Below are positions 1 through 64,000 of a DNA stretch of 64,000 nt, piece by piece. Within the stretch, counting starts at the first letter, position 1, and the number at the start of each line of letters is the position of its first letter. This stretch comes from a virus, in IMG/VR virus record IMGVR_UViG_3300036790_000286, positions 1-64,000 of that record; one strand, written 5' to 3'. The notes under the pieces were generated by a model. The model made no database searches and was not told the DNA's origin. It saw only the letters and a list, made by a program, of their open reading frames with translations. The position numbers and the translations under genes were made by a program.

Positions 1-235
1 TGGCGCAGATGGTCTGCGCCGCGTCGGCCTTGAGCTCGGTGAGGGCCGTGCACCCGTTGGCGTAGATGTACTGCGCCGCGTCGGCCTTGAGCTCGGTGAG
101 GGCCGTGCACCCGTTGGCGTCGATGTATAGGCTTTCTGAGATTTGCTTCGTGTCATCAATTGGAACTGGTCGCCAGGAATCAGTAGTCGAATTGCGAACG
201 TAGATTGCGGGAGTATTTTTCGTCGTATTTTTCAT
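1..235 (-). CDS. Leucine-rich-repeat-like protein, N-terminal part (cut by window edge)
   Basis: A leftward gene begins at ATG 233-235 with an AGAGGA ribosome site about 8 bases upstream and stays open to the window edge (78 codons visible). After a roughly 36-residue unique N-terminus it enters a 19-residue repeat with the core NGCTALTELKADAAQ and Leu/Ala at regular places, as in leucine-rich or BspA-like repeat proteins. Consecutive repeats are almost identical at the DNA level (57-bp period), so the array is recent. No signal peptide is seen in the visible part. The gene lies downstream of recT in the same direction. Function is unknown; surface binding or protein-protein contact is possible because repeat solenoids usually do this. 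The C-terminus is outside the window. Confidence 0.6.
   Translation of the reverse strand, partial: MKNTTKNTPAIYVRNSTTDSWRPVPIDDTKQISESLYIDANGCTALTELKADAAQYIYANGCTALTELKADAAQTICA
14..127. repeat. 57-bp tandem coding repeat (two full copies plus partial)
   Basis: Copies at 14-70 and 71-127 differ at one base, and the first 13 bases of the window match the end of a further copy. The period is 19 codons, so the reading frame of the leucine-rich-like gene is kept. The array continues past the window edge. Confidence 0.9.
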
Positions 236-284
236 TTTGGGAAATCCTCTTTGCGGCGTGAATAACGGTTGTTTTCAAAGCCGA

Positions 285-324
285 GGGTGTGGGGTAACTG
301 GCACTACGCGCCTTCCCCACACCC
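285..324 (-). terminator. Hairpin between recT and the repeat-protein gene
   Basis: A perfect 10-bp inverted repeat (285-294 GGGTGTGGGG against 315-324) with a 20-base loop lies 50 bases past the recT stop. There is no T-run directly after it on the minus strand, so it may be a factor-dependent terminator, an attenuator or an RNA-stability structure rather than a classical intrinsic terminator. Confidence 0.4.
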
Positions 325-375
325 CCGCTTCCCTCCCCCGCCCCACGGAGCCGACTCCGGAAGGGCGAAGGAAAC

Positions 376-1392
376 TTACCAGGCGGGCTTGCCGCGTGGT
401 GCTGAAGTAGCAGGCTTAGACCCGGTGACTGCGGTCGGGGCACCGCTGGGATTCGTCTCCGCCGCCTTCGCGGTATCCGCCGACTTCTGCCCGTTGCCGT
501 TTCCGGTTGTGGACCGCTGCTCCCGCAGGTACTTGATAAGGTCAGCAACGCGCCCGGTATACATATCCTTGGCTGCCGCGCGCCGCTTGTCGTCGTAATG
601 CTGCTCATCCATCAACCGGTCGGCTTCGGTGAAGTCGTCGACTTCTTCGCCGCCGCTCTCCAACTCGTTGCCGAGCGCCATGTCGATAGTCAGCTTCTGC
701 TTGCCCTCGGCCGCGGCATGGTCCAGAGCCTGAGCGCTGGTCAGCTCCACGCTGGTGGGCATGTACTTGACCACCTGCAGAAGCGGGATCTTGCGGGCAT
801 ACATCTCGGGATAGGCGTAGGAGTAGTGCCGGTCTCCGACCTTGTTCATCTTGCCGCGGTGATCCCAGATTTTGTCGATATCCCAAACGTCGATCACGGG
901 CCATTCCATCCCGTTGACCCTGCCGACGGAATAGGTGTAGATCAGCGCAGCGGGATTCTTCGACCACTTGCCTGGCTTGTGGTGGATGCTGGGGCGGTCG
1001 CCATATTCGAAGTCGAACTCATCGTCTTCGTAGACGGCGCCGGTCCATGCGCCGGCTCGTCCCGTGCGGGAGAGCAGGTCCATGTATCCCTTCCAGCCCG
1101 GGACCAGCGTGCAGGTGTCTTTGTACGGGATCAGGTAGCACTGGCCCATGATCCCGGGCTCAAGGCCCAGCTGCGACGCGGCGATGATCGAACCAAAGAC
1201 CGATTCGCGCGTGCACATGAAGAGTTTTGGGGTCTTGCGCATTTCGGTGAGCACGATGCGCGCCATGCGGTCCGGGTTCATGTGCCGCGGCAGCGCCGCT
1301 TCCATCTGCGGCTTCAGTTTCTCGAGGTCGGCAAGGATCGTCCTTGGATTTAAGGCGAGAGCGGTAGTTTCAGTTGCTGGTTGAGTTCCCAT
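376..1392 (-). CDS. recT: RecT-family single-strand annealing protein
   Basis: This 338-residue protein matches the RecT family of phage single-strand DNA annealing proteins, which coat ssDNA and pair it with a complementary strand in phage recombination. The start is ATG 1392, with GGAG about 11 bases upstream; the frame stays open further upstream without better signals. The conserved RecT core covers roughly residues 30-220, including the segments LGLEPGIMGQCYLIPY and PGWKGYMDLLSRTG. The last 100 residues are acidic, then low-complexity and basic/proline-rich, probably a flexible tail that may bind SSB or DNA. The usual partner exonuclease (RecE, lambda Exo) is not visible. The SbcC-like ATPase at the opposite window edge could belong to the same operon if the genome is circular. 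Confidence 0.9.
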   Translation of the reverse strand: MGTQPATETTALALNPRTILADLEKLKPQMEAALPRHMNPDRMARIVLTEMRKTPKLFMCTRESVFGSIIAASQLGLEPGIMGQCYLIPYKDTCTLVPGWKGYMDLLSRTGRAGAWTGAVYEDDEFDFEYGDRPSIHHKPGKWSKNPAALIYTYSVGRVNGMEWPVIDVWDIDKIWDHRGKMNKVGDRHYSYAYPEMYARKIPLLQVVKYMPTSVELTSAQALDHAAAEGKQKLTIDMALGNELESGGEEVDDFTEADRLMDEQHYDDKRRAAAKDMYTGRVADLIKYLREQRSTTGNGNGQKSADTAKAAETNPSGAPTAVTGSKPATSAPRGKPAW

Positions 1393-1418
1393 GGTGGTGT
1401 CGGCTCCTTCAGCTAGCG

Positions 1419-1592
1419 TTAGTTGAGGTTGAACGGGGCGGCGCCGCTTCGAGAGCGATACCCTCCCCGCCGTAGCGCGATCTGGGTGAACGCGGCTATC
1501 ACCAAAACGCCCACGATGGCGAGCGCAAGATGAACTTGTTCCGCTCCGGTGAGGCGCGAGAGAGCGTGCTGGAGCGTGGTCCAGTAGGTCAT
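1419..1592 (-). CDS. Small single-pass membrane protein (57 aa)
   Basis: The ATG at 1590-1592 overlaps the TGA of the upstream gene (ATGA), which argues for translational coupling. The product has an amphipathic N-terminus and one hydrophobic helix, with core LALAIVGVLVIAAF, followed by a basic tail rich in Arg and Gly. That is the shape of an inner-membrane protein with a cytoplasmic positive tail. No family is recognised. It sits immediately upstream of recT in the leftward operon, where small membrane proteins of unknown role are common in phages. Confidence 0.6.
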   Translation of the reverse strand: MTYWTTLQHALSRLTGAEQVHLALAIVGVLVIAAFTQIALRRGGYRSRSGAAPFNLN

Positions 1593-1822
1593 AGGGTGAA
1601 ACTCCCTGGAATCTCGCAGCGGATTTCGTGCGCGACTTCGCTGATGAGGACCATGCAGTCAGAGAGCGCGCCGCGTCCGACTTCCCAGAGTTCAGGGTCA
1701 TTGCTCTTTGCTGCCGACTGCATCAGCGTCAAATGGGTGCGGGCGTTCCGCGAGGCTCGGCTGAAGAGGCGAAGGCGCTCATCCAGATAGGCCAGCGTTT
1801 GGTCGCGGGTCAGAGGGGCCAC
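1589..1822 (-). CDS. Hypothetical helical protein (77 aa)
   Basis: GTG start at 1822 with GAGAGGA 8 bases upstream; an upstream in-frame start would overlap the preceding gene far more. The product is predicted all-helical and charged (TLAYLDERLRLFSRASRNA, then a cysteine-containing amphipathic helix). It resembles small phage early proteins without an assigned family. Its stop overlaps the start of the next small membrane gene (ATGA), and its own start lies inside the end of the zinc-protein gene upstream. The group is therefore one coupled unit running leftward into recT. Function unknown. Confidence 0.55.
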   Translation of the reverse strand: MAPLTRDQTLAYLDERLRLFSRASRNARTHLTLMQSAAKSNDPELWEVGRGALSDCMVLISEVAHEIRCEIPGSFTL

Positions 1823-1998
1823 GGCAGATTCCTCTCCCGGCACCGCTGGCCGTTGGGCAGCGTCATCGCACGCACATGGCGGTCCTGCAGGTCGAGGCAG
1901 AGTTCGCACAGGTCCCCATCCTGTTTGTCTTCGTCATACAGGTCGCCGCTAAGGCTGAAGGGTTGGCCGCACTGGCCGCAGCACGATGTCTCGCTCAT
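1810..1998 (-). CDS. Small zinc-ribbon protein (62 aa)
   Basis: ATG at 1996-1998 overlaps the TGA of the upstream gene (ATGA). The N-terminal half carries two cysteine knuckles, CCGQC and CELC, about 28 residues apart, a typical four-cysteine zinc ribbon; the C-terminus is basic. Such miniature zinc proteins in phage early operons often bind nucleic acid or host transcription proteins, but nothing here identifies the partner. An upstream in-frame start is possible but would lose the coupling. Confidence 0.6.
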   Translation of the reverse strand: MSETSCCGQCGQPFSLSGDLYDEDKQDGDLCELCLDLQDRHVRAMTLPNGQRCRERNLPWPL

Positions 1999-2369
1999 CG
2001 TTGCCACCCGTTCAGCAGGAAGTGGGCGACAAGCAGGAAGCACACCGAACCAGCCAGGACAATGACCAGCCCTGCCATTTCAAGGAGGATCAGCCGGGCG
2101 GCAAGCGCCAGCAGATGTCCGTCGTTGTGGAGCCAATACCGCAACCGCTCCATCCGTGTCGGCTTCGGCCGGAAACCACGGCGCTCAACCGAAGTGCTGC
2201 GGGGCAGCACGATCGGATTGGAAGCAGGGGCTGGCGCAGTGGTGGTGGGGAACGCGAGGGCAAGCGTCTTGTAAGGAGTGTGGATTACCTCGCCGGCGGC
2301 CAGGCGCACGCGCTGGTCGCGCGAGAGCCCGAGCAGGTTGGCGATATTCCCGAGGACCGCAAAGAACAC
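1995..2369 (-). CDS. Hypothetical protein with C-terminal membrane helix (124 aa)
   Basis: The frame is open through the tRNA gene upstream, so the true start must lie after the tRNA. The first usable start codon after it is GTG 2369, without a clear ribosome site. Third-position G/C is high from there on, supporting coding. The middle is proline- and threonine-rich. The C-terminus from about residue 75 has a basic stretch and then a strong hydrophobic helix (LVIVLAGSVCFLLVAHFLL), so the protein is probably membrane-anchored near its C-terminus. A shorter product from ATG 2153 (52 residues, the membrane part only) is an alternative. No family recognised. Confidence 0.45.
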   Translation of the reverse strand: MFFAVLGNIANLLGLSRDQRVRLAAGEVIHTPYKTLALAFPTTTAPAPASNPIVLPRSTSVERRGFRPKPTRMERLRYWLHNDGHLLALAARLILLEMAGLVIVLAGSVCFLLVAHFLLNGWQR

Positions 2370-2431
2370 GCGCCCGGTCGCCCGGTCAGATACCGAAACG
2401 ATGCAGACGGGAGTTTCCGGATAGGGGATGG

Positions 2432-2507
2432 TGGTGCGGGCGGCAGGATTTGAACCTGCGACTTCGGCCTTGTAAGGACCGCACTCTGACCGCTGAGTTA
2501 CACCCGC
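2432..2507 (-). tRNA. tRNA-Val (anticodon UAC), CCA encoded
   Basis: The minus strand folds as a complete cloverleaf. The acceptor stem GCGGGTG pairs with CGCCCGC. The anticodon stem CGGTC/GGCCG encloses loop CTTACAA (anticodon TAC, reads GUA). The T-arm carries GGTTCAAAT, and the discriminator A is followed by an encoded CCA. Length is 76 bases. A phage-borne tRNA may supplement a rare codon or mark an attachment site; it lies about 420 bases from the integrase stop. Confidence 0.92.
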
Positions 2508-2606
2508 ATTCGCAGGGTGTTCTAACCGCCCAGACCCCAACTGCTGGTGGTCTCGGCCCCGAACACCGCCGTATGACGCGGCGGCTGTCCCATCGGCTAA
2601 GGCGTG

Positions 2607-2621
2607 CTGCTTGTAAGGCAG
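2607..2621 (-). other. Isolated tRNA-Val-like anticodon arm
   Basis: On the minus strand the 15 bases CTGCCTTACAAGCAG form a 4-bp stem with the seven-base loop CTTACAA, identical in loop to the adjacent tRNA-Val. No D-arm or T-arm fits around it. It could be a remnant of a second tRNA, a chance match, or the core of an attachment site for integration into a host tRNA-Val. Confidence 0.35.
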
Positions 2622-2668
2622 GAGTCCCATATTTTTCCTCAGGCGATCTAAATAGGAAAGCGGATAAC

Positions 2669-2875
2669 TTAGGCCGTTTTCCTTTGAAACACAACTTGCT
2701 TTTCGTACCCCAGATAGTCGATCACGCGAGGACCGAGCGGCCGGCGTCCACGCAAAATCTCGGAGATATACGGGAGGCTCACGCCAATTTCGTTGGCCAC
2801 CGCCGTCATCGAACTCTCCTGCGTTACGCTGCGCAACCGCTCAACGACATCTTCGTGAGTGAGATGCTTAACCAT
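2669..2875 (-). CDS. Small HTH (Cro/cI-like) transcriptional regulator (68 aa)
   Basis: The 68-residue protein has a helix-turn-helix of the Cro/cI class, with recognition region AVANEIGVSLPYISEILRG (residues about 25-45). It is too short to carry a dimerisation or cleavage domain, so it is more Cro-like than cI-like. The ATG at 2873-2875 has no Shine-Dalgarno, and a TTGACA promoter upstream would start the transcript almost at the ATG, so the mRNA may be leaderless, as for lambda cI from PRM. It is adjacent to the integrase and to direct repeats that could be its operators. It probably takes part in the lysogeny decision or controls its own and integrase expression. Confidence 0.75.
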   Translation of the reverse strand: MVKHLTHEDVVERLRSVTQESSMTAVANEIGVSLPYISEILRGRRPLGPRVIDYLGYEKQVVFQRKTA

Positions 2876-2883
2876 CCCGCTTA

Positions 2884-2935
2884 ACGTAAGGCAAGTGGTT
2901 TATTTTTGTCAATCCCCTCCTCAGTGTTTATTTTT
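2884..2935 (-). promoter_or_regulatory. Promoter of the HTH gene with direct-repeat operators
   Basis: On the minus strand TTGACA (2907-2912) is 17 bases from TTACGT (2884-2889), and the start site would fall next to ATG 2875. Two direct repeats, AGTGGTTTATTTTT (2894-2907) and AGTGTTTATTTTT (2923-2935), flank and overlap the -35 box and are candidate operators. The -10 match is poor. Confidence 0.4.
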
Positions 2936-3929
2936 CCGAGGAATGTGGAAAAGCAAGCACGTTGGTTGCCCGCTGCGGCGGCTTTTTCTGTGTCAGAACC
3001 TTCACCGCATCCGCCTTGGCTTCGATCCGGGTGTGGCTGTAGGTGTTGATCATGTTGCGGCTGACCCACCCGGCCAGCGCAATCACGGTCTGCTCCGGAA
3101 CCCCCGCTTCGAGCAGCTCCGTCACGGCCAGGTGACGGAAGGCATGCGGGCGCAAATGCTCAATCCCGGTCTTGTCGCGCATCTGCTGGGTCTGTTTCCG
3201 GAGCCACGACTTTGATGCCGGCCGTAGCGGATTCCACGTTCGCCGGTTCACGCGGAAGGGGAACAGGTAGTGGAACGGCAGGTGGGCGCCGAGCTTCGCC
3301 GCGCGTTCAACGGCACGCTGGAACGCCTCGAGCGCCTCGGCGTTGAGCGGGATCACCCGCGGCCGGATGTCGTTCTTGGTCGCATCGGGCGGGATGTGAA
3401 CCCGGGGCGGCCGCGCGTTCAGTTCCAGATTCTTCAGCCGCAGCCCGCGGAGCTCGCAGCCGCTGGCGGTGGTGTTGCGCGTGATCCGGAAAACGATGTC
3501 GGCCAGTTCCACGTTCGGGTCATTCGCGCTGGCTTCGAAGATCCGCGCCTCTTCTTTCACGGTGAAGGTCTTTGGCGGCTGCCACTGGGTTTCGTGCAGC
3601 GGCGCGTAATAGTCTTTGATCCCGTCCCAGAGCCCAGCCTTGCGCAGCATCTGCTGGAGCACGTTCAGTTCGTGGTTGATGGCGGAGGTGCCCACGGGGC
3701 TGGGTTCGCGGGTCTGTTCGTCGGCAAAGACCCCCGTACCCTCGCCGCGCGCGATCTGGTACGCCTTCAGGGATCCGGCGTGGAAGTCCGCCAGCGGCAT
3801 GTCTCCAAAGAACCGCTGGAGGGCACGCACGTTGCCCTGGCAGCATTCGATTGTCTTTGGCAGCAGGCCCTTACTGATTTTCCCCGCGAGCCAGATGTTG
3901 CAGGCGCTGAACAAACTTAGCGACGCCAT
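2928..3929 (-). CDS. int: Tyrosine recombinase / phage integrase
   Basis: Site-specific recombinase of the tyrosine family, which joins phage and host DNA at attP/attB. Numbering from ATG 3929 (333 aa), the catalytic set is complete: Arg161 (in CELRGLRL), Lys185, His262 and Arg265 (HAFRH), Trp288 in the usual His/Trp position and Tyr297 (NTYSHTR). The N-terminal half has the SAM-like core-binding fold expected for arm/core recognition. A longer form from TTG 4046 would add 39 residues with a CxxC pair; I prefer 3929 because it is an ATG preceded by GGAAAG. A tRNA-Val lies on the same strand downstream, a common relationship for integrases. The intact active site suggests a functional temperate element. 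Confidence 0.93.
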   Translation of the reverse strand: MASLSLFSACNIWLAGKISKGLLPKTIECCQGNVRALQRFFGDMPLADFHAGSLKAYQIARGEGTGVFADEQTREPSPVGTSAINHELNVLQQMLRKAGLWDGIKDYYAPLHETQWQPPKTFTVKEEARIFEASANDPNVELADIVFRITRNTTASGCELRGLRLKNLELNARPPRVHIPPDATKNDIRPRVIPLNAEALEAFQRAVERAAKLGAHLPFHYLFPFRVNRRTWNPLRPASKSWLRKQTQQMRDKTGIEHLRPHAFRHLAVTELLEAGVPEQTVIALAGWVSRNMINTYSHTRIEAKADAVKVLTQKKPPQRATNVLAFPHSSEK

Positions 3930-4360
3930 GTTTCTTTCCGAGGCAGCCAATTGCAAGGCCCAGATGCACGGCGGGCAGTCTTTGTGCCCGACCGTATGGT
4001 GTTTTGGTATCTCAGAGGAGGAGAGTGGCAGGTCGTTGCGTAACAATGCTCTACAACTTTCGGTGGGCTACTTTCGCGTATAGCCCAGAGAATCGGCCCA
4101 TGTCTCCACAGTTTATGGGGTAATGTGCTCATTTCCGCCATGTTACCGCGCTGAAATTTGGTTTTTTCGGGGTGACTGTAGCCATACCACGGTAACCATT
4201 CCCTCCCCTGCCGGTAGCTACTCCTTTGGTGCCGACTTTTGCAGTAATGCAACAGCCCTGTTATTCACATCATCCTCACAGCCCCCTGCGGTCTACACTG
4301 TCGCTCCCGCCGCCCCTGAGTCAGAGTACGGAACGCGAAGGAGTCAGCCCAGAGCCACGC
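3930..4360. promoter_or_regulatory. Divergent intergenic control region
   Basis: About 430 bases separate the integrase from the first rightward gene (less if the longer integrase is real). The stretch is less GC-rich than its surroundings and contains the palindrome TTGCAGTAATGCAA at 4239-4252. The open frames on both strands have poor codon character. I read it as the divergent early control region but cannot place exact promoters. Confidence 0.45.
4237..4253. promoter_or_regulatory. Candidate operator, copy 1
   Basis: The 17 bases TTTTGCAGTAATGCAAC contain a perfect palindrome, TTGCA-GTAA-TGCAA. The identical 17-mer recurs at 6901-6917, also in front of a rightward early gene. Both arms suit a dimeric HTH regulator. 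Confidence 0.5.
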
Positions 4361-4882
4361 ATGTGGAAACCAGCGTCAATAGCGCCTCCCGAGCCAGTTA
4401 TCGTCACCTTCGATTCCAGTCTTGTGCCCCTCTGCGGCAGCCTCGGCGCCACCCTGCTTTTTTGCTGGTATGAGCAGGTTTTCGCCGCCGCCGGCTATCC
4501 CGAGGAGGGCATCACCCGGCCCCGGTTAAGCGACTGGCGCGTGCCGATCGGGTACGGTCTCGCCAAGAGCGCAACCTACTGGTATTCCGCCTTTTACCGG
4601 ATCGGCGTCATCCACCAGGGACGTCACGTTTACGCGGCAAACGTCCGCGCCTTCCGCGAGTTCGTTTCAGATCGGCTGGAGGGATATGCTTTCTACTCGC
4701 TCGAAGTTCACGAGTTTCAGACCACCAGTATCCTCCACCGCAACCATGCCTATGTCGATCATCGCCTTGCCGAGCTGCGCAACACCCCCCCGCCTGCCAT
4801 CCGAAAGCCAGCGGGGAAGCGGGACGGAATTGAGGCTGCAACGCGGGTTGCGCAGGTGGTGGAAAGAACCTGTTCGCCGTAA
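4361..4882 (+). CDS. Hypothetical early protein (173 aa)
   Basis: First rightward gene after the integrase. Coding character begins clearly near ATG 4361; starts at 4247 or 4226 are possible but would add proline/serine-rich residues of weak codon character. The protein is soluble, mixed alpha/beta and rich in aromatics (residues 60-130), with the segment YWYSAFYRIGVIHQGRHVY. I recognise no family. Its position directly upstream of the iteron-like repeats and the replication initiator suggests a regulatory or replication-related role. One iteron copy (4871-4884) overlaps its last codons and stop. Confidence 0.6.
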   Translation: MWKPASIAPPEPVIVTFDSSLVPLCGSLGATLLFCWYEQVFAAAGYPEEGITRPRLSDWRVPIGYGLAKSATYWYSAFYRIGVIHQGRHVYAANVRAFREFVSDRLEGYAFYSLEVHEFQTTSILHRNHAYVDHRLAELRNTPPPAIRKPAGKRDGIEAATRVAQVVERTCSP

Positions 4883-4958
4883 CGCTGTGAGTTGTTCGCG
4901 TAACGGTCCGTAACGCTGTGTAACAGGCGAAATCGATGTTGATGTGTTCGCCGTAACG
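4871..4958. repeat. Iteron-like direct repeats (candidate replication origin)
   Basis: The unit TGTTCGCCGTAACG occurs at 4871-4884 and 4945-4958. A one-base-shorter form lies at 4893-4905 and a half unit CCGTAACGCTGTG at 4908-4920. A further full copy lies inside the next gene at 5430-5443, with an inverted partial copy GTTACGCGAAC at 5410-5420. Clustered repeats directly in front of an initiator gene are the classical form of an iteron origin or an initiator-controlled promoter. Confidence 0.55.
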
Positions 4959-4971
4959 TTTTGGGGGTTGA

Positions 4972-6276
4972 ATGCCGTTCGTAAAGCTCGACTGCGGGAT
5001 TTTGGACTCATCGTTGTGGGTTAACCGGGTGCAGAGGGACCTGTTCATTACTGCGCTGCTGATGGCGGAACCGTATGAGTTGAAAGAACCTACAGACCAG
5101 ATTGCGGTGCGGTCGCTGGAGAAAAAGGGCTTTGTTGTGCCGCCCGGCTGGTACGGTTTTATCCCCGCCGCCGGCACAGGGATCGTTCGGCGCGCTGGAT
5201 ACCAGCCAAAGGAGGTTGATGTTGCTCTTGATGCTCTTGAGGTTCTTGGCGAGCCGGATGAAGACAGCCGCTCGGAAGACTTCGGAGGGCGCCGTTTGGT
5301 GAGAATCAACGGCGGCTATCTTGCCCTCAACTATATGAAGTGGCGGGACTTCGACTATGGAGCGAAGGACCGCATGAGGCGGCTTCGGGAGCGCAAGAAG
5401 GAGGGAGGTGTTACGCGAACGTTCGGCAGTGTTCGCCGTAACGTGACGCATAGCAGAGAGCAGATAGCAGAAGCAGATCTAGTTGAGAGTAGTGTTGGTT
5501 CTAACAGCAGATCCAAAGTTAAGACCTGTGATAGTTCCAACATTGGCCAACTGCCGTTGGCCGAAGCGCTCGATAAACCAGCAACGCCACCTGAACCGGA
5601 ACCTCAAGCGAAATCAGAACCTGAAGCGAAACCTGCGGCTGAAGCGAAGCCAAAGCCGGCAAAGCCCGCAAAGGGTGGGACGCCGGATCCCACCGAGGCA
5701 ATCTACCAGGCCTACCCGCGGCACATCGGCAAACGCGTGGCGCTGGCCGCGATCGACAAGGCCATCGTTCGGCTGCTGACTCAGGGCGAGGTCAAGGGCG
5801 GCGTCTTCCTCACCCGCGCCGACGCGGAGCGGTGGCTTTGGAAGACCTTGGCGACCTTTGCGCGCAGCCCGGCCGGCAACCGCGGCAGTCTCACCCCCCA
5901 CCCGTCAACGTGGTTCAACCAGTCGCGCTACCTCGACGATCCGGCCGAGTGGCAGCGCACCGAGGAGGCAAGTCGTGGAACAGGAGCAAAGCAGAGCGTT
6001 GCCGCCGGCAATTTTGCCGCGGCTCGTGAAAACATTCGCCAACTGCGCGAAGGACGAAGGGATCACGGCGGCGATCACGCTGCTCTCTTTGGGCTACGAA
6101 CGCCCGATGACAGACACGAGGACCTTCACGCTCTACCAGGAAGCGCTGGCGGATCTGACTCCGGGGGAGCTGGGGATAGCGTTCTCGCGGGCGGAGCTGG
6201 AAGAGGCGAGATTCTTCCCCCCGCCGGCGAGATTGCGGCAGTTGGCGGGAGTCGAAACCGCGGACCAGTGTTCTGA
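4972..6276 (+). CDS. Phage replication initiator-like protein
   Basis: The first 140 residues, starting MPFVKLDCGILDSSLW, match a widespread phage/prophage protein with a winged-helix-like N-terminus that is always found at the replication region, probably an origin-binding initiator or replisome organiser (role inferred). Residues 180-240 are a Lys/Pro/Glu-rich linker. Residues 245-325 hold a conserved segment (AIYQAYPRHIGKRVALAAI, later HPSTWFNQSRYLDD) typical of initiator C-terminal domains. Iteron-like repeats lie upstream and inside the gene. The last 100 residues overlap the next gene out of frame by 302 bases and look like low-quality coding after about residue 360, so the functional protein may effectively end there. 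Confidence 0.7.
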   Translation: MPFVKLDCGILDSSLWVNRVQRDLFITALLMAEPYELKEPTDQIAVRSLEKKGFVVPPGWYGFIPAAGTGIVRRAGYQPKEVDVALDALEVLGEPDEDSRSEDFGGRRLVRINGGYLALNYMKWRDFDYGAKDRMRRLRERKKEGGVTRTFGSVRRNVTHSREQIAEADLVESSVGSNSRSKVKTCDSSNIGQLPLAEALDKPATPPEPEPQAKSEPEAKPAAEAKPKPAKPAKGGTPDPTEAIYQAYPRHIGKRVALAAIDKAIVRLLTQGEVKGGVFLTRADAERWLWKTLATFARSPAGNRGSLTPHPSTWFNQSRYLDDPAEWQRTEEASRGTGAKQSVAAGNFAAARENIRQLREGRRDHGGDHAALFGLRTPDDRHEDLHALPGSAGGSDSGGAGDSVLAGGAGRGEILPPAGEIAAVGGSRNRGPVF

Positions 6277-6628
6277 GCGGGAAGCGCTGGAAGGACTGCG
6301 CTGGGTGCTGGCGAGGATCCGCAACCATGGCATCGAGGGGCGACCGAAGCGGCTGGGTGAGAAGCGCGCCGCCGGCCGCGGCGAGGATGGCGAGTACCGC
6401 GAAGCGGAGTACGACTACCTGCCTTGCCCGACGACTCCGGTGGCGATCGGCTTTGCGTTGAGCGAGCTCGGCGCCGGCAGCGTTGAAGCTGGGGTGAAGT
6501 TGGCGGCGTTGCATCCGATGCTGGCTGAGGTGGCCGGGAACGAGGCTGGGTCGATGGGGTTGACGCTGGCGGCAATCGACAAGTTCGAAGCCCGGTGGGT
6601 GGCGGCATGGCGGAGGTCCAACCGGTGA
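5975..6628 (+). CDS. Putative replication-associated protein (217 aa)
   Basis: GTG 5975 has an ideal GAGGAGG 6 bases upstream and begins inside the tail of the initiator gene. Residues 20-100 are predicted helical, with the segments TFTLYQEALADLTPGEL and ARFFPPPARLRQLAG. This pattern is shared with phage proteins that sit after the initiator and often act as helicase loaders or replisome adaptors; no ATPase motif is present, so the loader role is only positional. The C-terminal half is helical and Ala/Glu-rich. Codon usage is strongly coding across the overlap, unlike the initiator frame there. Confidence 0.65.
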   Translation: MEQEQSRALPPAILPRLVKTFANCAKDEGITAAITLLSLGYERPMTDTRTFTLYQEALADLTPGELGIAFSRAELEEARFFPPPARLRQLAGVETADQCSEREALEGLRWVLARIRNHGIEGRPKRLGEKRAAGRGEDGEYREAEYDYLPCPTTPVAIGFALSELGAGSVEAGVKLAALHPMLAEVAGNEAGSMGLTLAAIDKFEARWVAAWRRSNR

Positions 6629-6861
6629 AGGTTGAGAACATCCGCGTGGAGGTGAGTGAGCCGCATCTGGACGATGAGCTTGCGAACTATGGCGCGCAGG
6701 GATTCACGCTGGTGCAGGTGGTGAGCCGAAAAAGTTTTCACCCGCCTGAAGTTTTCGTGCCCGATATCGTCACGCTGTTCTTCACGCGCGAACGCCCGCT
6801 GGTGCTGGACATCAAGGGCTTACCGGCAGCGCCGCCGGAGATTCGGGTTAACTCCCGATGA
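6607..6861 (+). CDS. DUF4177-like small protein (84 aa)
   Basis: ATG 6607 lies inside the end of the preceding gene. The product is short and predicted beta-rich with a central segment DDELANYGAQGFTLVQVV. This is the layout of DUF4177-type proteins (an LNEYGKEGWELV-like motif) found in many phages and bacteria without known function. A hydrophobic beta segment (DIVTLFFTRERPLVLDI) follows. It closes the early replication cluster, and the operator-like palindrome at 6901 lies just after it. Confidence 0.55.
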   Translation: MAEVQPVKVENIRVEVSEPHLDDELANYGAQGFTLVQVVSRKSFHPPEVFVPDIVTLFFTRERPLVLDIKGLPAAPPEIRVNSR

Positions 6862-6900
6862 GCAATTCTGCGCCACGCGCCTCTTCAGGTAACAACTCCG

Positions 6901-6917
6901 TTTTGCAGTAATGCAAC
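6901..6917. promoter_or_regulatory. Candidate operator, copy 2
   Basis: Exact repeat of the 17-mer TTTTGCAGTAATGCAAC found at 4237-4253, containing the palindrome TTGCA-GTAA-TGCAA. It stands 44 bases before ATG 6961. A TGCTACGCT sequence 7 bases before that ATG could serve as an extended -10 element. Confidence 0.5.
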
Positions 6918-6960
6918 GCCTTTGGCCTCGAGCGCGCCAGGCGATGCTACGCTTCAGCCC

Positions 6961-7161
6961 ATGAAGCTCATCGGCTATGCCATTGCCTACGACAGCGATC
7001 CCGGCCCTGATCTGGACGGCATCCAGCGGAAGTCTGCCACGTTCGTCAGTTCGCTGACATGGACGAAGCGGGAATATGCCGATGTGATGCTGGCTGCTCA
7101 CAAGCTGGAATTTCCCGCTCTTGAGAACCAACGAGTGATTGCCGTCTTCGACGAGATTTAA
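6961..7161 (+). CDS. Hypothetical protein (66 aa) containing duplicated segment
   Basis: ATG 6961 has no clear ribosome site; the TGCTACGCT element just upstream could produce a leaderless mRNA. The 66-residue product is soluble and unrecognised. Residues 8-37 are encoded by a 91-bp segment (6981-7071) repeated exactly at 8089-8179. Here the reading frame continues naturally into a helical C-terminus (EYADVMLAAHKLEFPALEN), so this copy is probably the original. Confidence 0.5.
   Translation: MKLIGYAIAYDSDPGPDLDGIQRKSATFVSSLTWTKREYADVMLAAHKLEFPALENQRVIAVFDEI
6981..7071 (+). repeat. 91-bp exact direct repeat, copy 1
   Basis: Identical to 8089-8179 over 91 bases with abrupt divergence on both sides. 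This copy is inside a natural-looking small gene. Confidence 0.95.
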
Positions 7162-7220
7162 AGAAAGCTCTGCACGACTTGTCCCATTCCTGCCTGGCGA
7201 TCGCCGTTGAAAGTGAGCGA

Positions 7221-7607
7221 ATGCTATTACCCCCGCCTCGGCTGGTCCTGTATGTCCTGACCCGGTGGAGTTGTCCGGTGGATGGATGGTTCGAAACCGG
7301 CACCTTGAAGTTTCAGGAGACTGCGCAATGCCCGGAATGCGGTGGCCGCGCCTTTTACGCCGAACACATCCAGGGCCAGACGACGCGCCACCTTCCTTTC
7401 GCAAGCCGGCCCCGGTTGACCAGCGAGAGCAACGGGTCGGTGTGGCAGGTGACGACCGACACGGGAATCGTGACGCGACCGAAGGATGCGAAGCAGTCCC
7501 AGCGCAGAGGCGGATCCCGATCCACCGGCCGGCCGCGGCGAGCAACATCCCCGGACCAGATTCCCGGCGATCCCCGGGAGCAGGCGCCGCCGGAGTTCGA
7601 GGAGTGA
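7221..7607 (+). CDS. Zinc-finger-containing hypothetical protein (128 aa)
   Basis: Start chosen at ATG 7221; a TTG at 7179 would add 14 residues. Cysteines in a CPVDGW turn and a CPECGG knuckle about 30 residues later suggest a small zinc-binding fold at residues 15-50. The C-terminal half is Arg/Pro/Ser-rich and probably disordered. The stop overlaps the next start (TGATG), so the two genes are coupled. No family recognised. Small zinc proteins recur across this genome's early regions. Confidence 0.5.
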   Translation: MLLPPPRLVLYVLTRWSCPVDGWFETGTLKFQETAQCPECGGRAFYAEHIQGQTTRHLPFASRPRLTSESNGSVWQVTTDTGIVTRPKDAKQSQRRGGSRSTGRPRRATSPDQIPGDPREQAPPEFEE

Positions 7608-7924
7608 TGATCCCTGAAGCCTTTCCATCGCGAATCACGATCGAGAGCGGGAGCTGCACCATTGAGCGCGATGTCCACGAAGTGGCGTATCTGGCTCCCG
7701 ACCACGCCGACTATCGGCTTTTCCCGATGTATTGGGAGTGTGGGCCGCGCACGTTTGAGCGTCTCGTAGGGTTGGCGACCCTCGACGTTTCCGATCCAGG
7801 CCACCGGCTCCATGCGATGAACATGGTGAACCGCGGGCGCTGGGCGATGAGGTTCCGCGATATCCCCATCCGGGCAGCGGAAGTGCCTGAAAATCGGCTG
7901 TGGCCACCTGTACGAGGAGCGTAA
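7607..7924 (+). CDS. Hypothetical protein (105 aa)
   Basis: The ATG overlaps the TGA of the preceding gene and has GGAG just upstream. The product is soluble, mixed alpha/beta, with segments CTIERDVHEVAYLAPDH and WECGPRTFERLVGL and a basic C-terminus. The longer open frame upstream of this start is a shadow of the preceding gene. No family recognised; it belongs to the early rightward cluster between the replication genes and the late region. Confidence 0.55.
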   Translation: MIPEAFPSRITIESGSCTIERDVHEVAYLAPDHADYRLFPMYWECGPRTFERLVGLATLDVSDPGHRLHAMNMVNRGRWAMRFRDIPIRAAEVPENRLWPPVRGA

Positions 7925-7926
7925 CG

Positions 7927-8118
7927 ATGGAACGAACGGAGCAGCTTTGCGATATCCACCTGCGCGATGAGGAGAAGGATTCCGGCGCTGGGCACAGACG
8001 GCCAACAGAACCTTTGCATATTTTGTTTCAAGGTAATCGGTGGGAAGCAGTTTCTCCCGATCCTCAGCCAGCGCGCGCGCGATTGGCTCATTGCCTACGA
8101 CAGCGATCCCGGCCCTGA
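7927..8118 (+). pseudogene. Frameshifted small zinc-binding protein gene
   Basis: The gene starts at ATG 7927 with GAGGAG upstream and begins MERTEQLCDIHLRDEE. In this frame the rest is unlike a protein and stops at 8118. Skipping one base near 7975 (in GAGGAGAAGG) joins the natural continuation RIPALGTDGQQNLCIFCFKV, giving a CxxH plus CxxC pair as in small zinc ribbons. The continuation then runs into the second 91-bp repeat, where homology to its own family is presumably lost. It may be a one-base insertion, a sequencing error or programmed +1 shifting. I favour a decayed gene because the repeat insertion also disrupts its 3' end. Confidence 0.5.
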
Positions 8119-8179
8119 TCTGGACGGCATCCAGCGGAAGTCTGCCACGTTCGTCAGTTCGCTGACATGGACGAAGCGG
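8089..8179 (+). repeat. 91-bp exact direct repeat, copy 2
   Basis: Identical to 6981-7071. This copy lies at the broken 3' end of the frameshifted zinc gene and supplies the ATG (8167) of the next gene, which suggests it was inserted or moved by recombination. Confidence 0.95.
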
Positions 8180-8748
8180 CGTCCTTCCAGTTCTACCCCA
8201 TGCTCCCTGCCTGGCTCAAAGATGAAATTGCCCTGCAGCCTGCCTATTGGGGCGCGCGCGAAATCGCGCGCGCGTACCGTCCGCTGAGGTATTTGACAGT
8301 CTACGCAGTCCATCGCTACCACAAACCCGCGAATTCCCAGGAATTACCGCAATCACCCGAGCCTACCGAGGACGAAACCGTGAAGAATGAGCACCCCAAC
8401 ATGGCATTACCCGGGATTTCCCAGATCGACAACAGCGTCCAGATCGACAACAGGATGGGTATTTGCCAAGACGGAGAACTTCGACCTATCAGCGAAGTTT
8501 ACGGTGCCACGCCGCAAGCGAACCGCCGCGACACCGAGCAGGCGCGCATTGAAACTGTCGCGCAGTATCCCGCCGAGGCTAATCCCTCCGCGATCGACGG
8601 CGATGGCGAAGCCGTGGCTGAGGAGACGATGGTCCTTGAGGTGAAGATCCATCTCACCCACCGCAAGGCCAACCGAATGTTCGAGCGCTTGCCGCTGGAC
8701 ACCAAGGCGGCGCTGCTCTCGGACATGATCGAAGCGGCGGTGAGCTAA
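8167..8748 (+). CDS. Hypothetical protein (193 aa)
   Basis: ATG 8167 lies inside the second 91-bp repeat, in a frame different from the one used in the first copy, and no good ribosome site is seen. Coding character is strong from the first codons. Residues 1-60 contain FYPMLPAWLKDEIALQP and an aromatic helix. The centre is Gln/Asn/Glu-rich and probably disordered; the C-terminus has a helical segment ending in LSDMIEAAVS. No family recognised. Either the gene's native 5' end was replaced by the repeat, or ATG 8200 (MLPAWLKDEIA) is the true start. Confidence 0.5.
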   Translation: MDEAASFQFYPMLPAWLKDEIALQPAYWGAREIARAYRPLRYLTVYAVHRYHKPANSQELPQSPEPTEDETVKNEHPNMALPGISQIDNSVQIDNRMGICQDGELRPISEVYGATPQANRRDTEQARIETVAQYPAEANPSAIDGDGEAVAEETMVLEVKIHLTHRKANRMFERLPLDTKAALLSDMIEAAVS

Positions 8749-8840
8749 GGCTGAACCCCTGATGTCCGCGGAGGACGTGTCGCGCGAGCGGCTTGTTGGC
8801 AGCAATGCCTAGACCGGTACGGGCAGCCTGAGCCGATGAA

Positions 8841-9044
8841 TCATCTCGCCGCTCCCATCTCCTCCACCAGTTTCCGCAAAGAACTACAGATCGGTTCGGC
8901 ATATCGTTCAGGGAGCAGCATCAGCGCTTTCCTCAGCGTGAGAAGTTCACTAGCGGCACATTCAATTTCATAGGGCGTGCCAGTCCAGCCGCACGAATTG
9001 ATGATTTCCCGAAGTCGCTCGTCACTGATTCTTTCTTCGCTCAT
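8841..9044 (-). CDS. Hypothetical helical protein (67 aa)
   Basis: A lone leftward gene between the early and late rightward regions. ATG 9042-9044 overlaps a TGA at 9041-9043 that ends a frame finishing ALVEEMGGKG. That ending resembles this gene's own LVEEMGAAR, so a truncated duplicate may lie upstream. The product is predicted helical (SDERLREIINSCGWTG, then an amphipathic helix). No promoter or family is recognised. Confidence 0.45.
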   Translation of the reverse strand: MSEERISDERLREIINSCGWTGTPYEIECAASELLTLRKALMLLPERYAEPICSSLRKLVEEMGAAR

Positions 9045-9237
9045 CCCTTCCCTCCCATTTCCTCCACCAGAGCCCGAATGCTCTCAGCGGACCATGCGCG
9101 TGTCCGGGGTCCGAGCAACACGCCGGCGGGAAACCGGCCGCTCTTGACTCTATCAGCGCTGCAATGTCCCCTAGATTCTCGACGTGCTCGGCCTTTCGCG
9201 GTTATATCCGAGGTCGAGGAAAAACTATGGACGAGGC

Positions 9238-9260
9238 TAAATGGTAATCTCTGCGCCGCG
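9238..9260 (+). promoter_or_regulatory. Late promoter-like element, copy 1
   Basis: TGGTAATCT at 9242-9250 followed by CTGCGCCGCG. It lies 45 bases before ATG 9296 and would head the exported-protein genes. Same element as at 13516, 16234, 21151, 21731, 28607, 34487 and 48957. Confidence 0.65.
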
Positions 9261-9295
9261 CCGGGGCCTCCATCCTCGGCGCGGAGTGGAGAACA

Positions 9296-12200
9296 ATGCT
9301 GCGATTCCCTCGCGTGCTGCTGCTGGCCGTCGCCCTGCTTGCCCTTTTTGCTGGTAGCGCACGGGCTCAGACCCCGAAGCCTATCCCGGTAACCGGCAAC
9401 CTCGGCACCATCACCGGCGGACCTCAACCCGACTCCTACGTTCAGCTCACACTGATCAATTGCAGCAGCGGCAACCCCCAAATCACCGGGTATCAGGGCA
9501 TCGTCAAGACCAGCTACCGGTTCGTGGCCGACGTCAATGGCAACGTGAATGGAACGGTCTGGCCCAATGACCTGATTGACTGCAACAGCACCACGGGCGC
9601 AACGCTCTATTCCCGGCAAATCGTCTCCGAGGACATCCCGGTCGGCACATCGCTCTGCTACCAGGTGACGTCGACGCAGGGCGTGTGGAACCTCCAGACA
9701 CAACAGGCAGTTTCCTGCGGAGCCTCCCCGCCCAATCCCATGGACGGGACGTATAACAACCTGAACGTGAACGGGATTTTCAACGTCAAGGGCGGATTCA
9801 CGTTCGGAGGCGCCAGCCAAACCTACCAGCAGGACGGCACTTACAACGCCTTCGCTCTCCAGAATCCATCATCGTCAAACAATGGCATCGCGATGTCGAT
9901 GGCGCAGTGCTTGACGCTGCCCTATGCCTGCCGCGTCCTCGCGCCAACCGTATACGCGACAACCGAAATCCCAGCCTGGGAGTTCTACAACTGGACCAAC
10001 GGCGGCTATCTTCAGTACGGCTCGCTTGCCGCGGCGTCGCTGCAGGATCAGCGCTTCGGCGGCTCGTTTAGTTCCGCGCTCAACCCAATCCAGATGAACC
10101 CCTACGAGGGCGGCGCTGCCAATGTGGTTTGGGGCAGCAGCTACGGCAACGCGACTGCGTCACAGGCATCCGTGGGCTACGCCTTTTCAGCGACCCAGAC
10201 CACCTCTCCCCTCAGCGGCGGCCCCTGTCTCTCGCAGCTCTACGACAACATTTCGCAGTGTTATCTGTATACCCTGGCTTCGAACGCTCATCGTTACACT
10301 TCGGAGGGCTCGTCTCCGTTTCTGGTGCGTTCCTATGCTTCATCTCCAGGCGATCAGGTTTGGCAGTTAGGGGGGCTGTTCGGACCTGCCGGATGGCAGC
10401 ATCCCTTTGATGAAGGTCAGGAGATGTATTCCTTTGTCAACACCGAGACAATCAACGTTTACCGTGGCACAGTCAGTGCCGTAAGTGGGTCGACGGTTAC
10501 GGTGACGCCAGCGACGCCGGGCGCAGGTTCTGGCGAAATCATCGCAGGGACGCAGGGAGACGGCAGATATCTCACGGATACCACTTCTGCCGATATTGTG
10601 ACTGCCACGCCCACGGCTGTTGTGGCCAACGTTCCCGGGCAGCTGGCTTCCCCAGCCGCCGGATCGACCTATGGCTACTTCGGGTACATGACTTTTTCTT
10701 CGATTCCAACCTCGAGCGCGTGGGGCACGTTCTCTACGGCCGTGACCTATCCATACGGCTCAAAGACGGTTACGTTCTCGTCCTCGGGAGGAACGCTGGC
10801 AAGCGGCCTGATCTGCGTAGCCGACGAAAAAGTGTCTGGGCCGGCCGTGGGCAACTTTGAGATGGTGAACGGCACCGTGTCCGGCAGCTCCGTCACCGCG
10901 ACCTTCCACAAATCGCATCCGGTAGGCGCTGTCTATGCGCAGGGCGGTTATTGCGGCAAGCTGGTCGAGATAGTGGCCGACACCTTTCCCTCCGGGACAT
11001 TCTGGAGTAACGGAGAGAACAGCGGAACCACCACTTATCCGGTTCGCTATCTCTGGCCCATTGTTGGATCGCCGGATGGGGCGACCCTCTGGGTGTTCAA
11101 CGCCGGCCCCTGGCAAGCGACCCCTTCCTACGCTGGTTTCGGTACGACGTGGCCCCTGGCGACGAACAAGGCGGTAAATTTCTACAACGGCGCGGAGGTC
11201 CTGAGTGTGGCCGGGGCGAATGGCGACGTGAGCGACAACAAATTTACCCTCGGTGCGAATGCCGCCAATTTCACCACATCCATGACGGTGCAGGAGACGC
11301 ATCCGGCGCGCCAATCCGTCAACGGTGGGCAGATTACTTTCTCGCAGTTTTCCCCAGGCGGATTCGAGCATGGGCCGTTCTACAACTTCACCGGCCGGAT
11401 GCAGACTGCCTACGGAGGGGTCAACGTCAACAACCAGGCCGCATGGGCGTCCTACGCGGACGGCGGGGGCACCTGGATCCTGCCTCGCGCCGGATTCTAT
11501 GGGGAAGGCCCGTGGCAGTATGGCCTTTTCATGAACGACAACACGACGCTCGAGAGTTTGATCGGCGAAGCCGCCGCCACCGCTGTCAATAACACCGAAC
11601 AGCATATTGTGCAGATGGACCACTCCCAGGTCGCGACGGGCGACTACATCTCCTACGTCTACAACGACACCAGCATCGGTGGATCCGCGTGGGACTTCTT
11701 TCTGAGAGGCAATACCTCGCCCATCATGCGCGTCACGCCCGGCGGCATCCTCGGTACCTTTGCGGGGCAGGTGAATTCGAACTACGTCAACGTGTCGACC
11801 GGCGCCTTCAGCGGCTACATGCAGAACTGGGTAGCTGACTCGAATAACTTCTCTGGGACCGCCTGGCAATGCACATCCGGGTCGCCCACGGTCACCGCAG
11901 GGCAAACCGACCAGTGGGGCGGGACAACCGCGACCGAATTCCATTTCGCTTCAGCCGGCGCGTTCCAGTGCGAAAACAACTCCAGCCTTGTGAGTGGCGG
12001 CGGCACGCCGTTGACCGGCAGCACAACGTATTCCTCGAAGCTGTCCGCCGAAGGCGCAGTGGGCGATGAGGTCATCATCGTTGGGTTCGCCAATCACAGC
12101 AGCGTTGCCAATCTCAGTACTTCATGGGCCGACTACACGAGCACGGGCAGCAGCGGCACGACCTTTCCCCAGTTCCTGTTCCTCATGGGGGGCACGGCCT

Positions 12201-12631
12201 ATGCGGGTGAAACTTTCTACGTCCGCAACGCTGTGACCGTTCAGGGCAGCTCGCCTACGTCCGTTCTGGTGACTGGCGATGCGCAGCAAATAACCTCGGT
12301 CCCAGCAACGAATCTTCCCGCAGGAACGACCTATAACTCGATCCCGCCGGGCCAACCCGGAGGATTCGCGGTTGCCCCGCTTGCGGGTACGACCGCAAGC
12401 ATCGGCGGTTCAGCGATCACGGCTGGAAACTGCTCGACAGGAACGGCGACGATCGCTGGCGCTGTCACCACCATGACAGCTCAAGCGACTCCCGCGACCT
12501 ACCCGGGCGCTCCGTTCTTCTGGAATGCCTACGTCTCGGGCTCAAACACCGTCACGGTTTCCGTGTGCACGAACTTTGCGACCGGGGGCACCCCGACCGC
12601 CTCGACTTACAACGTCCGAGTTTTGCAATAG
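9296..12631 (+). CDS. Large exported Thr/Gly/Ser-rich protein (1111 aa)
   Basis: ATG 9296 follows GGAG by 6 bases. The first 24 residues form a classical Sec signal peptide (hydrophobic LLLAVALLALFAG, then ARA-Q). The mature protein is rich in Thr, Ser, Gly and aromatics and predicted beta throughout. Its first 130 residues (PVTGNLGTITGG, then several cysteines) recall an N-terminal module I associate with acidobacterial prophage-like proteins. The middle part could be fibre- or adhesin-like, and residues 860-990 contain a carbohydrate-binding-like segment. A virion fibre would not normally carry a signal peptide, so surface display on the infected or lysogenic cell is an alternative to a tail fibre. 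Function unknown. Confidence 0.6.
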   Translation: MLRFPRVLLLAVALLALFAGSARAQTPKPIPVTGNLGTITGGPQPDSYVQLTLINCSSGNPQITGYQGIVKTSYRFVADVNGNVNGTVWPNDLIDCNSTTGATLYSRQIVSEDIPVGTSLCYQVTSTQGVWNLQTQQAVSCGASPPNPMDGTYNNLNVNGIFNVKGGFTFGGASQTYQQDGTYNAFALQNPSSSNNGIAMSMAQCLTLPYACRVLAPTVYATTEIPAWEFYNWTNGGYLQYGSLAAASLQDQRFGGSFSSALNPIQMNPYEGGAANVVWGSSYGNATASQASVGYAFSATQTTSPLSGGPCLSQLYDNISQCYLYTLASNAHRYTSEGSSPFLVRSYASSPGDQVWQLGGLFGPAGWQHPFDEGQEMYSFVNTETINVYRGTVSAVSGSTVTVTPATPGAGSGEIIAGTQGDGRYLTDTTSADIVTATPTAVVANVPGQLASPAAGSTYGYFGYMTFSSIPTSSAWGTFSTAVTYPYGSKTVTFSSSGGTLASGLICVADEKVSGPAVGNFEMVNGTVSGSSVTATFHKSHPVGAVYAQGGYCGKLVEIVADTFPSGTFWSNGENSGTTTYPVRYLWPIVGSPDGATLWVFNAGPWQATPSYAGFGTTWPLATNKAVNFYNGAEVLSVAGANGDVSDNKFTLGANAANFTTSMTVQETHPARQSVNGGQITFSQFSPGGFEHGPFYNFTGRMQTAYGGVNVNNQAAWASYADGGGTWILPRAGFYGEGPWQYGLFMNDNTTLESLIGEAAATAVNNTEQHIVQMDHSQVATGDYISYVYNDTSIGGSAWDFFLRGNTSPIMRVTPGGILGTFAGQVNSNYVNVSTGAFSGYMQNWVADSNNFSGTAWQCTSGSPTVTAGQTDQWGGTTATEFHFASAGAFQCENNSSLVSGGGTPLTGSTTYSSKLSAEGAVGDEVIIVGFANHSSVANLSTSWADYTSTGSSGTTFPQFLFLMGGTAYAGETFYVRNAVTVQGSSPTSVLVTGDAQQITSVPATNLPAGTTYNSIPPGQPGGFAVAPLAGTTASIGGSAITAGNCSTGTATIAGAVTTMTAQATPATYPGAPFFWNAYVSGSNTVTVSVCTNFATGGTPTASTYNVRVLQ

Positions 12632-12658
12632 GACGGATCAGGTAAGGAAAGGACCCTT

Positions 12659-13498
12659 ATGAAAAAGGTGTTGTTTACCGCTCTCGTTGCTCTCCTGCTG
12701 GCTGCTTCAGCCAACGCGCAGTCCCGACCGCTCGGCCAGCTCCGCCCTGAGCGGGCCTATTGCTTCAACTCTTCGCTCGGGTGGATTGCGATCAGTTCGG
12801 ATGGGACGGGAGGAGACTCGGTCAATTACCCGCCGGATCCGGTCGCGCTTTTCGGAAGCTACTCAGCCGGGGCTTACTACGCGCTCCAATGCGATTCGAG
12901 CGGGAACCTGATTGTAGGCGGCAGCGGCGACAGCATCACCAGTCCGAACAGCACCCTCGCGGTGGGGGGAACCGCAGGCGCAACGACACTGGACTTCAAT
13001 ACTCTGGCGCAGTTTTGGTCCAACGGCCCAATCAGCGGCTCTGCCGGGCTGACCCTGGTTCAGAATAAGGTCAGTTACATCGACATCACTGTTCCCGTCG
13101 CGATCAGTGTGGGGCATATTACTGTTCAGGTAGTTACAGCGGATAATTCGTCCAACCTTTACAACGTAGCGCTCTACCCAACGACAGGCGGATCTGCCCC
13201 TCTCGTTCAGTGGGGTCCTACGGCCGGAACGGCGCTGGGATCCTCCGCGAATACCCCAGCCACGATTGCAACGACCGCTACGGTGAAGGTTTATCCCGGC
13301 ACCTATCTCCTCACGGTCACGACAAATTGTGCCTCGGCGTGCGCCACCTTCTCAGGCACGTCCTCTGCGGCCTTCACCCGGTTCAATCAGAGCGGTACCG
13401 GAACGACGACTGGGGCGGCTTTCGGAACGCTGTCGTCTGTCCCTGTGGCCTTCCATCAGTGGGGAACGGGCGGCGTTGCCATCATCCTCAGCAACTGA
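12659..13498 (+). CDS. Exported hypothetical protein (279 aa)
   Basis: ATG 12659 has GGAAAGGA upstream. Residues 1-20 are a Sec signal peptide (KKVLFTALVALLLAASANA), with cleavage expected before QS. The mature part is beta-rich and Thr/Ser/Gly-rich, with residues 90-260 resembling a jelly-roll or fibre-like domain and a Cys pair near the C-terminus (NCASACATF). It follows the 1111-residue exported protein by 27 bases and is probably co-transcribed. No family recognised; cell-surface or periplasmic location is inferred only from the signal. Confidence 0.6.
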   Translation: MKKVLFTALVALLLAASANAQSRPLGQLRPERAYCFNSSLGWIAISSDGTGGDSVNYPPDPVALFGSYSAGAYYALQCDSSGNLIVGGSGDSITSPNSTLAVGGTAGATTLDFNTLAQFWSNGPISGSAGLTLVQNKVSYIDITVPVAISVGHITVQVVTADNSSNLYNVALYPTTGGSAPLVQWGPTAGTALGSSANTPATIATTATVKVYPGTYLLTVTTNCASACATFSGTSSAAFTRFNQSGTGTTTGAAFGTLSSVPVAFHQWGTGGVAIILSN

Positions 13499-13515
13499 CG
13501 GGGTGCTCGAACTCC

Positions 13516-13536
13516 TTATGGTAATCTCTGCCGCGC
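13516..13536 (+). promoter_or_regulatory. Late promoter-like element, copy 2
   Basis: TGGTAATCT at 13519-13527 followed by CTGCCGCGC. It lies 29 bases before GTG 13565 and heads the membrane/lysis gene cluster. Confidence 0.65.
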
Positions 13537-13564
13537 ACGGGGCCAGATTCGGAGAGGAGCCTGG

Positions 13565-13894
13565 GTGTTCGATTGGGCAAACGCAGCTGCAACGGTGGGG
13601 GCGGTAGTTGTCGTTCAGGTGATTGCTCACGTCGCCGGATCCGCAGCGCAGCGGCAGGTTGTCAAGAACATGCAGGAGATTCAGCGGGATCACGACGCCA
13701 GGCTTAAGGCTCACGACGAAGAATTCAAAGCCCTGCCACGAGATTTCGTACCCCGCGTGGAACTTGTTGCCCAGATGCAGTCCATCCGGGAATCCCAGAC
13801 GCGCAGCGAAATGATCCTGTTGCGGATGCTGCTCCACAGGGCCGGGATGGGCGATGACAAAGATCTGGCGCTCACAGCTTTAGGGGGAGGGTAA
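13565..13894 (+). CDS. Membrane-anchored coiled-coil protein, possible spanin/holin component (109 aa)
   Basis: GTG 13565 with GGAGAGGAG upstream. One N-terminal transmembrane helix (residues 8-25) is followed by a long charged helix (residues 30-65, KNMQEIQRDHDARLKAHDEE) likely to form a coiled coil, then a short Gly tail. This is the shape of an i-spanin (Rz-like) or a phage membrane accessory protein. It lies a few genes before the endolysin, which supports a lysis role, but no diagnostic motif is present. Start and strand are supported by the late element just upstream. Confidence 0.5.
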   Translation: MFDWANAAATVGAVVVVQVIAHVAGSAAQRQVVKNMQEIQRDHDARLKAHDEEFKALPRDFVPRVELVAQMQSIRESQTRSEMILLRMLLHRAGMGDDKDLALTALGGG

Positions 13895-13899
13895 AGACC

Positions 13900-14190
13900 A
13901 TGCACTTCGCGCAATTCGCAATCATCGCCGCTGTGGTCGCAGGGATCGGCATTACCCCGCTGATGTGGAAAGGCATCATCGCGTTTGTGATCTACGTCGG
14001 CAAAGCCGAGTACAGCAATTCTCCTGAGCCCGGCGTGAAGTGGAGCTGGGAAGTCTTCTACGCATGGCAGCGCGGCACGATCGGGACGATGCTCAACGAG
14101 CGCACGCACCAGGAGGCGAACCCGACGATGCTCTATCCGTCAACGCCCGCAGCCGTCCCGGCCGCGCCTGCGTCCACTACAACCCGATAA
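13900..14190 (+). CDS. Small membrane protein, possible holin-like (96 aa)
   Basis: ATG 13900 follows GGGGGAGGG by about 9 bases. Residues 4-40 contain one or two hydrophobic helices (FAIIAAVVAGIGITPLM and GIIAFVIYVG), followed by a soluble Trp-containing part and a Pro/Ala-rich end. Size, membrane helices and position before the endolysin suggest a holin or antiholin, but this is inference from context; no family motif is seen. Confidence 0.5.
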   Translation: MHFAQFAIIAAVVAGIGITPLMWKGIIAFVIYVGKAEYSNSPEPGVKWSWEVFYAWQRGTIGTMLNERTHQEANPTMLYPSTPAAVPAAPASTTTR

Positions 14191-14224
14191 CCGCCGCCCA
14201 CCCGCGGTCAGAAAGGAAACACCA

Positions 14225-14734
14225 ATGAAAAGTTTTCTCAGTTGCGTGTTGCTCTCCCTCGGATCTCTCGTCGCTGCGGCCCAGACCGCTCCTGCGCCAG
14301 CTGCTCCCACTGCCGCGCAGAACATCTATGCCGGCGGACTTTCCTATGACGTCGGCGGAAGTCCGGCGATCGCGGGTACCGCTCTCTATGCGCGGAACCT
14401 CAACACCGGGGCAACCCTGCCGACTTACGCCTTCACCGTGATCGACGCGCTTCCAGAATCCGTGAAGCCGTTCACCGTCTCCACCAACGTGGGCGCCGGC
14501 ATTGCGCAACAGGTGGCGAAGGTCGGAAACGTAACTGTCTGGATGCCCACAGCCGCGGGAATCTCCTGGACCGGCACGAATATGGGCTTTCAGTGGAACG
14601 GCGGCGCGGGTGCCACCATTCCCATCAAGGGCAGTTACGGCCTGATGCCTTCGATTCGCTTCCTCAAATCGAGCGTGAACGGCGGCAGCGGGTACCAGCT
14701 GATCCCGGGTCTCCTGTTCTATTGGGGGAAGTAA
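14225..14734 (+). CDS. Exported small beta-barrel-like protein (169 aa)
   Basis: ATG 14225 with GGAAA upstream. Residues 1-19 form a Sec signal peptide ending AAAQ. After a short Pro/Ala linker, the mature chain alternates hydrophobic and polar residues and ends with an aromatic strand (LLFYWGK), typical of outer-membrane barrels. An outer-membrane product from a phage could alter the receptor and exclude superinfecting phage; this is inference from fold and location. It lies in the lysis cluster. Confidence 0.5.
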   Translation: MKSFLSCVLLSLGSLVAAAQTAPAPAAPTAAQNIYAGGLSYDVGGSPAIAGTALYARNLNTGATLPTYAFTVIDALPESVKPFTVSTNVGAGIAQQVAKVGNVTVWMPTAAGISWTGTNMGFQWNGGAGATIPIKGSYGLMPSIRFLKSSVNGGSGYQLIPGLLFYWGK

Positions 14735-14738
14735 TCCC

Positions 14739-15548
14739 GTGTCTCGGAACAGCACGATAGCGACGGTTACGGGCTGCTGCTGCGCAGTAGCCCTTTCCTC
14801 GTTTCTGTGCTGGTTCCTGTATCAGGAGCGGCAGGACTCCCGCGCCGTAACCTCGAGCGCCACAGCCGCCGTTTCATTGATCGCCAAACAGCTCACGAAA
14901 AACGCCGATGGCTTCGACCAGACCCGCGCGGTGCTGACTGCGGTGGTCACGGAATTCACCCGGCCCTGCCAGGGGCGCGGCGATGACCCGAATAAATGCG
15001 GACTGCTGGCGCAGGTGAAGGCGACGGCGATCCGCCTTGGGGACGCTGTAGTTACAACGCAATTACAGGTTAAGAACAGCCAGCGCATTATGAACGCGGC
15101 TGCCGACGCGCTTACCGGCGCCGCCGCGGACGTCCACAGCGCGACGATCCATGCCGATGGGGCCGTCGATGAGTTGCAGACTGACCTCGACACCGGCAAC
15201 AGATACTCTCCGGTGTCCGGGCTCAACGTCGCCGTCGCGGGCTGGGGCGAAACGGGGACGGACTTCCACAAGCTGCTGACCGACCCGGACAGCAACGTGA
15301 ATGTCATGTTCGCGAACGCGAATGGCGCACTGGGCCACTTCAACCACATGGCCGCCGACTCCGACCTGAAGTGGCACGCGCTCCTGTTCCCGCCGCCCTG
15401 CCACAGTCTCGGATGCCATGCTCTCCAGATCGTAAACGGCGTGCGTGTTGCCGTCGGCGTTGTTGCCCCAGCTGCCGACCTGAACGAAATGTTCAGAGGG
15501 GAGCTGATTCGCGGGACTATCACCGTCAAGCAGGAGCCGCAACCGTGA
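14739..15548 (+). CDS. Membrane-anchored hypothetical protein (269 aa)
   Basis: GTG 14739, four bases after the previous stop. One N-terminal transmembrane helix with cysteines (CCCAVALSSFLCWFLY, residues 13-28) precedes a long helical region (residues 35-150) with heptad-like spacing and a short Cys loop (PCQGRGDDPNKC). The C-terminal part contains a second Cys pair (PPPCHSLGC) and hydrophobic segments. An inner-membrane protein with a large periplasmic domain is the simplest reading. It may play a spanin-like or lysis-regulating role given its neighbours, but no homologous family is recognised. Confidence 0.55.
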   Translation: MSRNSTIATVTGCCCAVALSSFLCWFLYQERQDSRAVTSSATAAVSLIAKQLTKNADGFDQTRAVLTAVVTEFTRPCQGRGDDPNKCGLLAQVKATAIRLGDAVVTTQLQVKNSQRIMNAAADALTGAAADVHSATIHADGAVDELQTDLDTGNRYSPVSGLNVAVAGWGETGTDFHKLLTDPDSNVNVMFANANGALGHFNHMAADSDLKWHALLFPPPCHSLGCHALQIVNGVRVAVGVVAPAADLNEMFRGELIRGTITVKQEPQP

Positions 15549-15715
15549 TCAACCGCTACGACATCCTCGGCGCGCTAACCTTCCTCGCATTCGGAGTGCT
15601 GTTTATCATCGCCTGCCTTCTCGGGCGGAAGCGCGAATGTTCCCTTTGCGGCGGTGATGGGCGTAACCCGTGGGGTGGCAAATGCCAGGTTTGCGGAGGG
15701 AAGGGCAAGATATGA
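15545..15715 (+). CDS. Small membrane protein with CxxC zinc knuckles (56 aa)
   Basis: GTG 15545 overlaps the stop of the preceding gene (GTGA), and its own stop overlaps the next start (ATGA), so it is tightly coupled on both sides. Residues 8-28 are a transmembrane helix; the remaining 28 residues hold CSLCGGDGR and CQVCGGKG, two DnaJ-type knuckles forming a probable zinc site next to the membrane. No function is known for such mini-proteins. Confidence 0.6.
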   Translation: MINRYDILGALTFLAFGVLFIIACLLGRKRECSLCGGDGRNPWGGKCQVCGGKGKI

Positions 15716-16200
15716 CCCCCGAGGGACAGCGTTTCATTGATCTACTGACACCGGACATGGTGCGCGCCTTCTTCCTGTTGTGCTGGAACGCCGATAGCTA
15801 CGAGAAACTCGCGCCGACGATTGGGGCGAATCCAGAAGCACTGGAAGTGATGGCAGAGAGAATGTTCGAGCGCGCGGGGGTGGACTCTCGCCTCGGGCTG
15901 TTGCTGTTCGCAGTGAGAAACGGCATCGGACCCACGACGCTTGAGTCCCCAACCGAATCCAGCCCATGGAAGAGCTTTCGCGCCTACTTCAACCGAAAGT
16001 CGGAGGCCCCGCAGGTCTGGTCGGTGGATGAAGGCACCCAGGAATCTGAGGTCAACGTGAAGGAATACCTCATCCCTCCAGGATGCGGCGCGCAATCGCA
16101 CTGGAACGATACGCCGGCAAACAATGACACCCCCGCGGCCTGGATCACTGTCACAGCGCGCGGGTACAAGATAATCGGCGGGACACTCATCTTCTACTGA
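15712..16200 (+). CDS. Hypothetical protein (162 aa)
   Basis: ATG 15712 overlaps the previous stop (ATGA). The N-terminal half is helical (RFIDLLTPDMVRAFFLLCW, then a helix-turn-helix-like ANPEALEVMAERMF). The C-terminal half is beta-rich and ends in TARGYKIIGGTLIFY. It is the last gene before the late element and endolysin. No family recognised. Confidence 0.55.
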   Translation: MTPEGQRFIDLLTPDMVRAFFLLCWNADSYEKLAPTIGANPEALEVMAERMFERAGVDSRLGLLLFAVRNGIGPTTLESPTESSPWKSFRAYFNRKSEAPQVWSVDEGTQESEVNVKEYLIPPGCGAQSHWNDTPANNDTPAAWITVTARGYKIIGGTLIFY

Positions 16201-16233
16201 CGCCGCGCGCAACCGGCTTCCCTTTTTGGTGGC

Positions 16234-16254
16234 TAATGGTAATCTCTGCCGCGC
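16234..16254 (+). promoter_or_regulatory. Late promoter-like element, copy 3 (leaderless type)
   Basis: TAATGGTAATCTCTGCCGCGC ends directly against ATG 16255, with TGGTAATCT at 16237-16245. With TAATCT as a -10 box, transcription would start within about 3 bases of the endolysin ATG, and no ribosome site is present. Confidence 0.7.
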
Positions 16255-16773
16255 ATGGCCGAGCTTCAGCCCACAGACGCAGGTAGCAACATCTACCTCC
16301 CGCCATTTCTTGACCTCGTGGCGTGGTCCGAGGGCACATCGCGTAACCCTGCGACGAAGAACGACGGCTACGACGTGATCGTCACCAGCCACACCGGAAT
16401 CCCGGAAATCTTCACCGACTACACCGACCATCCGTTCGATCAGGGACGGGCGCCGGTTCTGGTTCGGGCTGGCAGTGCTGGGGGGAGGCCGCTCTACTCC
16501 GACGCCGCTGGCCGATATCAGGAGATGCTGAAAATCTGGCGGGCCTACCGCAGCCAGCTGAACCTTCCCGACTTCTCCCCCCGCTCTCAGGACCTCATCG
16601 CGCGCCAGCTCATCAGCGACTGCAACGCGCTCCATCTGATCGCAGGCGGAGAAATCGGCGCTGCCATCACAGCCTGCTCGAAGGAGTGGGCCAGCTTCCC
16701 GGGAAACAGCTACGGGCAGGGCAATAACTCGATGGACGCTCTGCTTGCCAAATATGCAGAACTGAAGGGGTAA
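16255..16773 (+). CDS. Endolysin, lambda R-like lytic transglycosylase
   Basis: The 172-residue protein aligns along its length with the phage lambda R endolysin family, which cleaves peptidoglycan glycan strands with formation of a 1,6-anhydro product. The catalytic Glu26 lies in LVAWSEGT. Other hallmarks are GYDVIVTS, FTDYTDHPF, AAGRYQ, DFSPRSQDLIARQLI and CSKEWASFPGNSYGQ. There is no signal peptide or SAR helix, so a holin is needed for release. The start is fixed by the late element abutting the ATG. This is the clearest lysis gene in the window and indicates a Gram-negative host. Confidence 0.93.
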   Translation: MAELQPTDAGSNIYLPPFLDLVAWSEGTSRNPATKNDGYDVIVTSHTGIPEIFTDYTDHPFDQGRAPVLVRAGSAGGRPLYSDAAGRYQEMLKIWRAYRSQLNLPDFSPRSQDLIARQLISDCNALHLIAGGEIGAAITACSKEWASFPGNSYGQGNNSMDALLAKYAELKG

Positions 16774-16778
16774 CGACG

Positions 16779-17243
16779 ATGATTCCAGGCACTCAGGGAA
16801 AAATGCCGCCGCCTGCGCAACCGATGCAGAACACGGCGCGCCCAATGCCAGCCAAACCCGCCATGGCCAGCCCCGAAGACAGACTGCGCCAGGCGCTGGG
16901 CCTCAGAGCCGGCGAACCAATCCCTGAGCAGCTGATGCAGCAGGTTCTGGCCGGGGACCGCGGGCCGGAGATGCAGAAGATGGGGCAGGAAGCCAAGGCC
17001 GCGCCCGGGAATTCGATGCCCGGCCGCCCCGACAGCCAGCAACAGGTACCAGCCGCCAAGCCGCCGATGGATGACGCGAGACGCTTCTTCGGCGGCCGCC
17101 CTTCCGCAGCGCCCCCGCCCCCGATGGCGAACGGATCGGGTGGTCAGGACATGAGCCCTGCGCAACCCGGCATGGACGATGACGATGAGGACGACACGAA
17201 CGGACCGCCGAACGCGCGGGCCATCTTCGGAGGGAGGAGATAG
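16779..17243 (+). CDS. Proline/glutamine-rich hypothetical protein (154 aa)
   Basis: ATG 16779, five bases after the endolysin stop. Mostly low-complexity (Pro, Ala, Gln, Met) and acidic at the C-terminus (DDDDEDD), ending with ARAIFGGRR; residues 30-60 (EDRLRQALGLRAGEPIPEQ) form the only folded-looking segment. Phage scaffold-associated or minor head proteins can look like this. It lies in the run leading to the portal gene; no function assigned. Confidence 0.55.
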   Translation: MIPGTQGKMPPPAQPMQNTARPMPAKPAMASPEDRLRQALGLRAGEPIPEQLMQQVLAGDRGPEMQKMGQEAKAAPGNSMPGRPDSQQQVPAAKPPMDDARRFFGGRPSAAPPPPMANGSGGQDMSPAQPGMDDDDEDDTNGPPNARAIFGGRR

Positions 17244-17245
17244 CG

Positions 17246-17617
17246 ATGCCGGCAAAACAACTCATCGCCGTAACCGCTGCCGCCTATGTCACCGTCTCTG
17301 CCACGATCTTCTCGCAGTACGTCGAGATCCAGGAAGACGCCTCCGGCTCGGCCGCAGGCCTTGAGGTGACATTCCCGGACGACAACTTTACCCAGGCTTA
17401 CGAATATCAGCCCTCCGCGCAGCCCATCAAGATTGGCACTCCCATCGTCACGGGAAAGTCCGGGAGCGCGCGACTGGTTGGGAAACCCGATCGCACCGTC
17501 TCTGTGCCCAGCAGCGTCACGGGCAAGTACGTCAACGTCGATGAACCCGCCACGATCTATTGCAAGGTGAAATCGCTGGGGGCGAACACGAACATTCGCG
17601 TGGATGAGAGGCCCTAA
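17246..17617 (+). CDS. Hypothetical structural-region protein (123 aa)
   Basis: ATG 17246 with GGGAGGAG upstream. The product is beta-rich (VTAAAYVTVSATIFSQYVEI, then further strands) and looks like a compact jelly-roll or Ig-like domain, as for a decoration or minor capsid protein. No signal peptide (the N-terminus is MPAKQL and only moderately hydrophobic). It lies upstream of the portal. The virion role is inferred from position. Confidence 0.5.
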   Translation: MPAKQLIAVTAAAYVTVSATIFSQYVEIQEDASGSAAGLEVTFPDDNFTQAYEYQPSAQPIKIGTPIVTGKSGSARLVGKPDRTVSVPSSVTGKYVNVDEPATIYCKVKSLGANTNIRVDERP

Positions 17618-17620
17618 CGA

Positions 17621-18082
17621 ATGTGGGAGTTCCCCTTCCTTTCGCTGCGGTCACACCGTGAAACGCTTGCGGCAAAAGACGAGACGATTGCAATCCAACA
17701 GGAGACGATTGCCAACTTAACGGCTTCCCTTCATGCGTTTGATTCCCTCATCGAATCGCTGAAACCAAAGGCCCAGGTTCCTGTCCCCGCAAGGGAAAGA
17801 GAGCGGACACCCCGCGCGCCAGCCATCGACTACGCGGCCCTTGACCCCGATAACAACGAACAGCTGGTAAGCGCGGCATTGGCAGAGATGGGGCCTGGCA
17901 AACACAACGTGGTACGCCTCCAACAGAGGGTCCAGCACATTCGGCGCACCATCATCGCGGCACAGAAAGAGAGAGAGCGTCGCGCCCTTGAACCGGGGCC
18001 GCCGATTCCCGCGGCAATCGAGCAGCTCATCGAGGAAACCTTGGCGCAGGGAGAATCGGCCGGCGCGGAAATGGTGGCCTAG
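17621..18082 (+). CDS. Coiled-coil hypothetical protein (153 aa)
   Basis: ATG 17621, four bases after the previous stop. Residues 10-50 form a coiled coil (ETLAAKDETIAIQQETIANL), the middle is Pro/Arg-rich, and residues 80-150 are helical and charged. It sits directly before the portal gene. It could be a head-assembly accessory protein; no family recognised. Confidence 0.5.
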   Translation: MWEFPFLSLRSHRETLAAKDETIAIQQETIANLTASLHAFDSLIESLKPKAQVPVPARERERTPRAPAIDYAALDPDNNEQLVSAALAEMGPGKHNVVRLQQRVQHIRRTIIAAQKERERRALEPGPPIPAAIEQLIEETLAQGESAGAEMVA

Positions 18083-18085
18083 CCC

Positions 18086-20524
18086 GTGGCCTCAACCGCT
18101 GTCGTTCCCACCGCCAAACTCGGAAGCAGTGCGCAGCTCGAGGACCAGCGCACGTCCTCCATCGAACCATCCCAGGACAATCCGCAGGAGGGGACCGGGG
18201 AAGAGGCTGCCGCCGCCGCCGAGCTTACTAAGGAGCAGGAACAGGCGCTGCTCGAAGTTCGGCGGATGTACAAGGATAATTGGGCACCGAAACGCAACGT
18301 CTTCCTGCGTCGCGCCCTGCGGGCCTTCGAAGTCCTGAAGAACAACCCTTACATCCTCTACAACGAAACCACCGTCGATTACGACTCTCTGGCCATGATC
18401 CTGCAGGGACAGGCGGGCAAAGAGGACATCGACTTATACCAATATCAGGACAACATTTACCAGATGCTGGCGCTGTCGTTCATCGCGGCCCTGAGCGTCG
18501 ACAACGCGACAACTCGCTACCAGCCTGTGGACGCGCAGAACGAAGAAGACATTGTGATCGCCAAGAAGGCGAGCACCATCCACGATCACAACGAGCGCAG
18601 AAATGGTAAAGAAGCGCTCCAGCAGCTGGAGCTTCTCTATATTTGGTGCGCGGGCAGTTACTTCACTTATGTCCGCCAGATCATTGATCGGAACCGCGCC
18701 GGGGTTTCTAAACAGCCGATCATGGAGATGCAGGAGCAGATGGTCGCTCCTAACCGTTATATCTGCCCAAACTGCGGAGCGGTGATCCCTGAGACCCAGC
18801 TGAATCCGTTTGGAACGCCCACCTGTCCTAACTGCCGGGGACCGCTGGGCGACGCAGACTGGTTCGAATCGCAATCTATTCCGATGCCGACTAAGGTTGG
18901 GGAAGTCGAAACCCCCAATGGAATGACCGCTTTCAACGTGTACAGCGGTTTGAATGTCGACGCGGATCCCGACGCGCAGGAGTTGTACGAGTCCCCGCTG
19001 ATCGACCTCGAGGTGGAAGTTCCGCTCGCCTCGGTTCGTGCGCAGTTCCCGGCAATGTACAACGTGCTCCAGCCGAGCACCACCGGCGATGGGACGGCCG
19101 ACGGCGATTATGGCAAGAAGGCGCGCAAGCAAATTACGTCTCCCGCCGGCATCGGGCCATCTCTGGTAGGCAAGGACAACGGCACCTACTCCCGGTGCTG
19201 GATGCAGCCCGACGCCTTCTACATCCTTGACGACAAGGTGATGGCCGACTCTCTGAAAGAGAAATTCCCCAACGGGGTACGGTTGGTCAGCTACGTCGGT
19301 GAAATCTTCCTGCAGGCCGTTCCCGAACGGATGATGGATCACTGGAGCTGGTGCCCAACGATCAAAGGCTTGGGGCTCTACCCGTTCGGCGCAGGGGACG
19401 CGGCCCTCGACATCCAGGCGCGCATCAACGATGCCGCAAACACCATCCACGCCTACCTTGATCGCCTGGCCTTCGGCACTATCCTGGCCGATCAGGACTA
19501 TATCGACGTCGCCGCGCTGGACCAAAAAGCGCTCATCCCCGGTAACTTCACGGGGGTTAGCCGCACCGATGAGGACACGGGCGTAAGTAAGCCGCTGAGT
19601 GATTTGCTCTTCCAGCCGGAATTCCACATCGACAGCAAAATCTATGAGTATGAGCCAAACCTGATCCAGCTCGCCCAGGTTATCTCCGGGGTTCAGCCGC
19701 AGGTATTCGGGGGCAGTGACCCGAACGTTCAGACCGCATCCGGACAGAAGCAGGCGCTCAATACTGCGACGGGTCGGCTGATGCTTTACCTGAAGCGCAT
19801 TCGCGAGGAGCGCGCCGCCCGCGCCAAAAACTCCGTCCAGTGCACCGTCGACAACATGGACGACGAGATGAAGATGGTGATGGACGGGGAAACCGACGGG
19901 GACTACCGCACGGAAACCCTGCTCAAGAATGAGCTGACCGGCGATTTTCTGGCTTACCCGGAGGACGAAGAAGGATTCCCGTCCACCTATCAGGAGATAC
20001 AGGCTCGAATTACGGAGCTGCTGACCCAGGGAGCGAAGAGCCCCTTCCTCGCCGCCATTCTTTCGGATCCCGATACGCAACGGGTGGTCGCCCGCTACAT
20101 CCTCCCCGACGAAATCAAATTGCCCGGGGATGCGGAGCGGGCGCGGGTCAAGATCATCCTGCACCAGTTGTCGCAGTCCAAGCCGCGGATGGTGCCGGGC
20201 CCGACCGGCCACCCCATGGTCCTGCCGTCCATTATGCCGAACCCGGACTTTGACGACATGCAGATGGCGGTGATGCTCACGAAGAACTGGTTGCAACAGA
20301 ACTGGCAGATGCAGGAGAAGAAGCCGAAAGCCTTTGCCAACGTCCTGGCATTCCTGCGGATCTGCGCTCAGATGAACGCGCAGAACCAGATAAAGATGCA
20401 GCTGATGGCCCAGGCTGCTGCCGGCGGTGGCGCACCTGGACCAGGCGGTCCCGGTGCCGGCCCGCGTCCAATCCCGCGTCTCGGACCTGGTGGTCCGCCT
20501 CCGCCGGGAGGTCCGCCGCAGTGA
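18086..20524 (+). CDS. Portal protein with inserted zinc ribbon
   Basis: An 812-residue protein of portal type: a long mixed alpha/beta body, a clip/stem-like helical region (NDAANTIHAYLDRLAFGT, residues 450-470) and a region around NVQTASGQKQALNTATGR typical of portals of short-tailed and related phages. The portal forms the dodecameric ring at the unique capsid vertex through which DNA is packaged and ejected. Residues 227-250 hold two CPNC knuckles (Cys227, 230, 247, 250), a zinc ribbon not standard in portals. The C-terminus is Gly/Pro-rich. The start is GTG 18086 with a weak ribosome site, so ATG-less initiation by coupling is likely. The histidine phosphatase start overlaps the stop. 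Confidence 0.75.
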   Translation: MASTAVVPTAKLGSSAQLEDQRTSSIEPSQDNPQEGTGEEAAAAAELTKEQEQALLEVRRMYKDNWAPKRNVFLRRALRAFEVLKNNPYILYNETTVDYDSLAMILQGQAGKEDIDLYQYQDNIYQMLALSFIAALSVDNATTRYQPVDAQNEEDIVIAKKASTIHDHNERRNGKEALQQLELLYIWCAGSYFTYVRQIIDRNRAGVSKQPIMEMQEQMVAPNRYICPNCGAVIPETQLNPFGTPTCPNCRGPLGDADWFESQSIPMPTKVGEVETPNGMTAFNVYSGLNVDADPDAQELYESPLIDLEVEVPLASVRAQFPAMYNVLQPSTTGDGTADGDYGKKARKQITSPAGIGPSLVGKDNGTYSRCWMQPDAFYILDDKVMADSLKEKFPNGVRLVSYVGEIFLQAVPERMMDHWSWCPTIKGLGLYPFGAGDAALDIQARINDAANTIHAYLDRLAFGTILADQDYIDVAALDQKALIPGNFTGVSRTDEDTGVSKPLSDLLFQPEFHIDSKIYEYEPNLIQLAQVISGVQPQVFGGSDPNVQTASGQKQALNTATGRLMLYLKRIREERAARAKNSVQCTVDNMDDEMKMVMDGETDGDYRTETLLKNELTGDFLAYPEDEEGFPSTYQEIQARITELLTQGAKSPFLAAILSDPDTQRVVARYILPDEIKLPGDAERARVKIILHQLSQSKPRMVPGPTGHPMVLPSIMPNPDFDDMQMAVMLTKNWLQQNWQMQEKKPKAFANVLAFLRICAQMNAQNQIKMQLMAQAAAGGGAPGPGGPGAGPRPIPRLGPGGPPPPGGPPQ

Positions 20525-21141
20525 GCCGGAAGATGATCGCCGTGATCTGCCGGCACGGCGAGACGGATCTGAATGCCGGCAACCGTTTTCGCGGTTGGCT
20601 GGACGTGCCGCTTGATTCGGCCGGAGAAGAGCAGGCAGAGGCGGCGGCATCGTTTCTGACGCTCCAGTACGACATAAAGCGCATCATTTCCAGCCCACTG
20701 CTCCGCGCGTTCACCACCGCGCAACTATTCTCGAAAATGGCAGAGCTGCCCGTTTCTCAGGACCGCGGCCTTTTGCCCTGGCACGTCGGGATACTGTCCG
20801 GGCTGCCAAAGAACGAAGCCATGCCGGCGCTGAAACTTTTCGTTCAAAACCCCCATGTGAGCATCCCGAACGGAGAGAGCCTTCAGGACTTCGAGACGCG
20901 CGCGTGTGAGTTCTACACCCGCGAATTCAAAGAGGCGGAGAGTGAAGGGCTGACCGCGATGTTCGCGCACACCTCGAACGTCACCGTGCTTGAAAATCTG
21001 GTCTCTGGCTGCCGCGGCGGAGAACCGGAATCGGGAGAAACGGTCAAGCCGGGCGGGATCTGCGCGGTCTGGTTCGACGGTGAAAAGTACGAGGTGGAAC
21101 CCGTCTTCGGCAAGCCCGAGGCTGCAAACTACGGCAGCTGA
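20521..21141 (+). CDS. Histidine phosphatase superfamily protein
   Basis: GTG 20521 overlaps the portal stop (GTGA). The 206-residue protein has the phosphoglycerate-mutase/acid-phosphatase signature RHGE at residues 11-14 with catalytic His12, the phosphate-binding Arg62 (SSPLLRAFTTA) and the second catalytic histidine His150 (FAHTSN). A proton-donor Glu in the family position is not certain. Such enzymes remove phosphate from small metabolites or proteins via a phosphohistidine. Location between portal and scaffold is odd for a metabolic enzyme; it may act on head proteins or on a nucleotide/sugar phosphate during infection. No signal peptide, so cytoplasmic. Confidence 0.85.
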   Translation: MSRKMIAVICRHGETDLNAGNRFRGWLDVPLDSAGEEQAEAAASFLTLQYDIKRIISSPLLRAFTTAQLFSKMAELPVSQDRGLLPWHVGILSGLPKNEAMPALKLFVQNPHVSIPNGESLQDFETRACEFYTREFKEAESEGLTAMFAHTSNVTVLENLVSGCRGGEPESGETVKPGGICAVWFDGEKYEVEPVFGKPEAANYGS

Positions 21142-21150
21142 AAGCGCTGG

Positions 21151-21171
21151 TAATGGTAATCTCCCCCGCGC
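21151..21171 (+). promoter_or_regulatory. Late promoter-like element, copy 4
   Basis: TGGTAATCT at 21154-21162 followed by CCCCCGCGC (two changes from consensus). It lies 29 bases before ATG 21200, which has its own ribosome site. Confidence 0.6.
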
Positions 21172-21199
21172 AGTAAACCTACTTACGCAGGAGAGAGCA

Positions 21200-21685
21200 A
21201 TGGCACCAATCACGTTCCGTAACTCGAAAATCGTCTATTACGGGCCGCACAGTTGTGAGAATTGCGGCGTCACCATCGCAAAAATGGGGAGAGAGTGGGG
21301 CGGTACCGCCTTCACTTATCCCGAGGGGCCAATCTACCCAAACACCGAGTGGCACCCCCACGTTTGTGACCCCACAGCCAGCAAAGTTCTTGCCGCGAAC
21401 CGCGCAGCAGAACGCATTATCGTTGATTGGCCAAACGCGGTTGCCCACCAGGTTGGCAAGCTCGGCTACGTCGTCCTCGGACGGCCACTTGAACCAGGAC
21501 ACCAGCACGGCCTTGTCATCAGCGGGTGTAGCACATTCTTTGATACGGACGATGCTGCCTGGGTGGGGGCGTTGCGAGTGCTCAACGAGCACATGCCTTA
21601 CTGGGAAATGGACCTCCGAAAGTATCACGCGAATTCGGAGTTTTCCGATGATCTGGACCGACTGCCGGAGTGTCCTACCCCGTAG
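21200..21685 (+). CDS. Hypothetical zinc-knuckle protein (161 aa)
   Basis: ATG 21200 with CAGGAGAG upstream. An N-terminal SCENCG knuckle with a distant HVCD could bind zinc; the rest is mixed alpha/beta with an acidic C-terminus (EFSDDLDRLPEC). No family recognised. It forms a one-gene unit between two late elements, so it can be expressed separately from the portal and scaffold groups. Confidence 0.6.
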   Translation: MAPITFRNSKIVYYGPHSCENCGVTIAKMGREWGGTAFTYPEGPIYPNTEWHPHVCDPTASKVLAANRAAERIIVDWPNAVAHQVGKLGYVVLGRPLEPGHQHGLVISGCSTFFDTDDAAWVGALRVLNEHMPYWEMDLRKYHANSEFSDDLDRLPECPTP

Positions 21686-21730
21686 GTAAGCGAGCTGGGA
21701 ATTGTCGCCATCGTTTGCGTTTTTGACCGC

Positions 21731-21751
21731 TAATGGTAATCTCTGCGGCGC
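21731..21751 (+). promoter_or_regulatory. Late promoter-like element, copy 5 (leaderless type)
   Basis: TGGTAATCT at 21734-21742 followed by CTGCGGCGC, then ATG 21754. No ribosome site precedes the scaffold start, as for copies 3, 7 and 8. Confidence 0.7.
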
Positions 21752-21753
21752 AA

Positions 21754-23244
21754 ATGGCAAACGCGACGACAGTTCCCAGCACCCCCGCAGCAGCAGCGCC
21801 TTCGGCCAGCGCCGCACCCGCCACGCCAGCGACTCCTTCCGCGACTCCCGCCACGCCCGCGACTCCCGCTGCTGCCCCTCCTTCCACCGAGGGTCAGTCG
21901 CTCGAACAGCGTCTCGCTGCCGCAATCGGTCCCGGAATGAAAGAGGCCGCACAAGCGCCTTCCGCCGCCGAAGTTCCGCCGCCGGCCGTGGAGGAGCCAC
22001 CGCCCGGGGAGGCCGCGGTCCTGCCGCCAACCCCAGAAGAAGAGGCTGCCGCTGCTGCCGCCGCCGCTGCTGGTGAAGGTGCAGGCGAAGAAGAATTTGA
22101 CGAGTTGCTTGGAGACGCGCAAACGCTGGCGCCCAGGGACCTCGCCGCAAAGATCGAAGCCAGCCCCGAGCTGAAAGCCGCTCTCGAGAAGAGTCCCGAG
22201 ATCCGCGACCTTCTGTTCTCGAATGCCCGGAACGCTGCCAAGGCAAAACCGTATACCGATCGGTTCGGGTCTCCCGAGGAGGCGGACGCGGTGATCGCCG
22301 GGCACCAGGCGTATTCGAACATCGCCGGATTGCTCGGCGGCGTAAAGCGCGAAGACATTGGCAGCACCCAGGCAGTCATCGACGCCATGCGGAATTTGAC
22401 CGCGCTGCGCGACGATGACGGCAATCCCCTCAAGGATGAGCAGGGGAATGTTCGCACCGACGGCACCGTCGGGCGGTTCATGCGGAATTTTGTCGTAATG
22501 ACGTTCGGCAACTTAGAGCGTCAAGCCAAACAATCGGGCGATGATGAGACCCTTGCAGCCCTCGATCACACCATGGAGAGGTTAGGATTCCGCGCCCCCT
22601 CCAGCGCGGGACAAGGTGAGAGCGAGGAACTGAAGGCTCAACGCACCGCACTTACAGAACAGCAGCGCCAACTGGACGCCCAGCGGGATCAGGGCCGAAA
22701 GGAAGCGCTGGATCAGCACGACCAGCAGGTCTTCAGCAAGATTCAGACGGGGATTGACGATGCGGTGAAATCCATTCTCGATCGCGCGACCGGGCTTACG
22801 CCCTTTGCGCGGGAGAGCGCCGACGAGAAAATCCGCGCTGCCCTTGGGAAGGCCATTATGAGCAGCCCGGCGTATCAAACCGAGCTGGATCAGATTGTCC
22901 GAATGCCGGTCGGCGCGAAGCGGGAAGCCGCACATGTAGCACTCGCAAATCGCTATATGCAGTCGCATCTGTCCCGCGTCGCCAAGCCCATTCTGTCAGC
23001 AGCGGGCATCACGATCGCCAAGAAGGCTGCGGCTAACGCCACAGCCACGGCCGCACGCACGGAAGCCGCGCGTAGCGAGGTAAGAGGCAGCGCAGCGCCA
23101 ACAGCCGCTTCGAGGGCTCCGGCCACCGAAGCAAAATCCCACGCGGACCTCAAGGCCGAACTGACTCAGAAATTTGGCCGCGAGCCCTCGCTGGACGAAA
23201 TGCTGAAGGCGAGAATCAGCCCTGCTTTTGCCCGCTCCGCTTAG
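21754..23244 (+). CDS. Scaffold-like head assembly protein
   Basis: A 496-residue protein directly before the capsid gene. Residues 1-110 are Ala/Pro/Glu-rich and disordered; residues 110-300 are helical and charged, with a dimerisation-like segment (EELKAQRTALTEQQRQLDAQ); residues 330-420 are helical; and the C-terminus is basic and Ala-rich (EPSLDEMLKARISPAF). This is the usual layout of phage scaffolds, which bind capsid subunits through a small basic C-terminal helix and leave the mature head. No protease motif is seen, so a protease fusion is not supported. The start is fixed by the late element at the ATG. Confidence 0.7.
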   Translation: MANATTVPSTPAAAAPSASAAPATPATPSATPATPATPAAAPPSTEGQSLEQRLAAAIGPGMKEAAQAPSAAEVPPPAVEEPPPGEAAVLPPTPEEEAAAAAAAAAGEGAGEEEFDELLGDAQTLAPRDLAAKIEASPELKAALEKSPEIRDLLFSNARNAAKAKPYTDRFGSPEEADAVIAGHQAYSNIAGLLGGVKREDIGSTQAVIDAMRNLTALRDDDGNPLKDEQGNVRTDGTVGRFMRNFVVMTFGNLERQAKQSGDDETLAALDHTMERLGFRAPSSAGQGESEELKAQRTALTEQQRQLDAQRDQGRKEALDQHDQQVFSKIQTGIDDAVKSILDRATGLTPFARESADEKIRAALGKAIMSSPAYQTELDQIVRMPVGAKREAAHVALANRYMQSHLSRVAKPILSAAGITIAKKAAANATATAARTEAARSEVRGSAAPTAASRAPATEAKSHADLKAELTQKFGREPSLDEMLKARISPAFARSA

Positions 23245-23303
23245 TTTCCAGTGCGTCGCGAAGATGAGGACGCTTCACCAGCCATAGGACAGGAGCCTTT
23301 CTC

Positions 23304-24602
23304 ATGGCAGATCTTCAGGCAGGAGTAGGAGCGATCGCCGTAGCGATCGAGCAGGTTTACAAGGATCCGCAGCTGATCGCGGAGCAGGATTCGGAACTGG
23401 TTGGGATGATCGCCGACAATGGGCGCGCCGAACCTGTTTCAGCGCACACCTTCCGCATCACCTTCCAGGACCAAGTACCCGCGGAAGAGTCGGCCATCAA
23501 TCTCGACAACGCCGCCGTTAACTTCCCTGCCCCCGGGTCCTCGGACTGGCAGGCCGGTACCATCACCCCGGTATCGCGCGCGCTGCCGATCGGATGGACC
23601 AAGCTGGCCGAGCTCGCCGGGAAACCGGAGCTGACCGTCGTCAACATCGTGGCCAAGCAGATGGCGGACATCATCCGCGAAGCTGCGAAGCGCTGCGACA
23701 TTCACCTCTGCGCCGGCGACGGCACCGGGTTCATCGGCAACATCACCGCCGTTGACGCCGGGAACTGGATCCTCACGATGAACGACGCCGACTTTGGCGC
23801 GCGTCTCATCACCAAGGGCCAACACTTCGACGTCTACAACGGTTTGAACTTTGTTACCACGGTGAAGGCCGCCGCGGTGACGAAGAACGGCCCGACCCAG
23901 ACCGTCTCCCTCGATAACCAGGTGGGCAACATCAACGCGATTGCGGCCGGGTATATCGCCCGCGTCTCTGGTCTCACCTCCGGCTCTCCGGTTTACGTCT
24001 ACGGCATCCCCTATTGGGTTTCGAACACCCCGTTGGGTCTGACCGCCGGCATCGACCGCAGCGTCCCGGCAAACAACTTCATCCTCGCCAGCGGCACCAA
24101 CGCGAACAACAGCGAAATGACTCCGCCGCTGCTCCGGCTGCCCTTCGACTCGATCAAGGCCATTCTCGGCCTGAAAGCGGTCAAGAGCGGTAAGTTCCGG
24201 TTGCAGTGGGGCCCCGCGCAGGCTGCGATGTATGAGCAGCTGGCCGGGCAGTTCTTCCAGATCACCAAGCAGGATGGCAAGCTGGGGACCTGGGATCTGC
24301 TCGGAGAAGAGGGTGGTTCCGGCTCGACCGTGGGTGGCAACAAGCCACTGGAGAACATCCACGCCCACAATGAGCAGGTGACCTACCTGATGATGGACCG
24401 CTGGAACAAAATCCAGTACGGCAACCTGCCCAGCCCGTGGTGGTTTACATGGGACGGCCGCCGCGTATTCCCGCAGATCGGCACCAACGGAATGCCGACC
24501 GCCGGAGCGGTGTCGTACCTGGTTGACACCCGCCAGTTCTTCGTCGACAACCCGCCCTCGCAGGCGTCGCTCTATTCGCTGGCTCTGCCCCCAGGCTACT
24601 AA
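23304..24602 (+). CDS. Major capsid protein
   Basis: A 432-residue protein at the canonical place after the scaffold, with GGAG upstream of ATG 23304. The N-terminal arm (residues 1-50), the spine-helix-like segment KQMADIIREAAKRCDIHLC (residues 115-135) and the large beta-rich P- and A-domain-like remainder fit an HK97-fold coat of the type found in short-tailed and related phages. Aromatic-rich C-terminal segments (PSPWWFTWDG, LVDTRQFFVD) match such coats. It forms the icosahedral shell. A strong hairpin follows the stop, consistent with high-level separate expression. Assignment rests on position and overall pattern rather than one signature motif. Confidence 0.78.
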   Translation: MADLQAGVGAIAVAIEQVYKDPQLIAEQDSELVGMIADNGRAEPVSAHTFRITFQDQVPAEESAINLDNAAVNFPAPGSSDWQAGTITPVSRALPIGWTKLAELAGKPELTVVNIVAKQMADIIREAAKRCDIHLCAGDGTGFIGNITAVDAGNWILTMNDADFGARLITKGQHFDVYNGLNFVTTVKAAAVTKNGPTQTVSLDNQVGNINAIAAGYIARVSGLTSGSPVYVYGIPYWVSNTPLGLTAGIDRSVPANNFILASGTNANNSEMTPPLLRLPFDSIKAILGLKAVKSGKFRLQWGPAQAAMYEQLAGQFFQITKQDGKLGTWDLLGEEGGSGSTVGGNKPLENIHAHNEQVTYLMMDRWNKIQYGNLPSPWWFTWDGRRVFPQIGTNGMPTAGAVSYLVDTRQFFVDNPPSQASLYSLALPPGY

Positions 24603-24621
24603 GTCGGGAGCTGCCGATTGC

Positions 24622-24646
24622 GGCGGCAGGCTTAAGTCCTGCCGCC
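24622..24646 (+). terminator. Hairpin after capsid gene
   Basis: Perfect 9-bp stem GGCGGCAGG (24622-24630) against 24638-24646 with loop CTTAAGT, 20 bases after the capsid stop. There is no T-run, so partial or factor-dependent termination, or mRNA 3'-end protection, is likely. Confidence 0.6.
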
Positions 24647-24682
24647 CTTCATCACGGAGAAGTCAACGGAGAGGATGGCAAA

Positions 24683-25684
24683 ATGAAACGGATTCTGAAT
24701 TTGGTAGTTTCGGTGCTGGCGCTCGGGGTTCTGGTCCCGGCGCTTTCCGCTCAGATCCCGCAGAGCGGCGTAATCAATCAGCCGCTTCCTCAGCAGGTCG
24801 GTGGCATCGGTCCCGATGGACAGGTGTACTACGCCGCGCTGGTACATGCGGAACAGGGACTTTTCTCGACCAGCCTCACGGTTGGTCTTGTTAACCCCGC
24901 AACCGCGCCGACCGGCGTGCCCTCCTATAACGGCGGGACAGTCGCCGCAGGCTCGAACTACTTTGAATGCGTCGCCGTCGACTGGGCCGGGAACTACACG
25001 TTGCCCAGCCCCGAGTCCAGCGTCGTTACTACCGCCTTCACCGGCAGCGTTCAGGTGACGTGTCCGGTTGTCGCCCACGCGGCCTATTACCAGGTCTGGG
25101 TAGCCGCGAGCAGCGGCGCGGAGGCGAATTACTTCACCACGCCCGCCGGTGCCAATATCGGAACGATGTCGCTGCCGATCGCTTCCAATACCGCCGGGAC
25201 TATCAACACAACCGCGTCGGCCGGGATGGTACTGATTTACGGCGTGCAGGCGCCGCGAAAGTTCGTCCTCTCCGCCGCGTACACCAACGCGACTGCGACC
25301 GGCACCACGATCTTCACGATTCCGGTGCTGGCGTCGACGTCCTACACGATCCACTGCGCAGGCCTCTACAAGGCGGCCTCCGGTGGAGCGTTCACCCTCG
25401 GTACCGCCGGGCCGGCTTCGCCCACTCTGGTCACTTACAACTATGTGAACCAGACGGCGTTGTCCACCGCTGCACCCACCTATCTCAACTACAACGGCAC
25501 CGGGACCAGCTATCCGACAGGGCTTGATACCACCGCCGTCACCACCGCCGCGACCTATATGCCGTTCGATTTCACTCTGATGCTTACGAATGGCACGACC
25601 GCGGGGAACGTGACGGTCACGGGAGCAACGATCAGCACCAACACCCTGACTGTTGCCCCGGGTAGCTACTGCCAGGCCTACTAA
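24683..25684 (+). CDS. Exported fibronectin-like protein (333 aa)
   Basis: ATG 24683 with GGAGAGGA upstream. Residues 1-23 are a Sec signal peptide (NLVVSVLALGVLVPALSAQ). Residues 45-170 resemble a fibronectin-type-III-like domain (NYFECVAVDWAGNYTLPSPES, then AYYQVWVAASSG). The C-terminal half is a second beta-rich domain with Thr/Gly repeats ending SYCQAY. Placement between the capsid and head-tail genes would suit a decoration protein, but the signal peptide argues for export to the periplasm or surface. Function unresolved. Confidence 0.6.
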   Translation: MKRILNLVVSVLALGVLVPALSAQIPQSGVINQPLPQQVGGIGPDGQVYYAALVHAEQGLFSTSLTVGLVNPATAPTGVPSYNGGTVAAGSNYFECVAVDWAGNYTLPSPESSVVTTAFTGSVQVTCPVVAHAAYYQVWVAASSGAEANYFTTPAGANIGTMSLPIASNTAGTINTTASAGMVLIYGVQAPRKFVLSAAYTNATATGTTIFTIPVLASTSYTIHCAGLYKAASGGAFTLGTAGPASPTLVTYNYVNQTALSTAAPTYLNYNGTGTSYPTGLDTTAVTTAATYMPFDFTLMLTNGTTAGNVTVTGATISTNTLTVAPGSYCQAY

Positions 25685-25705
25685 GGCTCCGGCAGCCAAT
25701 GTTCT

Positions 25706-25730
25706 CCTGGGCGGTGATGAGCCGCCCGGG
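25706..25730 (+). terminator. Hairpin after the exported protein gene
   Basis: A 9-bp stem (25706-25714 CCTGGGCGG against 25722-25730, one G-T pair) with a 7-base loop, 22 bases after the stop. Only a short CTTTC follows, so termination may be incomplete. Confidence 0.5.
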
Positions 25731-25748
25731 GGCTTTCGAGGCTAGCGA

Positions 25749-26504
25749 TTGAAATATCCAGACGGATACGCGGGCGACGAGAACCGCACCATCAGCGAGT
25801 TTCTCGTCAAGATCGGCGGCAAGAGCTATAACGGCTATCCCAACTACCGCCTTGTCATCTCCGAACAGGTCTTCGAACGCAAAGGCGCCGCCTGGCATGA
25901 TTGGGACGACAACATCGCCGTGGGGGAACGCTCCGAAGTTGTGCGCAAGGTTGTCCAGGTCGTTGAAACGTACACGCGCGGTGGCCAGACGTTCGAACTT
26001 GTGGTGCCGCACAGCGTGATGTTGCCAGGCAACAAACCTACCCGCGTGGTAACCGAGGTTCGCAGAGTGCCGAAGTACTCTCACCTCGACCTCCAGGGGT
26101 GGATTCTCGAGCGCTGGTTCCCACCGTCGATGTTCGGCAGCCCCGAATCCTGGTATGCGCGGAAGGTGAGCGGATCAAGCGTCCCGATGCTCGGACCTTA
26201 CCCGAGCGAGGGACTTTACGAGATGATCGCCGGAGTCTTCCCCGAGGTGCCGAGCCAGAGCTTTCTCCAGGAATTCATCCGGTTTCAGCGGCAACGTGCG
26301 CAGGAAGCCGAGGAGCGCGACGCCCGCGCGGTGATTGCCGAGAAGATGGCCCGCCATGAAAAGGCCGAGGCAAACAAAGCTGAGAATCTGCGGATGCGAA
26401 TCCGCGAAATGATTTCCCCGCTGGTGGGGACCTCGCTGGCGGCTGGACGCTGGCGCAACACAATGGCCGAAAAGGCCGGAATCCGTTCCCACATGGGGAA
26501 CTGA
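25749..26504 (+). CDS. Hypothetical head-region protein (251 aa)
   Basis: Starts at TTG 25749 (GAGG upstream); no ATG fits better. The N-terminal 150 residues are mixed alpha/beta (GYPNYRLVISEQVFE, then WHDWDD) and the C-terminal third is a long charged helix (QRQRAQEAEERDARAVIAEK) ending basic. It lies between capsid and adaptor genes in the same direction. Such proteins are common in structural modules of uncultured phages but unassigned. A minor capsid or assembly role is inferred from position only. Confidence 0.55.
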   Translation: MKYPDGYAGDENRTISEFLVKIGGKSYNGYPNYRLVISEQVFERKGAAWHDWDDNIAVGERSEVVRKVVQVVETYTRGGQTFELVVPHSVMLPGNKPTRVVTEVRRVPKYSHLDLQGWILERWFPPSMFGSPESWYARKVSGSSVPMLGPYPSEGLYEMIAGVFPEVPSQSFLQEFIRFQRQRAQEAEERDARAVIAEKMARHEKAEANKAENLRMRIREMISPLVGTSLAAGRWRNTMAEKAGIRSHMGN

Positions 26505-26520
26505 GGAGAGAAGAAAGCAC

Positions 26521-27546
26521 ATGGCAGAAAAGCAGGTGGATTACGGATCAGGCCGCTCGGTTCTCGTCGATGTCCCCCCGGAGATGGAAACGGGCAGCCG
26601 CGAGATTGCCCAACAGATGGGTGTCCAGGTGGACCAGCAGGGAAGAATTCGCTCGGCAGATCCAGGCCACGCGCCCGGCCGTTCGCGGGATCCTCAATAT
26701 GAGTCGCGAATGCTTTCTCTCAAGACCCGCCTGAAGGCCACCGGCGTTGTGCCCGCAACCGTGTTCAACTTTCTGCCCTTCATCCTGAAGGTGAATTCTC
26801 CCGTCTCAAGCGTGCAGGGCGGAGTGCCGGCGGTAAAAGGCAACAAGGAATTCGCGACCCGGACCTGGGATACCTGCGATATCCAGATTGTGGAGCTGGG
26901 GGAACAGGGCCGTTCACCGCAGGAGTTTCACCCCATCCAGATTGCCCAGGTCTTCGAATATGAATATCCGGCCGGTGGGGTGGTCGCCATTCAGTGTCGC
27001 CCCAAGGATGCCGGACGCGCCGACGTCGCGAAGCTCCTGAAAGAGCACGCGGCGCAGGCGGTGATATACATGCGCGGCCAGATGGAAATGGGCGAGAAGC
27101 TGTGGAATGCCCCGGACCGGATCCAGCGCCAGAACGTTCGCTCGGTGCACCGGGCCTGCGCACAACGGCTGTACGATTTGCACATCATCAAGGCACTCCC
27201 GGACTTCTGCTCGGCCAAGGTGGACCTCGAGGATGCGCCCCACCCCTGCATCAACTGCGGGAAAGTCCCCGACAGCAAGTTGATCGCGCAGTGCCAGTGC
27301 GGATGGGTGATCAACCCTGGGACCGCCTTCCAGAACAACATCATCCAGGAAGACGACCCGGCGCTGGAACGGCTCACGCGTGCGGAAGTGAAACTGCTCG
27401 GGATCTCGGATTACGTTGCGGAGACGAGCGACGAGAAGCCGAAGCGCCTGAAATCGGGGGCGCCGAAACCCTTCTCTGCGGCAGCTACCCGGGCGCTCGA
27501 TGCGGTTACGCGAGCCGACAAGGCGAACGCCGCACCAGCGAAGTAA
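26521..27546 (+). CDS. Hypothetical zinc-containing head-region protein (341 aa)
   Basis: ATG 26521 with GAGGAGAG upstream. Residues 1-60 are linker-like; residues 75-220 form a mixed domain (FNFLPFILKVNSPVSS, then AQVFEYEYPAGGVVAIQ). Residues 240-265 carry CINCG and a following CQCGW, a zinc ribbon. The C-terminus is basic and Ala/Lys-rich. A second zinc-bearing protein in the head module after the portal is unusual. No family recognised. Confidence 0.55.
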   Translation: MAEKQVDYGSGRSVLVDVPPEMETGSREIAQQMGVQVDQQGRIRSADPGHAPGRSRDPQYESRMLSLKTRLKATGVVPATVFNFLPFILKVNSPVSSVQGGVPAVKGNKEFATRTWDTCDIQIVELGEQGRSPQEFHPIQIAQVFEYEYPAGGVVAIQCRPKDAGRADVAKLLKEHAAQAVIYMRGQMEMGEKLWNAPDRIQRQNVRSVHRACAQRLYDLHIIKALPDFCSAKVDLEDAPHPCINCGKVPDSKLIAQCQCGWVINPGTAFQNNIIQEDDPALERLTRAEVKLLGISDYVAETSDEKPKRLKSGAPKPFSAAATRALDAVTRADKANAAPAK

Positions 27547-27556
27547 GGGGGGAGCT

Positions 27557-28255
27557 TTGCTTCAGAACGTTGCAGATATCGTGAAGAGGACGGGAGCTTT
27601 GCTGGATGATCCGGCAAACTCCCGTTTTTCTTCCGACTACCTGATCCCCCACATCGACCAGCAGTACGACGAGATGGACGTCGACCTCGAGCGCCTGGGG
27701 ATGCAGTACATCGAACACATCGCCATCGTTAACATCGCCGCCAACGTCAACGACCTCACCTATCTGCTGGCAGACGGCCAGGCACTCTCAACGATGAAGT
27801 TGCCGAAGCAGATTCGCTGGAAGCAGCAGGGGCAGCCCGACAATTCATACATCAAGAGCGCCATGGTCGACGAGGTGGACGAAGTGGACCCCACCGCCAT
27901 CGGCATCACCGAGTGGACCTTTCAGCAGGGCTCCATCCAGGTCACGCCCAGCGCGATTCCCCTCACGGCGAAAATCTACTTCGATGCGGTCTCTACCGAT
28001 ATCTATGACCCGGCACAGAATGTGATCCGCGGCACCGCGCACATTCTGGCGTACCGCGTCGCCGCCTACGTTGCCAGCCTGAACAACGGCATGGGGACCT
28101 TGCAGAAGAAGCTGGACGCCAAATCCGCACGCTCCTGGACCGCCTTCTGTTCGTTGGTGGTGATGAACGGCCAATCCAAGCAGCGAAGTCCGCGTCCGAT
28201 CCACCGGCGGACCTACCCCTACGGCCAGCCGACGCCCCTGGCTCCGAACTCCTGA
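27557..28255 (+). CDS. Head-tail adaptor-like protein (232 aa)
   Basis: TTG 27557 is preceded by GGGGGAG at good spacing; the frame upstream of it overlaps the previous gene and is not needed. Residues 1-50 are helical (VADIVKRTGALLDDPANS, then SSDYLIPHIDQQYDEMD), the hallmark arrangement of adaptor proteins that dock beneath the portal in short-tailed phages; a beta-rich middle and a helical end follow. Gene position after the capsid also fits. It would seal the head and connect it to the tail hub. Moderately sure; sequence motifs in this class are weak. Confidence 0.55.
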   Translation: MLQNVADIVKRTGALLDDPANSRFSSDYLIPHIDQQYDEMDVDLERLGMQYIEHIAIVNIAANVNDLTYLLADGQALSTMKLPKQIRWKQQGQPDNSYIKSAMVDEVDEVDPTAIGITEWTFQQGSIQVTPSAIPLTAKIYFDAVSTDIYDPAQNVIRGTAHILAYRVAAYVASLNNGMGTLQKKLDAKSARSWTAFCSLVVMNGQSKQRSPRPIHRRTYPYGQPTPLAPNS

Positions 28256-28286
28256 AAAAGCAGCTTTGTGGCGCGAGCCGTAGAAA

Positions 28287-28451
28287 TCACCACTGCCGAG
28301 CCGCGAAATCCTCATCGCACTCGTCCTCAGTGCAGTAGTAGCCCAGCGGCGCGCGGTACATCTGGACTTTCTCGCCCACGGTCCCGCACGCCGCACACTT
28401 GGCATAGGGACCAAAGTGCCACGAAAAGAGCCTCTCCAGGAAGCGCCTCAT
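28287..28451 (-). CDS. Small antisense zinc protein in the late region (54 aa)
   Basis: Leftward gene in the gap between two rightward late genes. ATG 28449-28451 overlaps the stop of the small membrane gene upstream (ATGA). The product begins MRRFLERLFSWHFGPYAKC and contains CAACG, YYCTEDEC and a Glu/Asp-rich end, so four cysteines could form a zinc site. Third-position G/C is high and the overlap is natural, which supports coding despite its size. Confidence 0.55.
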   Translation of the reverse strand: MRRFLERLFSWHFGPYAKCAACGTVGEKVQMYRAPLGYYCTEDECDEDFAARQW

Positions 28452-28549
28452 CTTCGCCTCCGGTGCCGACTCTTCGTGAAGAACGGCGCGATCAGGAGTG
28501 CCAGCACAGGGATGGATATGAGGAGCAGGACCTCTTGGATGTAGTCCAT
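28448..28549 (-). CDS. Tiny antisense membrane protein (33 aa)
   Basis: Leftward, begins at ATG 28547-28549 with GGAA just upstream, and is coupled by ATGA to the zinc protein. The product has one transmembrane helix (VLLLISIPVLALLIAPFF) followed by a basic KSRHRRRR tail, so the C-terminus is likely cytoplasmic. No promoter is recognised. Together the two form a compact leftward pair inside the rightward late operon. Confidence 0.5.
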   Translation of the reverse strand: MDYIQEVLLLISIPVLALLIAPFFTKSRHRRRR

Positions 28550-28606
28550 TTCCACATTGTAAGCCCCGACCTAAAAGATGGCAGGTTCAAGGCAGTTCGC
28601 GGCGGC

Positions 28607-28627
28607 TAATGGTAATCTCTGTCGCGC
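28607..28627 (+). promoter_or_regulatory. Late promoter-like element, copy 6
   Basis: TGGTAATCT at 28610-28618 followed by CTGTCGCGC. It stands 75 bases before ATG 28703 and heads the tail-protein group after the antisense pair. Confidence 0.65.
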
Positions 28628-28702
28628 TTGGACGGCTGATGCCGCTCACCAACCGCAGCTAACTGAACCCGCGGCTCGCGCGCCGCGCCGGAGGAATAGC
28701 AA

Positions 28703-29452
28703 ATGACCCTCGCAGCTCAGGTAACAGCCGTCGACCTCACCCGCCGTCGTAAGCGTCAGACCGTCTCTGTTCCCACGACCGGGAATTACGTCCAGGGCGG
28801 CGACCCGCTTGATCTTTCCGCCGCAACCAACCCCAGGTTCCTGCAGGGCGGAGGCTTCGGCCGCGTTCCGGGAGAATGGGCCGCACTCAACGCCCCGGGC
28901 GGCTATACCGCCGAATTCATTCCCTCCCAGGGGGGAGCGCGCACCACGTTTCTGACGACCGCCTTCACCCAGCCCGGTGGCGCCGGCACGGCACTCAAAG
29001 TCACCTTCACCCCCGGCAGCACGGTCACAGGTCAGTTCCGCATCAACTCTGCGGGCGGAACCGCCAACGGCAAGACGACTGTGAACCTCGCGAACTTTGC
29101 CGGCCTCGCCAGCAACCTTCCGAACGTCATCACGGCCGCCGCCGCTGCGCTGACCGCCTTCCTGAATGCCGGCCTTGGGGTAGTCACCGGGTCCACCTAC
29201 ACCGTCACCGTTGCTGCGGGCGTGATCAGCATCACTCCCAGCGCCGGTGGCAGCGCCGGAGAAACCCTCTCCGTCACCGCCAGCACCGTCCAGGAATATG
29301 CGGCCAGCACCAGTGGCGCGCTCCTGTCCAGCTGCGCGGTGAAGTTCTTCAGCGCGGATGGTACCGAACTGGCTGCGGGCGCATACCCCGATGCCATGCA
29401 GGTCGATCCGTTGCTGCTCGAGCTGTCGGTGAAGATGTACAAGGGCATGTAA
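28703..29452 (+). CDS. Hypothetical structural protein (249 aa)
   Basis: ATG 28703 with GGAGGAA upstream. Beta-rich, Ala/Gly/Thr-rich protein: residues 1-70 arm-like, residues 75-200 with regular strands (ALKVTFTPGSTVTGQFRIN, then TYTVTVAAGVISITPSAGG), ending in ELSVKMYKGM. It resembles tail or head-decoration proteins of environmental phages. It is the first gene of the tail-region transcript and precedes the 916-residue tail-hub-like gene by four bases. Confidence 0.55.
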   Translation: MTLAAQVTAVDLTRRRKRQTVSVPTTGNYVQGGDPLDLSAATNPRFLQGGGFGRVPGEWAALNAPGGYTAEFIPSQGGARTTFLTTAFTQPGGAGTALKVTFTPGSTVTGQFRINSAGGTANGKTTVNLANFAGLASNLPNVITAAAAALTAFLNAGLGVVTGSTYTVTVAAGVISITPSAGGSAGETLSVTASTVQEYAASTSGALLSSCAVKFFSADGTELAAGAYPDAMQVDPLLLELSVKMYKGM

Positions 29453-29456
29453 CGCG

Positions 29457-32207
29457 GTGATCTTTGAGGGGAGCACACCACAGGTAACTCCGCGCTTCGG
29501 CAGCCTATGCCAGTGGGATGCTCCTGTACTGCTCCCCCTCGGTCTCGCCCAGATCGTTCGGAACGGACGCTACACCGCGCAAGCGACAGCCTGCCGGTTC
29601 GGTCTTTCGACTCGGCTTGGATTCCAGCAAAACAACCCCATCTCCGGGCTGGGCTCCGTCCGCTATCTCTCCCCAGCCATCACCAATCAGGAAATCATCG
29701 AGCTTCTCGCGTATACGCAGACCGACGGCAATCTGTGGTCAGCGGTACCGTTTCAGCAAAACACCATCACTCAGCTCACGACGCCGGCATTCCTCGCAGA
29801 AGCCAATCTCGCCGCCACCACAGGGCTGAACCCCACCATCACCCAGGCAGCCAACATGGGAGTCGTCGGCATGACGGATCTCGTTGTCGGTGTCGCTCCG
29901 GGGCTCATCTACGACCCGGAACAGGGAACGATCGACCAGATTTCCGATCAGCCTTTCGGCGCGGCATGGACGCCGAATACCCGCTACCGCGTAGGGCAGG
30001 TCGTGACCCCCAGCCAGCTTCAGACCTTCGGAATCATCGACAATCCCGGGACGTGGATCCCGCTCCAAACCGGCTATCTCTATCAGTGCATTCAATCCGG
30101 GATCAGCAGCGCGGCCAATGCGCAACCGGCATGGCCAACCTCGATCGACGGCCAGGTGAACGACAATACCGCCAAATGGCAGGAATGTACGCCGATCGCG
30201 CTGGCCGGTCTGCCGGATCCCGCCGCGCCCTCCAACCCCACCACCGCCAACGATGCAGGGTCGCCGATCGCCCCAGGAGCGACGGTGTATCTCGCATGCA
30301 CGATGGTGAACGCGCAGGGGGAAGGGATCAACGAGCTGGTTGCACCGCTGGGTCCGAATGCCGGGCAACTGGATCCGACGCGGATGCTGGTCTGGAAGAA
30401 CAACACCGCTAACGCTGTCGACCTCACCGTTGTTTTGCCTGCCATCCCAGCGATATTCGGCACGGCCGGGCCGCTCGGTGCAAACTTTGGCGCCAGCAAA
30501 CTGAACCTGTACATGCTCATCGTGCCCGGCACGCCGAACCAGGAACAGTACACCGATCCGAGTTTCTATGCGCAGGTCGCAGGAGGCCCCTTCGATCCGG
30601 GGGCCAGCGTAACGCTCTCGAACTACGCCACGGGGCAAGAGCTCCCGACGGTGAATACCGCTGTGCTCTCGCTCTCGCTCGGAAACGTTCCCACGGGCGT
30701 GCGCTACATGATCCAGCTCTTCGAGACGCGGACGGATTACCAAACCGGTTGGACGAACTCCACCCCCATCCGCATCAATGTGACGCAATCGGGCCAGCAG
30801 ATCACCCTGCTCCGCGGTGTCGTTGGACCTTATAACTGCGAGGCGCGCGTCTTCGCGTTCACCGTCGCCGGCGCTTCTGCCGCAGGCCCGTACACCTACG
30901 TCGATCAGGCGGACATCGAAAGCCCGGGATTCAACCAACCGAATGTCAATATCACTGCCACCCGCATCCCGGACAACGTAACGACGACAGGCCTCTTCAA
31001 CATCACCGATACCTATCTCCCCGGCGCGTCCGATGTTACTAACTACGCCAACCGCATCCTGATCCCGCCGTTTGTCGACGCCTACTACTCGAAGACTTTG
31101 CAATCTGTCGTCTATTCCGGCGCGCAGGGTTATCCGAGCACCCTCCTGATTTCGGACGTGGAGGACCCGCAGGCGGTCCGAATCCCCGGCTCGAACCTCG
31201 ACGTTGCCATCAACGACGGTGACAGGGCGGTCTGCTACCGGGAGGTGCGCAACATCGGCATCTGCTTCAAGGAAAACTCCGGCCACGTCATCAATTCGAA
31301 CGACGGAGACCCGTCGACGTGGGCGGCAGACGAGCTCTGGCAGGGCATGGGGCTGGTCGGGCCGAAGGCGATTGCAGTTTCAGCCGAGGACAACAGCCAG
31401 TTCGCCGTGTTCGCGCACCGCTCGGGGCTCTACCTCTATGAGGGCGGAGCGCCGAAACTCATCTCTCGCGAGATGTACACGTTCTGGAACCAGATCAATT
31501 GGGCCTACGGTCACCTGATCGTGGTGAAGATTGACGAGACCCGCCGCCAGCTCCGCATCAGCGTTCCGCTCAATGGCGCGACCGCCTGCAATGCGGTCTT
31601 CACGATGTACTACTTTTTCGGCGTGGGAGATCCGGTGGTTTTCATCACGCGGACCGGGCATCTGGTGCCGAACCCGGATGGGCGCAAGTGGTCGGTGGAT
31701 GACATCATCGCCCCCGAAATCCTGTACGTCCCGCAGCGGTCGAAAGCTGAAGCGCAGCAGGCGGGGGTGGATATCTCTAACGAGATGATCTTCGCGTGCG
31801 CGGACGGAAGCCTGAAGACCGTCACCGACAATCAGTACTATGACGAAGATTTCACGGGCGGACAGGTCGGATTCTTTGGGCAATGGATCGGCGTGCCGGG
31901 CGCGAATCCGAACCTCGCCGTGTTCGGGCTGGTGGGAGCGAGCTGCTCGGCGGTTGGCAGTGGGCTCATCAACGTTTACGCCGTCGACGACAAGTATGCG
32001 GTGACGGGAAAACTCTACCCTCTCAGCAAACCCAACCGCCTCTGGCGTCTCACCGCGGCGGAGACGCAGCGAGACTTTGGCTCGATCGGGCATGAGGCGA
32101 CGCGATGGGGCATCGGCTTTGACAACGGCGGAGTGGCCGGCGCGTGGTGGGAGATGCACACGGCTACTCTGTGGATCATCAAGAAGTGGTCGCAGAGGGC
32201 GGGGTAA
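29457..32207 (+). CDS. Tail hub / nozzle-like protein (916 aa)
   Basis: GTG 29457 directly after the previous gene. The N-terminal 170 residues contain a conserved-looking core (PVLLPLGLAQIVRNGRY). Residues 200-500 include beta-sandwich insertions. Residues 530-870 carry repeated strands suggestive of a beta-propeller (QFAVFAHRSGLYLYEGG, then LWQGMGLVGPKAIAVS), the plan of P22 gp10- or T7 gp12-like tail hub (nozzle) proteins. In a short-tailed virion this hexameric hub would close the tail below the adaptor. The identification is by size, order and propeller-like pattern, not by a defining motif. Confidence 0.5.
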   Translation: MIFEGSTPQVTPRFGSLCQWDAPVLLPLGLAQIVRNGRYTAQATACRFGLSTRLGFQQNNPISGLGSVRYLSPAITNQEIIELLAYTQTDGNLWSAVPFQQNTITQLTTPAFLAEANLAATTGLNPTITQAANMGVVGMTDLVVGVAPGLIYDPEQGTIDQISDQPFGAAWTPNTRYRVGQVVTPSQLQTFGIIDNPGTWIPLQTGYLYQCIQSGISSAANAQPAWPTSIDGQVNDNTAKWQECTPIALAGLPDPAAPSNPTTANDAGSPIAPGATVYLACTMVNAQGEGINELVAPLGPNAGQLDPTRMLVWKNNTANAVDLTVVLPAIPAIFGTAGPLGANFGASKLNLYMLIVPGTPNQEQYTDPSFYAQVAGGPFDPGASVTLSNYATGQELPTVNTAVLSLSLGNVPTGVRYMIQLFETRTDYQTGWTNSTPIRINVTQSGQQITLLRGVVGPYNCEARVFAFTVAGASAAGPYTYVDQADIESPGFNQPNVNITATRIPDNVTTTGLFNITDTYLPGASDVTNYANRILIPPFVDAYYSKTLQSVVYSGAQGYPSTLLISDVEDPQAVRIPGSNLDVAINDGDRAVCYREVRNIGICFKENSGHVINSNDGDPSTWAADELWQGMGLVGPKAIAVSAEDNSQFAVFAHRSGLYLYEGGAPKLISREMYTFWNQINWAYGHLIVVKIDETRRQLRISVPLNGATACNAVFTMYYFFGVGDPVVFITRTGHLVPNPDGRKWSVDDIIAPEILYVPQRSKAEAQQAGVDISNEMIFACADGSLKTVTDNQYYDEDFTGGQVGFFGQWIGVPGANPNLAVFGLVGASCSAVGSGLINVYAVDDKYAVTGKLYPLSKPNRLWRLTAAETQRDFGSIGHEATRWGIGFDNGGVAGAWWEMHTATLWIIKKWSQRAG

Positions 32208-32210
32208 AGA

Positions 32211-34010
32211 ATGGCAAACGTCCTCACTCTCGCGCAGCAGAACGCACTGGCCGCCGCCGCCGGCAACCCGCAACTGCTCGAACTGCTGGAATCTCTCGTC
32301 AACACGGTGGGCGCCACGCAACAGGCGACCAACACCACCGGCAAGAACGTCCCGCCGCAGGCCCAGGCCGTGGTCAGCTACCTGAAGGGCAACTATATTG
32401 TCCAGATCACCAACCCCGGAGCCAGTTCCCCTCTCAGCGCGATCCAGTCTGCGCAGGCAACCCAGAACGCCAACCAGGCCACGACCCTCCAGCCAGTCAC
32501 GGCGATCCTTCACCAGATCCGCTACGCCACCTCTCCCTCCTTCGGGGTGAATGACAACGTGCAGGTGCTGGGCGGCACAACCGGTTCGACCCAGACCTAC
32601 TGGACCCTGACCAACCTAGGGAGCGGCAACTTCTATTTCCAGATTCGGTCCAGCTACGACGGGATCAACTTCAACCAATGGAGCAACGCCAACGGCGGTC
32701 AGTCGATCACGAGTTTCCCGGAGCAGGTCACAACCGAGCAGCAGACCAACTCCGATTGGGCGGTCTTCACGCTGCCGGGGGACCAGCTGGTTGCGGTCGG
32801 TGAGGGATATGTCCCGGACCAGGGGACCTTCACGCTGCCAGAAAATCTCTACAGCTCGGCCATGATCGCAATCGCAGGCCCCAACGGATACCAGGACGTG
32901 GGACGCCACGTTGCCGATATCGCGAATTCTGACGTAACTATTCAGGTTCCACCGGATACCTCGGGGACGCTTGGCATTCCCGACTACCCCATCCTCGTGG
33001 CGCTGAAGTACGGAGATCAGAGTTTCCCGCAGATCACCTGGCCGGGGAACGCCAACATCTTCGCCATGGCCTACGATCCGGCGGGCAGCAACGTCACGCA
33101 ATACCCGAGCGCGGATGGACTCTCGTTTTGGGCAGTGTTTACGCTTCCCGGCGGCGCGCAACTGGCTTTCGGCCAGGGAATCACCCCCAACGCCGGCACC
33201 ATAGAAATCCCGGCGGCACTGAACTGGATCACGTTCGCAAAGATGCTGTCGGTGTGCTCCCCCCGAGGGAATGAGTCGAACAACAGCGCGCACGGGGTTT
33301 ACGAATGCCAGCTCGCCGCGTCGGGCAGCGACATCATTGCGCAATGTCAATATAGCGACGGGACGAATATGTGGCCCGGGCACGCGAACTGGTTTGCGAT
33401 CGCCACGAACCTGCCTCTCCAAACGCTGACAGACGGCAGCAAATGGCTGGTGGTGAACCTTATCGGCGGGAACCAGATCGCCTTCGGCGCCGGCCAGACT
33501 CCCAACGCAGGACAGTTCGAGTTGCCGAGTGGATTCAACAGCTCCCAATCCGTCGGCATCGCCTGTCCTGGAGGGTTCACCGACACCGGGAACGACATGC
33601 ACGGCGTCGCGCAGTGTTTTATTGATGAGGGCGCGGTGGTCGGGCTCACCTACTCAGATGGGAGCGGAAACGTCTGGAGTGGGCCAGCAAACTGGATGGT
33701 CTTTGCCTGGACCCTCGCGGGTCAGACGCTTACACCCCCAACGCCCCCCGGGGTCATTGTCTATCTGGTGCCGAGCGGTGTTGCTCTGCCGACGGGCGGG
33801 GAGCAGCAGTTCACCGCCGTGGTCCAGAACACCTCAAACCATGCGGTGACGTGGGCAATTGACGGAATCGCGGGAGGCAATTCGAGCGTGGGGGTCATTG
33901 ATGGGACAGGACTCTACACCGCTCCGACGTCTCCGGGGAACCACACGATCACCGCTACCAGCGTGGCAGATCCAACCGCGATTGGAAGCGGCGGGATCCA
34001 CGTCAGTTAG
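32211..34010 (+). CDS. Structural protein with C-terminal Ig-like domain (599 aa)
   Basis: ATG 32211, three bases after the previous stop. Residues 1-70 form an amphipathic/coiled N-terminus. Residues 70-500 contain a beta-rich body with three related segments, each with a TLPG/NLIGG-A-F-GQ-TPNAG pattern (near 190, 310 and 420), suggesting internal repeats. The last 90 residues form a BIG2/Ig-like domain (GGEQQFTAVVQNTSNHAVTW). Ig-like domains on phage tails commonly bind carbohydrate weakly. A tail fibre or tail accessory role is likely; no signal peptide is present, unlike the other exported proteins. Confidence 0.55.
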   Translation: MANVLTLAQQNALAAAAGNPQLLELLESLVNTVGATQQATNTTGKNVPPQAQAVVSYLKGNYIVQITNPGASSPLSAIQSAQATQNANQATTLQPVTAILHQIRYATSPSFGVNDNVQVLGGTTGSTQTYWTLTNLGSGNFYFQIRSSYDGINFNQWSNANGGQSITSFPEQVTTEQQTNSDWAVFTLPGDQLVAVGEGYVPDQGTFTLPENLYSSAMIAIAGPNGYQDVGRHVADIANSDVTIQVPPDTSGTLGIPDYPILVALKYGDQSFPQITWPGNANIFAMAYDPAGSNVTQYPSADGLSFWAVFTLPGGAQLAFGQGITPNAGTIEIPAALNWITFAKMLSVCSPRGNESNNSAHGVYECQLAASGSDIIAQCQYSDGTNMWPGHANWFAIATNLPLQTLTDGSKWLVVNLIGGNQIAFGAGQTPNAGQFELPSGFNSSQSVGIACPGGFTDTGNDMHGVAQCFIDEGAVVGLTYSDGSGNVWSGPANWMVFAWTLAGQTLTPPTPPGVIVYLVPSGVALPTGGEQQFTAVVQNTSNHAVTWAIDGIAGGNSSVGVIDGTGLYTAPTSPGNHTITATSVADPTAIGSGGIHVS

Positions 34011-34025
34011 GGCGGAATAAAGATT

Positions 34026-34481
34026 ATGCCCGAGGAGCCTAAAAGCGATTCCGAGTCGTGGCGCACCTGGCGGCGAACCTCCCATGGTCTGACGTGGCGG
34101 GTAGCGCTGCCAGAGGACATGCCGGCAATCTGCCGGGTGTGGAAGGCGAAGGCGCGAATCATCGGAACCAAGGGACGGATGCCGGATCCATTCTCCTTTC
34201 CGGTTGTCATCACCCTGGTGGCGGAAGACCGCCGCGGCCGCGTGGTTGACGGCGTGTTTCTCGAGGCGGTAATCGACGTCACGAAGATGGGGGCTAACCC
34301 AGAGGGGTTTGCCTCGCTGGTGACGGTGGAGCGGGAACTTGCCGGATTCCTGAAATCACGGAAGTTTCGCCGGATAACGGCACAGATGCCGGAGCGGCTC
34401 GCGGTTCGGATGCAGGCGGGGCTGGTGCGCTCGGGTTTCCAGCAGCAGCAGCAACTGACCCTTTGGGACCGGTGGCTCTGA
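34026..34481 (+). CDS. GNAT-like small protein in the tail region (151 aa)
   Basis: ATG 34026, weak GGAATAA upstream. The sequence has the outline of a GCN5-type acetyltransferase fold: an opening strand-helix (WRVALPEDMPAICRVWKAKA), a central beta strand pair (FPVVITLVAEDRRGRVVDGVF) and a C-terminal helix-strand (ERLAVRMQAGLVRSGF). The usual acetyl-CoA binding Q/RxxGxG/A motif is not clear, so activity is doubtful. GNAT-like proteins occur among structural genes of short-tailed phages with unknown role. Confidence 0.5.
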   Translation: MPEEPKSDSESWRTWRRTSHGLTWRVALPEDMPAICRVWKAKARIIGTKGRMPDPFSFPVVITLVAEDRRGRVVDGVFLEAVIDVTKMGANPEGFASLVTVERELAGFLKSRKFRRITAQMPERLAVRMQAGLVRSGFQQQQQLTLWDRWL

Positions 34482-34486
34482 CCGCC

Positions 34487-34507
34487 TTATGGTAATCTCT
34501 GCGCGCC
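34487..34507 (+). promoter_or_regulatory. Late promoter-like element, copy 7 (leaderless type)
   Basis: TGGTAATCT at 34490-34498 followed by CTGCGCGCC and then ATG 34508. It would drive the ejection-type and giant-protein genes. Confidence 0.7.
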
Positions 34508-35074
34508 ATGGCGACAGGTGCATCGGATACCGATAAAGACCAGCTGAATATGTACAACGGCGTCGAATCCGGCGCCCTCGGGAATTACAACTCCGATATC
34601 GGTAGCTATAACTCGAACATCAATTCCACCCTCGCCGCAGGGAATCCCTACGCTTCCCAGCCGTACCTCGAAAACCAAAATATTGCCACCTCCGGGGCGA
34701 TGAACGCCGCGAACACCCGGGAGGGGCAGCAGTTGCGTGACACCACCCGCCGGGCCGGCACGAATACCGCTGCCATCGCTGGCACGATTGCCGATTCGGC
34801 ACGCACCGGCCAGCGCGACCTCACCCAGTACAACGCGACCCAGGCGAACGAAAACGAAGACAAGTGGCTCAACGAGCAGCAGGGCCTGTTCCGCGATCAG
34901 CTGGCTGGGGCAAATAGCGAGGCGGGGGTTTACGGCACTGCAGTCGGCGGAGCAAACAACGCGACCTCCAACTACACGAGCGCCGAGAACGCACAGGACG
35001 AGATGTGGGGGCAGATCATCTCCGCCGGTGAAGCAGGGGCTGGCGCCGGAGCTGGGGCTGCGTTCCATGGGTAG
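34508..35074 (+). CDS. Ejection-type internal virion protein (188 aa)
   Basis: ATG 34508 lies directly against the late element. The product is almost entirely Ala/Asn/Gly/Gln/Thr-rich and helical (NTAAIAGTIADSARTGQRDL, then KWLNEQQGLFRDQLAGANSE) with a Gly/Ala tail. This composition is shared by small internal (ejection) proteins of podoviruses, which leave the head with the DNA and form a channel across the envelope. It starts the set of genes leading into the giant polyvalent protein. The role is inferred from composition and context. Confidence 0.5.
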   Translation: MATGASDTDKDQLNMYNGVESGALGNYNSDIGSYNSNINSTLAAGNPYASQPYLENQNIATSGAMNAANTREGQQLRDTTRRAGTNTAAIAGTIADSARTGQRDLTQYNATQANENEDKWLNEQQGLFRDQLAGANSEAGVYGTAVGGANNATSNYTSAENAQDEMWGQIISAGEAGAGAGAGAAFHG

Positions 35075-35081
35075 AGGGTAG

Positions 35082-36662
35082 ATGCCATACGATCCCGAGG
35101 ATGATGACGAGCAACCGGACGGCGCAACCAGCGCATTCGTCTATGGCGGTGGGGGCCAGGACGGACAGCAGCAGGGCCGCGGCATGTCGGGTTACGACCC
35201 CAGCAATCCCAATAAGGGGCTGTCCCCTTCTGACCCGCTCTACATCCCGGCAGTAGCAAATCCGAATGGCGCGCGTCCGGCTCCGAGTGCGGCGCCGAAT
35301 ACAACGCCGCCGCTTCCAGTGGTGACCAGCGCGCCATTGTCATCCTCGAACGGCAACGACGACGACGCGCTCCATGCCCGGACCTACAATCCAACCCCGT
35401 TGCCTCCAATGCCGGCATCCCGATACGCCGACGAGCAGCGGCTGGAGACGCAACTGGCGACACCGCCCCCGAACCGCGCCGACTACAAGCCGAGCATCGG
35501 CCGGCGAATCGGCGGGTCCATTGCGGCCGCGCTGGTGGGCATGGGGACCCACAATGCGGAGCAGGGCCTTCAGGTTGGAGAAAGCGCGATCGACGCGCCG
35601 TGGGATCGGGCCCAGGAGGCGTACCGGCAGAAACAGGCCCAGACTCAGCAGCAGCTCAACGCAGTGCGCGAGGGCGAAGACCTCGAGGGTCGTGAATGGG
35701 AGCGCGGACTTCAGCAGCACAACGCCGGAGAATCCGACTACAACACCTCAGAGCGCGCATACCAGGGGCAGGTGATGGCCCGCGACCGCGCCGCGCAGGA
35801 GAAGCAGCGGCTACAGGGCGTCGCTCCCGGAACCGAGCAGCCTGATGATCCTCAGAACAAAATGGGCGGTTGGCACGCTACGACCGTGGGAGGGCAGGCG
35901 ATCAAATTGAACGGACCGCCGGATTCCTGGCTGAAGACTCCTGAGGGGAAAGCTGCCAGCCAGGCCGCATCCGGCGACGCGCTGATTCGGAACCTGAAGG
36001 CGAACGGCACTCAGCTCACGCCCGAGGATGAGAAATACATCCGGGTGAACGGAAAGCTCCGCGAACCGAGCCCGACCACGACGATTCACAATGAGCCGGC
36101 GGGAAAGGCGGAGTGGGATGCCTATGTGAAATCCCTCGGCCATGACCCGACGACGCAGGAAGTCATCAACTTCAAGCGCAACGCCCCCGGAGGCGGAAGC
36201 ACCGCGAACAAGAACCTGCTCGATCGCATCGAGAGCCAGAAGAACACTGCGATCAGCAAGGCGCGCCAGCAATACGGCCAGGGCAAGGACCCCAGCTACA
36301 CGCTGGACGATTACCTCGATGACTGGCAGGCCGCGCAGGACAACTATGAAGATCGACTCGGTACGACGACGGGGCAGAATATCCCCCATACCGAAGTCCG
36401 GGATCACGTCGACAGCAAAGGCGTTTGGAAGACGGACGGCAAGGGTGGAGCAGCCCCAGCGCCGCAACCCTCGGCTGCAGCGCCCGCGCCCCGCGCCTCC
36501 GGGCCTCCCGCTGGATCAGTCGTCAGTACCCCATCCGGCAAGCAGGTAAAGATCGGAGACCCTGTCATTGTCGGCGGCCAGCGGTACACCGTGACGGGCT
36601 ACAACCCGCGCAGTGGAAAGCCGATCATCCAGCCAGCGCAGCAGCCTTCCGGAGCACAGTAA
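35082..36662 (+). CDS. Putative internal virion protein (526 aa)
   Basis: ATG 35082, seven bases after the previous stop. Residues 1-130 are disordered (Pro/Asn/Ser/Gly). Residues 140-175 contain a glycine-rich hydrophobic segment (RIGGSIAAALVGMGTHNA) that could insert in a membrane. Residues 180-260 are a Gln-rich coiled coil (RQKQAQTQQQLNAVREGEDL). The remainder is charged and helical with a small beta-rich domain at the end (VKIGDPVIVGGQRYTVTGY). This is consistent with an ejected core protein. The stop is followed two bases later by the start of the giant gene. Confidence 0.5.
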   Translation: MPYDPEDDDEQPDGATSAFVYGGGGQDGQQQGRGMSGYDPSNPNKGLSPSDPLYIPAVANPNGARPAPSAAPNTTPPLPVVTSAPLSSSNGNDDDALHARTYNPTPLPPMPASRYADEQRLETQLATPPPNRADYKPSIGRRIGGSIAAALVGMGTHNAEQGLQVGESAIDAPWDRAQEAYRQKQAQTQQQLNAVREGEDLEGREWERGLQQHNAGESDYNTSERAYQGQVMARDRAAQEKQRLQGVAPGTEQPDDPQNKMGGWHATTVGGQAIKLNGPPDSWLKTPEGKAASQAASGDALIRNLKANGTQLTPEDEKYIRVNGKLREPSPTTTIHNEPAGKAEWDAYVKSLGHDPTTQEVINFKRNAPGGGSTANKNLLDRIESQKNTAISKARQQYGQGKDPSYTLDDYLDDWQAAQDNYEDRLGTTTGQNIPHTEVRDHVDSKGVWKTDGKGGAAPAPQPSAAAPAPRASGPPAGSVVSTPSGKQVKIGDPVIVGGQRYTVTGYNPRSGKPIIQPAQQPSGAQ

Positions 36663-36664
36663 AA

Positions 36665-39600
36665 ATGTCCACGCAAGCCGTCACCCTCGACCCGGGGGAC
36701 GTTGAGGTACAGGGTGCGCAGAGCTCGGGCCAGCAACCAGTTTCCCTCGGCGCCGACGACGTAGAAATCGACAATTCAGCAGCCGAAGCCCACACCGCTG
36801 CGCAAACGCGCTCGGATCAGGCCATGCGAACTCTTGGTCAGGGAATGCTGGCCAATGAGACGGCCGCTTACCAGCCGCCGACGCTTCCGGCCGCCCCGAA
36901 CCTGGGACGGCCGCCAGCGCGCCAGCCTTCTGTCGCGCAAACCGCGCTGAATGACACCACGCCGCCGAGCAGCCGATTCGTTACCCCGCAGCAGCCAGCC
37001 CCAACCACCTACCAGGAGGCGACTACCCAGGCCTCGACGCACAACGCCCCGGTTCTCTCTCCCGGGGAGGTTGAGATTATCGGAGGCCCGCGGAGCGCGG
37101 CCCAGATCGCCGGACAGACCGACGTCCAGGAAGAACCCCTCGGCGCGGCCATCGCCGGGCCCGCACCCGGAACCCGCCCGATGAATCCTCAGGAGTCCGC
37201 GACCTACGAGAATAGTCCGCCTACGGGATTTGGAGCTGGACCGCAGCAGGCGGCACACGAGATATGGGAGGGTACCGGAGATATCGCGCGCGGCGCGGGA
37301 TACGGCGATGACCTCCAAATCGGTCCGCGTGATCCCTCAATGATGGCCCGAGGCGCAACCGAGACGATGCGTGGTGCCATGTACATGGGCACCCCGATGT
37401 TCGCTGAAGCTGCCGCCTCGGCTCCGGTCAAAGCCGGCCTGTCTTACCTGGCTGGCGTGGTGGGCGGAAAGGCAGCAGGGGCAGCGGCGAAGGCGGCCGG
37501 TCTCACTCCCGACGAGCAGGAATTCTGGAACACGGCTGGATTCTTCATCCCCAACGCGCTGACCGCACTGGCCGGCGTTCGGGGAGTGAGCGTTCAGGGA
37601 CCAGACGGAACCGCAGGCAAAGGCTTTACGGCGTTCGGTGGCCGAGTGGGCGGAGGCGTCGCGACCTCTCCCGAAGCCGTCGGTGCCGGCGTGCGGGTCG
37701 GGCCATTCTCCGCTTCGGTGGTCAAGCCCCGCGACGCTGGCGTGCAGTTCTCCACGCAAACCCCGACCGCGTTGCCGGATCCCGCCGAGGTATTGCGCCA
37801 GCAGCAGAACGACGCATCGATGAGAGCCGCCCTCGCCGCGGACGCTCTGGACCAGGCGTCTTCGAACGTGATCAACGGGAAGCCTCCAGTCCCGCCCCAA
37901 CCGAAACCGCCGATGCCGGCTGGGATGGATCAGGCCGTTCTCCACGCTGATACCGTGCAGCGAGTGGCTGGCGCCATCTCCATGGCCCCGCCGCAGATGC
38001 GTCCGCAGCTGACCATGGAGGCACACCAGAATCTCGCAAAGTGGATTGCCGAGAAGGGCACGGTCATGGGACCGGACGGCAGGATCGCCACGGCGAAAAC
38101 CCCGGAGCAGGCCAGCGCTATCGCGGCGAAATGGATCAATGACGAGGTCGCGCGGCAGGACACGGCGCGAAATGAGGCGGCGAAAGCGCAGAAGGAAGCT
38201 TCCGCAAAAGCCGCCTCAAATCAGGAAGGAAAAAATGAAGTGACCCCGCCGCCGACGCTCCAGCAGCGGGCACAGACGGTGATCGACGCGAACGAAGCTC
38301 AAACCCCCGTGCAGGTCGCGAAGACGCTTTTGCGGCAGGTTGGGATTCCGTATTCCCAGGGGCTTGAGATGGTGAAGCAGGCCCGGGCCGGAAAAGCCCC
38401 CTCGATCGAGACGGCCGGAGAACCGGTGGCGCCGGAAGCCAAGGCGGAGATTGACGGCAAGGTTGACGACCTGAAGGCGGGCAACGTGAAAGCGGTCCTG
38501 CTACCGGAGGGATCTTCTTACATCCCGACGCTACCGGAGGGAATCAAGCGGGTCGACGTGCGGCAGGGGCCGGGCGCTGGAACGTATCTATATGATCCGC
38601 AGGCGATCAGGGCGGCCACGATCAAAGCCGCCGCGAAGGCTGGTACCCACGAGGACCTGCTCGCGCCGAATGAGAATCCGGTTAAACAAAACGAGCCAGA
38701 ATCTTTAACAGAGCCGCCCGCTGTTAAACAAGAAGTTGCGTCTTCTTTGGCGCACGACGGCGATCCCCTTACTAGAGAAATAGAGGACAAGAATAACCTC
38801 CTTGCTTTTCAGCCGATACACCCCGACGATGTCCCTCCCGGGGCTAAACCAAACGAAGACGGAGAATTCGTTCTCGAAGTCATGGAGGAACCGACCGCCG
38901 GCAAGCTAGGAAAGATCATCGTTGGTCAAGTCAAGGAAGGCGCGCAACGGGGCAAATTCGTTCTCGGGAACCCCGTAAGGAAAGCGAAAACTACGGTTGG
39001 CGCTTCTGTTAAGCCACCTGCTCCGGAGCGCCGCCAGGACACCGGCCAGCGCCAGCGCGTGGCGGAGATGTCGCCCGAGGACATGCGCCGCACCCTGCTC
39101 ACCAGCGACAAGACCGGCCTGCCCAACCGTCGTGCCTTCGATGAAGCGGAGCACGGGCGGTCCGCCCCGGCGGTCGCCATGAGTGACGCCGACGGGCTGA
39201 AGGCCCTCAACGACAAATTCGGATATGCCGCCGGCGACGCCCTGCTCAAAGCCAAAGCTGAAGCCCTCCAGGCCGCAGGGCTCGAGGCTTACCACGACAA
39301 AGGCGACGAATTTCTCTACCGCGGCGCGTCTGCCAATGAGATAAAGGGAAAGCTGGAACGGGCGCGTGAGATCCTGCGCAACCGGACCATTGAGGTAGAA
39401 ACCACCGACGGAGAGACCCTTCGGTTCAAAGGAGCAGATTTCAGCTATGGCACAGGCGCAAACCTCGGAGAATCCGAAACCGCCCTCAAGTCCCACAAGT
39501 CCCAGCGCGAAGCCAGCGGAGAGCGGGCCCGTGGGGAGCTTCGAGGAATTACTGAAGTTGGACCCGAAAAAGGTGAAGTCGGTGAAGGTGCTGCCGCCGG

Positions 39601-42600
39601 GAGCCTAGCCGCCCGAGGCCCGGCGGCCACCATGGAAGCCGGCGCGGAGGCTCACCCGGCGCTTGCCCAGCTTCCCCGGGAACAGCAGCGCGCCGCCGCC
39701 GAACGGGACGTGGAGGCGCAGAAGGATCAGATGGCCGCGCAGCTCCGCCACCTCGGGCAGGCGGGCGCAGCTGAGTACGCAAGGGCAAACCCTGATCTGA
39801 AGTCGCTGGTCGACGACATCCTTTCCAGGCCGGAAGCATCCAAGGAGGTCAGCCATGTTGGATCAGCAGACAATCGCGGAGTTTCAGGAGCGGGCACGGA
39901 AGCTGGATCCCGCATCGCAGAAGCAGTTGGAGCGCATCCTGAAGGAGGGGGAGACAAACGGGAACCTGCACCCGGTGAGTCACCACTTCAGCCCCGAAGC
40001 GCTGAACCGGCAAAATACAAATACGGCAACACCCAGGCCGCCATCCCAAAGGGCAGCGACGCCGACCGCGCCCTCGCAGTAGCCCGCGCGCGCATCGACC
40101 CCAAAGACCTCATTTCCACCGAGTACGGCGGCAATAGCGAAGGCCTCGAGACCGAACCCCACATCACCCTCCGCTACGGCCTGAAGGACGAGGAGACCGC
40201 TGGCATCCGCGCGTTCCTCGAAAAGCAGGCCCCTTTCGAAGCCACCCTCGGAAAGACGACATCCTTCCCGCCCAGCAAGTCCAGCGACGGCGGAGCACCG
40301 ATCATCGCTCCCGTCGAAGCCGCCGACCTCCGCCGAATCGAAGCGGAACTGGATAAGCACGGCAATTTCATCGATCGCACATTCCCCGAATACAAGCCCC
40401 ACGCGACCCTCGGCTATGTGAAGCCGGAGACGGCCAGCAAGTATGTCGGGATGACCGAGACAGAAGGTAAGACCTTTCCGGTTAAGGCGATCGAGATATC
40501 AATGCGCGATGGAAGTAAAGAGGTGGTGCCGCTTAAAGGCGGATCATCCGCGCTCAATAAGACATACGAGGCTGAGGTCGCCAAGTTCGCCGGCGATCCA
40601 AAGGCGCGCATGGAGCGCGTCGAAGCCGAGAATCGCCGACACGCGGAACAGCTGCTTGCCGAGAAGTTCCCAGGTCAGCGCATCGGAAGCGCCGGCCGTG
40701 TCGAGCCCACAAGCTCCGGTGCCACCGCACCAGAGAAAACGATGGATAGGAAAGGAGGTCGCGGAGAATCTCCAGAGCAGACACCGGGCGCTGCCATTGC
40801 CAAGGGCGCCCGGGTGTCCTTCACCGATAGGACGGGGAAAGAGCGAACCGGGGTTGTCGCCCACACCGACGGCCGCATCGCACGGATCAAGGATGACACC
40901 GACCGAAAGAGCTATTCGGTGGCCGCCGCGAAAGTGAAATCCCTTGCTGCTGCCGGCGAACAGGCGCAGAATGAAGAAACCAATGCCAGCGGAATCGGAA
41001 AACCCGCAGGTCTCGCTGAAGCCGGAGGAGGACGCCCGGCTCCCGTCGCTGAAAGCTCGGATCGAGAGCGACTGGGAGAAGCATCGACCGGCGTACTTCC
41101 GGGAGTTGAAGGCGAAGGAAACGCTCCAGACGGAAATCAACCGGACCGCTCTGATGTGCGTGGAGACCTTGCACCAGTTTCAGAACAAGGGGCTGAACCC
41201 GGACCAGGCGCGGGAAGCGATACAGGAATTGATCGTGCCCCAGCCGGGCCGGTAATCAGGAAGGCCACTGCCGCCCTCGCAAAACCCAAAGCTCTCAACC
41301 GGGAATGGTTTTCCCATGCCGATGCGTGGAAGCCTCCCACGGGCACGGTCGGGCGCCTCGAAGCGAACCTCAACGCCATCCGCATCCTGCGCGACGTGGA
41401 GAAGTCCCCGCGCAAGCTCACCGACGCAGAGAAGGAAGCGCTCTCCAACTATGTCGGATGGGGCGCGCTCCAGCACGCCTTTATGCCCTACGGCGCGCCC
41501 CATGATGAGATTGGCCGCTGGCGCGCAGCGAACGCAGAGCTTCAGAAGTTGCTTACCCCCGATGAGCTAGCCCGCGCGCAGGAGTCGACGAAGAACGCCC
41601 ACTACACCTCTCCTGAGCTGGTTCGGTTCATGTGGGACACGATGGCGCGGTTCGGATTCAAAGCCGGCAACGTCCTCGAGCCCGCCGCCGGTACCGGGAA
41701 CTTTCTGGGGATGATGCCGAAGGGGCTGCGCGCGAAGGTCAACGCGATCGCGAACGAAATGGATGCGGTGAGCTTCGGTATCACCAAGCTCCTGTACCCT
41801 GGCGCCACCCTCTTTAATAAAGACTTTGCCGACCTTATCCTCCCGGACAACGACGTCGACGTAGCGATCGGCAACCCTCCGTTCGGCGGGTATAAGTTGT
41901 ATGACCCCACTTACAAAAAGCTGAATGCGCTGGTCCACGACTTCTTCTTTGTGAAGTCCCTCGACAAAGTGCGGCCGGGGGGCGTGCTCGCGTTCATCAC
42001 GTCGACGGGAACTCTGGACAAGATGGATCCCGATATCCGCAACATCCTCGCATCGAAAGCGGATTTCCTCGGAGCCATCCGGCTACCCTCCGGCGCCTTC
42101 AAGGCGAATGCCGGCACGGATGTCACGACCGACCTAATTTTTCTCCAGAAGCGGGCACCGGGCCAGACCGCGAAGCACGCCGCTGAGTGGACCAACTCTG
42201 TACCGCAGAGCCTTCCGACGAAGGAGGGCAACGCCGAGAACCTCAACGTCAACGAGTATTTCCAGAAGCACCCGGAGATGATGCTGGGCAAGCCCACAGC
42301 CTCGACCAAGATGTACGGCGGCATGGGATTCCTGCTCGAACCCCACGAAGGAAGGAGCATCCCCGATCTACTGAAGGAGGCACAGGGGAAGCTCCCGCGC
42401 GGGATCATCGCAGAGGCGGGCCAGCAGGCCACCGGTAACAACCTCGCATCGACTGCGGCGGAGTTTGCGCCCGATGCGCTCCACGAAGGACAGTACACCG
42501 TCGACGCCAAGGGCACACTGAAGCAGCGGGTCAACGGCAAACTCGTCAACCCCGAAGCGGTGCTCGACAAAGCTGGCAAACCGGTCTTCAGCAAGATCCA

Positions 42601-45600
42601 GCGGTTCAAGGCGCTGGTCGACGTGCGGGATTCCATGAACCGGCTTTTGTCGACCATGGTGACGGCGCCCGACGATGAGATTGGCAATTCGCTGGTGGCA
42701 GGCCTGAGGGAAAGCCTTCAGAAGGACTACGACGCCTTTGTTCGAAAGTACGGCTACCTCAACAGCTCCGCCAACGGGGCATTCCGGGACGATCCGCATT
42801 ATCCGCGGCTTCTGGCGCTGGAGACGTGGGACAAGGCCGCCCGCCAGGGAACGCCGGCCGATATCTTCCGCCGCCGCACCATCTTCCCCCGTGAAGAGCT
42901 TAGAGCGCTTCCCGAAGATCCCGCAGCGGCCCTTCAGCTGGTGCTTGCCGAGCGAGGTTTCCCCGACGTCCAGATGATGGGCCGGCTCCGCAATGAACCG
43001 GTTGCCAACGTGGTCAAGAAGCTGGCCGATCGCGGGCTAATCTATCGGAACCCGGCGAGCGGCAATTACGAGACGCGCGAAACCTACCTCTCGGGGTACG
43101 TGCGCGACAAACTGAAAGATGCGAAGCGCGCGGTCACGCAGGGGATGAAGGATTACGCGCCCAACGTTGAAGCGCTCGAAAAAGTTATCCCGGCCGATAT
43201 CGAGATTGGAGAAGACCCAAAGACCTCCATAGCCGTCCGCCTTGGATCGACGTGGATCCCGACCGATGCGATCGAGGAGTTTATCCGCGACACATTCAAG
43301 TCGCCCGGCACGGTCAAATACAACATCGGCAACTGGCAGGTCAGGAACATCCGGGACACCGCCGAGGCGCGAGGCCTTTACAGCACGCCCCGGGCCGGAT
43401 CCAGCGATCTTCTCGAAGACACGCTGAACCTGCGCCAGACCACCATCTACGACTACCATTCCGATGGTTCGCGGACCCTCAACAGCGACGCCACCACCGC
43501 CGCGCAGGCCGCTCAACAGAAGATTCGCGAGGCGTTCCAGCGGTGGGCTGTCGCTTCCCCGTGGAAGCCGGAGCTTCAGCGCCTCTATAACGATGCCTAC
43601 AACAATCTGGCGCAGGTGGAATACGACGGTTCGCACCTCACCTTCCCGGGGATGAACTCCTCCATCCGCCTCACTGCGCACCAGGTGAATGCCGTTTGGC
43701 GGATCCTCCAGGACGGGCGGGCGCTCCTGGCGCACGTCGTTGGCGCCGGTAAGACCTTCGAGATGGTGGCCGCCGCAATGGAGGGGCGGCGCGTCGGCAC
43801 GTTCAAAAAGCCGATGATCACCGTACCCAACCACATCGTGGAGCAGTTCCGCCAGGAATTCCTGCACCTCTACCCCGGGGCGAATCTGCTGGTGCCGTCC
43901 GAGACCGACTTCGATGCAAAGAACCGCCAGCGGATCATGTCACGCATCGCGACCGGAAACTTCGATGCGGTGATCCTTCCTCACTCACAGTTCAACCTGA
44001 TGGATATCTCTCCCGAGCGCCAGCGGGTCACCATCCAGAAGCAGAAGGCGGAGCTGCGCGAGACAATCCAGGCGGTTGCGGAGCAGGAGGGAAAAAAGAG
44101 CCGCACGGTTAAGCAGCTGGAAAAGGCGATGGCCGCGCTGGACGCGACGCTCAAGAAACTCGCTGACCTAAAAGCCGACAAGGCCATCAACTTCGACGAC
44201 ACGGGCATCGACCAGCTATTCGTGGACGAAGCCCACATGTACAAGAACCTGAGTTTCTACACGAAGATGACGCGCATTGCCGGGCTGCAACAGGCGAAGG
44301 CGAAGAGTGCGCTCCGCCTGAAGATGAAGACGGAATACCTGCAGGACCGCAATGGCGGCCGCGGGGTGGTCTTCGCTACCGGCACCCCGGTCCAGAACAC
44401 CATGGCAGAGCTCTACACCATGTTTAAGTACGTCGCGCCCGATGTCCTTGAAAAGGCCGGTATCCGCTTCTTCGACGATTGGGCCGCTAACTTCGGCAGC
44501 GTAATTACGGCGATGGAGTTAGCCGCCGACGGTCGCAGTTACAAGGCGCGTTCGAAGTTCGCACAGTTCCAGAACGTGCCGGAGCTGATGAATATGTTCC
44601 GCTCCTTCGCGGACATCAAGACCGCCGAGGACCTGAACCTTCCCACGCCGGAGCTTGAGACCGGCAAACCGATCGTGGTTCCGGTGCCGGCGTCGCCGCG
44701 TCTCGAGGCTTTCGTCTCCCACCTGATGGAGCGGGCCGAGAGGGTAAAGAGTGGGAGCGTGGACCCGCGCGTTGACAACATGTTGAAGATCACGACGGAC
44801 GGGCGCAAAGCCGCAACCGACATGCGGCTGATCGACCCCACCCTCCCCGACGATACGGACTCGAAGATCAATAAAGCCGTCGATACGATGTTCGAGGTAT
44901 GGAAGGACGGCAAGGAGGAACTCTCCGCCGGCCCCACTACGCAGATGGGGTTTCTGGATCTCTACCGCTCGATCGAGGGCGGGAAAACCGAGGACGGGAC
45001 GAAGATCCCGGAGAAGGAGCTGATCAACCTCTACCGCGACATCAAGAAAAAGCTGATGGAGCGTGGCGTCCCGGCAGAGCAGATTGCCATCATCGGGGAG
45101 CACGATACCAGGGTGAAGCGGCAGGCGCTTTTCTCCGCCATGAATGCGGGCAAAGTCCGCATCCTTCTGGGATCCACCTTCAAGATGGGCGCCGGCACGA
45201 ATGCCCAGCGGTTGCTGAAAGCTCTCCACCACATCGACCTGACGTGGCGACCCGGTGACCTCGAGCAGCGGAACGGCCGGGCGGTGCGCCAGGGGAATCT
45301 GAACCCCTCTGTGCGGCTTTACAACTACCTGACCGAGCGCAGCTTCGACGCTTACATGGCGCAGACCCTTCAGGGCAAAGCCGAATTTATCTCTCAGGTG
45401 ATGAGCGGCCGGAACAAGCAGCGGGTGATGGCCGATGCGGCGAGCGAAATGGTGTTGTCGCTGGAGGAGATGAAGATTGCGGCCTCGGGCAATCCCGACG
45501 TGAAGATCCAGTACGACCTCCAGATGCAGGCGGCACAGTTGCGGGCGCTGGAGCGCAACTTCTTCAGCCAGCGCCGGATGAACCAGCAGGAGGCGAGTAT

Positions 45601-48600
45601 GGCCTCCATGCGCGCCGACAGGTTCGAGGCAGATGTAACCGCGCTGTCAACTGCAACTGAGAAGATCAAAGCCGCCGAGGCGACAGGCGCCGAAGACGGA
45701 AAGGGTATCAAGGTTGAGGTCGACGGGAAGACCTTCACCGATCGCAAGGCGCTTTTCGATCACCTCGAAGCCATGGACATTCCGCCGGTCAACTTCCACA
45801 TGACGTGGAACGGCATCGGAGTCGCCGTCGAAGTGAAACCGGCAAACAAGGAATCGCAGGCCCAGGGAATCTCCGGGCTCAACTACCAGCCGGATTACAT
45901 TACAGGGCGAAATTTTGCCGCCCCGAGCCGGGACATGACATCGCTGGCCCGATCGCTCGAATCCCGTCTCCGGCAAATCCCCACCGACCTTGAAGAGGCG
46001 AAGGTGGAGTTGCCCCGGCTCCGCGCGAAGGCCCAGCGGCTGGACGAAATTGCACAGTCGAAGGACTTCCCGGAGAAAGCGCAGATGGAGAAGGTAGAGA
46101 AGGAGTTGGCCGAGGTGGAACGCCGGCTCGGGATTCGCTCCGACGTTGAGAACGCGATGGCGCAGGCGGTCACCGCCGAGGTTAGCGACGACCCCGAGGA
46201 AGACCTGCTCTCAGACAATGATGGCGAGGAGGACCCGGAGGCGGAGGAGCAGCAGGAGGATGCGGACAAAGCCGACGAAGGAATCGCGGAACGGGACGAG
46301 ACCCCACGGCCCGGCGTGGTGTTGCGTTCTTCCCTGCTCGGTCTGGACGTGCTGGCGGAGTTTGCGGCGAAGCAGGGGAAAGTTCTGTGGGACGCAGATA
46401 TCGCCCCCAACCTCTCCACCTTCGGCGAGGGGGCCAGGAGCGCCGGCAAAGCAATCGTCAACGTGCTCTATCCGCGGCTGGGAGCCAACGATGACGCGCA
46501 GGACATTCTGGCGCGGGCGCGAGGCAAACTCGAATCGCACCTGTTCCACCTCGAGACGCTGGATGGCGGCCTTGAGAAATTCTTCGAAGCCATGCCGCGC
46601 GATGGGCAACTGGCGTTTATCGACCGCTACAAGCTCGGAGTGGGGCAACCCGACGCGCGCCTCCAGCAGATCGAGGACATCATGCGCCGCATCGACGATG
46701 CCTCCCTGCGGGAAGCCCAGCGCTATAAGCCCACGCTCCAGGCGAAGGAAGACCACTTCCGGGTCATCTGGAAGGTGGTCCCGTTCGGGGGTGGCGCTCA
46801 GGGCGGGAAGACGGCGCAGTTCGCTAAGACGAAACGCCCGTGGCAGGGAGACAAAGGATTCATGCGGCGTGCGACCCTCGATACGATCAGCGAGGGCATC
46901 AACGCTGGCGGGGTTCCTGTCACCACCAATCCATGGAAGCTCTTTACGCTGGCGCAATCCAGCATGATGAAGTTCATCTCGGCACAGCAGGCCTGGGCGG
47001 CAGCCAAGACAGTCGGGCTGCGGAAATATGTCGAGCGTGGACAGCAGGTGCCGGAGGGATGGGTCAAGATCAACGACCGCATCGCGGACGTGTATTTCCC
47101 GGAAAAGGCACTCTCCGTCGACGTCGACCAGCTGCCCACGCGAACGCTCGGACCGCAAAAGAAAGAGTGGGTAGCCAAGGAAGACCTTGAAACCCATCGC
47201 GTTATGGCGAACCCGGGAAGCTGGTACGGCGAGCCCGGCTTCGGACGGCTGCTCAACAATTACCTGAGCCCCGACCTTCTGCGGCAGTCTGCGCTCGGGA
47301 AAGGGTTGCTGTTCGCCAAGAACCTCAGCACCGCGATCGAGCTGGGAATGTCGCCGTTCCACCTTATCTTTGAAACGCTGGAGGCGATGGGTTCGCAGTT
47401 CGGCCTCGGAGTGCAGCGCGTGTGGAACAACGGCGTGCGCCTTGGAGACGGCCGGGAACTCACACGGGGTATGACGGAGATTGGCTCCGCCGTGGCAGCC
47501 CCCTTCCTGATTTCCCACGCTGGCGGTAGCCTCAAACGCTTCGCGACAGATCCCGCGCAGTTCTTCTCTACCACGCGCGGCCAGCGCTTCCTGCGGCAAT
47601 ATCCGAACGCCGCGGGCGCGATGCAGGAGTTGTTCAATGGCGGGCTCACCTGGGGCATCCAGAGGGATTACCGGTTCGATCCGCAGAAGAGCATGATCGA
47701 AGCGGCGAAGGAGGGGAATTACATCGGGGCAGTTCTCCGCGTGGCGCCGTGGATCAATACCGTCCTGATGAAGCCGCTGTTTGAGGCGTACATCCCGCGG
47801 CTGAAGTGGGGCCTGGCGCTACAGCAGTATTCTCAGCAGCTCGTCGAAAATCAGGAGGCGCTCGGCAACGGTGACATGACCCGCACCGAGATTGCGCGCA
47901 AGGTAGCGGACACGGTAGAGAACCGGTTCGGCGAGATGAACTTCAACAATATCTACTGGAACAACACATTCAAGAGCGTGCTCCAGTTGCTGTTCCGTTC
48001 GGTGACGTGGAAGCTCGGAAACTGGCGTGGCCTTGGCTCGGCAGCGGGTCCTGAGGCGTTCAGCGCCTTCCGGGATCCACTCGAAGCCATGCGCAAGAAT
48101 GCGCGGTCGAGCAAGGGCACCGGGCCGGGAGCGCGCGCCGGCGAATACATTCCCAGGATCGGCATGAACCAGGCGTGGATACTCGGGATGGTGGCCACCA
48201 CGGCCGTCATCGGAAGCATCCTCACCCGCTACTGGACCCGTAAATGGCCGTGGGAAATCGCGAGCGAAGATCGGGAGGAGGGTTATTCCCTGCCGGGCGC
48301 GCTGGCACTGGAGGTGGTACACCCGCGCACCGGGCGCATCAACCAATTCACCGGGAAACCGGAACGGCTGTCGTTGCCCACCGGGCTCCGGGACTTTGAG
48401 CACGCCTTCCGTGACCCCGGCGGTTACATCAAAGGTTCGCTCTCCGGGACGGTGAGCCACCTATACGACACGCTGGAGAATCAGGACGCTTTCAAAAACT
48501 ACGTCTACGATCCGAACGGGAGTCTCTACCGGAAGACCGCCGATATCTTCGCCTACAACATGCCGGAGCCCATCTCGTTTCAGAACTGGCATAACCAGAA

Positions 48601-48958
48601 CGGCGCCGTCGACACCGAAAGTCGGGTTCTCCGCGCTGCCGGCGTCGGCAATGCCTCTTCCTCGCTGGACTATTCCCCCGCCGAGACGCGGATGCGGGCG
48701 GTGCGCTTCCACCAGCCGCAGACCCCGGAGCAGATGAAGGCCAGGGAGCAGGAGCACATGCAGCCAACTCGCACACAGATCCGCCGTGCGATCAGGGACG
48801 GCAAGCTCGATTACGCGCAGAAGCTGTTCCGCGGTTTGAGTTACGCCGAGGCTCGGGACATCTACGACAATTACGCCACGCCGGCCGAGCGGGCCGAGCT
48901 CGCAGGGATGCTCCGCGAGAAGCGCAATCGCACCCTCCAGCGCGAAGGGCGGCAATAA
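36665..48958 (+). CDS. Giant polyvalent protein: GGDEF-like, 2H phosphoesterase, N6-methyltransferase, SNF2 helicase (4097 aa)
   Basis: ATG 36665 is chosen because the frame upstream overlaps the previous gene. Domains: disordered N-terminus with a glycine-rich hydrophobic patch (about 257-285). GGDEF-like domain (about 810-930; DKTGLPNRRAF, SDADGLKALND, and KGDEF near 879, where the first signature Gly is Lys). 2H phosphoesterase (about 1140-1260; PHITL near 1166, PHATL near 1246). A small KOW/SH3-like stretch (1375-1425). N6-type DNA methyltransferase (LEPAAGTGNF 1670, NPPFGG 1737). SNF2-type helicase (GAGKT 2360-2364, DEAH 2521-2524, ATGTPVQN 2571, motif VI near 2870). Coiled coil (2950-3200). 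Large C-terminal module with one hydrophobic helix (about 3840). This is the polyvalent-protein plan of phages and conjugative elements (compare P1 DarB): co-injected proteins that protect entering DNA from host defences. Three +1-frame genes overlap its linkers. Confidence 0.85.
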   Translation: MSTQAVTLDPGDVEVQGAQSSGQQPVSLGADDVEIDNSAAEAHTAAQTRSDQAMRTLGQGMLANETAAYQPPTLPAAPNLGRPPARQPSVAQTALNDTTPPSSRFVTPQQPAPTTYQEATTQASTHNAPVLSPGEVEIIGGPRSAAQIAGQTDVQEEPLGAAIAGPAPGTRPMNPQESATYENSPPTGFGAGPQQAAHEIWEGTGDIARGAGYGDDLQIGPRDPSMMARGATETMRGAMYMGTPMFAEAAASAPVKAGLSYLAGVVGGKAAGAAAKAAGLTPDEQEFWNTAGFFIPNALTALAGVRGVSVQGPDGTAGKGFTAFGGRVGGGVATSPEAVGAGVRVGPFSASVVKPRDAGVQFSTQTPTALPDPAEVLRQQQNDASMRAALAADALDQASSNVINGKPPVPPQPKPPMPAGMDQAVLHADTVQRVAGAISMAPPQMRPQLTMEAHQNLAKWIAEKGTVMGPDGRIATAKTPEQASAIAAKWINDEVARQDTARNEAAKAQKEASAKAASNQEGKNEVTPPPTLQQRAQTVIDANEAQTPVQVAKTLLRQVGIPYSQGLEMVKQARAGKAPSIETAGEPVAPEAKAEIDGKVDDLKAGNVKAVLLPEGSSYIPTLPEGIKRVDVRQGPGAGTYLYDPQAIRAATIKAAAKAGTHEDLLAPNENPVKQNEPESLTEPPAVKQEVASSLAHDGDPLTREIEDKNNLLAFQPIHPDDVPPGAKPNEDGEFVLEVMEEPTAGKLGKIIVGQVKEGAQRGKFVLGNPVRKAKTTVGASVKPPAPERRQDTGQRQRVAEMSPEDMRRTLLTSDKTGLPNRRAFDEAEHGRSAPAVAMSDADGLKALNDKFGYAAGDALLKAKAEALQAAGLEAYHDKGDEFLYRGASANEIKGKLERAREILRNRTIEVETTDGETLRFKGADFSYGTGANLGESETALKSHKSQREASGERARGELRGITEVGPEKGEVGEGAAAGSLAARGPAATMEAGAEAHPALAQLPREQQRAAAERDVEAQKDQMAAQLRHLGQAGAAEYARANPDLKSLVDDILSRPEASKEVSHVGSADNRGVSGAGTEAGSRIAEAVGAHPEGGGDKREPAPGESPLQPRSAEPAKYKYGNTQAAIPKGSDADRALAVARARIDPKDLISTEYGGNSEGLETEPHITLRYGLKDEETAGIRAFLEKQAPFEATLGKTTSFPPSKSSDGGAPIIAPVEAADLRRIEAELDKHGNFIDRTFPEYKPHATLGYVKPETASKYVGMTETEGKTFPVKAIEISMRDGSKEVVPLKGGSSALNKTYEAEVAKFAGDPKARMERVEAENRRHAEQLLAEKFPGQRIGSAGRVEPTSSGATAPEKTMDRKGGRGESPEQTPGAAIAKGARVSFTDRTGKERTGVVAHTDGRIARIKDDTDRKSYSVAAAKVKSLAAAGEQAQNEETNASGIGKPAGLAEAGGGRPAPVAESSDRERLGEASTGVLPGVEGEGNAPDGNQPDRSDVRGDLAPVSEQGAEPGPGAGSDTGIDRAPAGPVIRKATAALAKPKALNREWFSHADAWKPPTGTVGRLEANLNAIRILRDVEKSPRKLTDAEKEALSNYVGWGALQHAFMPYGAPHDEIGRWRAANAELQKLLTPDELARAQESTKNAHYTSPELVRFMWDTMARFGFKAGNVLEPAAGTGNFLGMMPKGLRAKVNAIANEMDAVSFGITKLLYPGATLFNKDFADLILPDNDVDVAIGNPPFGGYKLYDPTYKKLNALVHDFFFVKSLDKVRPGGVLAFITSTGTLDKMDPDIRNILASKADFLGAIRLPSGAFKANAGTDVTTDLIFLQKRAPGQTAKHAAEWTNSVPQSLPTKEGNAENLNVNEYFQKHPEMMLGKPTASTKMYGGMGFLLEPHEGRSIPDLLKEAQGKLPRGIIAEAGQQATGNNLASTAAEFAPDALHEGQYTVDAKGTLKQRVNGKLVNPEAVLDKAGKPVFSKIQRFKALVDVRDSMNRLLSTMVTAPDDEIGNSLVAGLRESLQKDYDAFVRKYGYLNSSANGAFRDDPHYPRLLALETWDKAARQGTPADIFRRRTIFPREELRALPEDPAAALQLVLAERGFPDVQMMGRLRNEPVANVVKKLADRGLIYRNPASGNYETRETYLSGYVRDKLKDAKRAVTQGMKDYAPNVEALEKVIPADIEIGEDPKTSIAVRLGSTWIPTDAIEEFIRDTFKSPGTVKYNIGNWQVRNIRDTAEARGLYSTPRAGSSDLLEDTLNLRQTTIYDYHSDGSRTLNSDATTAAQAAQQKIREAFQRWAVASPWKPELQRLYNDAYNNLAQVEYDGSHLTFPGMNSSIRLTAHQVNAVWRILQDGRALLAHVVGAGKTFEMVAAAMEGRRVGTFKKPMITVPNHIVEQFRQEFLHLYPGANLLVPSETDFDAKNRQRIMSRIATGNFDAVILPHSQFNLMDISPERQRVTIQKQKAELRETIQAVAEQEGKKSRTVKQLEKAMAALDATLKKLADLKADKAINFDDTGIDQLFVDEAHMYKNLSFYTKMTRIAGLQQAKAKSALRLKMKTEYLQDRNGGRGVVFATGTPVQNTMAELYTMFKYVAPDVLEKAGIRFFDDWAANFGSVITAMELAADGRSYKARSKFAQFQNVPELMNMFRSFADIKTAEDLNLPTPELETGKPIVVPVPASPRLEAFVSHLMERAERVKSGSVDPRVDNMLKITTDGRKAATDMRLIDPTLPDDTDSKINKAVDTMFEVWKDGKEELSAGPTTQMGFLDLYRSIEGGKTEDGTKIPEKELINLYRDIKKKLMERGVPAEQIAIIGEHDTRVKRQALFSAMNAGKVRILLGSTFKMGAGTNAQRLLKALHHIDLTWRPGDLEQRNGRAVRQGNLNPSVRLYNYLTERSFDAYMAQTLQGKAEFISQVMSGRNKQRVMADAASEMVLSLEEMKIAASGNPDVKIQYDLQMQAAQLRALERNFFSQRRMNQQEASMASMRADRFEADVTALSTATEKIKAAEATGAEDGKGIKVEVDGKTFTDRKALFDHLEAMDIPPVNFHMTWNGIGVAVEVKPANKESQAQGISGLNYQPDYITGRNFAAPSRDMTSLARSLESRLRQIPTDLEEAKVELPRLRAKAQRLDEIAQSKDFPEKAQMEKVEKELAEVERRLGIRSDVENAMAQAVTAEVSDDPEEDLLSDNDGEEDPEAEEQQEDADKADEGIAERDETPRPGVVLRSSLLGLDVLAEFAAKQGKVLWDADIAPNLSTFGEGARSAGKAIVNVLYPRLGANDDAQDILARARGKLESHLFHLETLDGGLEKFFEAMPRDGQLAFIDRYKLGVGQPDARLQQIEDIMRRIDDASLREAQRYKPTLQAKEDHFRVIWKVVPFGGGAQGGKTAQFAKTKRPWQGDKGFMRRATLDTISEGINAGGVPVTTNPWKLFTLAQSSMMKFISAQQAWAAAKTVGLRKYVERGQQVPEGWVKINDRIADVYFPEKALSVDVDQLPTRTLGPQKKEWVAKEDLETHRVMANPGSWYGEPGFGRLLNNYLSPDLLRQSALGKGLLFAKNLSTAIELGMSPFHLIFETLEAMGSQFGLGVQRVWNNGVRLGDGRELTRGMTEIGSAVAAPFLISHAGGSLKRFATDPAQFFSTTRGQRFLRQYPNAAGAMQELFNGGLTWGIQRDYRFDPQKSMIEAAKEGNYIGAVLRVAPWINTVLMKPLFEAYIPRLKWGLALQQYSQQLVENQEALGNGDMTRTEIARKVADTVENRFGEMNFNNIYWNNTFKSVLQLLFRSVTWKLGNWRGLGSAAGPEAFSAFRDPLEAMRKNARSSKGTGPGARAGEYIPRIGMNQAWILGMVATTAVIGSILTRYWTRKWPWEIASEDREEGYSLPGALALEVVHPRTGRINQFTGKPERLSLPTGLRDFEHAFRDPGGYIKGSLSGTVSHLYDTLENQDAFKNYVYDPNGSLYRKTADIFAYNMPEPISFQNWHNQNGAVDTESRVLRAAGVGNASSSLDYSPAETRMRAVRFHQPQTPEQMKAREQEHMQPTRTQIRRAIRDGKLDYAQKLFRGLSYAEARDIYDNYATPAERAELAGMLREKRNRTLQREGRQ
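38680..39000 (+). other. A+T-richer, codon-atypical segment inside the giant gene
   Basis: Codons such as TTA, AAA, GAA, ACT and AGA, rare elsewhere in the window, cluster here. The encoded stretch lies just before the GGDEF-like domain (ELQ-type acidic linker, then GEFVLEVMEEPTAGKLGKI). This suggests that the linker, and possibly the adjoining domain, was acquired separately. Confidence 0.4.
39447..39608 (+). CDS. Small +1-frame gene nested in the giant gene, no. 1 (53 aa)
   Basis: ATG 39447, with AAAGGAG about 12 bases upstream, opens a frame shifted +1 to the giant gene and stops at TAG 39608. The product is MAQAQTSENPKPPSSPTSPS..., then SFEELLKLDPKKVKSVKVL, a small protein with a disordered half and an amphipathic helix. 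Codon third positions are G/C-biased in this frame, while the giant frame here reads as Gly/Glu/Ala/Arg low-complexity. It may be a true overprinted gene or an old separate gene bridged by the giant frame. Confidence 0.5.
   Translation: MAQAQTSENPKPPSSPTSPSAKPAESGPVGSFEELLKLDPKKVKSVKVLPPGA
39855..40082 (+). CDS. Small +1-frame gene nested in the giant gene, no. 2 (75 aa)
   Basis: ATG 39855 is preceded by a near-perfect AAGGAGG 7 bases upstream, the strongest independent signal among the nested genes. The product opens with a helix MLDQQTIAEFQERARKLDPA and continues SQKQLERILKEGET; coding quality drops after about residue 52, where the giant frame becomes codon-like again. The giant frame over the first part (HVGSADNRGVSGAGTEAG) looks like an out-of-frame translation. 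A real small protein between the GGDEF-like and 2H domains is the best reading. Confidence 0.6.
   Translation: MLDQQTIAEFQERARKLDPASQKQLERILKEGETNGNLHPVSHHFSPEALNRQNTNTATPRPPSQRAATPTAPSQ
40971..41255 (+). CDS. Small +1-frame gene nested in the giant gene, no. 3 (94 aa)
   Basis: ATG 40971 (a TTG at 40944 is possible) opens a +1 frame that stops at TAA 41253-41255. The product is helical and charged, with segments LPSLKARIESDWEKHRPAYF and RTALMCVETLHQFQNKGLNP, resembling small phage proteins that end near a GLxxDQAxEAI motif. Third-position G/C bias is strong here. The giant frame over the same bases is Gly/Ala/Glu/Asp-rich and featureless, and then resumes good coding just before the methyltransferase domain. 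Ribosome site weak. Confidence 0.6.
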   Translation: MKKPMPAESENPQVSLKPEEDARLPSLKARIESDWEKHRPAYFRELKAKETLQTEINRTALMCVETLHQFQNKGLNPDQAREAIQELIVPQPGR

Positions 48959-48976
48959 AGGTAATCTGTTTCGCGC
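48957..48976 (+). promoter_or_regulatory. Late promoter-like element, copy 8 (leaderless type)
   Basis: AGGTAATCT at 48959-48967 followed by GTTTCGCGC, overlapping the giant-gene stop and ending 2 bases before ATG 48979. It is the most diverged copy. Confidence 0.55.
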
Positions 48977-48978
48977 AG

Positions 48979-49512
48979 ATGCCAGCGAAAACGACGAAAC
49001 GTAAGTCCCCCCGCAAACAACCCCTCGCCATCCTCAGCGAAGAGGACCGCACCTTTGTCCACCTTTCCATAAAGTTGGGACCAGAGAAGGCCGCCGCGCA
49101 CCTCGGCTGGAAGCCGGAGCAGGTGGAAGGACTGATGCGGATCAAGGCCTTCCGCGATTACCTCAAGCGCTATGAGGCACAGTTCCTGAAGACCATGGCA
49201 TCGTGGGAAGTAACCCAGGTCACGAAGTTTCCCGTTGGGCGCGGCGACGTCCTCGGCCGTCTGATCGCGCTGGCCCTGCTGCCGCCGGAAGACACGAAGG
49301 GCACCATCGACGGACAGGTAGAAGCGCTCAACGCCATCAGCGAAATCCTCGGGCTGAAGTTTTCCCCGCGCGATGCCGATGCCTATTTCAAAGACAAGAC
49401 CCCCGATCAGATCAAAAACTATGCGCTTCACGGCAAGTGGGATTTGACCGAGGAGGAGAAGAAGGCCGCCGATGCCGAGCCAGCCAAGTCCGATGGCGCT
49501 GATTCCAATTGA
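48979..49512 (+). CDS. Terminase small subunit-like protein
   Basis: A 177-residue protein directly upstream of the large terminase genes. Residues 20-70 contain an HTH-like segment (LGPEKAAAHLGWKPEQVEGL) suited to recognising the packaging site. Residues 75-140 are helical and would form the oligomerisation core. The C-terminus is Lys/Glu/Asp-rich and would contact the large subunit. It starts at the eighth late element. The next gene begins 41 bases before its stop, with its ribosome site inside it. Identification is by position, size and HTH. Confidence 0.7.
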   Translation: MPAKTTKRKSPRKQPLAILSEEDRTFVHLSIKLGPEKAAAHLGWKPEQVEGLMRIKAFRDYLKRYEAQFLKTMASWEVTQVTKFPVGRGDVLGRLIALALLPPEDTKGTIDGQVEALNAISEILGLKFSPRDADAYFKDKTPDQIKNYALHGKWDLTEEEKKAADAEPAKSDGADSN

Positions 49513-50251
49513 CGTTGAGTGGATACTGCGCGCAAAGGCGCGGCGCATCACCGAGCAGAACGAAGAAACTCTCGCGCGCGCCCGGGACGTGGAACATAAC
49601 GTTTCGGATACAGAGATGGCGGAGCAAAACCGCCGGGTGCGCGAGGCGACGGCCGATGAGCTGACCTGGCTGCAGAACTACACCGCCACGCACAACCCTC
49701 ACTGGAAGGAAGAGGACCGGCCCAACCCCTACGAGCCGTTCCCGGACAAACCCTACTTCCGATGCCTCTTTGACTTCCTGAATGCTCCGGGGAAGGTCAA
49801 GCCGATCGAGAAGTCCCGCGACATGATGATCACCTGGGGCATCATGGGGTACTTCACGCTGGAGGCGATGAAGGTTCCAGAGCGGGAAATCGTGTGCCAG
49901 ACGATGGAGGAGACCAAGGCGAAGGAGAACGTCTTCTACGCCCGCACGCTTTACACCCGTCAACCGGAGTGGCTGAAGCAGGCTTTCCCACTGTCGAAGC
50001 CGCTGGACAGGATGGCGGAGAACGAGTTGTCTTTCGCCAATGGGAGCATCATCTGGGGTATTGCGGGCGGCGCCGGCAAGCTGCGCACCTATCACCCGTG
50101 GGGCTACTTCAATGATGAGACGGCGTTCCAGCCCGAAGCCGGATTCTCATATGATGAGTCGCTTTCCGCCGTTCAGAAGATCGTCCTGAACTCAACCGCA
50201 TGGCCGGGATGGTACTTCGATTGGTTGAACGACGTGGAGGTTACGAGTTGA
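49472..50251 (+). CDS. Terminase large subunit, ATPase part (split gene)
   Basis: ATG 49472 overlaps the small-subunit gene and follows a GAGGAGAAG ribosome site. The 259-residue product covers the N-terminal ATPase domain of a large terminase. It has a Walker A-like EKSRDMMITW around Lys114 (the deviant P-loop of terminases) and a Walker B YFNDETAF with Asp215-Glu216. The last residues, WPGWYFDWLNDVE, normally lead into the linker before the nuclease domain. Here the frame stops at TGA 50249-50251, and the nuclease is a separate frame starting 2 bases later. It powers DNA translocation into the procapsid. Confidence 0.8.
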   Translation: MPSQPSPMALIPIDVEWILRAKARRITEQNEETLARARDVEHNVSDTEMAEQNRRVREATADELTWLQNYTATHNPHWKEEDRPNPYEPFPDKPYFRCLFDFLNAPGKVKPIEKSRDMMITWGIMGYFTLEAMKVPEREIVCQTMEETKAKENVFYARTLYTRQPEWLKQAFPLSKPLDRMAENELSFANGSIIWGIAGGAGKLRTYHPWGYFNDETAFQPEAGFSYDESLSAVQKIVLNSTAWPGWYFDWLNDVEVTS

Positions 50252-50252
50252 A

Positions 50253-51338
50253 ATGAACGCGATGGAAGCGGCACTCCGAAGGCTGAACTCCATGGATGCG
50301 CAGGCGCGCATTGAAGTCATCCCCGGGGTGCAGCTCCGGCGCAAGGAAAACGGCATCCCCGTTCTCACCATTCACTATTCGGCGGATCCCGACCGCAATC
50401 CGGCAACGCCAACCGGGGCAGCATGGTTTGAGACCGCGCGCGCAGAGCAGTCCAGCCAATCCGCATGGGACAGGGAGCAGGAGATTCAACCGCTGGCCGG
50501 CGGCGGCGAACGGGTATTCGGAAGGGTGCTGGGCCAGTTCCACGATGCAGTGGTGATAACGAGGGAGGATTGGTTCCCCGATCCTCGGTGGGACGTGGTG
50601 GCCGGCTTCGACCACGGCAAGACCAACGCCACCGCGCTGCTCAAGTGCTATGTGGACTTCACCGGGAATCTTTATTTTGCGGGCGAGTATTACTCGATGG
50701 CACGGAAGAATTGGGCCAACGACGTGGCGATGAATGCTCCCGAGATGCTGAAGATGCCCGACCTGAATAAGATGCGCTGGTGCGTGGCCGACCCGTCTAT
50801 CTTCCCGGACTCTGAGTTACAGAAGGATGGAACCTACGCCTCAGTGAATACGACGTATCGCCGGCACGGGGTGAATTTCCTGAAGCAGTTTGAAGGGGAG
50901 CGCAGTGATCTTACCTTTGTGGAGCGGGTGCTGTCGGATTACTGGCGGGATCTGGAACATCTCCAGCCCAAGCTCTTTATCGTCTGCCGGAACGAGAGCG
51001 ACCGTATCCAGCCTGGCCTCCATCCCTACGACTGCCCCAACCTGCTGTGGGAGTTGAACCGGGCCAAGCGTGCGCAGCTCACGGCGCGGCAACTGCTCTC
51101 GCGCAACCCCACCGAGAACATCGTCGACAAGTGGAACCACGCGCGCGACGCCATGAAATACATCATCTTCACGGTGCGGAAGCCGGCCGAAGTCCCGTTG
51201 GGAGACCAGCTCCAACAGGTGATTGCCGAACTGAACCCCACCAGCGCGGCGATCGCGGCACAGCGGTTCTACGCGGAGAAGGTAAAGACGCGGCAGGTAA
51301 CCAGTGTCAGCATGAGGCGGAAGGCTCGGATGCGGTAG
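50253..51338 (+). CDS. Terminase large subunit, nuclease part (split gene)
   Basis: ATG 50253 in the +1 frame relative to the ATPase gene, with GGAGG 13 bases upstream inside it. The 361-residue product starts with a helical hinge segment (MNAMEAALRRLNSMDAQARI) and contains the RNase H-like nuclease. The metal-binding acidic residues are in GFDHGKTN (Asp120), CVADPS (Asp180) and NIVDKWNHARDAMKY (Asp292/Asp299). The C-terminus is basic. It cuts the DNA concatemer at the start and end of packaging. The two genes together give a complete enzyme of about 620 residues; either two subunits assemble or a frameshift joins them. Confidence 0.82.
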   Translation: MNAMEAALRRLNSMDAQARIEVIPGVQLRRKENGIPVLTIHYSADPDRNPATPTGAAWFETARAEQSSQSAWDREQEIQPLAGGGERVFGRVLGQFHDAVVITREDWFPDPRWDVVAGFDHGKTNATALLKCYVDFTGNLYFAGEYYSMARKNWANDVAMNAPEMLKMPDLNKMRWCVADPSIFPDSELQKDGTYASVNTTYRRHGVNFLKQFEGERSDLTFVERVLSDYWRDLEHLQPKLFIVCRNESDRIQPGLHPYDCPNLLWELNRAKRAQLTARQLLSRNPTENIVDKWNHARDAMKYIIFTVRKPAEVPLGDQLQQVIAELNPTSAAIAAQRFYAEKVKTRQVTSVSMRRKARMR

Positions 51339-51416
51339 GCCGGCTCCGCCTTCCTTCGTGTCGATCCACCCGTGGACGTGCATCGTCTGCCCGCAATCGA
51401 GACACTTGAAAAAAAG

Positions 51417-51437
51417 GGGATCTATCCCTTTAACTCC
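51417..51437. repeat. Inverted-repeat copy A flanking a single leftward gene
   Basis: GGGATCTATCCC followed by TTTAACTCC, preceded by a run of seven A. Copy B at 51767-51788 carries the same elements in the opposite orientation. Each copy contains its own GGGAT-nn-ATCCC palindrome. Copy A spans the stop codon of the enclosed gene. Confidence 0.75.
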
Positions 51438-51750
51438 ATTCACCCTCAACGCTGTGCGACACATGGCCACGTTGCAGCGCGATGAAATCCAGTGGAGAAC
51501 GGATCGGCACGCCGTGTTGCTCCATACACGCGAAGCCCACCGCCACAACCTTGCGAATTTCATCTAGAGCGCCTTCGTCTCCTCGATTGGAAGACCATGC
51601 TGCCTCGGCATCGGCGAGCAACTTGCGCATAATCGTTAGGTATCCGCCGACCTCGTGAGGATGGTCACTCACGGTTCCCCATTTGCGGTTCTGAAACACG
51701 CGCTCATCGTGGATGGCGCTCAAAACTTCTCGATTCATTTCATACTTCAT
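51430..51750 (-). CDS. Hypothetical phage protein (106 aa), cassette gene
   Basis: ATG 51750 with GGAGGGGAGA upstream. The helical, soluble protein resembles small phage proteins with the pattern AIxDERxFQNxKWG (here AIHDERVFQNRKWG), then HPHEVGGYLTIMRKLLADAE and VVAVGFACMEQHG, often found in accessory regions; no activity is known. The gene is bounded by two inverted copies of a roughly 21-base sequence and followed leftward by the late rightward genes, so it looks like a self-contained cassette at the convergence of early and late transcription. Confidence 0.6.
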   Translation of the reverse strand: MKYEMNREVLSAIHDERVFQNRKWGTVSDHPHEVGGYLTIMRKLLADAEAAWSSNRGDEGALDEIRKVVAVGFACMEQHGVPIRSPLDFIALQRGHVSHSVEGEWS

Positions 51751-51766
51751 TTGGTCTCCCCTCCAC

Positions 51767-51788
51767 GGGAGTTAAAGGGATAAATCCC
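51767..51788. repeat. Inverted-repeat copy B
   Basis: GGGAGTTAAA followed by GGGATAAATCCC and a run of seven A, the inverted counterpart of 51417-51437. It lies between the terminator hairpin and the cassette gene's ribosome site. Confidence 0.75.
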
Positions 51789-51825
51789 AAAAAAAGTGGG
51801 GCTTCTCCTTCTCCCATGAAGCCCC
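51788..51825 (-). terminator. Intrinsic terminator of the leftward operon
   Basis: On the minus strand an 8-bp GC-rich stem GGGGCTTC/GAAGCCCC (51798-51805 with 51818-51825, loop 12) is followed by ACTTTTTTT. This fits an intrinsic terminator for the leftward methyltransferase/helicase operon, placed about 65 bases after its last stop. Confidence 0.75.
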
Positions 51826-51891
51826 AGAAGTTGCCATTTGGATGGGCCGAACCCTCCGCCGTGGAATAGCCTGGGGTTTTCAGCCCATAGC

Positions 51892-52812
51892 TTAGACCCC
51901 CGTGGTAGCTGGAGCCTGCACTTCCTGCGGGTCTGCTGATGCCGTTGTGGGTTCCCCAGCCCCTGATGGCTGGCTCTCCATATCGGCCAGCGTTGGGGCT
52001 GCCGCTGCGCTCATATCTGGCTGCGATGGGATGTCCGTGCGCTGCTGAGGTTCCGTATCCGGGACCAACTGCGGACCGCCTCCAAGGTGATTCCCGGGGG
52101 GATTCACAGCCGTTCTCTCCTTCTCCCACGCCTGCCGAGCCTGCATGACGGACTCCGCGTTCTCCCTGTCGGCTGGCACATGGAGAGGATCGTGGCCTTT
52201 TCCAGCCTCAGCGGCCAGTAGCGCATCCTGCTTCTGCTTCAGCTCGTCCTGCGACGGCAGCTGCGTGTCGTCGCTGTCTCCCGCCTCACCCTGCATCCGT
52301 GGGTCGGTCCCAGCGGTAAAGTCGTGGACCCGCCGCTCGGACTTCTTATTGTCCTCGCGTACCGGTTCGACCATCGAGGGCACCGTTCTTGATGGCTGCT
52401 CAAAGAATCTGTCGGCCGTCTCCCGGCTGAAGACCGCCGAGGTCCCGCTGGGAATCTCAGGCAACTCATCAATTTCGAGATCCGCAGCTGAAACCTCTGC
52501 TGGCAGGTTGTCGACCCAATAGATCCCGCGTTTGCCGGCAATGGCTTCAGCGTGGGTATAGTGGGCGACGCCGGCAACACGCTCAAAGGCGCTGGTCCAG
52601 TTTGCCCCCGTCAGGGTGGATGGGTCCGCCTGGGGATTGAGGAACGCCACGGTTAGGGTGGGCTCACCGTCCCCGCCGAGGAGCTCGGGCAGGTGAGAGC
52701 TCACGGTGAGGACAAAGGCGACACAGGCGAAGGTCTTGCCGCCGCCTGCGGACTTGACGATCCGGACCAAGTCGCCGGATTTTACGCTGCGGTTGTAATG
52801 GACGCTGATCAA
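51892..52812 (-). CDS. Hypothetical protein with possible nucleotide-binding N-terminus (306 aa)
   Basis: ATG 52812 overlaps the methyltransferase stop (ATGA). Residues 1-110 are well structured and include a glycine-rich GGGKTF (residues 23-28) that recalls a P-loop but lacks the leading GxxxxGK spacing. This is followed by strand-like TLTVAFLNPQA. The remaining 190 residues are Pro/Glu/Ser/Gln-rich and disordered. It is the last gene of the leftward operon before an intrinsic terminator. No family recognised. Confidence 0.5.
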   Translation of the reverse strand: MISVHYNRSVKSGDLVRIVKSAGGGKTFACVAFVLTVSSHLPELLGGDGEPTLTVAFLNPQADPSTLTGANWTSAFERVAGVAHYTHAEAIAGKRGIYWVDNLPAEVSAADLEIDELPEIPSGTSAVFSRETADRFFEQPSRTVPSMVEPVREDNKKSERRVHDFTAGTDPRMQGEAGDSDDTQLPSQDELKQKQDALLAAEAGKGHDPLHVPADRENAESVMQARQAWEKERTAVNPPGNHLGGGPQLVPDTEPQQRTDIPSQPDMSAAAAPTLADMESQPSGAGEPTTASADPQEVQAPATTGV

Positions 52813-54173
52813 AGGAGTTCTCCTTGAATGCTGCTGGTGGTGGTAGTGGTGGTGTCCGGGGCCTCGCGTGGCTCGGAGCGGTTGAATAGCGGCCGGTCTT
52901 CTTCGATCCGCCGCCGGGCCATGGCAGCGTACTCGGGGTTGAGCTCGATGCCGATGTAGCTGCGGCCCAAGCGAAGAGCAGCCACGCCAGTCGTCGCCGA
53001 GCCGGAAAATGGATCAAGCACAACCGAAGGAATGGCGCCGGCGCCAAACAACGTACAGCAGTCGCGCCAGCCAATAGTGCGGTACGCGATGACCGGCTGA
53101 TCTCCCTCTCCATCCGTTCGCCCCTGGCGGCGGTGGATAGTTCCATGAGAACCGGGCTCGGTGTCCCACCCATCAGCCAACTTTTGACGGGCACCAGTGT
53201 CGTAGGCCTCGACGATCCGTGACAGAGGTGCGCCGCACACTGCACAGGCCCCCTTCGCGCTCGTTCCGGCCTTAATGCAATGGCTGGGAAGCGCGATGGG
53301 AAATGTGGCAAAGTGAGCCTCTCGGAAAGGCTGGGTGGCCATAGTCCAGACGCTGCGCTTGTTTCGGTGCGTAACGATGTTAGTCACCGCGGCGGCGAAG
53401 CTTTCATTTTGCTTGGCTCTCGGAGGGTGGTGATTCTTTACTCGGGCCAAGCCTGATTGGATCGACATCCCAGCATGTGCGGTACGATCCTTTCGCGGAG
53501 TTGTGTGCCGCGGATCTCGGTCGACACGCATCCGAGAGTGCTGGCCCTCTTTCTTTGCTTTTGGATTGACTCCGCCGCCCCGGGCGTGAGTGTTGGTGCT
53601 GCATTTCTCTTTGATAGCTTCGGCGTCGAAGAAGTAATCTTCGGACTTGGAGAGCAGGAAGATATACTCATGTGCCTTCGTGCAGCGGTCGCTCACCGAC
53701 TCAGGCATCGGATTCGGCTTTGCCCAAATGATATCCTGGCGGAGATACCAGCCATCCTCCTGCAGCGCGAAGGCCAGGCGCCATGGCATGCCGAGCAGGT
53801 CTTTCGGCTTGATACCGGGGATGGGATCCTTCTTTGATCTAACTGTCCATGAAGGCACAGAGCCATCCTCTGCGATGCTATGTTTTCCGGTATTTCCGCT
53901 CTTGCCGCCACCCCACTTATCCGTGTTGCAGTAGCTATCTCCCATGTTTACCCAACAAGTGCCGTCTGCGCGCAGCACGCGACGAACCTCGCCGAAGATC
54001 CGTACCATCTTTGCGATGTACTCCTGAGGATTGGCCTCAAGCCCTATCTGTCCGGCGACTCCGTAGTCGCGCAGTCCCCAGTAGGGCGGCGATGTGACGA
54101 CGCACTGGACGCTTTCATCGGCGAGGACGGCGAGCTCTTCGAGGACGTGGCCGCAACGGATCAGATAGCTCAC
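52809..54173 (-). CDS. DNA methyltransferase (N4-cytosine/N6-adenine type)
   Basis: A 454-residue SAM-dependent DNA methyltransferase of the beta-type order: catalytic motif IV TSPPYW at residues 27-32 near the N-terminus, and SAM-binding motif I DPFSGS at 387-392 near the C-terminus, followed by GRSYIGIELNPEY. The SPPY form is usual for N4-cytosine and some N6-adenine enzymes. The central region (residues 200-300) is the target-recognition part. It probably methylates phage DNA to escape restriction or to regulate it; no partner endonuclease is seen. It is coupled by ATGA to the truncated Mom-like gene upstream and to the hypothetical gene downstream. Confidence 0.88.
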   Translation of the reverse strand: MSYLIRCGHVLEELAVLADESVQCVVTSPPYWGLRDYGVAGQIGLEANPQEYIAKMVRIFGEVRRVLRADGTCWVNMGDSYCNTDKWGGGKSGNTGKHSIAEDGSVPSWTVRSKKDPIPGIKPKDLLGMPWRLAFALQEDGWYLRQDIIWAKPNPMPESVSDRCTKAHEYIFLLSKSEDYFFDAEAIKEKCSTNTHARGGGVNPKAKKEGQHSRMRVDRDPRHTTPRKDRTAHAGMSIQSGLARVKNHHPPRAKQNESFAAAVTNIVTHRNKRSVWTMATQPFREAHFATFPIALPSHCIKAGTSAKGACAVCGAPLSRIVEAYDTGARQKLADGWDTEPGSHGTIHRRQGRTDGEGDQPVIAYRTIGWRDCCTLFGAGAIPSVVLDPFSGSATTGVAALRLGRSYIGIELNPEYAAMARRRIEEDRPLFNRSEPREAPDTTTTTTSSIQGELL

Positions 54174-54430
54174 GCGATCACCTCCGTCACCCGTTCAAAG
54201 ATCAGCAGCTTCCGCCATAACTTCCTCCAAACAAAAAGTGCTTTGGCGGAAGCTGTGAGCAGGACCAGTTTTTCCTCGGGTCCAACAAATAGGGCTGGGT
54301 CGCGGCCGTCTCTATATGGCCTATAGGTGTAATGTCGGCGGAAGATCGTGCGGCATGTGTGATTGCCATCCCGCACTTCGATCCACCACCTATCGAGTTC
54401 GATCAGAAAGGGCTGCACACCGTTCACCAT
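54170..54430 (-). CDS. Truncated Mom-like acyltransferase-type protein (86 aa)
   Basis: ATG 54430 overlaps the end of dnaB by 7 bases. The sequence up to residue 70 (WWIEVRDGNHTCRTIFRRHY, then DPALFVGPEEKLVLLT and ALFVWRK) resembles the N-terminal half of small phage GNAT-type proteins related to Mu Mom, which hypermodify adenine in DNA. Full relatives continue for about 80-100 more residues with a second conserved block; here the chain ends after KLWRKLLIFERVTEVIA. It is therefore probably a 3'-truncated gene fused to unrelated codons. Reading it as a complete small protein is possible but less likely. The relation is from memory of the family pattern. Confidence 0.5.
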   Translation of the reverse strand: MVNGVQPFLIELDRWWIEVRDGNHTCRTIFRRHYTYRPYRDGRDPALFVGPEEKLVLLTASAKALFVWRKLWRKLLIFERVTEVIA

Positions 54431-56877
54431 TTGTTGAATCCCATCTGGAACTCGGTCGCCTCATCCGGCTGGGTATCGCTCCACCGCCCGATCACCGCGT
54501 TGTACGCCGCGTGTACCGTCCCCACCGCCCCGTTCCTCTGCTTCGCGATGATGATTTCCCCCTTGCCCTTGTGGTCTTTGTTCTCGCGTTCGTAGTACTC
54601 CTCCCGGTGCAGGAATGCCACCACGTCCGCATCCTGCTCGATCGCACCCGACTCCCGAAGGTCGGACAGGACCGGCCGCTTGTCGGTCCGCTTCGTGTTC
54701 TCGCGGGATATCTGCGCCAGCAGCACCACGGGGACACCGAGGTCTTTGGCCAGCCGCTTCATGCCGCCGCTCATCTTCGCCACCTCCTGCTCCCGGTTAA
54801 AGACTTTGCCGAAGTCCGCGGCGGACATCAGCTGCAGGTAGTCGACGATCAGCAGGTCCAGCCCCGCGCGCGCCTTCAGGTGCATCGACTCGCTGCGTAT
54901 CCGGGAGACGGTGGGGGAAGAGCAATCGTTGATGTAGAGTGGGGCGGTCTTCAGCTCCTCCAGCGCATCCGCAAAGTACCGGCGGTCTTCGGAGGTGAGT
55001 TTTCCCGACTTCCAGTGGCCGCGATCGACACGGCCGCGCGCACACACAATCCGCGCCAGCACCGAGTATTTATCCATTTCCGGGGAGAAGAGCGCCACGG
55101 TCTTGCCGTAGTTGAGCGCCACGTTGCCGGCGAGGTTATCGGCAAAGTCGCTGTTGTGCGTGACGATGAAGTCGTCGGTGATATACAGGCCGCCAGGCGC
55201 ATCGACCTTGATGCACTGGCAAACTTCGCGTCCGACGTGACTTATGGCTACGACCGCCTTGTGAGTCCGGCGGACTTTGGTTTTCCTTCTCACCCTCTGG
55301 AGGTGTTTCTCCGAGGAAACCAGCAGCTCAAGGTCATCAGCCCAAATACGAAGGCGGTAGTTTCTCGCCCCGCATTTCTTCCCGTCGGGGGCGCTATAGG
55401 TGGGAATCCTGTCTGCTTCCGAGACTCTTAATCCCAGTGACCGCGCGAGGTTAAGGATGTCGGTAGCCAGCACGCGAGAACTTGAACTCAATTCGATCGT
55501 ATTACCGCACCCGTTGACGTGACCGTCTGTGTCAATTAGCCCGCGTAGCAATGCGAACCGCTCACTCACCGAAGCCCGGAGGTAATCCAGGGGGATAAAC
55601 TTTCCAGTGGATTTGTGCCCCAAAAGGTCGTACTCCGCCAGGGCTCTGAACGCCACACTCCTTCGCTGTCCCTTTTTTCTGCTGCTGATAATGCACGTCT
55701 CACCGTCAGAGCAAACGGAGAGTTCGTCGTCCGGATGAAGGCGCGACCGTACCAGGTCGTGAACGCTAACATCCGGCTTGCTGAACCTCGCGCCTTGCCC
55801 CATCGAAAATGAACCATCTCCCAGAAGCACGCCCATAACGTAGGGGTCGAGGAGCAGTCTCTGAACATGTGGAATAAACTCGATTGGAGCAGGCAGCGGT
55901 ACGGCGTGATTGGGAGATGTCGCCGAATCGGGGCGGACGAGCGTACGCCGGATATCCCTCAGCGTCTTTACCGATCCCCCCATACCGCGTCTGCGCTCGT
56001 TCCTCGTTTGAGTCCACCAAAGGTGATCCTCGGTGCACCGCGTTTTGGTGCCATCCGAAAACAGCACTTCAAAGACAGCTTGATCGCCTTGCGGAAACAC
56101 CGCAGTGACGTGATAGGGCCGGCCGTCTCTTCCAACAATTTCAAATCCCGGCTCAACGCATCCCATTGGCACAAATCCTCGAGGAGTAAGGACTTTCGCA
56201 GTGACCGGTTGGGCTTTTCCCATGCTGGGCCTGGCGGCAACGATGACTAACTCCCCGCGCTGGAGCCCGCAGGTCATCGTGTCCAGATCGGTAATCCCAC
56301 TCTGGATCCCGCGATCTTTCGCGGTTCGGTCCATCATGGCCGCTGCCGTGAGCGATTCCGAGGCCAGGTATTCGGCGGCCAGCTGGAGTCCGGTTTCCAC
56401 GCGCTGTGAACTCAGCGCCTCGATCGCACTGCGGGCGGAACTGAGGATGGATTCGGCTTCTTCTGATTGATCTGCGGCGCGCGTGATGGCGTCGGAGTGG
56501 ATCCCGATCAGCTGCCGGAGCATTGCCTTGTCGAGAACGATGGCAACGTAGTCGATGATCGACAGCCGCCGCGGCAGGCCTTCGGTGAGCGAAGCCAGCC
56601 AGGCTACCCCGCCGACGGACTCTATCTCCTTGTGCTTCCCGAGGGTCTCCGAGAGCGTGACGATATCGCACTGCTGCCGCCTGGTGATGATGTCTCCCAT
56701 CCGGCGGAAGACCCGCTGGTGGGCGGTGAGCGCGAAGTCTTCCGGGGCGAGTTTGGCGGAGGCCTCGGCGTAGGCGGCGTTGTCGAGCAGCACCGCGCCG
56801 AGGATGGTGCGCTCCGCATCGAGGGAGGCGGGGAGACCGCGCTCGAACCTGAGGTCTGGCGCAGCCTTCGCCGTCAT
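54424..56877 (-). CDS. dnaB: DnaB-type replicative helicase with intein
   Basis: ATG 56877 has a perfect GGAGGTGAT ribosome site. The precursor is 817 residues. The N-terminal DnaB domain (residues 8-110) begins RFERGLPASLDAERTILGA. The RecA-like ATPase is split in its P-loop, ARPSMGK before the intein and SDFADN after it, so mature DnaB is 463 residues, a normal length. Walker B is in LDLLIVDYLQLM, and the loop region near GAIEQDADVVAFLHREEYY is intact. DnaB unwinds DNA ahead of the phage replisome. The intein (residues 222-575) must splice out for activity. Coupled by ATGA to the decayed methyltransferase upstream. Confidence 0.93.
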   Translation of the reverse strand: MTAKAAPDLRFERGLPASLDAERTILGAVLLDNAAYAEASAKLAPEDFALTAHQRVFRRMGDIITRRQQCDIVTLSETLGKHKEIESVGGVAWLASLTEGLPRRLSIIDYVAIVLDKAMLRQLIGIHSDAITRAADQSEEAESILSSARSAIEALSSQRVETGLQLAAEYLASESLTAAAMMDRTAKDRGIQSGITDLDTMTCGLQRGELVIVAARPSMGKAQPVTAKVLTPRGFVPMGCVEPGFEIVGRDGRPYHVTAVFPQGDQAVFEVLFSDGTKTRCTEDHLWWTQTRNERRRGMGGSVKTLRDIRRTLVRPDSATSPNHAVPLPAPIEFIPHVQRLLLDPYVMGVLLGDGSFSMGQGARFSKPDVSVHDLVRSRLHPDDELSVCSDGETCIISSRKKGQRRSVAFRALAEYDLLGHKSTGKFIPLDYLRASVSERFALLRGLIDTDGHVNGCGNTIELSSSSRVLATDILNLARSLGLRVSEADRIPTYSAPDGKKCGARNYRLRIWADDLELLVSSEKHLQRVRRKTKVRRTHKAVVAISHVGREVCQCIKVDAPGGLYITDDFIVTHNSDFADNLAGNVALNYGKTVALFSPEMDKYSVLARIVCARGRVDRGHWKSGKLTSEDRRYFADALEELKTAPLYINDCSSPTVSRIRSESMHLKARAGLDLLIVDYLQLMSAADFGKVFNREQEVAKMSGGMKRLAKDLGVPVVLLAQISRENTKRTDKRPVLSDLRESGAIEQDADVVAFLHREEYYERENKDHKGKGEIIIAKQRNGAVGTVHAAYNAVIGRWSDTQPDEATEFQMGFNKW
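55153..56214 (-). mobile_element. Intein with LAGLIDADG homing endonuclease in DnaB (354 aa)
   Basis: The insert starts with Ala (AQPVTAKVLTPRGFVPMG) instead of Cys/Ser and ends YITDDFIVTHN before Ser+1. Block B contains TEDHLWWTQ with Trp, and block F contains REVCQCIKVDAP with Cys. With Thr in VTHN this gives the Trp-Cys-Thr set of class 3 inteins, which start splicing from the block F Cys. The endonuclease motifs LLGDGSF and LLRGLIDTDGHV are both present with acidic residues, so homing activity is plausible. The insertion is between Lys and Ser of the P-loop. Confidence 0.85.
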
Positions 56878-57746
56878 GCGATCACCTCCATCACGCTTTC
56901 GATGAACGCTTGCGCGAGCGGGACAACAATCGCATCGCCTGCGAGGCGAAGCAGGCCCACTCTTCCGGAATACCCATGAGCCAGAGGCTGTACCTTGGGT
57001 CCAGCTGGCCGGTACTTTTCGTCCCGGCCCCACCACCAGTCGCAGTCGGCCCAGAAGCCGCGAGTTGCGCCTGCCTCGGCAACTGATCGAGCCGTGAGCG
57101 GATCGAGCCATCCGGGTCCACGCCACTCTCGGACATCCCCGAAGTGTCCTTCCAGTCCCGGGCCGAGGGGGTTGTCACCGCGCACAACGCCGCCACCTGA
57201 TTGCGTAGACGCTGGGCCGATTCCTTCGGCATTTTCCCCGCAGCTATAGCGTCCTCCCAGGCCCGCATCGCCTTCGGCCCGTCGGATTTGTGATCCTCGC
57301 TCGTTGGAGTCTGCACACTCGCCAGCCTTCGTCTGCGAGTGCAGCGTGTCCGGCGTCCCCCGGTGCGCTCCCGTGCATTCCGAGTCCTCGCTGCGGGGAG
57401 TCGCAACGGACGCAATGGTCGCCTTCCCGCTTTCGGCATCGCCAGCATTCGCAGTGGCAAGCTGGGATGAAAGCGCCGCAGCAGTCGCCAAACTGATGCC
57501 CCCGCTGTCCTCCCTCCCGGCAATCGCATAGTCGGGACCCGCAACGCTCGCCTTCGGAGATGGCACAGAAGTACAGTCGTTGGCGGATGTGCGGCGCACC
57601 GACGCTGTGTGCTCCCATACCACTCGACCGGATGGGTTGAGGCACGGACCGCGCCGTCCATCGTCGACGCGGTGCTCGGTGTCCCGGTAGCAGACATCGC
57701 ACCAGAACACCGCGCTCACCGTACCCTTTGTGAAATGGTGCGGCAC
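56874..57746 (-). pseudogene. Decayed DNA (cytosine-5) methyltransferase remnant
   Basis: Fragments typical of a Dcm-like enzyme occur in order but in three different frames. SVGAPHIRQRLYF lies in one frame near 57530-57600. A block SARDWKDTSGMSESG to SLWLMGIPEEWACFASQAM lies in a second frame (about 56920-57260). The ending LAGDAIVVPLAQAFIE lies in a third, finishing at 56874. The N-terminal part with the catalytic PC motif is absent, because the upstream gene ends at 57749. Two frameshifts plus 5' truncation make activity impossible. One long frame spans the region, so a short unrelated product could still be made and coupled to dnaB. Confidence 0.65.
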
Positions 57747-57748
57747 GG

Positions 57749-58309
57749 CTACCTGCGCCGCCCGCTGGTCCGTGGTGCAGCTACTTCCTCCACCACCGTC
57801 TCCTCTTCTTCCTCTTCCTTTTCGGGCTCCTCCTCGGATTCAGCCCCGGCCGCCTCAGCCTCCTCCGGTGCGGCAGCCTCCTTTTCGAAGAACTCCGTCA
57901 CGTTCCCGGCCGATTCTTCGACAGGAAGGGTTTCGCCCACCGCCGGATTTTGGGACGTAGCGAAGTCCAGCTCGGCCTGGCGCTCGGCTTCCGTCATCGG
58001 GCGCACCCGCACAAGCTCGCCGTTGTCCTGGCGGATGTAGCTGACTTCGGCCACATTAGGGACGTCGTAGAAGATGTCGCAGATCGTGTGCCGCATTTCG
58101 AAGCCGGCCTGCAGGTTGGCAAACAACTGGCCCGTGCGCGCTGCGATCGTGGCACGCCTGGTATCAAACTGCGTCTTGACAACCTTCCAGTCGGTCTCGA
58201 TCGTCTCCTCCTCCCCGTGGGCCTGGCAGAGTTCCTCTGTCATACGGAGGCGATCTTCGGTGGTGAACGTGTGGCGCACAACTTCAGTGCATTTCGTCAG
58301 TCTTGCCAT
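57749..58309 (-). CDS. Hypothetical protein with acidic tail (186 aa)
   Basis: ATG 58309, preceded by a GAGGA-type site. The N-terminal 110 residues are folded: a helix-rich start (TTEDRLRMTEELCQAHGEEE, a trimmed description) followed by strand-helix segments including GFEMRHTICDIFYDVPN. The last 70 residues are Glu/Ala/Pro-rich and end in RTSGRRR. Such acidic-tailed proteins often bind basic partners or mimic DNA, but no specific mimic family is recognised. It sits between the HNH gene and the decayed methyltransferase in the leftward operon. Confidence 0.55.
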   Translation of the reverse strand: MARLTKCTEVVRHTFTTEDRLRMTEELCQAHGEEETIETDWKVVKTQFDTRRATIAARTGQLFANLQAGFEMRHTICDIFYDVPNVAEVSYIRQDNGELVRVRPMTEAERQAELDFATSQNPAVGETLPVEESAGNVTEFFEKEAAAPEEAEAAGAESEEEPEKEEEEEETVVEEVAAPRTSGRRR

Positions 58310-58323
58310 TGGTGTGGTCCTCC

Positions 58324-58875
58324 TCAGAACCAGTCCAGGTCCTTTTGTTTGGCCGGCGGGGGCGGCTTGGTGGGGAGTTGTGCGCTTTGTACGTTTTGCG
58401 TCTCGGCGCGCTGCTTATCACGGAAGAATCGGGAAGGCGATCCCTGGTGGGCCGCCTTCAGGTTTTTGAGCAGGACACTGGCGTCGTGGGGAGAGAGAAC
58501 GCGGCGGGCGAAGTCCAGCAGATTCACGAAGCCAACCTGGGTCATGTTGTTCTTGCGCTGGTTACAGTCGTGGCAGCAGAGCGGGTCCATATTCTCGAGC
58601 GTGAATTCCCCGCCCAGCGATCGAGGAATGATGTGGTCAGGCGTGAGCGAAACGATGTCGATGGGCGCGCGACAGTAGCGGCACTGCACGGCGTTCAGCC
58701 CCACGCGAGTCCAGAGCCATGCGCGCAGGTCCGCCTTGGTGAAATGGATTGGGGATGCGCCCCGGCGGATGGATCCTGCGCGCGGACCGCTCTTCCATTT
58801 CTTCGGCGCGGCCATCCGCCTCTGGCTGTCCCAGAGGGCGGTCACGCGCTCATCGAATATCTTCTCGGTCAGCAT
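58324..58875 (-). CDS. HNH endonuclease
   Basis: A 183-residue HNH nuclease. Zinc-binding CRYC (Cys65, Cys68) and CHDC (Cys101, Cys104) frame the catalytic core with Asp80-His81 (TPDHIIPRSLGG) and NMDPLC. The C-terminus is Pro/Lys-rich. HNH proteins in phages serve either as packaging nucleases next to terminases or as free-standing homing endonucleases. Its place in the early operon, far from the terminase, favours the latter or a host-DNA degradation role. The start is ATG 58875; the upstream stop is 2 bases away. Confidence 0.88.
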   Translation of the reverse strand: MLTEKIFDERVTALWDSQRRMAAPKKWKSGPRAGSIRRGASPIHFTKADLRAWLWTRVGLNAVQCRYCRAPIDIVSLTPDHIIPRSLGGEFTLENMDPLCCHDCNQRKNNMTQVGFVNLLDFARRVLSPHDASVLLKNLKAAHQGSPSRFFRDKQRAETQNVQSAQLPTKPPPPAKQKDLDWF

Positions 58876-58876
58876 C

Positions 58877-59197
58877 TCAGTTGATGAACGGATTCCCTTT
58901 CCGCGGCGGAGTGCCCCTTGGGGCCTCAGGCGCTGGAATCTCCAGAGCCAGCATGGTGAAGAACTCTCGCACCTCGGCGGGAGTGAACTGCTGTTTCAGG
59001 ACTTGAATCAAGGTTGGGAGCAGGCGTTCTTTCGGCCCGATGCGCAACGCCGCCGCGTCTCCGTGGTTGGTGGAGTCGGGAGGGCTCGTGAGGATAAAGA
59101 GCATGTCGTGGGCACCGTTGGCCCCGGCTACCTTGGACATTGCAACCAGCAGCGCCTGAAGGCCGTCCGCCACTTTGCTGATGGGGCTGTCGCTCAT
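58877..59197 (-). CDS. Hypothetical protein (106 aa), paralogue of next gene
   Basis: ATG 59197 overlaps the stop of its upstream neighbour (ATGA). It begins MSDSPISKVADGLQALL and contains a hydrophobic strand DMLFILTSPPDST that parallels LTFIMTHPKDPG of the neighbouring gene; both are helical at the start. The C-terminal half (PTLIQVLKQQFTPAEVREFF) is an extra helix pair not present in the neighbour. Unrecognised family, probably a tandem duplication. Confidence 0.55.
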   Translation of the reverse strand: MSDSPISKVADGLQALLVAMSKVAGANGAHDMLFILTSPPDSTNHGDAAALRIGPKERLLPTLIQVLKQQFTPAEVREFFTMLALEIPAPEAPRGTPPRKGNPFIN

Positions 59198-59406
59198 AAG
59201 CCTTCCTCTGTGCGTGCGGGCTTTCTTGATGCATTGATTGCCGCAATCAGGACCTCCGAAGCCTCGTTGCTGATCACCATGTAGCAGCCGGGGTCCTTCG
59301 GGTGGGTCATGATGAAGGTGAGATTTACGTCCGCAGTGAATAAAGGCGTGAGGCGGCGGAGTGCGTCCGCGACGGTGGCACCTGCATCAGAAACTCTGTC
59401 GCTCAT
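59194..59406 (-). CDS. Hypothetical protein (70 aa), paralogue of previous gene
   Basis: Start taken at ATG 59406, which overlaps the TGA of the DUF3307 gene (ATGA). Helical N-terminus MSDRVSDAGATVADALRRL, then strand LTFIMTHPKDPGCYMVIS and a short helix. Its similarity in layout to the following gene suggests duplication. No function known. Confidence 0.55.
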   Translation of the reverse strand: MSDRVSDAGATVADALRRLTPLFTADVNLTFIMTHPKDPGCYMVISNEASEVLIAAINASRKPARTEEGL

Positions 59407-59852
59407 AGCCACCTCAGCGCGAGATAGTTACAAGTTAGGTGGAGGCTGTTGTCGACAATGACCAACAGCCAGAAAGCTAACCATGGGGGGGCGTACTTCT
59501 CGAAGCCAGTCTCCTTGCACCACTCCCACGGCGCGTTTCGGTGCTCGCCTACAAACTCCCGGCCGAATCCCAGAAAGATCAGCCGCGAACGTTTCGGCGC
59601 GAGGAAGTTCTTGACCCAAATGACATAGCGCGCCAGTCCATAGCGGTCGATCAGATAGTGAGTGCCGAAGATGACGAGACCTATATAGCCGGGATGGGGA
59701 TGCCACTCCGTCATCACCAGCGGGATAAAGCACAGCGAATAAAGGAGGGCGTGAAGCGTGGCGGCGACGGTGCTTTCCCTCTTGTTCTCCGCCATCCAGT
59801 GCGACTGGAGAATGTAATCGCCCCAAAGGTGGGCGAGTAACTGAGCCATCAT
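59403..59852 (-). CDS. DUF3307-like membrane protein (149 aa)
   Basis: The 149-residue protein has three or four transmembrane helices and the DUF3307 pattern: AHLWGDYILQSHWMAENK at the N-terminus, then THYLIDRYG, and a C-terminal hydrophobic segment with DNSLH. The family occurs in bacteria, phages and plasmids, with unknown function and frequent linkage to regulators. An inner-membrane location is expected. ATGA coupling with the XRE gene upstream makes co-regulation likely. Confidence 0.8.
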   Translation of the reverse strand: MMAQLLAHLWGDYILQSHWMAENKRESTVAATLHALLYSLCFIPLVMTEWHPHPGYIGLVIFGTHYLIDRYGLARYVIWVKNFLAPKRSRLIFLGFGREFVGEHRNAPWEWCKETGFEKYAPPWLAFWLLVIVDNSLHLTCNYLALRWL

Positions 59853-60154
59853 GCGAATACCCTTTGCGGCCGGCAGCGTCCCGCCAGGCTGAGGAGGTTG
59901 TGAGAGGTTGGCATCCGCGGCGCTTCAGGGAAAACGTCGCTGACTGAAACCTCGAGGACCGCGCAGATCATCGCGAGGTCGAAGGCGCCGCCGGTGAGGT
60001 CGCCGTTCTCGATGCGGTAGACCGAGGAATAGGTAAGGTGGGCGTCATCGGCAAGCTGCTTACGGCTGATTCCCTGGCCGCTGCGCAAGGCAAAGATCAT
60101 GCGCCCCTGTAAACGGGCGAAGGCAATCTCGGCGTCCGTGCGCGGGATCTTCAC
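59849..60154 (-). CDS. XRE-family HTH transcriptional regulator (101 aa)
   Basis: The Cro/cI-type HTH lies at residues 18-72 (ALRSGQGISRKQLADDAHLT, then SSVYRIENGDLTGG), followed by a short C-terminal tail without a dimerisation domain. It probably represses or tunes the leftward operon or binds operators elsewhere, such as the TTGCA palindromes. It overlaps both neighbours by ATGA, so it is made with the operon it may control. Confidence 0.85.
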   Translation of the reverse strand: MKIPRTDAEIAFARLQGRMIFALRSGQGISRKQLADDAHLTYSSVYRIENGDLTGGAFDLAMICAVLEVSVSDVFPEAPRMPTSHNLLSLAGRCRPQRVFA

Positions 60155-60585
60155 GCTGCCACTCTCGGACGCCAGTAAATAATCTGGCCGCTGAAGTCGA
60201 CAATTACCCGACGGCGACCCATCGCTCGGCTTATCTTTCCGTGCCGCTTGATCCAGAACCAGCGCATCTGGTTCCAGTCCGGGAAGCCATCAGCGCGCGC
60301 CAGCGACTCCATTTCGTCCCGCGCCAGCGCCGCGCCGTCGATGTGGACCGTGCTGCTGAGAACTTCCATCTCCACCATTACGACGTGAATGCGGATCGGG
60401 CGTACGCAGGTACATGGCTCCGCTTCCGGCAGGATGCGAAATGCTCCAGGGTGCCGCGCGCCACAGTAGAGGTAGAGTTTGTCCCCCTTCTTTATGGGCA
60501 CCTTGCGATCAGCGCGGATGGTGTGAGCCTTCGTCCCCAGACGGATAGGCTCAACGAACTGCCGCATGAAATTGAGCATCGGCAT
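60151..60585 (-). CDS. ASCH-domain protein (144 aa)
   Basis: Start at ATG 60585, overlapping the TAA of the upstream gene (TAATG). Residues 5-70 carry the ASCH core: FVEPIRLGTKAHTIRADRK, KKGDKLYLYCG and HPGAFRIL. ASCH domains are related to PUA-type folds; some members bind RNA, others hydrolyse modified cytidines. The remainder is strand-rich and ends basic. Its role in the phage is unknown; RNA binding or a nucleotide-modification role are candidates. Confidence 0.75.
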   Translation of the reverse strand: MPMLNFMRQFVEPIRLGTKAHTIRADRKVPIKKGDKLYLYCGARHPGAFRILPEAEPCTCVRPIRIHVVMVEMEVLSSTVHIDGAALARDEMESLARADGFPDWNQMRWFWIKRHGKISRAMGRRRVIVDFSGQIIYWRPRVAA

Positions 60586-60800
60586 TACGCGCGTCTCTCT
60601 TTCCGGATCCCGTAGAACGACCGCCGCCGGTCCATGTCTCTGGCGTACATCGCCATCACGTCGATCAGCTGGCGGGTATCGAGTTCGCTGAAGAAGCAAC
60701 CCGATCCCCCTTCACTCGCCAGCCCCAGCAGCGCCCGACGCTGCCCCGGGATAAAGGCATTCCACCAGCGGCGTACCTGGTCCTGAGTCATCGGCATCAT
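60585..60800 (-). CDS. Hypothetical helical protein (71 aa)
   Basis: ATG 60800 overlaps the stop of the zinc protein upstream. The product is helical with MTQDQVRRWWNAFIPGQRRA and a C-terminal basic segment (DMDRRRSFYGIRKERRA), so nucleic-acid binding is possible. No family recognised. Shares overlapping stops and starts with both neighbours. Confidence 0.55.
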   Translation of the reverse strand: MMPMTQDQVRRWWNAFIPGQRRALLGLASEGGSGCFFSELDTRQLIDVMAMYARDMDRRRSFYGIRKERRA

Positions 60801-61012
60801 CGGGCAACCTTCGACGGAAGGGCTGGGCCACAGTTCATGTAACAGGGGCCTTCGCCACAGTCGATGCATGGAGGCCCCTTCTTCTTCGGCCTCGGTGAAA
60901 GCACGCTGCAAACGTGGCTCTGTCCAGACTTAACGACCGTCCGACACAGGGGGCAGGTCATCTCGCAGCCCTGAACGAAGATTTCGCAGTGGCCAGTCAT
61001 GCGGGCGGTCAC
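60797..61012 (-). CDS. Cysteine-rich zinc protein (71 aa)
   Basis: ATG 61012 overlaps the HerA-like stop (ATGA). Two knuckles CPLC and HVC in the first half and CIDCGEGPCYMNC in the second half give up to eight metal ligands, so one or two zinc sites are likely. A Pro/Lys linker separates them. It lies directly after the ATPase gene and may be an accessory subunit of it; this is inferred only from adjacency. Confidence 0.6.
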   Translation of the reverse strand: MTARMTGHCEIFVQGCEMTCPLCRTVVKSGQSHVCSVLSPRPKKKGPPCIDCGEGPCYMNCGPALPSKVAR

Positions 61013-62211
61013 AGGAACAAAACCTCCCGGTTCGCGGCGACGTGGCCCTTCTCGGTGATGATCAGATCTGCAGTTCTGAGGGCGGAAAGGTAGGAGTCAA
61101 ATGTGCCGCTCTCAGCCATCCCCACGCTTTTGGCGAGTTCCGCCCGTGGAATCAAGACATGCGGTGACCGGATCAGTACCTCGAGCATGCGCCTGGCCCC
61201 GAGCTTCAGCTTCGGAGCCCACACAGCGAATACCTCTGCGGTGGTTCGCGGTGGGGGTCCGAATCGCGCACCGAGGAAGTCGAGCCCGGCGCGCGTGGCC
61301 TTCCACTTCCCATCCTGAATCTCAATCAGCCCCGCTGTGCGCAGGGCGGACTTATACGAGTCGAAGGTCCCGCTCCGCTTCATTTCGGATTGCACGGCGA
61401 CCTGCGCTTCACTCAGGGCCTTGGGATGCCACTGACAGAGCACGCCAAGCATGCGCCGCGCGCCAGCTTTGATCGGCTGGGCCGACGTTCCATCTGTACC
61501 GTTGGGTACATTTTGCACATACTGTACGGCCGCGTGGGCGAGCGCGCGGACTTCCGGGATCCGTGCGGCGGCAGGAGGATGCACCGCTACGCGAGGCAGC
61601 GGCGGCGGTGCAGAATCTTCATCCTCGTAAGCGAGGACGATCGCGGCGATGACGCGGATGTGCCCTGCTACCTCGTTCATCACGCCGATGCCCTTGATGC
61701 CGCCCTGCTTCACCAGCCGGCTTACAGCGCCGAGGCACTTCTTTTGATCTTTCCCCTCGAGTAGCTGGGGCGCGAAGGTATCAGCCTCGTCGATGAACAG
61801 GTGGAGGGCATCGCGGTTGATGCGCAGGAGTTCGCTGGAGAAGTCGAGGACAAACTGAATCTGATCCTCGGTGATCCAGTTCCCCACGTCGAAGATGGCG
61901 GAGAAGCCATGCTCCACCAGCGCCCGGGCCATGGCTTTGCCGCCGCGGGGTTCCAGTGGCGCGTCCGCATGCTCTCCGCCGAAGACCACCACGGCATAGC
62001 CTGGACCCTTGCCGTCGGCCGAGGAGCGCAGACCGTACCATGCGGACGTTGGGTCGATGACGGCGATTTGCTGGCCGTGCTCCAGCATCTCCTCCGCTTC
62101 GACGCTGGCGGTATAACTCTTGCCGCTGCGCTTACGCGCGAGAATCGCCTGGGTGGAAGTTACAAGATCAATCGGCAGCGCAAAGCCCTCGGCTATCTTG
62201 AGGTCTTTCAT
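61009..62211 (-). CDS. HerA/FtsK-like ATPase with duplicated winged helices (400 aa)
   Basis: The start ATG 62211 overlaps the upstream stop. Residues 20-180 form a P-loop ATPase of the HerA/FtsK superfamily: Walker A ILARKRSGKSYTA with Lys31, Walker B LHLFIDEAD with Asp141-Glu142, and an early VIDPTSAW segment as in HerA-like translocases. These enzymes move along DNA; some pair with nucleases such as NurA or SIR2 in DNA processing or defence. Residues 250-400 hold two related segments of about 70 residues, each with GARRML, SGTFDSY and SALRTA, i.e. a duplicated winged helix for DNA binding. The motif after Walker B is shorter than in canonical HerA. The SbcC-like gene upstream suggests a recombination or end-processing role. 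Confidence 0.75.
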   Translation of the reverse strand: MKDLKIAEGFALPIDLVTSTQAILARKRSGKSYTASVEAEEMLEHGQQIAVIDPTSAWYGLRSSADGKGPGYAVVVFGGEHADAPLEPRGGKAMARALVEHGFSAIFDVGNWITEDQIQFVLDFSSELLRINRDALHLFIDEADTFAPQLLEGKDQKKCLGAVSRLVKQGGIKGIGVMNEVAGHIRVIAAIVLAYEDEDSAPPPLPRVAVHPPAAARIPEVRALAHAAVQYVQNVPNGTDGTSAQPIKAGARRMLGVLCQWHPKALSEAQVAVQSEMKRSGTFDSYKSALRTAGLIEIQDGKWKATRAGLDFLGARFGPPPRTTAEVFAVWAPKLKLGARRMLEVLIRSPHVLIPRAELAKSVGMAESGTFDSYLSALRTADLIITEKGHVAANREVLFL

Positions 62212-62546
62212 CCCCAAGGCTCCGCTTTAGCAATCGCGGCGTCCATCTTTGGGATCAATGCGCAGATGGAATCACATTGCACGGTCGGGTTATTGTGGTG
62301 AACCTCATGCCACGAAGCGGCTTCAGCTCGAATAGCCTTGAGCGCGCTCAGCAGCGCCGGCGCAGCGAAGAAGAGGGACGCATTGGCGGCCTCTTCCACC
62401 TCACCAAGACCGCCCATGATGACGGCGATCCCCCCGGGGGCATGTTCCCGAGAGCGCACGACAAAGCGCCCCCCGGTAACATCATCGAACGGCAGGCCCA
62501 ACTTATGAAGCTGCCACGGCTCTGCTGTGTGTTTTGCGTTCGCCAT
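62208..62546 (-). CDS. Hypothetical phage protein (112 aa)
   Basis: ATG 62546 overlaps the upstream stop (ATGA). It begins MANAKHTAEPWQLHKLGLPF, a start shared by small phage proteins with an early HTxEPW motif, continues with an Ile/Gly-rich strand (GGIAVIMGGLGEVEEAANAS) and a helical AAPALLSALKAIR end. Function unknown in that family. Confidence 0.65.
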   Translation of the reverse strand: MANAKHTAEPWQLHKLGLPFDDVTGGRFVVRSREHAPGGIAVIMGGLGEVEEAANASLFFAAPALLSALKAIRAEAASWHEVHHNNPTVQCDSICALIPKMDAAIAKAEPWG

Positions 62547-62770
62547 CACGCCCCCACCGGATTACAGCCACATCCGTCCTCGTCGACCTTGCATCCGCAA
62601 GCCCCGCAAGTTCGCGCGACGGACTCCTCAGCATGTTTGGCATGGTCTTCAATCGCGTTGCCCTGCGTAACATGCTTGCCGGATTTCCAACCGCATTCAC
62701 AGACGGCAATTACGCCATCTTCGAGAAACGATTCCTCAAAAGCAGTTAGGGCGTGCCCCGGCGCGCTCAC
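62546..62770 (-). CDS. Cysteine/histidine-rich zinc protein (74 aa)
   Basis: GTG 62770 overlaps the SbcC-like stop (GTGA). CECGW with following His residues (HVT, DHAKHAEE) and CGACGCKVDEDGCGC form two possible metal sites. Small zinc proteins recur in this operon. No recognised family. Confidence 0.6.
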   Translation of the reverse strand: MSAPGHALTAFEESFLEDGVIAVCECGWKSGKHVTQGNAIEDHAKHAEESVARTCGACGCKVDEDGCGCNPVGA

Positions 62771-64000
62771 CCGGCCGCCGCCAGCGCTTCCTGCTCGAGG
62801 CGCACCACCTTACCGTCCTCGACCATGTAGAACACGGCACCCTCAACCTCCGGGATTTCGCGCATTTCGCTGGTGCCGATGGCAATGGCCTGGTCAAGGT
62901 TCGCTTCGAGCAGCAGCGGATAGAAGGCGTTGCGCCCCTCGGTGTCCAGCAGGTCCACCTCATCCACCACTACCATGCGAATCTCGCTCACCTGCGCCAG
63001 CGCCACCTGAAACGCCACGCAGAAGCGCAGGCGTTCGGAGCCCGACAGAGCGCGCAGCGGCAGCGTGGCCTTGGTGGCGGTATTGGTGACGACAAAGCCG
63101 TAAGGCTCAATCTGGAAGCTGCAAACGTAGCCCCACCGCTGCAGCGCCGCGTTCATGGCGCTGCTGAATGTCCCAATGTGCGAGGCCAGCAGTTCCGCCT
63201 TCACGCCGTTGGGGCCGAAGTACTGCACCAGCCATTCGAGGACCTCGGAGGCTTTGCGCAGCGCCGCCACCTTGTTTTCCGCGCGGGCGATTTCATCCCG
63301 GCGGGCGGTGGCCAGCGCGATCTTCTCCAGTTGCGATTCGAGCTTGCTCAGTTCCTCCCGCATTGCAGGGATCGCGGGATCCTCTGCTGGCTCCGGGGGC
63401 ATCGTGGCCCTCAGCTCATCCAGTTCGGCGGAGGTCGCCTTCAGCAGTGTTGAGTTCTCGCTGATCAGATCGCGGCAGCGGGTCTTGCTGGCGGTGCTGC
63501 GCTCATGGTCTTCGAGCTTCCGCTTTGCGCCCTGGACGTCGCCCAGTTCCTTCATCGCATTCTGGACGCCCTTCAGATCCTGCTTGGCCTTCTCCATGGC
63601 GTTCTTGTGGGGCGTCAGGGCATTGGCGAGGAATTCGGCGCTTACATCCCGCCGGCATACCGGGCACTCGTCTTTCTCTCCGAGACCTTCAAACAGGGTG
63701 ATCGTTCCCCGGATCGTTGCCAGTAGCTCATTGAGGTGGGTCTGCTCCCGGAGCAGGTCCGCCAGGTGCTTGTCGCCGGCAGCAATGTTCGTCTGCTCTG
63801 TCAGTTGCTTCTTGCTGAGGATCATGGCCTCGACATTCGCCAGCGTCTCCTCCTCAAGCCGAATCTTCGACTCAAGGTTGCGGACGCGCTCCTCGAGTAC
63901 GGCGGCCTGCGAACGCGCCTTGCTTGCCAGCATCACCTGATCCAACCGGGCTGCGTCGGTCTCGCGCAGCTGGCGCCGTACTTCTTCGATCCGCTCGTGA
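62767..64000 (-). CDS. SbcC/Rad50-like ATPase, C-terminal part (cut by window edge)
   Basis: The frame is open past the right edge, so only the C-terminal 410 residues are visible. A long coiled coil is interrupted by a zinc-hook CPVC, with coiled segments on both sides. The terminal ATPase lobe has the ABC-type signature LSGSERLRFCVAF and Walker B MVVVDEVDLL. Such SMC-like proteins tether DNA ends and, with a nuclease (SbcD/Mre11), process them in phage recombination and replication. The Walker A part and any SbcD partner lie outside the window. It starts the visible leftward operon. Confidence 0.85.
   Translation of the reverse strand, partial: HERIEEVRRQLRETDAARLDQVMLASKARSQAAVLEERVRNLESKIRLEEETLANVEAMILSKKQLTEQTNIAAGDKHLADLLREQTHLNELLATIRGTITLFEGLGEKDECPVCRRDVSAEFLANALTPHKNAMEKAKQDLKGVQNAMKELGDVQGAKRKLEDHERSTASKTRCRDLISENSTLLKATSAELDELRATMPPEPAEDPAIPAMREELSKLESQLEKIALATARRDEIARAENKVAALRKASEVLEWLVQYFGPNGVKAELLASHIGTFSSAMNAALQRWGYVCSFQIEPYGFVVTNTATKATLPLRALSGSERLRFCVAFQVALAQVSEIRMVVVDEVDLLDTEGRNAFYPLLLEANLDQAIAIGTSEMREIPEVEGAVFYMVEDGKVVRLEQEALAAAG

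Follow-up and report, generated by a model that had tools for sequence, protein, structure and literature searches.

The closest described relatives of the protein analysed here are the polyvalent proteins of Iyer et al (2017), which likewise combine a DarB-type dyad with enzyme domains of unrelated kinds within a single giant protein of a phage (PMC5512222). GGDEF, RelA/SpoT and 2H domains are named there among the domains of polyvalent proteins, and it was proposed that such domains interfere with nucleotide-activated defence, RNase activity or RNA end repair being considered equally likely for the 2H domains. DarB of phage P1 is packaged in the virion and is antirestrictive (PMC5512222, PMC6630229). 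The Acetonema longum GGDEF-SNF2-MTase-zincin-ART protein constitutes a direct precedent for the present protein (PMC5512222). In size range, the latter is similar to gp21 of Atu_ph08 (4877 aa; Bcep22/PBC5-type podophages), a giant methylase-helicase of T7-like phages (PMC6630229). The DNA examined, referred to as the window, comprises positions 1 to 64,000 of the virus record IMGVR_UViG_3300036790_000286, which has 67,318 bases in total.

The giant gene and its surroundings

A single open reading frame of the record unites four domains, GGDEF, 2H, methyltransferase and helicase (Table 1). The frame is intact over 4097 codons and a stop; GGAG lies 10 nt upstream of its ATG at 36665, and two bases separate this ATG from the stop of the preceding gene. 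Several functionally unrelated domains are fused in this mobile-element protein and the methyltransferase-SNF2 helicase dyad stands in one chain, which are both marks of DarB-class polyvalent proteins. A sequence-only reading of the same DNA had described a 4097-residue polyvalent protein with GGDEF, 2H, N6-methyltransferase and SNF2 helicase domains, and all four were recovered by Pfam, PHROG and motifs. Its DarB-class assignment is corroborated by phrog_10089 ("DarB-like antirestriction"), which spans aa 1304-3199 with E = 0, by the Pfam SNF2-rel_dom match at aa 2353-2608 (E 9e-7), and by the motifs NPPF (position 1737), GAGKT (2360) and DEAH (2521). The Pfam Eco57I-type methyltransferase match at aa 1714-1796 (E 1e-3) is below cut-off; besides NPPF, EPAAGTGNF is present at 1672.

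Table 1. Features of the giant gene and of the slot that it occupies, in window coordinates.
Feature	Position	Strand	Basis
4097-aa polyvalent protein gene	36665..48958	+	ORF reading, PHROG match, start site
N-terminal region, aa 1-789, Ala/Pro-rich, without known domain	36665..39031	+	Pfam, motif scan
GGDEF module, aa 790-966, phage-type subfamily	39032..39562	+	Pfam, alignment, AF2/Foldseek
KGDEF active-site motif, aa 879-883	39299..39313	+	sequence, family alignment
2H phosphoesterase module, aa 1131-1292	40055..40540	+	Pfam, alignment, AF2/Foldseek
First HxT motif, HIT, aa 1166-1168	40160..40168	+	H and T in 54/55 relatives (one gap)
Second HxT motif, HAT, aa 1246-1248	40400..40408	+	H and T in 54/55 relatives
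N6-adenine methyltransferase, aa 1600-1900; EPAAGTGNF, NPPF	41462..42364	+	Pfam, PHROG, motifs
SNF2-type helicase, aa 2300-3010; GAGKT, DEAH	43562..45694	+	Pfam, PHROG, motifs
C-terminal module, aa 3240-4097, also present in many relatives whose payloads differ; without known family	46382..48955	+	slot comparison
Upstream virion-type (tail/decoration-like) gene, conserved; payload-blind slot marker	29457..32207	+	slot comparison, profile scans
Conserved upstream slot genes 32211, 34026, 34508, 35082	32211..36662	+	slot comparison
Small conserved downstream slot gene	48979..49512	+	slot comparison
Large terminase, ATPase half	49472..50251	+	homologue L064 vs phrog_2 TerL, E 4.9e-6; fused with next gene in L201
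Large terminase, nuclease half	50253..51338	+	homologue L048 vs phrog_5653 TerL, E 0.0026; fused with previous gene in L201

Relatives of the dyad were gathered by an IMG/VR scan, and 48 records of GenBank phages cover at least 80% of the dyad-region query, with about 35-38% identity over the dyad. The GenBank phages gave no named relatives of the C-terminal part of the giant protein, nor of the tail-like and capsid-like proteins. A motif scan of the 4097 residues found no PLxRFG motif, and no membrane segment emerged when hydrophobicity was simply averaged over 19 residues (threshold, mean above 1.6). The GGDEF and 2H domains recur in dozens of other phage contigs at 30-76% identity with their motifs kept, and contig L043 repeats the order GGDEF-2H-MTase-helicase in a 4151-aa frame; the combination is therefore not a product of chance.

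The giant gene is situated in the virion gene cluster, with tail-like genes on one side and a two-gene large terminase on the other, a position that slot comparison brings out and that agrees with the injected package proposed from the sequence alone. Where flanks are comparable, the order is some or all of 29457, 32211, 34026, 34508 and 35082, then the giant gene, then 48979, 49472 and 50253. In the same slot, relatives carry giants whose payloads change among RelA/SpoT-like, 2H, GGDEF and methyltransferase-helicase modules. Since homologues of both 49472 and 50253 score against large-terminase families and the pair forms a single frame of 735 aa in L201, these two genes are the halves of TerL. 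The split terminase (49472-51338, +) is kept in many relatives (L003, L038, L048, L064). Further along the window, a DnaB-like helicase gene (54424-57126, -) is interrupted, after DnaB_N and before the remainder of DnaB_C, by an intein-like insert that bears a LAGLIDADG homing endonuclease, and an N6/N4 DNA methyltransferase gene (52809-54173, -) differs from phrog_67 by an insert of ~200 aa, which may be a second intein.

The GGDEF and 2H modules

The GGDEF-like domain with the altered signature KGDEF, as announced by the sequence-only reading, is matched by Pfam GGDEF over aa 816-910 (E 2.8e-6, 27.6 bits, cut-off 23.8). The AlphaFold model built from the family alignment (pLDDT 88.9) has the GGDEF fold, with GGDEF cyclases as its nearest solved structures in Foldseek (4urg, E 5e-9; PleD 2v0n, E 5e-8), so that match and fold together identify the module as a GGDEF domain. 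In a search of viral models, its nearest match was the GGDEF protein of Bordetella phage CN1, with a TM of 0.83 over the target. Relatives were gathered by IMG/VR scans, and no plasmid relatives were found. The metal-binding aspartate and the guanine-binding asparagine and aspartate of active diguanylate cyclases are present as D841, N849 and D858; in a set of 25 members, D841, N849 and GDEF occur in all 25, and position 858 is an aspartate in 18 members and an asparagine in 7. This replacement at the base-recognition position would be expected to alter guanine specificity. The family alignment contains no RxxD inhibitory (feedback) site. Diguanylate cyclases work as dimers.

The module departs at the first position from the signature of active diguanylate cyclases, (G/A/S)G(D/E)EF. 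As this position is K in 18 of the 25 relatives (S in 3; Q, H, A and G in one each), the KGDEF form is a family trait and not damage. In VCA0965, the only cyclase in which all residues were tested at the first position, G, A, H and M were functional and all others, including lysine, were not (PMC3974145); the authors warned that tolerance at this position varies between enzymes (PMC3974145). Since lysine abolished the function of VCA0965, c-di-GMP synthesis by the window module is uncertain. Of the evidence on the nucleotide role that had been suggested for the domain, the conserved catalytic residues speak for it, and the lysine, inactive in VCA0965, speaks against it. An mCpol/Panoptes-type cyclase is not favoured, because Pfam and Foldseek both point to GGDEF cyclases; mCpol was present in 1 of 200 Terriglobales-order genomes. 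Standalone GGDEF proteins of the KGDEF subfamily are encoded in Acidobacteriota MAGs and one viral contig (L025:9962-10588, L008:9962-10606, L026:9953-10480), the gene of L025, an Acidobacteriota MAG, lying near a recombinase-like gene.

For the 2H phosphoesterase, Pfam 2_5_RNA_ligase2 matches aa 1162-1276 (E 6e-10, 39.8 bits, cut-off 27), and the two HxT motifs, HIT and HAT, lie in a predicted 2H fold, which places the module in the 2H superfamily as had been claimed. Both motifs are kept in 54 of 55 2H domains of the relatives gathered by IMG/VR scans. The AlphaFold model is weaker than that of the GGDEF (pLDDT 77, two of five models good). Structure prediction, which covers these two domains of the giant protein and had been named in advance as a way in which the claims might fail, thus gives both folds. 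In Foldseek, the leading neighbours are archaeal 2'-5' RNA-ligase-like proteins, the penguinpox cGAMP phosphodiesterase (E 1.7e-4, among the top three) and Usb1. Kinship with Acb1 holds at the level of the 2H fold, but membership of the Acb1 family is rejected (Pfam Acb1 13.5 bits, cut-off 27), and Acb1 appears structurally only at rank 22 (E 0.027). Two 2H relatives score 24.9 and 26.6 bits for Pfam Acb1, 26.6 being the best. No solved 2H protein was matched by sequence in a PDB profile search with the family.

Payload exchange and hosts

The relatives differ in the modules that they combine: GGDEF-2H-MTase-Hel in the window, RelA-GGDEF-2H-MTase-Hel in L043, RelA-2H-MTase-Hel in L020, RelA-2H-GGDEF in L006 and L010, 2H-GGDEF in L003, L019 and L030, RelA-2H in L014 and L040, and MTase-Hel alone elsewhere, most of them being metagenomic contigs, and many giant frames being cut off at locus ends. 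The RelA/SpoT calls are Pfam matches just under cut-off (23.5-24.8 bits vs 27), extended with a profile built in this analysis. A payload-blind scan with the 29457 family yielded 19 slots in which 1300 aa or more could be seen; GGDEF was present in 7, 2H in 9 and RelA in 4. Time and again, and more often than chance would give, 2H lies close to a GGDEF or RelA/SpoT module, in keeping with the sequence-only reading: with shared ancestry handled only by an 85% redundancy filter, 5 of 8 non-redundant proteins had a 2H-GGDEF gap of at most 60 aa (0.6-0.9 expected; p <= 0.0009), and 7 of 14 had such a gap between 2H and RelA (1.6-1.9 expected; p about 0.001). The window protein itself lies outside the close 2H-GGDEF pairs (gap 171). 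Co-occurrence of payload modules within slots is only suggestive, the association of 2H with GGDEF not being significant (Fisher p 0.17) and that with RelA or GGDEF giving p 0.07. The dyad of L080 is 81-82% identical to that of the window, whereas the tail-like and C-terminal parts are about 30% identical, so the modules move independently of their surroundings. In L020, identity to the window is 69% for the helicase, 64% for the 2H and 28% for the tail.

Judging from the genomes that contain its slot marker, this phage group has hosts among the Terriglobales (Acidobacteriota). Of 397 genomes from the order to which a Terriglobales MAG belongs, 34 contain the 29457-family marker, several matching it only in part. 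In L200, a locus from one of these genomes, the whole slot is present, with tail-like genes, then a 2H giant of 2688 aa, a RelA gene of its own and the terminase. The 2H alignment returned nothing at E 1e-6 from 297 Acidobacteriota genomes, L200 and L203 having surfaced later through the tail-like marker. A separate RelA/SpoT-like gene of 497 aa lies just downstream of the 2H giant in the same slot in L200 (16830-18320) and L048 (16330-17820). Of 200 genomes of the order, 18 contain SMODS CD-NTases that score above the cut-off, and CBASS-type targets therefore exist in it. From gene content, the phage is probably short-tailed.

Proposed function and comparison with known systems

What can be read from the sequence is a predicted methyltransferase-SNF2 dyad with two interchangeable enzyme modules upstream, encoded in a virion and packaging cluster. 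We consider it rather likely that this is a DarB-class polyvalent protein, packaged and injected, whose dyad protects DNA and whose swappable GGDEF and 2H modules act on nucleotides, the payload part of the gene being a shuffling site that gains and loses RelA/SpoT, 2H and GGDEF modules against a conserved virion gene order. The protein would be packaged in the virion and enter the cell with the DNA, on which the dyad may translocate, methylating it against restriction. The 2H module would cleave host cyclic or 2',3'-cyclic phosphodiesters, either nucleotides that serve in defence or the RNA ends that defence RNases leave behind, and the GGDEF module may bind GTP-like nucleotides and make, or be retuned to bind, a nucleotide signal. 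The injected counter-defence function proposed by the sequence-only reading is plausible but unproven, and that reading as a whole is supported in part.

A role in RNA metabolism instead of second-messenger signalling is rather unlikely; in such a role, the 2H would act as an RNA end-processing enzyme of the Usb1/LigT type or as an RNase, and the GGDEF would bind GTP as a regulatory or structural part, with no cyclase activity. The 2'-5' RNA-ligase-like proteins and Usb1 among the best structural neighbours of the 2H, the equal likelihood that Iyer et al gave to RNA functions (PMC5512222) and the inactivity of KGDEF by analogy with VCA0965 (PMC3974145) are all consistent with it. However, the invariance of the metal- and base-binding residues of the GGDEF, with phage-wide identity of up to 74%, exceeds the needs of a scaffold, the modules near which the 2H clusters, RelA/SpoT and GGDEF, represent two types of nucleotide-messenger synthetase, and a poxvirus cGAMP phosphodiesterase is within its top three neighbours. 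The conserved acid residues could instead indicate a diguanylate (or hybrid) cyclase active at entry, reprogramming the host, for example through c-di-GMP control of motility or surface, with no counter-defence. Although the lack of a feedback site in the alignment and the standalone copies in phages and Acidobacteriota genomes would suit such a cyclase, the first glycine is lysine in 18 of 25 members and the base-recognition aspartate is Asn in 7 of 25, for which reason c-di-GMP is an unlikely common product of the family; we hold this explanation to be unlikely. An ordinary late protein for structure or ejection, carrying along decaying enzyme domains, is a highly improbable alternative: the gene does sit in the virion cluster and some relatives are without GGDEF, but the catalytic motifs are nearly invariant over divergent relatives, contrary to decay, and the modules are better conserved than the neighbouring virion proteins.

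A more specific form of the counter-defence proposal can also be envisaged, in which an injected pair would both break and make signals. The 2H would destroy host defence nucleotides, and the GGDEF (or RelA/SpoT) would supply another by which competing or guard effectors (TIR-STING or Panoptes-like) stay inactive; this we regard as distinctly unlikely. Equally speculative, as a part of it, is the notion that the supplied nucleotide would prevent depletion alone from triggering suicide. The precedents are indirect and analogous: a phage NTase makes competing cGAMP against TIR-STING (PMC10419184), and Panoptes relies on decoy nucleotides (PMC12657218). Should the modules of the favoured polyvalent protein be active and injected, a dominant soil phylum would have phages that bring pre-made anti-restriction and anti-nucleotide-immunity enzymes in one molecule, acting before the expression of any phage gene. 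The fixed slot with its variable payload amounts to a natural library in which to look for the nucleotide enzymes that are worth packaging, and the prediction of 2017 becomes directly testable on small excised domains.

Among known systems, Acb1, the anti-CBASS phosphodiesterase, is likewise phage-encoded, with a 2H fold and two HxT motifs, but it is a small standalone protein, whereas the window 2H is a module of a giant and resembles it only weakly in sequence score and structure. Bordetella phage CN1 and its relatives share the GGDEF subfamily (33% identity) and the same C-terminal motif; unlike the window, CN1 has it as a separate gene of 152 aa with AGDEF. That gene (L034:8049-8507) lies directly upstream of one annotated as antirestriction protein. 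ORF321 of the jumbo phage Tunturi_5, which has an Acidobacteriota host, lies in a virion gene cluster and encodes a polyvalent protein with a related 2H (39%); it differs in its zincin, ADP-ribosyltransferase-like and acetyltransferase-like companions, read from sequence, and has neither dyad nor GGDEF. ORF321 (L035:4567-8655) is annotated as MutT/NUDIX. The DarB-like giants of Bcep22/PBC5-type phages, in contrast to that of the window, have cell-wall hydrolase, transglycosylase or peptidase N-termini (PMC6630229), and the virion proteins of the window, unlike those of these phages, are without named relatives in GenBank phages. The general idea of nucleotide-signal enzymes in polyvalent proteins was already published in 2017 (PMC5512222); the passages of that article considered here do not describe GGDEF, 2H and the dyad in one chain, adjacent RelA, 2H and GGDEF modules, or a syntenic payload-swapping slot. 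New here are the union of the four domains, which two contigs share, the closeness of 2H to messenger synthetases, the slot with its exchangeable payload, and a phage GGDEF subfamily with a lysine signature.
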